DNA of 23,040 nt from a virus. Positions 1 through 23,040 of the stretch are shown here, one piece after another. The notes beneath the pieces are model-generated. The model was not told the origin of the DNA. It searched no databases and saw only the letters and a list, made by a program, of their open reading frames with translations. The stretch is taken from IMG/VR virus record IMGVR_UViG_3300048023_000464, positions 1 to 23,040 of that record; one strand, given 5' to 3'. Numbering within the stretch: the stretch's first letter is position 1; every line of letters begins with the position of its first letter. Both the position numbers and the translations under genes were made by a program.

Positions 1-1
1 T

Positions 2-2251
2 AATTCAAACAACGATAGTATAAGATTTGATGTTAGTGGAGGTTCTCAAAATGTATTTGATAAAATCGCAGTAGCAGGACAAACTACTGTAGAAGCAGAT
101 CAAGTAGGAGATACACTTACACTAGTAGCAGGAACTGGAATATCAATTACCACAGATGCTATTACAGATAAAATTACTATTTCAGGTGCGGCACAATATG
201 GCGATAGCGATGTAGACTCACATTTAAATCAAGCTACAGCACAAATTGGCGAAGTACTAAGTTGGAATGGCAGTGATTATGATTGGGTAAGCAATGCTGG
301 ATATACTGATGCAGATGTAGATACACACTTAAATCTAAACACTGCTTCGACTGGACAAGCATTAATATATGATGGTACAGATTATAGTTGGGGTACTGTA
401 GGCGGTACAATTACTATTCAAGATGAAGGTACAAGTTTAACTACTGCGGCTACTACAATTAATTTTGTAGGACCTGGTGTTACTGCAACAGGCACAGGCG
501 CAACTAAAACTATTACTATTACAGGTAGCGGCGGTGGAGGCACAGGCGATGCAATTATTGACCAAGATGCTGATACACATATTAAAGTCGAAACTGTAGC
601 AGACGAAGATAAAATACGTTTTACTACAGCAGGTACTGAACGTGCAAGAATAGACAGCAATGGTGACTTTATAATTGGTGATCCTAACAGTGCAACATTT
701 TATAAACTGCCAACTGCTAGAGGCACAACTGGGCAAGTTCCAGTATTAGACGCTCAAGGTAATGCAACATTCCAAACTATTGCACAAGGTAGCGGAACAG
801 CTTATTATCAAAATAATGCACCAACTGTTGGTGTTGTTTCTGGTGACCTTTGGTTTGATACGGGTACTACTGCTGAACTTTATGTATATACAGGCGGTGA
901 ATGGATATCTGTTGTTAGTGGTGCTGACACAGGTTTTATTCCTGTAAACTTTACAGCTAATGGATCACAGACAGTCTTTGATCCTAATGCAGGCGATGGC
1001 ACTATTAGCATGGTGTTTTTAAACGGTGTGTTGATGCAAAACACAAACGACTACACTGAAACAAATGGAATAATTACCTTTCAATCAACACCACAAAACG
1101 GCGATCAAATTGATGTTATCATTACTGGTGAGATAGTTGCTATTACACTTCCACAACTAGGATTATCAAACCACACATTAATTAGTATTGACGGATCAGG
1201 TAACTTAGAAGCTACTAGCTTAACAGCTCAAAATGTAGTTTCAACACAAATTCCTTATGCAAATGTTAACGGTAAATTAGTTGGTGATAGTACATTAACT
1301 TGGACAGGTGCAACATTAAGTGCAGTAGGCACAGGAGCATTTGTAGGACCAATGGGAACTACTGCACAGAGACCTACTGGTGCTCAAGGACTTACACAAG
1401 GTATGTTCAGATACAATACATCTATTCATGGCATGGAATTTTATCATGGTGGCGGAAATGGATGGCAAAAACTATTAGCAGGAACAGAAGCAACCGAAGA
1501 CAGTGACGGTGACACGAGAATTGCATTTGAATCAGGTGTTGACAATGATGAAATAGACTTTTTTACAGCAGGTGTTCAGCGTATGCAAATTGACGCAAGC
1601 GGAGATCTTGCATTTGGAGCCAGCTTAAACAAATTTACAATAGATTATGCAACAGGTGCAACACAAATTAACGGTGCTAATGTACACAGTGGCAATAGTG
1701 GTGTAACTGCTGGTTCTTATGGAGCAGGAACACTTATTCCAGCGATTGTTGTAGATGCAGAAGGACATATAACAAGCATAAGCACAGTAACTCCTGTGTT
1801 TACACCAACTGCTAATAGCATTAATGATACACACATTGATTTTGGTACAGGAACAAATCAAGTTAATACAGATGACTTACCTGAAGGCTCAACAAACAAA
1901 TACTTTACAGCAGGACTTGCGGATCTATTACTTGATACTACACCACAACTTGGTGGAGATTTAGATGTTAACGGAAACAGCATTGTAAGTTCTAGCAGTG
2001 GTAATATTGTAATTCAACCTAATGGTCCGGGCATTATTGTTTTAAGCGGAATGAACTTTCCAACTTCGGACGGAACAGCTAATCAATTTTTAAAAACAGA
2101 TGGTAATGGACAATTAGGATTTTCCAGCAGTTACACTTATTCACCAGCAGTAACATCTGATTGGAACGGCACTGCACCAACAACTATTGAAGAAGCAGTT
2201 GATAGATTAGCCACAGTTGTAAAAGCACTAAATGGTGGAACTGGAGCATAA
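2..2251 (+). CDS. Tail fibre-like virion structural protein, 5' truncated
   Basis: The frame is open from the left edge to a TAA at 2249-2251. It gives 749 visible residues with no stop, so the first in-frame ATG near 1010 is internal and the true start lies outside the window. The protein is rich in Gly, Thr, Asp and Asn and has no membrane segment. It is built from repeated fibre modules: two copies of a YxDxDVDxHLN unit near the start, a TIQDEGTSLTT...GTGATKTITI unit (about 415-530), two 40-codon AGxxRxxIDxxGD units (560-679 and 1499-1618), an FTANG...PQNGDQIDV beta unit (947-1132) and a PQLGGDLDVNGNSIVS unit (about 1940-1990). This motif vocabulary is typical of tail-fibre or baseplate-attached proteins of marine T4-like phages. 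The exact position in the virion cannot be told. It heads a tight four-gene group. Confidence 0.8.
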   Translation, partial: NSNNDSIRFDVSGGSQNVFDKIAVAGQTTVEADQVGDTLTLVAGTGISITTDAITDKITISGAAQYGDSDVDSHLNQATAQIGEVLSWNGSDYDWVSNAGYTDADVDTHLNLNTASTGQALIYDGTDYSWGTVGGTITIQDEGTSLTTAATTINFVGPGVTATGTGATKTITITGSGGGGTGDAIIDQDADTHIKVETVADEDKIRFTTAGTERARIDSNGDFIIGDPNSATFYKLPTARGTTGQVPVLDAQGNATFQTIAQGSGTAYYQNNAPTVGVVSGDLWFDTGTTAELYVYTGGEWISVVSGADTGFIPVNFTANGSQTVFDPNAGDGTISMVFLNGVLMQNTNDYTETNGIITFQSTPQNGDQIDVIITGEIVAITLPQLGLSNHTLISIDGSGNLEATSLTAQNVVSTQIPYANVNGKLVGDSTLTWTGATLSAVGTGAFVGPMGTTAQRPTGAQGLTQGMFRYNTSIHGMEFYHGGGNGWQKLLAGTEATEDSDGDTRIAFESGVDNDEIDFFTAGVQRMQIDASGDLAFGASLNKFTIDYATGATQINGANVHSGNSGVTAGSYGAGTLIPAIVVDAEGHITSISTVTPVFTPTANSINDTHIDFGTGTNQVNTDDLPEGSTNKYFTAGLADLLLDTTPQLGGDLDVNGNSIVSSSSGNIVIQPNGPGIIVLSGMNFPTSDGTANQFLKTDGNGQLGFSSSYTYSPAVTSDWNGTAPTTIEEAVDRLATVVKALNGGTGA
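560..1618 (+). repeat. Duplicated 40-codon fibre module inside the first gene
   Basis: Two equal-length protein modules lie at 560-679 and 1499-1618. Both follow D-x-D-x-D-T-(H/R)-I, then a short acidic stretch, then (F/T)TAG-x-(E/Q)R-(A/M)-x-ID-(S/A)-(N/S)GD and a closing (I/F)G. They are diverged at the DNA level, so this is an old domain duplication rather than a recent tandem repeat. Such modules are common in trimeric phage fibres. Confidence 0.65.
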
Positions 2252-2260
2252 TGAGATAAC

Positions 2261-3772
2261 ATGGCAATAAATTTTCCTACAAATCCAACCAATGGACAAA
2301 CATTCGTAGCACTAGGCAGAGGCTGGCAGTTTAATTCAACTTCTGGAAGTTGGGAAGCATTGATCCGTGTTAATACTGCATTTGACAGTGATGATGTACC
2401 GCAAGGTACAAGTAACTTGTATGCATCTAACGAAAGCATTGATGATAGAGTTGGGTCATTACTACAAGCTGGTAACAATATTACAATCAACTATGATGAT
2501 GCTAATGACCAACTTACAATCAACGCAACTGTTGGATCCTCTTTTGCAACTGATCTTTTACCTGATCAAACTAATTTAAGAGACATAGGTAGCACAACAC
2601 TAAAGTGGAAAGACTTGCATATGTCAGGTAATGCAGTCATTGACGGTAATCTTACCGTTAATGGTTCAACCACCACTATAAATAGTACCCAATTAGACGT
2701 AGATGACCTTAATATTACTATAGCTAGTGGTGCAGGTTCGTCAGCCGCGGCAGATGGCGCAGGCATCACAGTTGATGGTGCAAATGCTACATTTACATAT
2801 ACAACATCAGATGATCGTTGGAATTTAAATAAAGAACTTAATGTTGCTAGAGTACATGGAAATTTAACTGGTAATGTAACAGGTCAAGTTAGCGATTTAA
2901 GTAATCACACTACCGATTCACTTTCGGATGTAGACTATAGTGTTAATGCTCCAAACCAAGGAGACATGCTTGTATGGGACGTTACTCATTATCGTCCAGC
3001 TGTGCCATATGCAACAACTAATTTTGATACAGACTTCGCTACAAAAGGTATTGAAGACTTATCTAATGTAGATATAGCAAGTATTACCGATGGTCAAATT
3101 ATAGTTTGGGATAATGTAAACTCAAAGTTTATTCCAGGTGATCCATATTCAACTGGATCTTTTAACACTGATTTTGGCACTAAGAGTATACATGATCTAA
3201 GTGATGTAGTGAATACTGGATTAGCAGGCGGTAGAGTTTTAGTCTACGATCAAAGTGCTGGTAACTATGTACCGTCATTGATTACAGCCGAAAACCTAAA
3301 CACAACAAATAGTTTTGTGGATGAATTTACAGCAAATGGCGGAACAGCCATATTCACACTCAGTCAGAATCCTGGTACAAAAGCAAACATACAAGTTTTT
3401 GTAGATGGAATTCCTCAACTTAATAGTAATATAACACTAAGTGGAAATACTATTACACTAGGAGGCACACCACAAAACGGTCAAATAGTTGAAGCTAGAG
3501 GTTATGGTATACTAAACAACATTGGTGCTCCTAGTGATGGAACAGTTACAAATGCAAAACTAGATTTAACATATACTAGTGATCAATATATAGGAAATGG
3601 TAGTTTAGCACAATATACAATCCCAGGAGGTCATAGTGCTGATAGTATATTAGTAATACTAGACGGATTAATTTTAACTCCTGCAGATTACGGCGTAAGT
3701 GGAACAACATTAACATTTGCTAGTGCTCCACTCAATGGACAACAAATAGATATAAGGTACTTACCGGTATGA
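2261..3772 (+). CDS. Modular tail fibre-like structural protein
   Basis: 503 residues starting at the ATG, nine bases after the previous stop. The N-terminus (MAINFPTNPTNGQTF...GWQFNSTSGSWE) is a short beta unit often found at the start of marine phage fibre proteins. It is followed by NLTVNGSTTTINSTQLDVDDLNITIASG and a D-R-W-N-L-N-K unit (about residues 125-195). Three successive DLSDVD...GQ(I/M)(I/L)VWD...(F/Y)xP units follow (about residues 210-345). Two FxxNG...LDG/VDG...(P/L)NGQ beta units close the protein (3323-3508 and 3584-3772). All of these recur in the neighbouring genes. The stop overlaps the start of the next gene by four bases (ATGA), so the two are probably translationally coupled. 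The role is structural by family resemblance; no enzyme motif is visible. Confidence 0.8.
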   Translation: MAINFPTNPTNGQTFVALGRGWQFNSTSGSWEALIRVNTAFDSDDVPQGTSNLYASNESIDDRVGSLLQAGNNITINYDDANDQLTINATVGSSFATDLLPDQTNLRDIGSTTLKWKDLHMSGNAVIDGNLTVNGSTTTINSTQLDVDDLNITIASGAGSSAAADGAGITVDGANATFTYTTSDDRWNLNKELNVARVHGNLTGNVTGQVSDLSNHTTDSLSDVDYSVNAPNQGDMLVWDVTHYRPAVPYATTNFDTDFATKGIEDLSNVDIASITDGQIIVWDNVNSKFIPGDPYSTGSFNTDFGTKSIHDLSDVVNTGLAGGRVLVYDQSAGNYVPSLITAENLNTTNSFVDEFTANGGTAIFTLSQNPGTKANIQVFVDGIPQLNSNITLSGNTITLGGTPQNGQIVEARGYGILNNIGAPSDGTVTNAKLDLTYTSDQYIGNGSLAQYTIPGGHSADSILVILDGLILTPADYGVSGTTLTFASAPLNGQQIDIRYLPV

Positions 3773-5604
3773 GTAGAGTAAGAGATAAGGCAGATTTTCA
3801 ATTTGCAGGTGAAGATTATACACATGGTAGTGGAGTCAAATATGTAGCAAATATGATACAAACCACCGACTTAACAGCAAGTGGTAATATTGTAGATGTA
3901 CATTTACAAGACATACAAGATGTTGATGCAATATCAGCAAGTGACGATGGAAAAGTACTGTCTTATGACCATGCTACAACAAGTTTTAAGTGGGCATCAA
4001 GTGCCGCAGGAAGCACATTAACAATTCAAGACGAAGGCTCAACGCTTACAACTGATGCAACTACACTTAACTTTGTTGGCACAGGTGTTACAGCTAGCGG
4101 TACAGGAGCAACTAAAACAATTACTATCAGCAGTGGTGGTGGCGGTAGTATGAATGATCTTGTTGATGATGCAACTCCGCAACTCGGTGGTGACTTAGAT
4201 GTTAATGGAAACAGTGTTGTATATACTTTTAGTTTATCTGGCAGTTCGTCTCCTAACTATGTGTTTAGTGATACAAATAATCACTTTTTTACTAGTAGTC
4301 AAAATAATCCAACATTGTACCTTACTAGAGGAGTAAGATACGATTTTACTAATATTGCGGCAAACCACCCATTTAGAATTCAAAGTGTCAACAGTGCTGG
4401 CGGAGCACTTTATGTTGGTGGAGTAGTTAACAACGGCGGAACTAGTACAGTTAGATTTACACCTCCGATGAATGCACCGGATGAATTATATTATTACTGT
4501 GGTGCTCATAGTTCGATGAAAGGTATTATAAAAATTCTTGGCGGATCTGGTACAGGTGACATTTCTTTTAGTGGTAGTGTTATGAGCAGTAGTGGATCAT
4601 CTATTACAATAAATGATGCTTTAAACATCACAGGAAATTTAACAGTTAATGGTACGACAACAACAATAAACACAGCAACACTTAATGTAAGCGATAACAT
4701 TGTAGTGCTTAACAATGATGTAACTGGAACTCCAACAGAAAATGCAGGCATAGCAGTAGAGCGTGGAACTAGTGATAACGTTGATATAAGATGGAATGAA
4801 ACTACAGATAAATGGGAGTTTACAAATGACGGGACAACTTATAGTGATATAGGATCCGGTGGTAGTACTGGGGATATAAGTTTCTCAGGCAGTACAATGA
4901 GCAGTAGCGGTTCAACAGTAATAGTTGATGATGACTTATCAATAACGGGCAGTATAACAAGTACACAATCAGGTTCTCCTGTTATATCAAGTGCGAGTAG
5001 TCTTACACTAGAAGCTGATTCTAGCAGTAGAGTACATGTTAGTCAGAGTCCATTGAGATTGTACAACGTATCAACAACAAATAGAAATGCAATTACACTA
5101 GCAGACGGTGACATGGTTTATGATAGCACTCTCAATAAGACGTTTGTTGCTGAAAATGGTTCTTGGAAATCTTTATTTACAGCCGGCTCAGCAGGTGCAG
5201 GATCATCAAATCAGTTTATAGGATCTGTAATAGAAGAGTCAGCTACTTCAAATACAAATGCTGGTACTATTGTTTTCTATTCAAACGATTATCAAATTTT
5301 AAGATTAAATGTAGATCAACAAAACAACAGAACACTTTTTATAAGTGGAGACAGTGGTACTACATTTGATGGTAGCACATCTACTAATCAAGTTAGAACA
5401 CTAGCAGTGTCATTTCAAAATGGATCTACAGGTTATTATATAAGCACCGTACAAATTGATGGTACCACAGTTACACCTCAGTGGTCAGGTGGCTCAGCAC
5501 CAACTGCTGGTAATGCCAATAGTACAGATTGGTATACTTTTAGCGTAGTAAAAACAGGCTCAGCGACATTTGAAGTTTTTGGAACAATGACACAATTTGC
5601 GTAA
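3769..5604 (+). CDS. Fibre-like protein with an embedded cupredoxin-like copper-binding domain
   Basis: 611 residues; the start overlaps the previous stop as ATGA. The N-terminal part repeats the fibre units seen upstream (TIQDEGSTLTT...GTGATKTITI near residues 83-123, then PQLGGDLDVNGNSVV). Residues about 151-258 form a cupredoxin-like beta domain with NPTLYLTRG, HPFRI and YYYCGAHSSMKG. The candidate type-1 copper ligands are His200, Cys244, His247 and Met250. The Cys-x2-His-x2-Met spacing and the distant His match plastocyanin-like proteins and marine cupredoxin-like domains. A second fibre part follows, with a NLTVNGTTTTIN unit, two TGDISFSGS units and a variable C-terminal region rich in Ser, Thr and Gly. 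The overall role is a virion structural protein. Whether copper is bound, and why a virion would do so, is not known from sequence. Confidence 0.8.
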   Translation: MSRVRDKADFQFAGEDYTHGSGVKYVANMIQTTDLTASGNIVDVHLQDIQDVDAISASDDGKVLSYDHATTSFKWASSAAGSTLTIQDEGSTLTTDATTLNFVGTGVTASGTGATKTITISSGGGGSMNDLVDDATPQLGGDLDVNGNSVVYTFSLSGSSSPNYVFSDTNNHFFTSSQNNPTLYLTRGVRYDFTNIAANHPFRIQSVNSAGGALYVGGVVNNGGTSTVRFTPPMNAPDELYYYCGAHSSMKGIIKILGGSGTGDISFSGSVMSSSGSSITINDALNITGNLTVNGTTTTINTATLNVSDNIVVLNNDVTGTPTENAGIAVERGTSDNVDIRWNETTDKWEFTNDGTTYSDIGSGGSTGDISFSGSTMSSSGSTVIVDDDLSITGSITSTQSGSPVISSASSLTLEADSSSRVHVSQSPLRLYNVSTTNRNAITLADGDMVYDSTLNKTFVAENGSWKSLFTAGSAGAGSSNQFIGSVIEESATSNTNAGTIVFYSNDYQILRLNVDQQNNRTLFISGDSGTTFDGSTSTNQVRTLAVSFQNGSTGYYISTVQIDGTTVTPQWSGGSAPTAGNANSTDWYTFSVVKTGSATFEVFGTMTQFA

Positions 5605-5613
5605 GGATATTTG

Positions 5614-6996
5614 ATGCCAATTATAAGCACAACAGGTACAGCAACAGTCAAAGCATACGGCGGAATTGGAGCAGGTGCAGGCGGCACTGCTGAAGGTTCT
5701 GTAGAGTTCCTTACAGAAACAACTAATATTAATTCTCATCAATCATGGACAGTGCCGGCAGGTGTGACTAGTATAGATATATCCGCTATTGGTGCTGGAG
5801 GCGGTGGCGCACAAGGACTTTACTCGTCTGGATCCGGAGGCGGAGGCGGAGGTGGTGGATACGTCTATGTAAAAAACTTGACTGTAACTCCTGGAGAAAC
5901 ATTTTATTTCATAATAGGTAAAGCAGGAACAGGCGGCTATCAAAATACAAACTCTCCTTTTGAAACTGTAAACGGAGCAAGTCAAATATATCCTACTAAT
6001 CAAGTTAATGGAACTGACGGTGGAGACACACGCATAAGTTATACAGGTGATCCCAACTATAGTAGTCCTACAAGTTATATATTATCAGCCTATGGCGGAA
6101 AAAATCCTGGTGCATCTTCCAGTGGAGGTATCGGTGGCGGTACTAACTATGTTAATTGGGTGAACCAAAATGGAGATATAACAGTTTTAACTGGTTACAA
6201 TGGAAATACGCAACGAAGCTCTATTGAAGCTGGCGGAGGAGGCGGAGTCGCGTATGGCGGTATGGGCGGTTATGGTATAGGATCATTTCATCGAAGCACT
6301 GGAGGATTTAACTATCACAAAGCCGCTACTGGTGGCGATGGAGGCGGCATGCGTTTATACGGTGGAACAAATTCAGGTGGTAACGGAGCAGACGCACCAG
6401 CAATGGGGTTTACAAGTCCTTATAACTATCAAGTGGCAGGTGACGGTCAAGCTGGAGGAACTGGATCAACTACTGGCTACGGAGGTGGTGGTGGTGGCGG
6501 AGCCGGCGGACAAATTAGAAATCAAACTATATATTCTGGCGGTGGACAATTTACATATCGTTGGTTTTTAGGTAAAGCAGGAGAGGATGGAAAGCAAGGA
6601 GCAATAAGATTCTCATATCCTGGAACAGCTCCGGCAACACAAAGTTGGACAGGTGGCGAGGGAGTATCTGGCTCAGCTGTAACACACGGACAATGGAGAA
6701 CCACGTCTGACAGTACAACAAGTAATACTCAAATATGGATCAGACAGCAAACTACAGGAGGCAATTCACAAAGTACGTTAGCAGTTGGTCTTAGAAATGC
6801 ATTAAATAATTTATCCGTAGGTGATACTATTACCGTAGAAACATTTAATCCTGACAAAGTCTTTACTATCTCAGGTGGCATAAGTGTAGTGAATGGATAT
6901 TATGGTAATACAGATTATACCAGTTGGTTCTTTGATGTTGATGCACAAGGTTTAACCAGCAGTACATATTTTTACAGCTTTACTATTGAAGGATAA
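5614..6996 (+). CDS. Glycine-rich tail fibre/adhesin protein
   Basis: 460 residues from the ATG at 5614. AAGGA at 5603-5607 sits six bases upstream, which favours this ATG over the TTG at 5611. After a short leader the protein carries a Gly-rich domain (about residues 40-350). It begins with SWTVPAGVTSIDISAIGAGG, passes through a run of glycines, then YVYVKNLTVTPGETFYFIIG, and contains many GGxGG loops. The C-terminal 110 residues (from about WTGGEGVSGS) are not Gly-rich and look like a separate beta head. Gly-rich domains of this kind occur at the tips of phage fibres and in adhesins. The same scaffold, loaded with cysteine, recurs in the genes at 15694 and 17188. It ends a four-gene unit, and a late-type promoter follows directly. 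Confidence 0.75.
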   Translation: MPIISTTGTATVKAYGGIGAGAGGTAEGSVEFLTETTNINSHQSWTVPAGVTSIDISAIGAGGGGAQGLYSSGSGGGGGGGGYVYVKNLTVTPGETFYFIIGKAGTGGYQNTNSPFETVNGASQIYPTNQVNGTDGGDTRISYTGDPNYSSPTSYILSAYGGKNPGASSSGGIGGGTNYVNWVNQNGDITVLTGYNGNTQRSSIEAGGGGGVAYGGMGGYGIGSFHRSTGGFNYHKAATGGDGGGMRLYGGTNSGGNGADAPAMGFTSPYNYQVAGDGQAGGTGSTTGYGGGGGGGAGGQIRNQTIYSGGGQFTYRWFLGKAGEDGKQGAIRFSYPGTAPATQSWTGGEGVSGSAVTHGQWRTTSDSTTSNTQIWIRQQTTGGNSQSTLAVGLRNALNNLSVGDTITVETFNPDKVFTISGGISVVNGYYGNTDYTSWFFDVDAQGLTSSTYFYSFTIEG

Positions 6997-6999
6997 CAC

Positions 7000-7007
7000 A
7001 CTAAATA
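7000..7007 (+). promoter_or_regulatory. T4-like late promoter motif (ACTAAATA)
   Basis: ACTAAATA lies three bases after the preceding stop and 23 bases before the ATG at 7031. It resembles the T4 late promoter TATAAATA, which is read by the phage sigma factor gp55. It is one of seven such motifs in the window, all in gaps of 24-47 bases. Confidence 0.6.
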
Positions 7008-7030
7008 TGTATAGCAGATGGACACAGTAA

Positions 7031-7663
7031 ATGCCTTTAAACAAACTAAAAACAATCACAATTAACCAAGCTGGAGCTACAGATGGTCAAGCGTTAGTAT
7101 GGTCAAATTCTAACCTTCAATGGCAACCAGGTGCTGGTGGCGGTGGTGGCAGTATGTCAGATGTAGTAGATGATACTAGTCCACAACTAGGAGGCGATTT
7201 AGACCTTCTTGCTAAAAATATTGTTGGTAATGGTAACATTGATATTAATGGTCACTTCCATGGTACAAACATAGAACTAGAAACTATAGAACCTACTTTA
7301 CAATTTAAAAGACTTAATAATGCAAATGTACCTGCTATTAAATGGTTAGGTCAAGCAGGTGTAGAAGGTGCAAATATTACATTTGATGGTACTAATGGCA
7401 ATACAAATCAACTTGCATTTCAAACCTATGACGGTTCTACTTTAGCAGAACGTTTTAGAATTACATATGATGGTGTTAAAGTTACAGGTACTATAGAAGG
7501 TGCTAGTGATGCTGAATTAAAAACTAGTCCAATAAGAATACACAGTAACACAATTAATACAAATACAACTGTAGCATCAAGTGAAAATGCAGTATCTGGT
7601 GGACCAGTAACTATTGCAAGTGGTGTAACAGTTACAGTGAGTGGTGATTGGACAGTGGTATAA
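7031..7663 (+). CDS. Small tail fibre-like structural protein
   Basis: 210 residues from ATG; the ribosome site is weak (GGA eight bases upstream). The N-terminus (MPLNKLKTITINQAG) leads into a GQALVWSNSNLQWQPG unit and a glycine linker. Next come VDDTSPQLGGDLDLLAKNIVGNGNIDING and a unit around LQFKRLNNANVPAIKWLGQAG that resembles the AGxxRxRIxxDG fibre modules upstream. The C-terminal 50 residues are Thr/Val-rich beta sequence (GVTVTVSGDWTVV), similar to the ends of many phage fibre monomers. Its stop shares one base with the next start (TAATG), so it heads a coupled four-gene unit. No catalytic motif is visible. Confidence 0.75.
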   Translation: MPLNKLKTITINQAGATDGQALVWSNSNLQWQPGAGGGGGSMSDVVDDTSPQLGGDLDLLAKNIVGNGNIDINGHFHGTNIELETIEPTLQFKRLNNANVPAIKWLGQAGVEGANITFDGTNGNTNQLAFQTYDGSTLAERFRITYDGVKVTGTIEGASDAELKTSPIRIHSNTINTNTTVASSENAVSGGPVTIASGVTVTVSGDWTVV

Positions 7664-8154
7664 TGGCAAGCGTATTAAAAGTAGATCAACTACAAGGTGT
7701 ATCAACAGCCTCAAGTGTACACATTCCAGGACATATAATACAGATACAAAGAGCTAGTATAGGTGGTAATATTTCGACCTCATCTACTACTCCGGTTGCT
7801 AGTGGTTTACAATGCAGTATAACTCCTTTATATTCCACAAGTTTAATTCAAATTAGATTACTTGGTGGAAGAAGTTACGTTGCCGCTAACCAACAATTAG
7901 ATGTAAGTCTTTACAAAGATGGTTCAAATGTAAACACAGTTGGAACTGGTCGTTGGGAATCTATGTATACAAATGGAACAGATCATCATCACGGAGGTTA
8001 CTCAGCATGTTGGTTTGAAACAGCAGGCAACACCAGTGCAAGAACATACGAACCTTATTTTGATGTTGGATCAGGAACAGGGTATTTTACTAACAGCCCA
8101 GGTGGAAATAATGAATACTTGGTACATCTTGTAATAAGTGAGATCGCACAATGA
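7663..8154 (+). CDS. Small fibre/head protein, SxLKVDxLQ family, copy 1
   Basis: 163 residues. I choose the ATG at 7663, which shares its A with the previous stop, rather than an upstream in-frame ATG at 7648 inside the previous gene. The N-terminus ASVLKVDQLQGV...HIPGHIIQIQRA is shared with the next two genes. The rest is a beta-rich head of about 120 residues with a His/Tyr/Trp-rich patch (DHHHGGYSACWFE). Proteins that begin S-x-L-K-V-D-x-I/L-Q are common small fibre or head-decoration proteins in marine phages (family knowledge). The head differs from those of copies 2 and 3, so the three probably share an attachment module but not a binding surface. Confidence 0.72.
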   Translation: MASVLKVDQLQGVSTASSVHIPGHIIQIQRASIGGNISTSSTTPVASGLQCSITPLYSTSLIQIRLLGGRSYVAANQQLDVSLYKDGSNVNTVGTGRWESMYTNGTDHHHGGYSACWFETAGNTSARTYEPYFDVGSGTGYFTNSPGGNNEYLVHLVISEIAQ

Positions 8155-8633
8155 GTACACTCAGCGTAAACAATATTGTTGAAAAAACAACAAGTCATGG
8201 TGTAAAAATTCCGGGACATGTTGTTCAGGTCGTACAACATGTTTTTTCTCCTGTAATAAGAGCGGCAAGCGGTAGTACAAGTTTTTCAGCTACAAATATT
8301 TCAGGTGCAATTACACCAAAATACAACAACAGTAAAATACTAGTAATGGTTTCAACAACAGGTAACAATAATAATACAGATGATACAACTTGTATTGCTA
8401 CCATCTACAGAGGCAATACAGACTTGAGTGGACAGACTCAAGGTATGTGTGTAGTTGAGACTAGAGGTGCTAGGTCACACGGAGCAATATCTATGAATTA
8501 TTTAGATGATCCTCAAACAACAAATGCAACTACATACAGTGTTTATTTTAGATCAAGCACTGGGTCAACAGTTGAAATACCCTTTTCTGAATACGAAACT
8601 GCCACACTTATATTACAAGAGGTTGCACAATGA
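8151..8633 (+). CDS. Small fibre/head protein, copy 2
   Basis: 160 residues; the start overlaps the previous stop as ATGA and its own stop overlaps the next start the same way. The N-terminal module STLSVNNIVEKTTSHGVKIPGHVVQVVQH aligns with copy 1, including IPGH(I/V)(I/V)Q. The head (TNISGAITPKYNNSKILVMVS...EIPFSEYETATLILQEVAQ) ends like copy 1 (ISEIAQ versus LQEVAQ), so copies 1 and 2 are full-length paralogues. It is beta-rich with no signal peptide or membrane segment. A fibre-tip or decoration role is inferred from family and context. Confidence 0.72.
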   Translation: MSTLSVNNIVEKTTSHGVKIPGHVVQVVQHVFSPVIRAASGSTSFSATNISGAITPKYNNSKILVMVSTTGNNNNTDDTTCIATIYRGNTDLSGQTQGMCVVETRGARSHGAISMNYLDDPQTTNATTYSVYFRSSTGSTVEIPFSEYETATLILQEVAQ

Positions 8634-9133
8634 GTACACTAAAAGTAGATAATATTCAACACACCAACGGTACAAGTGCTATGTCGATTGACACAGCTGG
8701 AAGAATACTTACTCCAGCAAGACCTACTTTATTTGCTGATATGCACAATGGAAGTAGTGCGGCTTACGATACTATACAAAATATGTCTGTTGTTCCGTAT
8801 AGAAGAGTTATATCTGGTTCTGGAATTACATTAAGTACTGGGGTTTTTACAATTCCTATTACAGGTTTTTATCAAATTAATGCAACAATATTAAATAATA
8901 ATTTAGAAGACCTTGAACTAGCTCTTACAGTTGGTGGTACTAGTTCTAGTAATATTATACTTAGAGCTTTCTCAAATGATGATAACAGATTTGTTAATCT
9001 TCATATGGCATTACAGTTAAATGCAAATGATGCTTGTAGAATAATAAACGCTTCTGGCGGTGCTAGAGGATTTCATAGAAACACAGATGCAACTGACAGG
9101 TACAGTGCATTATCCGTTTACTTAATCGGATAA
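8630..9133 (+). CDS. Small fibre/head protein with C1q-like head, copy 3
   Basis: 167 residues; ATGA overlap with copy 2. The N-terminal STLKVDNIQHTNGTSAMSID is the attachment module shared with copies 1 and 2. The head from about residue 31 (RPTLFADMHNGS..., then SGITLSTGVFTIPITGFYQINATIL) has the order of strands and the G-x-F-x-I-P-x-x-G-x-Y signature of C1q/TNF-like jelly-roll heads. Such heads are found in phage fibres and usually trimerise. So the third gene swapped its head for a different fold while keeping the N-terminus. The stop codon lies inside the next late promoter motif. Confidence 0.72.
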   Translation: MSTLKVDNIQHTNGTSAMSIDTAGRILTPARPTLFADMHNGSSAAYDTIQNMSVVPYRRVISGSGITLSTGVFTIPITGFYQINATILNNNLEDLELALTVGGTSSSNIILRAFSNDDNRFVNLHMALQLNANDACRIINASGGARGFHRNTDATDRYSALSVYLIG

Positions 9134-9136
9134 ATA
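9129..9136 (+). promoter_or_regulatory. T4-like late promoter motif (GATAAATA)
   Basis: GATAAATA overlaps the upstream TAA stop (9131-9133) and stands 22 bases before the ATG at 9159. It matches T4 TATAAATA in seven of eight bases. The downstream gene has AAGGA at 9146-9150. Confidence 0.65.
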
Positions 9137-9158
9137 TTGGTATCAAAGGAATATACGA

Positions 9159-9551
9159 ATGACAGATATAGCACAAGCATTAACTGAACTAGGCATTACA
9201 GAATGGGTCTTAAGAGGAAAACCCACAAGCAAAGAAGAATTTGCCAGTATGTATGCCAAAGTAACAGGTGCAGACGCTAATGGTACAGCAATAGAAAGCA
9301 CAGCAGAAAGTGATTGGGGTTGTACTTGGGAAGATGTAAAAGCAAAAGCAGATGAACTTCTAGCCGCAGAACCTATGCGTTTATTGAGAGAAGAACGCAA
9401 TCGTAGAATTGCTACAAGCGACTGGATGGCTAACAGTGACGTTACAATGGCTGATGATTGGAAGACATATAGACAAGCACTCAGAGATATTACAGAATCA
9501 GCAACTAGTTTAGATGATGTAACATGGCCCACTGAACCAGGAGCAGGATAA
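9159..9551 (+). CDS. Phage tail assembly chaperone-like protein
   Basis: 130 residues from ATG, with AAGGA eight bases upstream. The C-terminal half (about residues 74-125) follows the pattern LREERNRRIATSDWM, DDWKTYRQALRDIT and VTWPTEP. This is the signature of the phage tail assembly chaperone family (Pfam Phage_tail_APC type), which usually sits beside tail fibre genes. The N-terminal half (AQALTELGITEWVLRG, then EEFASMYAKV and a Trp/Glu-rich helix) is a divergent helical part. The protein is mostly helical and charged, unlike the beta-rich fibres around it, so it fits a non-virion assembly factor. It shares one base (TAATG) with the following fibre gene, which suggests that gene is its client. 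Confidence 0.75.
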   Translation: MTDIAQALTELGITEWVLRGKPTSKEEFASMYAKVTGADANGTAIESTAESDWGCTWEDVKAKADELLAAEPMRLLREERNRRIATSDWMANSDVTMADDWKTYRQALRDITESATSLDDVTWPTEPGAG

Positions 9552-10243
9552 TGCCCACAAGTAAGAATTTTGAACTAGGTAGTTTTGCAGGAAATGTTGA
9601 TCACGATCCAAGTACTGGTGATACAGAAATTTCCAACAATATTACACTAACAGGTGAACTCAGAGGTCCGAGTACATTTATTATTGACCCAGCTGGCATA
9701 GGTGATAACACAGGTCTATTACAAGTTAAAGGTAACTTGCAAGTAGATGGCACTACAACTACAATTAACAGTACAACACTAGATGTAGATGATAAAAACA
9801 TCACTATAGCTTCAGGATCCCCAAATGCGGCATCGTCAGATGGAGCAGGATTAACAGCAGACTTAGGTGTTGACGGAACAGCAACATTTACATATGACGC
9901 CGCCAATGACCGCTGGACAATGAATAAATCTTTGTTTGCAACCATCGAAGGTATGAGCATAGATGACCTCACAGACGTTGATACAACTACAAATGCTCCT
10001 ACAACTGGGCAAACTATTGTGTGGGATGGCGCCAAATTTGTACCTGGAGATAGCTTCAGTCAAGCAGAATTTGATACATCATTTGCGGCGAAAAATGTAG
10101 GAGATCTCAATGATGTTGATACTACTGGAGTTGCAGACGGACAAGTTTTAGTATATAGTTTAGCAAATAGTAGATTCGAACCAGGCACCGTAAGCGGCGG
10201 AGGCGGCGGTGGAAGTGGGTTGTTTGCCTTGTTAGATTTTTAA
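9551..10243 (+). CDS. Tail fibre segment protein
   Basis: 230 residues, starting within the previous stop codon. The order is a short leader (FELGSFAGNVDHDPSTGDTEI), NLQVDGTTTTINSTTLDVDDKNITIASG, a D-R-W-T-M-N-K unit, and two DLxDVD...GQ(T/V)(I/L)V(W/Y)...(F/R)xPG units. It ends in a run of seven glycines and GLFALLDF. This is nearly the same module order as the middle of the 2261-3772 protein, so it looks like a shortened relative that lacks the terminal beta units. The sharp Gly-rich hydrophobic C-terminus may be a joint or tip. Its coupling to the chaperone-like gene suggests co-assembly. Confidence 0.72.
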   Translation: MPTSKNFELGSFAGNVDHDPSTGDTEISNNITLTGELRGPSTFIIDPAGIGDNTGLLQVKGNLQVDGTTTTINSTTLDVDDKNITIASGSPNAASSDGAGLTADLGVDGTATFTYDAANDRWTMNKSLFATIEGMSIDDLTDVDTTTNAPTTGQTIVWDGAKFVPGDSFSQAEFDTSFAAKNVGDLNDVDTTGVADGQVLVYSLANSRFEPGTVSGGGGGGSGLFALLDF

Positions 10244-10249
10244 TAAATA
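10242..10249 (+). promoter_or_regulatory. T4-like late promoter motif (AATAAATA)
   Basis: AATAAATA overlaps the end of the upstream TAA (10241-10243) and lies 22 bases before the ATG at 10272. AAGGA at 10262-10266 serves the downstream gene. Confidence 0.6.
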
Positions 10250-10271
10250 ACTATAACATACAAGGAAGAAC

Positions 10272-10598
10272 ATGCCAGCATTTACGACATATAAAACATC
10301 AACTATTAACACTACTACAGGTACAACTTTAGTTACTTGTGGTGCTGGACAACACTTTTTACATAGTGCATATGTTACTAATGTCGAAGGCAGTGCATTA
10401 CCTATTACATTAGAAATAGTACATGCAGATACAACTGTGACACATGTTGCTCACAAGTTGAAGCTTTTTCCTAATGAAACAGTGGACTTGGTATCTCAAA
10501 ATAAAATATACTTACTAAATGGAGATGCCTTAAAAGTTAAAGCAGACAGAGCGAGTGCTTTTACTGTAACAGTCAGCTTATTAGACCAGGCGTTATAA
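10272..10598 (+). CDS. Small beta-rich protein of unknown function, probably virion
   Basis: 108 residues from ATG, with AAGGA five bases upstream. I do not recognise a named family. The sequence alternates hydrophobic and polar residues as in a compact beta sandwich (TLVTCGAGQHFLHSAYVTN, LPITLEIVHADTT, VKADRASAFTVTVSLLDQ). It has no signal peptide, no helix-rich part and no catalytic motif. Its place between fibre genes, right after a late-type promoter, argues for a small structural or connector protein. One base separates it from the next gene, so the two form a unit. Confidence 0.6.
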   Translation: MPAFTTYKTSTINTTTGTTLVTCGAGQHFLHSAYVTNVEGSALPITLEIVHADTTVTHVAHKLKLFPNETVDLVSQNKIYLLNGDALKVKADRASAFTVTVSLLDQAL

Positions 10599-10599
10599 A

Positions 10600-10878
10600 A
10601 TGACAATGAATAATTCAAGAACAGATAGTACAGGCGGTATATATACAGGAACACAATATGGTGATAAAACATTTTATGGTTTTAGATTCGATGGGTCAAC
10701 TGGAGATTTACAAATAGAAATCATTGATGCCAATGATGAAGATCCTATTGTAATACCTGATACCATTTATCCAGAGATAACGGATGCAAATGCATATGTT
10801 CAACACTTTTGGAGTATTGATGCTATCGAGTTTGATATCGATAGTTCAGGTCATTTAAGGATGAAGTTTTTATCATGA
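10600..10878 (+). CDS. Small acidic protein of unknown function
   Basis: 92 residues from ATG at 10600, one base after the previous stop; a second ATG at 10606 is an equally possible start. The protein is acidic (EIIDANDEDPIVIPD, DAIEFDIDSSGHL) and opens with GGIYTGTQYGDKTFYGFRFDGSTGDLQIE. No family is recognised. The context is the late-expressed fibre region directly before the giant adhesin gene, so a fibre accessory or connector is possible but unsupported by a motif. Confidence 0.55.
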   Translation: MTMNNSRTDSTGGIYTGTQYGDKTFYGFRFDGSTGDLQIEIIDANDEDPIVIPDTIYPEITDANAYVQHFWSIDAIEFDIDSSGHLRMKFLS

Positions 10879-10885
10879 GGACTGG

Positions 10886-10893
10886 CATAAATA
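10886..10893 (+). promoter_or_regulatory. T4-like late promoter motif (CATAAATA)
   Basis: CATAAATA matches T4 TATAAATA in seven of eight bases. It lies in a 47-base gap, the longest among the late units, 32 bases before the ATG of the 1579-residue gene. The same eight bases recur at 15661. Confidence 0.68.
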
Positions 10894-10925
10894 CATTTAG
10901 TAAATTTAAAGACAGGACGCAATAA

Positions 10926-13900
10926 ATGGCTACGATTATAGACCTCGGAAAACTTAGATTTCACTTTGCAGGCACCTATGATGCCGCAACAGAATATGAA
11001 ATGAATGATATCGTCAAGTACGGCGGTAATGTTTATGTATATGCCAATGTGGTTAAGAGTACAGGAAACATTCCTACTAATAACGCATATTGGACATTAA
11101 TGATCGAAGGCTTCAAGTTTAGATCTGAATATGACGCGGCAACGCAATATCGTGTAGGCGATGGTGTTACACACGGTGGTAAAGTATATATTTGTGTATT
11201 AGATACACAAGGAAACACTCCTCCGAATCCAACATACTGGAGTCAATTTGCAGACGGTATTCAATGGGAAGGTGACTTCAACATTGCAACTGCATATCAA
11301 AAGAATGACCTTGTAAAATACGGGTCTCAGGTCTATATTGCAAAACAAGATACAACAGGTAATGCGCCAACAGATACAAACAACTGGGACAAATTTGTTG
11401 AAGGTATTAGTGCTGAAGGTGTATACAACTCAGCCTCTACATATCAACCAGGAGATTTAGTAGCATACGGTGCAAACATTTACAGATGTACACAAACATC
11501 ATTAGGTAATTTACCAACAAACCTTGCATACTTTGAAATTTTTAGCACAGGTAATGATTATCAAGGCGAATGGAATACTAGTTCTAACTACAGAGTTGGT
11601 CAAACAGTACGCTATGGCGGAAATGTTTATAGAGCAAAAGTTGACAATGTAAATACACAACCTGACACTAACACAACAGAATGGGAAGTGTTCAGTACTG
11701 GTGTGAGAACCAGAGGCGATTGGGCTACAGCAACCGACTATGCAATTAATGATATTGTTGCATATGGAGGTAACACATATGTTGTTTTAGAAGGACACAC
11801 TTCAGGTGTATTTGCAACAGATTTAGCCGCAAATAAATGGCAAAAATTTAATAGCGGTGTACGCTATATGGGCATATGGACAATTGGCGTCGACTATAAA
11901 AAAGACGATATTGTTAAAAACAGTGTGAGTACATATATTGCAAAAATAGATCATACAGCCGGCGCAGACTTCTTTATTGATTTGAACACAAATAATTATT
12001 GGGATGAATTTGTTGCAGGTGCTAGTTATGTGCTTCCAAATACAGCAGGTAATGCTGGTAAGTATCTACAAACACCAGATGGTTCAACATACAGTTGGCA
12101 GTTTAGTGGTGAAAATGACAAAATTTTCTATGTAAGTGAAGACTCAACTAGTAGTGCTGATGATGTAAATCACGGTGCGGCTATTGACTATGCGTTTGCT
12201 AGTGTTAGATATGCATGTGATTATATTAATGCAGACGTAGCAAACAGAACACCAGCTACAATTTTTATCAAAGACGGAACTTATAGTGAAGTGCTTCCGA
12301 TACATATTCCACCAAATGTTACTATTGTTGGTGATGGACAGCGTAACTGTATCATTCAGCCAGCGGCTGGTAATGGAGACAACGGTGTACCTAACGCAGA
12401 AGAAACTATGTTTTATGTGAACACAGGTACAATGATTGAGGGTGTAATTTTAAAAGGCTTAACAGGATTTAGTCTTGGCACTCCTGGAGATCCACTAACT
12501 AGTACAGTAAAAGGTTGCTATTTTAGATTAGAACCAGGTTCTACAATACTTAAATCACCTTACATCAAAGAATCAAGTGCGTTCTCAACTGGAGGCGTAG
12601 GTGCTATTGTTGATGGATCGGTTGTTGCCTCAGGCACAGCGGGTAGTATGGTGTTTCACACATTTACACAAGTGCATGATGGCGGTATTGGCTTTTGGGT
12701 AAGCAACAACGGATTGAGCGAGATTGTTTCTTGCTTTACTTACTACTGTGATTACGGATACGCAACAACAGGCGGCGGTAAGATTCGTGCATTGAACGGA
12801 AACAACAGTTATGGTATGTATGGTGCGTTGAGTGCTGGATATGATACAAACGAAGTAGCCGCAGATGGATATATCTATGGTGATACACTAACTTATACTA
12901 GAGCATCACTTAATACTACTGACGGGTTTACTGTGGGAGATAAAGTTACTCATGGTACAACAACTACAAACAAACCAGCAACAGCGGTAAGCATTGAACC
13001 AAACATGACCATTACTACTGCAAAAGATGCAACGGTGTCAGCAGTAACACAAGCTAACCCAGCAAGTGTAACAGCTACAGCTCATGGATTTGCAACAGGG
13101 CAGTCAATTAGTTTTGCAGGCGTAGTTGGAATGACAGAACTTAATGGTAACAGTTATACAATTACAGTAGTAGATGCAGACACATTTACACTAGATGGAA
13201 CAGACAGTAGTGGATTTACAGCATACACCAGTGACGGTACAGCAACACTAGGCGGAGCACACGGCTTTGCAGACGGTGATATGATGGCATTTAAAGACGT
13301 ACTGCCAAATGATTGGGCAAAGACATTAGGTAGTCATGGCACAGCTAGCATGTACAATAGAACTTGGTATGTTGATGTTGTTGATTCAACAAGTTTTAAA
13401 GTTTGTACAAACCCAGACTTAACAAATTATTTTGATAGTAGTGCAATTAATGGGTGGAGTACAGTAACAGAAGTAATTGCTGATGCTACTAGAAGTAATC
13501 CAGTTATCTTAACAATAACAGGACACGGATATAGTAACGGACAGGAAGTAAAAAATATTACTGGCGTAGTTGGTATGACAGAACTTAACAACAATACATA
13601 CTATGCAAATAATGTAACAGCGAACACAATTGAATTGTTCAGTGATGCTGGCGTAACAACTTCATTAGATGGTACTGGATTTGGTGCTTATGTAAGTGGC
13701 GGTACAGCAAGTAGACTTATTACAGGTACATTATTTACAAGTGGAACAATGATACATTACGGTGCAACTACATCGGAAATTGCAAATATTCAAACAAACA
13801 TTCAGCCAGCGGCTAATCACAGATTAGTTGTAAACAATACAAGAAAAGGTTATACAGGTAAAACAGTTAAAGTATCAGTAGTTGATGCAGGACACGGACT

Positions 13901-15665
13901 TGGAAATCAATATGTGTTTGATGGGGAACTACTTGGTTCACATAAAATGGATACACTACATAGACTGTATATCTTTGAACAGAACGATGACAGTAATGAT
14001 GGACACCCACTGTACTTTAGTGAAACACAAGACGGCATTCATAATGGTGGAACAGAATTTAATCCAGTTAAAGATGCTATAACAGGACTAACAGGAAGTG
14101 CAGTTGAATACTACTTAGATGGTGCCAAAGTAGCTGATTTAGCCGCATACGCCTCTGGATTTAATGCCGCAACCAACAGAGAAGTTTGGATTGTAGGAGC
14201 GGCTCCAACAAGTAACAAACTTTACAGTGTATGTTATAGTCATCCAGGAATGGGTGGTGGTACTAGTTATACAGCTACAAGTGCTACATACGAACCAACA
14301 ACTGGTATTATGACAATGGATATCGGAACGCACGGATTGAATGTTGGTGCTAACCTTGAAATATCACAAGACAGTATGATTTGGACTTGTGCTCAGGACA
14401 GTCACGGAACAAATCACACATATCCAAGAGCAACAGACCCTGCTAAGAATAGTGTGTTTGTAAAAGTTATTCAAGCAACCAGCACCACAGTTACAGTAAA
14501 TGTTGGAATAAGCAGTAATGTTTCAGATCATATATTTGTAAGTGCAACAGCAGGTGCAATTCACACAGCATACAGTGATAAACCAACTATTGTGTATACT
14601 ACAACTACACAACACAGTTTAGCTGACTCCCATTGGGAAAGATTCTCTGGTATGTACAGGACAGAACTAGTAGCCAATGGAACAAGAATTACTGCTGACG
14701 ATGGACAGTATGCAGATTTAGCAATAGACGGATCAAAAGGTCAGCATGGATTTAGCCTTGTACTAGCAGGACTTAGTGAAATACCAAGACCAGGTGCAAG
14801 TATTGAATTTGTGTCAGGTCCTACATACTCACCGGCAGACAACACAGATATAACTGCAACACAAAATGTTGGCTTAGATACAGTAAGTTACATTGTATCA
14901 AACGTTAGTGGATATCAAGCTAGCACTGATCCTACAGTACTAGGTACATGTACAATTACTATTGCTACAGAAAAGCCAGTTACTAGTGATACATATTACG
15001 GACAAAGATTTAAGTTAAGATATAAGTATAGTCAGACACGATTAACAGGACATGACTTCCTAAGCATTGGTACAGGTGGTAGAGCAACAACCAACTATCC
15101 AGGAGAACCTACCCAACCAGCGGCTCAAGGACAAGAAGTTACAGAGACATATCCAGGTCGTGTTTATTATGTAAGTACAGACCAAGACGGTAACTTTAGA
15201 GTTGGTAACTACTTTAGAGTTGACCAATCAACTGGTAGAGCTACATTGGATGCTAGTGCGTTTGACCTAAGTGGTTTGACAAGTTTGAGATTGGGTAGCA
15301 TCGGTGCTCAGTTAGGTGAAAGTATTAATGAATTTAGTGCAGATGGTTCACTTAGTGGTAACAGTAATACAGCGGTTCCAACAGAGCAAGCTGTTAAAAC
15401 ATACGTTGATTCACAAACACAAGTTGCAATCGCGGCGGCTAACAATGCTAAATTGTCTGCACCGTTTGATATAGCTGATACAACTAGAAATACTGCTGGT
15501 CAACTTGTTGGTACCACTAACGAAACAGTTCAATATAGTAATATTACATACGATTCAAGTAGTAATATTACAGGTTATGAGGAACTATCAACAACTGGTG
15601 TAACCAAAACTGTAGCGGCTACTTACTCATCTGATGGCAAAGTATCCACTGTAACGGTGACATAA
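10926..15665 (+). CDS. Giant tail fibre/adhesin with carbohydrate-binding-like repeats and beta-helix
   Basis: 1579 residues from ATG, with AGGA eight bases upstream. Residues 12-365 are seven tandem repeats of about 50 residues. Each has a Trp or Tyr near the start, then x-Y-x-x-(G/N)D-x-V-x-Y-G-G-x-x-Y, then G-x-x-P and W-x-x-F-x-x-G, resembling chitin-binding type-3 (CBM5/12-like) modules. Residues about 396-660 look like a pectin-lyase-type beta-helix (PATIFIKDGTYSEVLPIHIP, NVTIVGDGQ). Two units around residues 711-775 and 857-930 follow HG(F/Y)..G......GV.GMTELN..(S/T)Y, similar to the E1 FCCH-like repeats reported in phage proteins. The C-terminus (YPGRVYYVSTDQDGNFRVG, then FDLSGLTSLRLGS, then VPTEQAVKTYVDSQ) is typical of large structural proteins in marine T4-like phages. 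It is probably a long host-recognition fibre or baseplate spike with glycan binding; catalytic activity cannot be claimed. Confidence 0.8.
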   Translation: MATIIDLGKLRFHFAGTYDAATEYEMNDIVKYGGNVYVYANVVKSTGNIPTNNAYWTLMIEGFKFRSEYDAATQYRVGDGVTHGGKVYICVLDTQGNTPPNPTYWSQFADGIQWEGDFNIATAYQKNDLVKYGSQVYIAKQDTTGNAPTDTNNWDKFVEGISAEGVYNSASTYQPGDLVAYGANIYRCTQTSLGNLPTNLAYFEIFSTGNDYQGEWNTSSNYRVGQTVRYGGNVYRAKVDNVNTQPDTNTTEWEVFSTGVRTRGDWATATDYAINDIVAYGGNTYVVLEGHTSGVFATDLAANKWQKFNSGVRYMGIWTIGVDYKKDDIVKNSVSTYIAKIDHTAGADFFIDLNTNNYWDEFVAGASYVLPNTAGNAGKYLQTPDGSTYSWQFSGENDKIFYVSEDSTSSADDVNHGAAIDYAFASVRYACDYINADVANRTPATIFIKDGTYSEVLPIHIPPNVTIVGDGQRNCIIQPAAGNGDNGVPNAEETMFYVNTGTMIEGVILKGLTGFSLGTPGDPLTSTVKGCYFRLEPGSTILKSPYIKESSAFSTGGVGAIVDGSVVASGTAGSMVFHTFTQVHDGGIGFWVSNNGLSEIVSCFTYYCDYGYATTGGGKIRALNGNNSYGMYGALSAGYDTNEVAADGYIYGDTLTYTRASLNTTDGFTVGDKVTHGTTTTNKPATAVSIEPNMTITTAKDATVSAVTQANPASVTATAHGFATGQSISFAGVVGMTELNGNSYTITVVDADTFTLDGTDSSGFTAYTSDGTATLGGAHGFADGDMMAFKDVLPNDWAKTLGSHGTASMYNRTWYVDVVDSTSFKVCTNPDLTNYFDSSAINGWSTVTEVIADATRSNPVILTITGHGYSNGQEVKNITGVVGMTELNNNTYYANNVTANTIELFSDAGVTTSLDGTGFGAYVSGGTASRLITGTLFTSGTMIHYGATTSEIANIQTNIQPAANHRLVVNNTRKGYTGKTVKVSVVDAGHGLGNQYVFDGELLGSHKMDTLHRLYIFEQNDDSNDGHPLYFSETQDGIHNGGTEFNPVKDAITGLTGSAVEYYLDGAKVADLAAYASGFNAATNREVWIVGAAPTSNKLYSVCYSHPGMGGGTSYTATSATYEPTTGIMTMDIGTHGLNVGANLEISQDSMIWTCAQDSHGTNHTYPRATDPAKNSVFVKVIQATSTTVTVNVGISSNVSDHIFVSATAGAIHTAYSDKPTIVYTTTTQHSLADSHWERFSGMYRTELVANGTRITADDGQYADLAIDGSKGQHGFSLVLAGLSEIPRPGASIEFVSGPTYSPADNTDITATQNVGLDTVSYIVSNVSGYQASTDPTVLGTCTITIATEKPVTSDTYYGQRFKLRYKYSQTRLTGHDFLSIGTGGRATTNYPGEPTQPAAQGQEVTETYPGRVYYVSTDQDGNFRVGNYFRVDQSTGRATLDASAFDLSGLTSLRLGSIGAQLGESINEFSADGSLSGNSNTAVPTEQAVKTYVDSQTQVAIAAANNAKLSAPFDIADTTRNTAGQLVGTTNETVQYSNITYDSSSNITGYEELSTTGVTKTVAATYSSDGKVSTVTVT
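10959..12020 (+). repeat. Seven tandem ~50-residue carbohydrate-binding-like repeats
   Basis: Repeat boundaries in protein residues are about 12-62, 63-111, 112-160, 161-209, 210-259, 260-311 and 312-365. Conserved positions are a Trp/Tyr at the first strand, D-x-V-x-Y-G-G/S/A-x-x-Y in the centre and an aromatic-x-x-F-x-x-G end. The DNA copies are strongly diverged. The seventh is the most degenerate: it lacks the YGG core and has a longer loop. Confidence 0.75.
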
Positions 15666-15668
15666 ATA
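15661..15668 (+). promoter_or_regulatory. T4-like late promoter motif (CATAAATA)
   Basis: CATAAATA encloses the TAA stop (15663-15665) of the giant gene and stands 25 bases before the next ATG. AGGAA at 15682-15686 is the ribosome site of the downstream gene. Confidence 0.68.
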
Positions 15669-15693
15669 CAATAGGAAGAATAGGAAATTATAA

Positions 15694-17163
15694 ATGGCAG
15701 ATATACTAGTACATAATGCAATAAAAGACATAGAAGCGGCTATTAATCAAGGCTCGTCTAAAATTAATTATGGTCCTATGTTGGGAAAAACTTTAAAATT
15801 GTATATTAAAGATATTATTGATGCTAATGCAACTGGTCCATATGGTACGCCAGGCGGCGGAGCTGGTAATGCAACACAGCCCATTTGTGATTTGTCAAAT
15901 TATTTGAAAATCTCATATTGTTTGTGTGCTTATGCTGGATCTGGTACTAGTTGTACTGATACTTTTTACAACTGTCCTGTAGGTTGTCCAAGTGGATGTT
16001 ATAGTGTTTGGAGAGATAAAACAGTGCTTCCAGGAAATCCAGGCGGTTCGGCTGTTGGTAAATCAGACGTAAGAACATTTATACTTAATGTAGAATCAAG
16101 TAATAACGGTTTAAAAGTACTAGAGGCAATTTATACTGCTTCAACTACTGAAGTTGAAAACGACATGTATCTTGCGTATTTGGGCTTAAAAGCAGACTAC
16201 GAAGCCGCGGCAGATGACGATGTGTTATTTGCTTGGTATGGCATCGGCGGCAGTTATCCACAAGGATCTAGAATTAGTAATACAGATTACATTAAAGTAT
16301 GTGGCGGTAGTTGGATGAACGGAGAAGGTGCAAACTGTACATGGCAAGTACCAGCAGGAGCCACTTGTGCTAGATTCCAGTTATGGGGTGCAGGACAAGG
16401 ATCAAATCCAGGATGTTGTTGTGGCGGTTCGCCAGGCGGCTCAAACGGTGCATACACTGAGATGACAATTAAAGTTACACCAGGTGATTCATACACAATT
16501 TGTGCAGGATGTGCCCAAAACGGTTGTTGTTGTAGTGCATATACTCCAGCATATGGTTGTATGAGTTATGTTACTGGAAACGGAATCTGCTGTTTGAAAG
16601 CAGACGGAGAATTTTGTTACAACACAAACTGTGAAAGTTTTAGATGTGTTAAAGTTTGTACTGGATCAGCAGGCGGTGGATGTTGGTATTGGGGAAGCCA
16701 ATACTGTACTAACTCAGGACACTGCTGGTGTTCGCAAGGTGAATATTGTGCAGTAGGTTGTAGCACCTGTGGTGTTGTACCAGTATATGCTAACTGTTGG
16801 ACAAGTGGAGGTGGACAGTTCTGTAACTGTGCTACTACAGCATGTGACATTGCAGGAATGACTGGCGAAACTATGGGAATGAGAGGATTAATTGGCGGTG
16901 GTTGCTTTGATACTAACCACTACGGTTATCACATTAGACCACCAATCGTTCATGCAGACACTGGATTAATGTTTTCGGATACATGTGGTTGTTATTGTCA
17001 ACAAATGCAAGGCGGTTCATGTTGTGGTGGTGTATATGCAATCAGCTGGGGTGCCCACCCAGGTCATGGCGGATTTGCTACACATGTTATGGGCGGAGCA
17101 AATCAGTTTTATGGTATGCCTGGCAAAGGCGGAATGGTACAGGTATCATGGGTAACAACGTAA
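15694..17163 (+). CDS. Cysteine- and glycine-rich fibre/adhesin protein, paralogue 1
   Basis: 489 residues from ATG, with AGGAA seven bases upstream. I count 42 cysteines (8.6%), against very few in the neighbours. The N-terminal 60 residues (MADILVHNAIKDIEAAI...) are helical and cysteine-free. The middle contains a VENDMYLAYL unit. From residue about 208 a Gly-rich scaffold begins (CTWQVPAGATCARFQLWGAG, NPGCCCGG, TIKVTPGDSYTICAGC), homologous to the 5614-6996 protein but loaded with Cys. Further motifs are YGCM, TGNGICCLKADG, GEYC, CSTCGVVP, GGGCFDTN, GSCCGG and HPGHGG. There is no signal peptide. The arrangement is not a simple zinc-finger repeat. A disulfide-stabilised or metal-binding fibre tip is an inference; the function is unknown. 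Confidence 0.75.
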   Translation: MADILVHNAIKDIEAAINQGSSKINYGPMLGKTLKLYIKDIIDANATGPYGTPGGGAGNATQPICDLSNYLKISYCLCAYAGSGTSCTDTFYNCPVGCPSGCYSVWRDKTVLPGNPGGSAVGKSDVRTFILNVESSNNGLKVLEAIYTASTTEVENDMYLAYLGLKADYEAAADDDVLFAWYGIGGSYPQGSRISNTDYIKVCGGSWMNGEGANCTWQVPAGATCARFQLWGAGQGSNPGCCCGGSPGGSNGAYTEMTIKVTPGDSYTICAGCAQNGCCCSAYTPAYGCMSYVTGNGICCLKADGEFCYNTNCESFRCVKVCTGSAGGGCWYWGSQYCTNSGHCWCSQGEYCAVGCSTCGVVPVYANCWTSGGGQFCNCATTACDIAGMTGETMGMRGLIGGGCFDTNHYGYHIRPPIVHADTGLMFSDTCGCYCQQMQGGSCCGGVYAISWGAHPGHGGFATHVMGGANQFYGMPGKGGMVQVSWVTT

Positions 17164-17166
17164 ATA
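17159..17166 (+). promoter_or_regulatory. T4-like late promoter motif (CGTAAATA)
   Basis: CGTAAATA encloses the upstream TAA (17161-17163) and lies 21 bases before the next ATG. It keeps the TAAATA core but differs from TATAAATA in the first two bases, so it is the weakest of the set. Confidence 0.5.
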
Positions 17167-17187
17167 TATTAAAGGAACGGATAAACA

Positions 17188-18597
17188 ATGGCTGACATTA
17201 TAGTACAAAATGCAATTTCTAAGGTAGAAGCCGCTATTTCAGCAGGTGCCAGCGGTATTGATTACAAAGGTGTGTTTGGCATATCTTTACTTGATAAAGT
17301 TAAACAACTTATCGAAGCAAATGAAACAAGTGGATTATACAGCATAGGCGGCGGTTCAGGCGGTAGATACTTGTGTGATTTGTCTAATCATTGTTATATG
17401 TCACTATGTCAATGTAACTACTCAGGTAGTGGACAAAACTGTAGTTGTGTATATGTTACCAGCAATGTATGGACAGACGGAGTAATTTTAAGTTCTTCAG
17501 GTAGTACGCCTACAAAATCAGATGTAAGAACAAAATTTGTATCACTAGATTCACTTTTATCAGCAGTTTATGACATTGGAACAACAGACGTAGAAAACGA
17601 TTTATATTTTGCATATTTGGCGGCAAGACCAACATATGTAGATGGTTCTAATACAAATATTAAGCAGTACTGGTATGGAGTAGGTATTCCACCAGGATCA
17701 GGCTCGCCACTCAGTGCGACAAATAAAATAAAAGTTTGTGGAACAAACTGGCAATATGGCGAAGGCGGAACATGTACATGGACTGTACCAGTTGGTGCAT
17801 CAATGGCTAAATTCCAAGCATGGGGTGCAGGCGGCGGTTCCAATCCAGCATGTTGCTGTGGAGGCGCTGTTTTTGGCGGAACTGGAGCATATGCAGAGAT
17901 GGTAATTAATGTTACACCAGGTGACACATACACAGTATGTGCTGGTTGTAGTTGTCAAAGATATTGTTGTAGTAACACAGATCCAGGATATGGATGTATG
18001 AGTGGTGTAACAGGAAATGGTATTTGCTGTTTCAAAGCAGACGGATCACACTGTTATCAAGTTAGTTGTATTGCGTTAGACTGGTTGAGAGTAGCTAGTG
18101 GTGCACCAGGTATGCCAGGTGGTAACTGTAGAAGATTCCAAAATCCATACTGTACAACTTCAGGACCATGCTTTTGTAGTTATGGTGAATATTGTTTTGA
18201 TAACAGTTGTAGTACTTGTGGTGTTGTTCCTATATTGATAGAATGTTGTAACTATCAAACTTATTGTAGCTGTGCAACAACAGCCGCAGTAGTTTCAGAT
18301 GGGACATGTAACGGCGGGTATAGAAGTTTAATAGGCGGTGGTTGCTTTGACACAAACAACTACGGATGGCATACTAGACCACCAATACTTGATTCAGATA
18401 CTGGCTTAGTATTTGGTTGTACTCAAGGTTGTTCATGTGCATATTTTGACAGTGGTACATGCTGTGGAGGCTGTAATGGTAGAAACTGGACTTATCATCC
18501 TGGGCATGGCGGTTCATACACACATGTTATGGGCGGTACAACTTATCACAAAGGTGATACAGGACGAGGCGGATTGGTACAAATATCATGGAGCTAA
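17188..18597 (+). CDS. Cysteine- and glycine-rich fibre/adhesin protein, paralogue 2
   Basis: 469 residues from ATG, with AAGGA at 17172-17176. I count 40 cysteines (8.5%). It aligns end to end with the preceding protein: MADI(L/I)V start, T(E/D)VEND(M/L)Y(L/F)AYL, CTW(Q/T)VP(A/V)GA, CCCGG, YT(I/V)CAGC, TGNGICC(L/F)KADG, GEYC, CSTCGVVP, GGGCFDTN, CCGG, HPGHGG and THVMGG. Most cysteines sit at the same aligned positions, while the loops between them differ. The conserved Cys framework with variable loops suggests selection on a fixed scaffold carrying changeable surfaces. It has its own late-type promoters before and after it, so the two paralogues can be made separately. The function is unknown beyond a probable fibre or adhesin role. 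Confidence 0.75.
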   Translation: MADIIVQNAISKVEAAISAGASGIDYKGVFGISLLDKVKQLIEANETSGLYSIGGGSGGRYLCDLSNHCYMSLCQCNYSGSGQNCSCVYVTSNVWTDGVILSSSGSTPTKSDVRTKFVSLDSLLSAVYDIGTTDVENDLYFAYLAARPTYVDGSNTNIKQYWYGVGIPPGSGSPLSATNKIKVCGTNWQYGEGGTCTWTVPVGASMAKFQAWGAGGGSNPACCCGGAVFGGTGAYAEMVINVTPGDTYTVCAGCSCQRYCCSNTDPGYGCMSGVTGNGICCFKADGSHCYQVSCIALDWLRVASGAPGMPGGNCRRFQNPYCTTSGPCFCSYGEYCFDNSCSTCGVVPILIECCNYQTYCSCATTAAVVSDGTCNGGYRSLIGGGCFDTNNYGWHTRPPILDSDTGLVFGCTQGCSCAYFDSGTCCGGCNGRNWTYHPGHGGSYTHVMGGTTYHKGDTGRGGLVQISWS

Positions 18598-18600
18598 ATA
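18593..18600 (+). promoter_or_regulatory. T4-like late promoter motif (GCTAAATA)
   Basis: GCTAAATA encloses the upstream TAA (18595-18597) and stands 29 bases before the ATG at 18630. Its TAAATA core is preceded by C, as in the motif at 7000. Confidence 0.55.
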
Positions 18601-18629
18601 TGTTTAATAAAGAAATGAAGGAAAATTAA

Positions 18630-19397
18630 ATGGCAGATGTAGAAATTAAATACACATTCAAAATACCAGATGAGCCGTATATCAATGATTTTTCTGGTGG
18701 AAAAACCAAAGAATTCACCTATATCGGCCCAGATGTACTTACAGTGACTTGTCCAAACGATAATAATGGATTTACGTCACCGTATACACAAAGTTTAACG
18801 GGACCTGTTTATGATGGTGAAATATCAGTAGACATTGATGTAACAGCAAATCCAGAGCTTTTACCTATAGCAGATTTGTTATGGGGGGCACAGCCTGACG
18901 CTGAAGCAACATTCGACGAAGAAACACTCGAAGATGGTACAAAGTATCTAGAACAAAACAATAGAACAATACATGATTATTATTGGAAACCAAGAGGCGA
19001 GTTAAATGATGACGGATCTTTTAAAGGTTGGATTTTAGACGATGATAATGTAGCTATCTTAAGTATGTTCGAAAGAGATGCATTATCTCCAAAGCAAAGA
19101 ACTTACCTAGGAAAAGCTGATATGTTCATCGAAATCTTAGATCAATTTGATTTGCCTGATGACGAAGCGGCACTACTTACTGCTTATAAAACAGCGGTAG
19201 AAACGTATCGTAGCAAAACAGCATTGCCTTGGAAATATCCAAATTCTAATCCAGTAGATGCTGAAGCACCTAAGATGCCAATGCAGTTAGTGAGCAGAAG
19301 AAATGAAATCAAAGCCGCAGGCTTAGATGACTTGAAAAAAGAAGATGATGCTGACACTAATGCAACTCCTGGTGTTGGTCACGGCGAAGCAAACTAA
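18630..19397 (+). CDS. Acidic protein of unknown function, possible fibre assembly factor
   Basis: 255 residues from ATG, with AAGGA seven bases upstream. I do not recognise a family. The first 85 residues are beta-like (VEIKYTFKIPDEPYIND, LTVTCPNDNNGFTSPY, GEISVDIDVTANPE). Residues about 100-220 are helical and charged, with two Trp-rich spots (YYWKPRG and ALPWKYPN). The tail is acidic and disordered-looking (KKEDDADTNATPGVGHGEAN). The beta domain plus helical part and the YRxKxxxPWKYP stretch loosely recall tail fibre assembly proteins, and it follows two probable fibre-tip genes, so a chaperone role is a weak inference. It is the last gene of the late-promoter series. Confidence 0.6.
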   Translation: MADVEIKYTFKIPDEPYINDFSGGKTKEFTYIGPDVLTVTCPNDNNGFTSPYTQSLTGPVYDGEISVDIDVTANPELLPIADLLWGAQPDAEATFDEETLEDGTKYLEQNNRTIHDYYWKPRGELNDDGSFKGWILDDDNVAILSMFERDALSPKQRTYLGKADMFIEILDQFDLPDDEAALLTAYKTAVETYRSKTALPWKYPNSNPVDAEAPKMPMQLVSRRNEIKAAGLDDLKKEDDADTNATPGVGHGEAN

Positions 19398-19412
19398 AAA
19401 TTGAATTTACTG

Positions 19413-19441
19413 TTGACATAGTTGTTAATTACTGCTATTGT
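19413..19441 (+). promoter_or_regulatory. Sigma70-like promoter for the glycosyltransferase/carbamoyltransferase operon
   Basis: A perfect -35 TTGACA (19413-19418) is followed by exactly 17 bases and TATTGT (19436-19441, four of six). TG at 19433-19434 gives an extended -10 element. It lies in the longest intergenic gap (19398-19483), where no late-type TAAATA motif is found. It would suit host RNA polymerase, so this operon may be expressed earlier than the fibre genes. Confidence 0.65.
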
Positions 19442-19450
19442 AGTAGTAAT
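19428..19450. repeat. 10-bp dyad overlapping the -10 element
   Basis: ATTACTGCTA (19428-19437) pairs with TAGTAGTAAT (19441-19450) over ten positions, with one G-T wobble and a three-base loop. There is no T-tract after it on either strand, so it is not a classic terminator. It covers the -10 element of the putative promoter and could be an operator, or a terminator-like hairpin for incoming late transcripts. Confidence 0.5.
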
Positions 19451-19483
19451 GCAATTATGTATTCATAAAAATTGGAGCAAATT

Positions 19484-20530
19484 TTGTTAAAGAAAAAAGC
19501 CTTTTTTATTAATGGAGGTGCAGGTAGAGTCTTATGTGCTATACCAGCTCTCGAATACTATAAACAAAACACAGATGAATCTGTAGTTATAGTAGCTGAA
19601 GGATGGCACGAACTATTTTTTGCAAGTGCAATTCTCAGAGAAAACGTATACCCTGTGGGACATAAAAATTTGTTCCGTGATTTATTAAAAGATAGAGAGA
19701 TCGTAAGTCCTGAGCCTTATAGACTCAACGCTTACTTTAATCAACAGTGTAACATGATACAAGCATTTGATATGCTTATCAACGGAACTACTGATGAGAT
19801 TCCTGAAACTAAATCTATGGAATTAAGTATTAGTAGAAACGACCAAGCATTCGGATATAATACGGTTGCAGAAATTAAAAAACATTCAGGTAAACAAAAA
19901 GCAGTTGTGTTTCAACCGTTAGGTAGCGGAGCAAAACTGAATGGTGAATTTTTAATTGATGAAAGTGGTAGGAGTATTGAACTTAATGATATCATAACTA
20001 TGACCAAAGAGCTTGCAAAACATTATGCAGTTATAATGATGACTAATGTAAAGATACCAGCACAAGAAGCAATGGGAGCGGCTATACCACAAGCAAATCT
20101 ATTGCAATGGATGGGTATTGTAAAAGCAAGTGATTATTTCTTAGGTTGTGATAGTATGGGACAACATTATGCTCATGCATTAGGCAAACCTGCTACGGTT
20201 ATTATTGGATCAACATTTCCTCAGAATATAAGTTATACTAATACTAAAAACTTTACTATTATTGATAACGGTAAAGACAAAGGTAGAATATACAATCCAT
20301 TTAGAATTACAATGGACTTTGATTCTGAAAGAGCTAATGAGGATTCTATGGTAATGACTGAGAAACAAGTTAAAGATGTGATTAAAACTGTTACTAATAA
20401 ACTTGGTCTTACTAAACAAACTCCTATTGATCAGAAAAAATTCGACCACATACAAAATAAAATTAATAACCTTGGCAAAGAAAATGCAAAAACACAAGCC
20501 CCATTGGCAGTGTTAAATCAACAAAAGTGA
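19484..20530 (+). CDS. Family 9-like (heptosyltransferase-type) glycosyltransferase
   Basis: 348 residues from a TTG at 19484. GGAG at 19474-19477 sits six bases upstream; the earlier in-frame TTG at 19472 overlaps that ribosome site and has none of its own. The N-terminus AFFINGGAGRVLCAIPALEYY is a Rossmann-type donor of GT-B enzymes, with the Gly-rich loop near residues 10-14. The C-terminal half has VVFQPLGSGAKLNGEF and a GCDSMGQHYAHALGKPATVIIGS block (from about residue 221) like the donor-binding D-S/T-x-x-x-H-x-A-A/H-x-x-G-K-P region of family 9 heptosyltransferases. The last 60 residues are a polar Lys/Asn/Gln-rich tail. It probably moves a sugar onto a phage or host glycan; the donor and acceptor are unknown. 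The carbamoyltransferase follows after seven bases. Confidence 0.75.
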   Translation: MLKKKAFFINGGAGRVLCAIPALEYYKQNTDESVVIVAEGWHELFFASAILRENVYPVGHKNLFRDLLKDREIVSPEPYRLNAYFNQQCNMIQAFDMLINGTTDEIPETKSMELSISRNDQAFGYNTVAEIKKHSGKQKAVVFQPLGSGAKLNGEFLIDESGRSIELNDIITMTKELAKHYAVIMMTNVKIPAQEAMGAAIPQANLLQWMGIVKASDYFLGCDSMGQHYAHALGKPATVIIGSTFPQNISYTNTKNFTIIDNGKDKGRIYNPFRITMDFDSERANEDSMVMTEKQVKDVIKTVTNKLGLTKQTPIDQKKFDHIQNKINNLGKENAKTQAPLAVLNQQK

Positions 20531-20537
20531 GGTAATA

Positions 20538-22418
20538 ATGTCAGACCATGACCAAGAAGGTATCTACAGAGTAGTGCGAACAAATACTACTCGAAAACAA
20601 ACTGGCTATATTTTAGCTATTGCAAGAGGACACAATGGCGGCGCCTGCTTGCTTAAAGATGGTAAAATTGTTTTTAGCATCGAAGAAGAAAGATTAAGTA
20701 GAAGAAAATATGATGGCGGGCCGTTTGCCGCTATGGTAAAAACTTTAGATTATACAAATAGAATTGATGCCTTAGTTATTGCACATACCCAATCACTTAT
20801 TGAAACTGCCGCCACAGTTGATTATGCTGGAGATGATGTATATAGTGGAATGGCTAGAAAACTTGGACTTATCGATCCTAAATTAGAAAGCGGATACAAG
20901 ACTACACATCCGCAAGTATATGACCTGTCTGGAATACATCACAAACTACATGCTTCTTGTGCATTTTATCGTAGTGGCTTTGATAAAGCAGTTGCAGTTA
21001 TAGCAGATGGAGCAGGAACATTTTATCCACTTAATAATGAAAAACAAGCTATAGTAGGTTATGAGGTTGAAAGTATTTTTACCTGCGAGTATCCTTCTAG
21101 TATTAATACTATATACAAACACATGGGTACTACTGATATTAAAACCTTTTATCAAGGTCCTATTATGTTAGAAGATCCATTAACTGGTCAAGAAAGTCTT
21201 GAGGTCTTAATCTCTGATCGTGCTGGTATTACGAAAACATACGAAGCTGTAACTGATTATTGTGGATTTGCTGAAATCGAAGCAGGTAAGACAATGGGAT
21301 TGTTTCCATACGGTAAGCCTAATGATAATATTCCTCCATTATATGAACAATATGGAGAAAATCGACTTTCTAGTAGATCTATGTTTGTGCCTAACTATCC
21401 AAATGGCGCATTTGTAAACAATGGATTATATTCAGCATTGCAATCATTTGATGATGATCCTGACGTGATTCAAAATGTTAATCACATGAGACCTGATCTT
21501 ACAAAACTACAAAATCGTAGAGATATGGCTTATGCAGTACAAACACAATCGCAAGAAGAAATGGTTAACATTATACGCAAAGCAGTAGACAGTACTGGAT
21601 GTAATAATGTTGTTATAAGTGGCGGATACGGTCTTAACTGTGTTGCAAATTATCATTATCTAGAAGCACTTAAAGACCAAGACATTAACATTTATGTTGA
21701 ACCTGTAAGTAATGATGCTGGTACTGCAATGGGTGCCGCATTGTATTATCATCACCATATAACACAATCAATGGAAAAGACACCACAAACACTTTACTTA
21801 GGGCCTGCTTACTGCTACAATCAAGAAGATATTGATTCTCTTGCAACAGAATATGATGCAACTGTTAGTGATGCTTCACAAGAAGATATTATTGATTTGT
21901 TAGAAAAAAGAGAGATTGTTAGCATCTTCCAAGGACGTTGTGAAAATGGACCTCGAGCATTAGGCAATAGAAGTATATTGTATGATCCAAGAGACCCAGA
22001 CGGTAAAGATCATGTGAATGAAATAAAAAGAAGAGAATACTTTAGACCATTTGCTGGAACTATACTTGCTGAAGATGTACACGATTGGTTTGATTTACGT
22101 GGTATGCAAGACAGTCCGCATATGATGTATGCAGTTAACTGTCAGCAAGGAGTAGAAGAAAAGATTCCGGCTATTATACATGTTGACGGAACATGTAGAA
22201 TACAAACAGTAACTGAAGAAGAAAATCCAAACTACTACAATTTAATCAAAGCGTGGAAAGAACGTACTGGTGTTCCTGTTATATTCAACACTAGTTTTAA
22301 CTTAGGCGGAGAGCCATTGGTTGAAACATTAGAAGATGCATTATGGACATTGCAACAAAGTGATATTGAATATTTGTATCTTCCTGAATATGGTAAGTTA
22401 ATTACTACTAAGAACTAA
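20538..22418 (+). CDS. NodU/CmcH/TobZ-family carbamoyltransferase
   Basis: 626 residues from ATG, with GAGG at 20529-20532. The family normally transfers a carbamoyl group from carbamoyl phosphate, through carbamoyl-AMP, onto a hydroxyl of a sugar or antibiotic. The N-terminal Kae1-like domain is clear: ARGHNGGACLL and SIEEERLSRRKYDG (about 29-60), the metal-binding H-x3-H in HHKLHA (His134, His138), ADGAG, SGGYGLNCVAN, and SNDAGTAMGAA with Asp393. The C-terminal YrdC-like domain starts near residue 462 with FQGRCENGPRALGNRSILYDPR, followed by FRPFAGTIL and FNTSFNLGGEPLV. All family hallmarks are intact and the length is normal. Carbamoyltransferases are frequent in marine T4-like phages. Paired with the glycosyltransferase, it probably decorates a glycan on the virion or host. 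Its end overlaps the convergent bilin reductase gene by 11 bases. Confidence 0.93.
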   Translation: MSDHDQEGIYRVVRTNTTRKQTGYILAIARGHNGGACLLKDGKIVFSIEEERLSRRKYDGGPFAAMVKTLDYTNRIDALVIAHTQSLIETAATVDYAGDDVYSGMARKLGLIDPKLESGYKTTHPQVYDLSGIHHKLHASCAFYRSGFDKAVAVIADGAGTFYPLNNEKQAIVGYEVESIFTCEYPSSINTIYKHMGTTDIKTFYQGPIMLEDPLTGQESLEVLISDRAGITKTYEAVTDYCGFAEIEAGKTMGLFPYGKPNDNIPPLYEQYGENRLSSRSMFVPNYPNGAFVNNGLYSALQSFDDDPDVIQNVNHMRPDLTKLQNRRDMAYAVQTQSQEEMVNIIRKAVDSTGCNNVVISGGYGLNCVANYHYLEALKDQDINIYVEPVSNDAGTAMGAALYYHHHITQSMEKTPQTLYLGPAYCYNQEDIDSLATEYDATVSDASQEDIIDLLEKREIVSIFQGRCENGPRALGNRSILYDPRDPDGKDHVNEIKRREYFRPFAGTILAEDVHDWFDLRGMQDSPHMMYAVNCQQGVEEKIPAIIHVDGTCRIQTVTEEENPNYYNLIKAWKERTGVPVIFNTSFNLGGEPLVETLEDALWTLQQSDIEYLYLPEYGKLITTKN

Positions 22419-22427
22419 CTTCAGGAA
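22381..22427. repeat. Inverted repeat spanning the convergent gene ends
   Basis: TTCCTGAA (22381-22388) and TTCAGGAA (22420-22427) are perfect 8-base inverted copies around a 31-base loop that contains both stop codons. An alternative inner stem, AAGTTA (22395-22400) with TAACTT (22416-22421), overlaps it. There is no T-tract, so a bidirectional terminator is possible but weakly supported. Confidence 0.3.
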
Positions 22428-23040
22428 ACAAACAATCTTGAATAAAATGTCGTATATCATCTGGATCAAGCCCTAGTGCTTCCATAGCTTTGGGTGTATG
22501 TGGGTTTTGTTTCTGGTAATGACAGTATCTGTTTTGTTTACGTTTGATTTGATCTACATCTAATGTATTACTAGTGTATTTAGGTAGTTCTTCAAAGTAC
22601 ATGTCTAGATTATCTAATGCCATAGTTACAACTTGATCCATTTCATCTACTTTTACATTACTTGCGGCTACCATATGTTTACTGAATATAGCTTGAGCCC
22701 AAGGAGGAAGTTCACGTTCTTTCTTCCATTCTAAATCTTGTACACAATCTCTAAACAAATGACACATAGAATGTTCCCAATCTACAGTAGGTGAATAGTC
22801 ATGGAAAGCACCAGTAACTTTGTTTTTACCTGCTATAATATCAAATCCGTATATAGGAGCATCATTGTCAAACTTTGGAAATACACATATATGAGTCATA
22901 TACAAACCTTTCGAGTCTCTGGCATCTACACTGTCTATATGTGCTCGTCTAAAATGTTCACCTTGGTATACTTTATTAAGCCAATCGAACTCTGGATCGT
23001 CAAAATTTTCTTTTCCTAAACTAGCACATTTCGCAATAAT
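22408..23040 (-). CDS. pcyX: Ferredoxin-dependent bilin reductase, PcyX-like, N-terminus beyond window
   Basis: 210 residues are visible to the TAG at 22408-22410. The frame stays open to the right edge, so the TTG near 22905 is internal and about 20-45 N-terminal residues are missing. The fold family reduces biliverdin IX-alpha to phycobilins with ferredoxin electrons. FRRAHID, THICVFP, APIYGFDIIAGKNKVTGAFHD and RELPPWAQAIFS, and near the end NRYCHYQKQN, align along PcyA. The catalytic His-x16-Asp pair of PcyA (His88/Asp105) is kept as His50 and Asp67 of the visible fragment. The position of PcyA Glu76 (in HLE) is Asp36 here (in HID), with two extra residues before the His. That Glu-to-Asp change with a retained Asp/His pair is reported for phage PcyX, which makes phycoerythrobilin. 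PcyX is therefore the best call; a PcyA or other clade member remains possible. Confidence 0.9.
   Translation of the reverse strand: MIAKCASLGKENFDDPEFDWLNKVYQGEHFRRAHIDSVDARDSKGLYMTHICVFPKFDNDAPIYGFDIIAGKNKVTGAFHDYSPTVDWEHSMCHLFRDCVQDLEWKKERELPPWAQAIFSKHMVAASNVKVDEMDQVVTMALDNLDMYFEELPKYTSNTLDVDQIKRKQNRYCHYQKQNPHTPKAMEALGLDPDDIRHFIQDCLFPEVSS

Follow-up and report, generated by a model that had tools for sequence, protein, structure and literature searches.

Tandem cysteine-rich proteins of T4-like cyanophages and other aquatic phages as probable fibre-tip adhesins

In T-even phages of the S16 and PP01 type, the gene for gp38 lies downstream of that for the distal fibre, and its product combines conserved glycine motifs with variable stretches; we know of no cysteine enrichment in T-even gp38. 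The receptor-binding fibre of cyanophage Pam3, gp24, which its describers compare with S16 gp38, is a trimer that combines a helical region for docking with a TNF-like domain and a glycine-rich tip (39% Gly), in which extended loops are stacked at a spacing of about 5 angstroms and the distal end varies; folding of gp24 needs a Tfa-like chaperone (gp25) that is absent from the virion, and the paper does not mention cysteine or disulfide (PMC9608196). In the tail of Agrobacterium phage Milano, inter-subunit disulfides must break for the tail to contract (PMC10811340).

Two tandem genes in a tail-fibre cluster

The window (the whole 23,040-base stretch analysed, positions 1–23,040 of IMG/VR virus record IMGVR_UViG_3300048023_000464) looks like part of a T4-like cyanophage genome, with tail-fibre genes, a carbamoyltransferase and a minus-strand bilin reductase. 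A sequence-only reading had picked out two adjacent paralogues with 42 and 40 cysteines, which the open reading frames and a 51% identity between the products bear out (Table 1); copy 2 is the orthologue of the downstream copy in a related phage. The two copies have cysteine in common at 34 of 41 aligned cysteines, compared with 48% identity at non-cysteine sites, so the cysteines do occupy largely conserved aligned positions as had been claimed. The CC and CCC runs are likewise genuine, adjacent cysteines (i+1) being enriched relative to locally shuffled sequence (z 7.6 and 12.3, two alignments). The remaining genes of fibre or tail type in the window are, again as read earlier, nearly free of cysteine (0–1.2%), and the next-highest content, 2.9%, belongs to the bilin reductase (a ferredoxin-dependent enzyme nearest to PcyA-type models, encoded on the minus strand at 22408–23040 and running off the window end).

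Chance composition is rejected, the probability of 42 and 40 cysteines at a 0.6% background being about 1e-34 and 1e-32, respectively. A sequencing or frame artefact is also rejected, because independent contigs and isolate genomes carry these reading frames unbroken. The accompanying claim that phage tail proteins seldom use many cysteines has a known exception, the disulfide network of the Milano tail, though its cysteine content is only 2.1% (PMC10811340).

Table 1. Features of the cysteine-rich module, in window coordinates
Feature	Coordinates	Strand	Size and composition	Remarks
Large tail fibre	10926..15665	+	1579 aa	Precedes the adhesins
Cysteine-rich adhesin, copy 1	15694..17163	+	489 aa, 42 Cys (8.6%)	Predicted role
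Copy 1, N-terminal region	15694..16236	+	Residues ~1–181	Mostly helical (model); conserved MADILVxNAI start
Copy 1, TNF-like and Gly/Cys-rich receptor-binding domain (predicted)	16279..17160	+	Residues 196–489
Cysteine-rich adhesin, copy 2	17188..18597	+	469 aa, 40 Cys (8.5%)	Predicted role
Copy 2, corresponding domain	17716..18594	+	Residues ~177–469	Alignment with copy 1
Probable tail-fibre assembly chaperone	18630..19397	+	255 aa	phrog_9740; relatives match Phage_tail_APC

Family, neighbourhood and predicted fold

The family to which these proteins belong is large and undescribed, recurring in hundreds of aquatic phages that include many uncultivated T4-like phages. Scans of IMG/VR and isolate phage records gave 261 distinct homologues at 184 loci, each with at least 6% cysteine and most with 8–11% (the patterns of the early scans were partly cysteine-containing, and this bias was checked with two cysteine-free DNA patterns). 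Long and short members form one family by profile comparison (E 4e-30). PHROGs 35878 and 4205 between them cover the homologues and list their function as unknown; the earlier statement that no function has been described is correct for the sequence family. With tblastn against phage records, relatives were found in P-SSM2 and P-SSM5 (two copies each) and, via these, in S-SSM7, S-SSM6a and Sf-FS3 (three copies), and also in S-CAM1 and S-CAM3; every isolate-phage relative is annotated as hypothetical.

A gp23-type capsid gene is present in 14 of the 22 long contigs tested, and photosystem II reaction-centre genes in two of them. One short-member contig has a capsid protein closest to those of jumbo phages (e.g., PA5oct and Vibrio phage 2.275.O). 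The family therefore extends beyond cyanophages, and no psbA match was found in this jumbo-phage-like lineage carrying homologues. No relative was returned by a search of bacterial genomes that reached close relatives of one subgroup. Literature searches, mostly outside subscription journals, gave no paper on cysteine-rich cyanophage fibres or on these gene names, and we found no virion proteomics of a phage with the family.

Two or three tandem copies are present at 173 of the 184 loci. In a tree of 120 family members, the label for tandem position changes five times among two-copy loci (about 25 times with shuffled labels) and ten times among three-copy loci (20 with shuffled labels); since tandem positions fall into their own clades, the copies are not recent duplicates but separate slots maintained over a long time, locus L005 being among the exceptions. 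The module order (large fibre, cysteine-rich genes, then a glycosyltransferase-like gene and a carbamoyltransferase) is shared by the window, P-SSM2, S-SSM7, S-CAM1, S-CAM3 and locus L008, and from this synteny the large fibre is the probable carrier of the adhesins. A phrog_9740-type gene, identified with a profile built in this analysis, adjoins the cysteine-rich copies at 161 of the 164 loci with sufficient flank, and its members match Phage_tail_APC (Pfam) and tail-fibre-assembly PHROGs. In the window this gene is a divergent one: its PHROG match is weak, and tblastn aligns it with the P-SSM2 gene. Its product is probably the folding chaperone for the adhesins.

Other genes of these clusters have features of their own. 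The large fibre contains five CBM_5_12 and two E1_FCCH domain-type stretches (Pfam), and a second tail assembly chaperone is encoded elsewhere in the fibre cluster (9159–9551, Phage_tail_APC 1.8e-15). The product of 3769–5604 matches phrog_677 (baseplate wedge tail-fibre connector); its residues ~150–257, ending YYCGAHSSMKG, look cupredoxin-like by eye, a resemblance that searches of Pfam, NCBIfam and PDB sequences did not bear out. At L008 (7200–10887), chaperone-like genes alternate with cysteine-rich genes, following the first and last copy, and the second chaperone-like gene has a C-terminal extension. A 106-aa protein accompanies the module in P-SSM2 and S-CAM1; a relative of it is encoded next to the tail genes of AcaML1 (L185, Acidithiobacillus; 3998–4309), an unrelated acidophile phage.

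Structure prediction, proposed by the sequence-only reading as a check, was run with AlphaFold on copy 1 (74 sequences, pLDDT 71.6, pTM 0.64) and on a short homologue (33 sequences, pLDDT 73, pTM 0.75), giving models of medium quality from input alignments without rows of the named phage collection. The best solved match is a receptor-binding fibre fold: the Pam3 fibre comes top for both models in a second-look aligner, with residues 196–489 of copy 1 matching 7ypx at Z 13.1 (180 residues, rmsd 3.0) and the short homologue matching at Z 20.1 (211 residues, rmsd 6.6) and Z 19.0 (194 residues, rmsd 2.5). The next solved matches are the Bxb1 tail tip and the glycine-rich domain of ALK/LTK; by plain Foldseek E-value, Bxb1 and ALK rank above Pam3 for copy 1. 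Among predicted viral structures, the P-SSM2 and S-CAM3 relatives match best, followed by many glycine-rich-domain proteins, and a PDB sequence search gave no useful match. By analogy with Pam3 gp24, the N-terminal region of copy 1 is probably a docking part, the model being unreliable at residues 53–119 and 170–187. The match to a solved receptor-binding fibre, together with cysteine being the most conserved residue, upholds the earlier picture of a fibre-like adhesin with a fixed cysteine framework and variable loops.

We are fairly confident that both gene products are fibre-tip adhesins, deducing function and fibre location from these comparisons. The PHROG listing of unknown function would also suit another secreted or assembly protein, which we consider very unlikely given the fold match to receptor-binding fibres, the chaperone adjacency and the tail-fibre synteny.

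Cysteine content, retention and pairing

Two DNA patterns for F[QE]xWG[AG]GG, neither with a cysteine codon, were run against IMG/VR so as not to favour cysteine-rich members, the motif itself deriving from the cysteine-rich family. The scan returned at least 213 distinct frames, at least 12 with <1% cysteine and at least 201 with 5.7–14.6%, and no frame with 1–5% among the matches listed. Among these listed matches, mean Gly+Cys is 30.5% in the glycine class (0.3% Cys, 30.2% Gly) versus 30.2% in the cysteine class (11.1% Cys, 19.1% Gly), for a glycine class that is small (at least 12 frames) and a site-by-site alignment of the two classes that is partial. As the sum is about 30% in both classes, cysteine seems to stand in for glycine, and about a third of the glycines usual for the fold appear, on composition, to be replaced by cysteine. 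The window also encodes, at 5611–6996 (TTG start, 461 aa), a protein with a classic cysteine-free Gly_rich_2 domain; a glycine-type relative of the cysteine-rich fold is thus encoded in the same phage.

Cysteine is the residue most retained between sister pairs (0.85 and 0.92, with glycine at 0.81 and 0.84, serine and alanine at about 0.5 and histidine at 0.48–0.51), and in 71 close pairs cysteine sites change at 1.3% versus 5.9% for all sites. This retention argues that cysteine is not an interchangeable small residue. Were it a mere small filler in a tight lattice, without special chemistry, the constancy of Gly+Cys across classes would follow; we reject this inert reading on retention and hold it extremely unlikely, since cysteine is seldom exchanged for serine or alanine, is retained above glycine and tryptophan, and is all-or-none in content. 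Cysteine is found in at least 85% of members at about 11–12 columns (near-invariant residues of copy 1: 203, 215, 242, 243, 270, 273, 279, 280, 346, 352 and 433), and the remaining 15–23 cysteines per chain are lineage-specific. In the long group, polar residues (R, N, Y, Q) account for most replacements at majority-cysteine columns.

If all cysteines were held in disulfides, whether within a chain or between identical chains, even counts would be expected. Counts are even in 61 cases and odd in 58 (70% clusters), summed counts are even at 30 of 59 two-copy and 16 of 32 three-copy loci, and lone and double cysteine changes are about equally frequent in close pairs. In the absence of an even-number bias pairing cannot be complete, and many chains must hold at least one unpaired or metal-bound cysteine; parity in single copies, tandem sums and sister pairs disfavours an all-disulfide model, and an incomplete disulfide network may form. 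Co-loss of cysteine columns, from which disulfide partners might be read, gave no clear pair, the changes being too few.

The parity result bears on two further readings of the same residues. The cysteines might be thiols exposed on the protein surface that engage the host chemically, so that attachment is covalent or triggered by redox state; parity predicts unpaired cysteines, and the polar replacements at majority-cysteine columns are those of exposed positions. We nevertheless judge this very unlikely, because the best-kept cysteines belong to the common framework and not to the variable loops, thiols open to air-saturated water would become oxidised, and we know of no host thiol partner.

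The main rival is that, in the same adhesins, cysteine clusters of neighbouring loops act as thiolate ligands for Zn, Cu or Fe, metal loaded in the cell holding the lattice or helping the tip to dock to a metal-uptake receptor. CC, CCC and CxxC runs are present (CC and CxxC spacing being the likeness seen to a metallothionein-like metal-thiolate protein), the cysteine core is near-invariant, and metal sites do not need the even-number rule that the family lacks. Potential iron-binding domains have been proposed in fibres of marine phages (PMC11705849), which would suit such sites. Against this, histidine is poorly retained, so that the ligands would be cysteine alone, and Pfam and NCBIfam gave no match to a known metal-site family; we regard metal binding as a tentative alternative.

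Proposed mechanism and comparison with known systems

We lean towards a reading as fibre-tip adhesins in which thiol chemistry stiffens the glycine lattice, most probably through disulfides that join some of the cysteines once the host cell has lysed. The two adhesins would be receptor-binding tips on the long tail fibre encoded just upstream, each with an N-terminal, mostly helical docking part followed by a TNF-like beta domain, the strands of which would continue into extended loops; these would stack into a lattice and present variable residues to the host. In ordinary members glycine forms this lattice; in the present proteins cysteine appears to occupy about a third of those glycine positions. 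Chains would be synthesised in the cell with their cysteines reduced, the adjacent 255-aa protein probably acting as folding chaperone, and after lysis an incomplete set of disulfides, built on the roughly 11 near-invariant cysteines, would link close-spaced loops, CC and CCC runs facing different neighbours. Such cross-linking would stiffen the tip and leave the loops free to vary. We infer the cysteine-for-glycine substitution, the cross-linking and its timing. Geometry favours cross-links, the loops of Pam3 being 5 angstroms apart, a spacing within the usual distance for disulfides. Seawater would not be essential to disulfide formation after lysis, given homologues in the jumbo-phage-like lineage that lacks a psbA match. 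A cysteine-thiolate lattice in place of the glycine lattice, comprising metal clusters or a switchable thiol/disulfide network and making attachment at the cell surface metal- or redox-dependent, is a less likely possibility.

Neither the fold nor the probable role is new in kind. For the all-or-none cysteine version, its wide occurrence and its tandem slots we found no earlier description in the literature searched (mostly outside subscription journals). The family is labelled hypothetical in well-studied isolates (P-SSM2, S-SSM7, S-CAM1) and in hundreds of uncultivated phages; should it prove to form the tip that recognises the host, many marine T4-like phages would gain candidate receptor-binding proteins. 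The glycine-or-cysteine split also poses a chemical question, namely what use a fibre built in a reducing cytoplasm makes of 20–50 cysteines per chain.

Proteins of the same family as those of the window are found in PHROGs 35878/4205 and include PSSM2_304 and PSSM2_306, listed as hypothetical or unknown. Milano likewise has unusually cysteine-rich tail proteins and provides a precedent for disulfide networks in phage tails, but its cysteines lie in sheath, tube and baseplate parts, at about 2.1%, in an unrelated family (PMC10811340). T-even gp38 resembles the present proteins in its position after a fibre gene and in having conserved glycine motifs with variable stretches; S16 gp38 (6F45) gave no match in fold lists or sequence searches, an absence that does not amount to exclusion.

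Gly_rich_2 (PF21722) matches 35 of 120 members at E up to 0.1 (short members, 25 of 42; long members, 10 of 78; best 2.8e-11), many homologues scoring over the whole domain and some above the curated cut-off of 24.3 bits, among them a 262-aa S-SSM7 homologue (26.4 bits). The two window proteins themselves have no Pfam match, Gly_rich_2 included, and Gly_rich_2 contains about 0% cysteine, in contrast to 8–11% in the family. In predicted fold the closest likeness is to Pam3 gp24 (PDB 7YPX/7YFW), whose TNF-like and lattice fold recurs in the models of copy 1 and of the short homologue (Z 13.1 and 20.1); as in gp24/gp25, a mostly helical N-terminus precedes the domain, which here starts near residue 196, and the neighbouring gene is chaperone-like. 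Pam3 has a single, glycine-rich fibre protein, whereas here two or three cysteine-rich paralogues follow a large fibre.

Follow-up and report, generated by a model that had tools for sequence, protein, structure and literature searches.

We consider it likely that the phage behind the window (an entire IMG/VR record of 23,040 bases) carries a split bilin pathway. A bilin reductase gene of the PcyX type, pcyX, is cut by the right edge of the record, a 5-aminolevulinate synthase gene, alaS, lies just beyond that edge, and hemO, which encodes a heme oxygenase, is located past the left end. The carrier appears to be related to phage PA5oct, and the pathway would operate late in infection. This reading builds on gene identities, linkage, catalytic residues, lost feedback residues, promoter-like motifs and phage lineage, as observed by homology and sequence.

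The pcyX gene occupies positions 22408-23040 on the minus strand, from codon 15 to the stop. Its frame is open for 210 residues and continues past the record edge, so that the first 14 codons are missing. A profile search finds PF05996 at 22423-22977(-) (8.1e-23, 75 bits for a cut-off of 31), and the assignment is further based on the match to the solved structure 5OWG, a tree, active-site residues and overlapping contigs. In one of these contigs (L002), the complete gene encodes 224 amino acids, with 100% identity to the window protein over the visible part. Window residues Asp36 (within the motif HID), His50 and Asp67 correspond to Asp50, His64 and Asp81 of the complete protein. Their counterparts in Synechocystis PcyA are Glu76, His88 and Asp105, and all three positions are invariant in a 21-row alignment of phage sequences. 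Thus, the intact His-x16-Asp pair of PcyA and the replacement of Glu76 by Asp, both read from the window alone in the initial annotation, are borne out. That annotation also rightly placed pcyX on the strand opposite to the structural genes, the fibre genes being on the plus strand, and its glycan-gene neighbourhood is correct in kind. The adjoining gene (20538..22418, plus strand), convergent with pcyX and overlapping its end by 11 bp, encodes a NodU/Nol-like carbamoyltransferase (PF16861, 7e-61; PF02543, 5.9e-25; phrog_1601, 1.7e-165), and heptose-type genes lie beyond alaS.

The remainder of the window is also read on the plus strand. At 19472..20530, a 352-residue protein belongs to an unnamed phage family (phrog_8954, 4.3e-128, unknown function) and has no Pfam or NCBIfam match; its gene adjoins the carbamoyltransferase gene in all near loci showing both. 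A tail-fibre module (2261..19397) separates hemO from the pcyX block. It comprises fibre/baseplate connector families (phrog_18673 and phrog_677), a tail fibre (phrog_9851, 1.3e-213) and some ORFs without a named family. The window opens with the 3' part (2..2251) of a 1116-residue fibre-region gene which, according to contigs L084 and L086, directly follows hemO.

Contigs that overlap the record reveal what lies beyond its ends. A heme oxygenase gene had been expected to the right, but alaS is found there instead, and hemO lies off the left end. On the right, the overlap with the record is 99.5% identical for contig L002, 99.7% for L003 and 99.9% for L004, and all three have alaS, not hemO, upstream of pcyX. 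The alaS product scores 542.4 bits with TIGR01821 (cut-off 338.55), and the stop of alaS overlaps the pcyX start by 4 bp, as ATGA. Divergent genes for HldD-like and HldE-like heptose enzymes follow, both below the NCBIfam equivalog cut-offs, and then a weak 2OG-oxygenase-like match, a cupin and, finally, NUDIX and gp15. On the left, L084 and L086 overlap the record over 4,869 bp at 99.88 and 99.86%. Their hemO gene (PF01126, 2.9e-18, 66.9 bits for a cut-off of 23) is at 6001-6534 of the left locus, in which base 7663 is window base 1. It ends 1,128 bp ahead of the window, about 1.1 kb off its left end; its neighbours are a subtilase-like gene on one side and, on the other, the fibre-region gene that opens the window. 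In this population, hemO is about 23 kb away from pcyX. It should be noted that the linkage of window, hemO and alaS is established for a population and not for one molecule, because the overlapping contigs come from other samples.

A scan for pcyX gave 42 loci, of which 32 have at least 70% identity (near copies included) and 10 are more distant. The upstream neighbour of pcyX is alaS in 29 of the 32 near loci and hemO in three (L019, L030 and L032), as it is in all ten distant loci. The reading frames of alaS and pcyX overlap by 4 bp in 24 of the 29 loci and by 8 bp in the other five. An HldD gene adjoins alaS divergently in 27/29, the two exceptions (L010 and L021) having little or no upstream sequence. 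The block is found in both orientations, with the pcyX end facing the carbamoyltransferase side in 14 loci and the NUDIX-gp15 side in 15, one locus of each class being assigned from the opposite flank. Searched over whole records with PF01126, hemO is present in 17 of 43 (the 42 pcyX records and that of phage Mosig): Mosig, all ten distant ones, four with alaS-pcyX, and those of L019 and L032. L030 has a hemO fragment that is visible in the neighbour survey but was missed by this search. In single contigs of 47, 82, 38 and 198 kb, hemO and pcyX are about 20, 24, 33 and 39 kb apart, respectively; PF01126 has no match in alaS-pcyX records of 31, 42, 49 and 74 kb, all of them fragments. Conversely, an FDBR is present in 42 of the 50 hemO records searched (out of 76), and seven of the eight records without one are, by identity, of the window type.

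Residues involved in function were then considered for the three enzymes. In HemO, the GDLSGGQ motif is kept and His12 is aligned with His20 of HmuO, which we take to be the proximal heme ligand. The PLP lysine of AlaS is kept in 28/28 sequences. At the position of the heme-binding His342, replaced in 27 of 28, Arg is found in 16, Lys in 11 and His in one; moreover, no Cys occurs in the last 15 residues (29/29). This lack of heme-feedback residues is in line with the lost feedback sites described in the part of Wegner (2024; PMC11480375) considered here.

The initial annotation had also suggested looking for a ferredoxin gene. No match to the 2Fe-2S family (PF00111) was found in 29 viral records, mostly fragments, and Mosig is positive. 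As a source of the missing electrons, we also considered a ferredoxin-NADP-reductase-like gene located beside a DNA polymerase gene in a 198-kb relative (97 bits for a cut-off of 390). This candidate was rejected: 87 IMG/VR stretches encode a relative, so that it is not specific to pcyX phages.

The timing of expression may be approached from promoter-like motifs. ATAAATA is presumably the T4 late promoter consensus, and T4-type late-promoter-like motifs are found on the plus strand of the window at 10242..10249 (AATAAATA, 30 nt before an ORF start), at 10886..10893 (CATAAATA, 40 nt before a 1579-aa fibre gene) and at 15661..15668 (CATAAATA, 33 nt before a 489-aa gene). The motif stands 20-50 nt before a start in 6/10 places in the window population, places that come from overlapping pieces so that at least two are counted twice. 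The corresponding figures are 21/42 in the 198-kb contig and 7/10 and 7/9 in two other contigs. For 20 permuted motifs, the mean fraction before starts is 0.10-0.14 and the highest 0.26-0.43. The motif type is rarer in the window than in single-base shuffles (4 vs about 10.7); only its position before starts stands out, not its count. Ahead of alaS, TATAAATA is found at 148 or 163 nt in 18 of 28 loci, and the other ten have no late-promoter-type motif within 400 nt. For hemO, the distance to such a motif upstream is 2.5-4.5 kb in 10 of 11 loci, a set with four copies of one population. Four loci were checked for the gene next to the motif: the run toward hemO begins 24-29 nt after it, and we infer that hemO would be read from this upstream motif. 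With such motifs ahead of both, the hemO operon and the alaS-pcyX operon may be late genes.

From these elements the following pathway can be proposed. AlaS would produce 5-aminolevulinate free of heme feedback, host enzymes would convert it to heme, and HemO would open heme to biliverdin. PcyX would then reduce biliverdin to phycoerythrobilin with four electrons, late in infection. Since no ferredoxin was found in the phage, the electrons would come from that of the host. Besides the timing, what we infer here is the product of the reductase, the host steps and the bilin as the gain. That the phage gains from the bilin itself, rather than from control of heme or iron, seems to us an evenly balanced proposition. 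Possible, with a lower probability, is a role in heme control or iron salvage: AlaS would sustain heme as host expression falls, HemO and PcyX would remove the excess of heme and biliverdin, with release of the iron, and the bilin would be waste. The joining of alaS and pcyX, the entry and exit of the route, in one overlapping operon is what such coupling would need, and iron supply is named as a possibility in the sections of Wegner (2024; PMC11480375) used here. However, extra 5-aminolevulinate gives no help to iron salvage, and a reductase that uses four electrons makes an expensive drain. Returning to the bilin as the gain, we regard as very improbable a further use, in which late phycoerythrobilin would be bound by a fibre or another virion protein to give a pigmented or light-responsive particle. 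This idea comes from the presence of hemO in a putatively late fibre operon and of the alaS-pcyX block on the flank of the fibre module.

Among solved structures, the best match of the window protein is the PcyX 5OWG (1.3e-59), and the next is PcyA, at 9.9e-16 at best. A predicted model (pLDDT 88.9) also has 5OWG as its top structural match (target TM 0.88), followed by PcyA entries with similar E-values. This best match in both sequence and fold (PcyX_EBK42635) is a phycoerythrobilin synthase from marine viral metagenomes; it has Asp at the Glu76 column and keeps the His and the Asp. A tree of bilin reductases, suggested in the initial annotation, was run with 65 rows; its output carries a long-branch warning, and its PcyA are of the cyanobacterial type, those of alphaproteobacteria being left out. 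Within the PcyX side (95/93), the 24 distinct sequences of the window group make up a clade of their own (100/100), separate from 5OWG, whose partner is Mosig (100/100). A distinct group (98/88) brings together the PcyA of Synechocystis and those of five cyanophages, and P-SSM2 PebS falls outside on a very long branch, with no grouping of the window with PebS.

The Glu76 column agrees with this placement. Asp is found in all distinct alaS-linked sequences (21/21), in the hemO-linked near relatives (3/3), in the distinct more distant hemO-pcyX sequences (8/8), in Mosig, 5OWG and one MAG sequence, and in 18/18 distinct FDBRs of other hemO records (from 30 sequences retrieved out of the 42 present in those records). 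Glu is found in all five cyanophage PcyA and in 2D1E, and Lys in three FDBRs, all of one MAG. We regard the Asp as a marker of PcyX rather than as proof. In work of 2018 by Ledermann, it was reportedly not itself catalytic in PcyX, and reverting it did not yield PcyA. Alphaproteobacterial PcyA was grouped with PcyX, as its reported sister, in the part of Rockwell (2023) considered here; the Asp would count against an identity of this kind. The PcyX identity originally assigned thus seems sound on the 5OWG match, the tree and the Asp, and the enzyme at the window edge probably makes phycoerythrobilin. It is unlikely to be a PcyA making phycocyanobilin, like the FDBR of phage CB_2. Its best NCBIfam model is indeed PcyA (NF002760), with 94.3 bits and below the equivalog cut-off of 206, and the CB_2 enzyme is a PcyA by assay, as given in the portion of Wegner (2024; PMC11480375) at hand. 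However, 5OWG is by far the best solved match, and the tree placement also argues against PcyA. Moreover, the Asp is the PcyX-specific Asp55, lacking in CB_2 according to the same source, if the mapping to 5OWG chain position 63 is right in assuming an 8-residue tag.

Head genes point to PA5oct, Phosso and GAP32 as relatives of the carrier, which would be a jumbo-type phage of marine origin. The gp23 of the window population (L086) has 68.5% identity to that of PA5oct; among gp23 matches in 2,493 records, 55 are at 60-80% and 2,438 under 60%. A 12-row gp23 tree places the window phages with PA5oct, Phosso, GAP32, Vibrio 2.275 and Salmonella 7t3, split at 100/100 from Mosig, S-RIM2, RB14 and ValKK3. 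The same best records are retrieved with gp15 of the population (best 15 of 167), with the neck (best 40 of 71) and terminase (best 12 of 2,572) of the 198-kb relative, and with the L019 terminase. Measured against the criterion of a genome over 200 kb, the longest relative is an unclosed contig of 197,947 bp. Marine pcyX contigs have been assumed to come from Mosig-like pelagiphages, but such an origin is highly improbable for the record: Mosig is the top phage-record match for PcyX (48.8%) and HemO (43.9%), but gp23 has 68.5% identity to PA5oct vs 32-34% to Mosig, and gp15, neck and terminase agree with the split in the tree. The gp23 of the window type is found in 4/7 window-clade records and in 0/37 records of other hemO-pcyX phages, and these therefore probably belong to further lineages.

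The initial annotation put forward a host that may not be photosynthetic, and there is indirect support for a host outside the cyanobacteria. By their capsid protein, the closest relatives are phages of Pseudomonas, Sinorhizobium, Vibrio, Cronobacter and Salmonella. Partial records, mostly fragments, contain neither a photosystem gene (PF00124, 0/24) nor a phycobiliprotein-type bilin acceptor (PF00502, 0/30). An FDBR match was obtained in two of 385 alphaproteobacterial genomes, above the cut-off in one. A scan of named bacterial genomes with AlaS gave seven loci, none titled Pelagibacter, which may include phage contigs in bins. Among phage records, AlaS has no true match: all 19 hits are below 60%, with 34.7% as the highest value, and those with a name are BioF or ketobutyrate CoA ligase. 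The phage bilin may be made in a bacterium other than a cyanobacterium.

Trees also suggest that the genes of the pathway were exchanged. A HemO tree was built with 45 rows, taking alternate loci from L091-L161 and chosen ones; its output carries a long-branch warning. Here the window-type hemO form a 100/100 clade of six amid hemO of other phages. Those of L019 and L032 are elsewhere (99/99), with L040, on a long branch, and a MAG gene. The pcyX of L019, L030 and L032, however, are placed beside L016 inside the alaS-linked group, a position of moderate support (90/73). For L019 and L032, these positions in the two trees suggest that the pcyX-adjacent hemO and the fibre-operon hemO have different origins. 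It is also highly improbable that pcyX is decayed or transient cargo without function: the fibre/glycan island is variable and the block occurs in both orientations, but the frames are intact and the active-site residues invariant across the alignment.

Phages that combine alaS and hemO with bilin reductases are already known from what was consulted of Wegner (2024; PMC11480375). The valaS/hemO/pcyA-X cassettes described there have the same three functions and an AlaS without heme-feedback residues. Some join all three genes as hemO-pcyA/X-valaS, others keep hemO with pcyA/X and have valaS in the vicinity, and others consist of valaS by itself; the contigs are assigned to pelagiphages by a gp13 tree. 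In window-type phages, in contrast, alaS and pcyX are together, hemO is 20-39 kb off and the carrier is PA5oct-like. Phage CB_2 (527 kb, Crystal Bog; Chen, 2020) is also very large with alaS, hemO and FDBR; however, its FDBR is a PcyA by assay, without Asp55, and its hemO and FDBR are described as a broken cassette in the parts of these sources considered. Pelagibacter phage Mosig EXVC030M, like the window phage, is T4-like with hemO and pcyX. It differs in that the two genes are direct neighbours close to the neck genes, in that its head genes are on the cyanophage/T4 side, and in having a 2Fe-2S ferredoxin. PA5oct, Phosso and GAP32 are relatives by gp23 (67-69%), gp15, neck and terminase, and have NUDIX beside gp15, as in the window population. 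In PA5oct, about 7 kb separate gp23 from NUDIX-gp15, with no annotated bilin gene in this gap, whereas in the window population the corresponding interval is occupied by fibres, hemO, glycan genes and alaS-pcyX. Among the titles and abstracts that topic searches of PMC retrieved, a scope that leaves subscription papers mostly outside, none reports pcyX in PA5oct-like phages or an alaS-pcyX operon with a distant hemO; within this limited scope, both the arrangement and the carrier appear new. The enzyme is a further PcyX, and its layout and carrier are a variation on the known valaS/hemO/pcyX theme.

Marine pcyX contigs were earlier tied to pelagiphages, and here pcyX is found in an unrelated, PA5oct-like lineage, where alaS stands beside pcyX and a distant hemO is apparently of different ancestry. 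The pathway remains intact despite the scattering and exchange of its genes, and this points to selection acting on all the steps between glycine and bilin. With selection on the whole route, the purpose of bilins in phages of non-phototrophs would become testable.

In the tree of FDBRs (bilin reductases), the three genes from the MAG titled Rhodobacteraceae bacterium Water_Bin34 (loci L163, L164 and L165) form a 100/99 group beside PcyX. All three encode Lys at the Glu76 column (HLK), and a gene resembling hemO (the heme oxygenase gene) lies close to one of them.

In the other hemO-pcyX phage group (L036, L041, L043, L111 and L115), a small gene, which we take to be ClpS-like, is found immediately 5' of hemO-pcyX. 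In L115, a 497-aa gene (L115:6539-8032), which seems to resemble that of a flavin-dependent halogenase, sits between hemO and the FDBR gene.

The 198-kb relative, the longest relative contig, carries a phage adenylosuccinate synthetase (L226:13961-15166, minus strand), scoring above the PurA cut-off and below that of PurZ, and a ferredoxin-NADP-reductase-like gene (L227:7204-7902, minus strand) that adjoins a DNA polymerase and has relatives in 87 IMG/VR stretches. At about 102-144 kb (L222-L225), it also contains a lengthy series of genes whose products begin alike ('APW...CC') and are perhaps reminiscent of radical-SAM/SPASM proteins.

Among the 29 loci having the 5-aminolevulinate synthase gene alaS directly upstream of pcyX (within L002-L033), both orientations of the alaS-pcyX / HldD-HldE block are found in the same slot. 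Ahead of alaS, a 61-aa ORF has a similar start in L002 (about 5553-5748) and L007 (about 7373-7568). In both loci, this start is located 13 nt 3' of the TATAAATA motif and the end of the ORF runs into the alaS start. Possibly, this ORF corresponds to a small conserved gene or to a leader.
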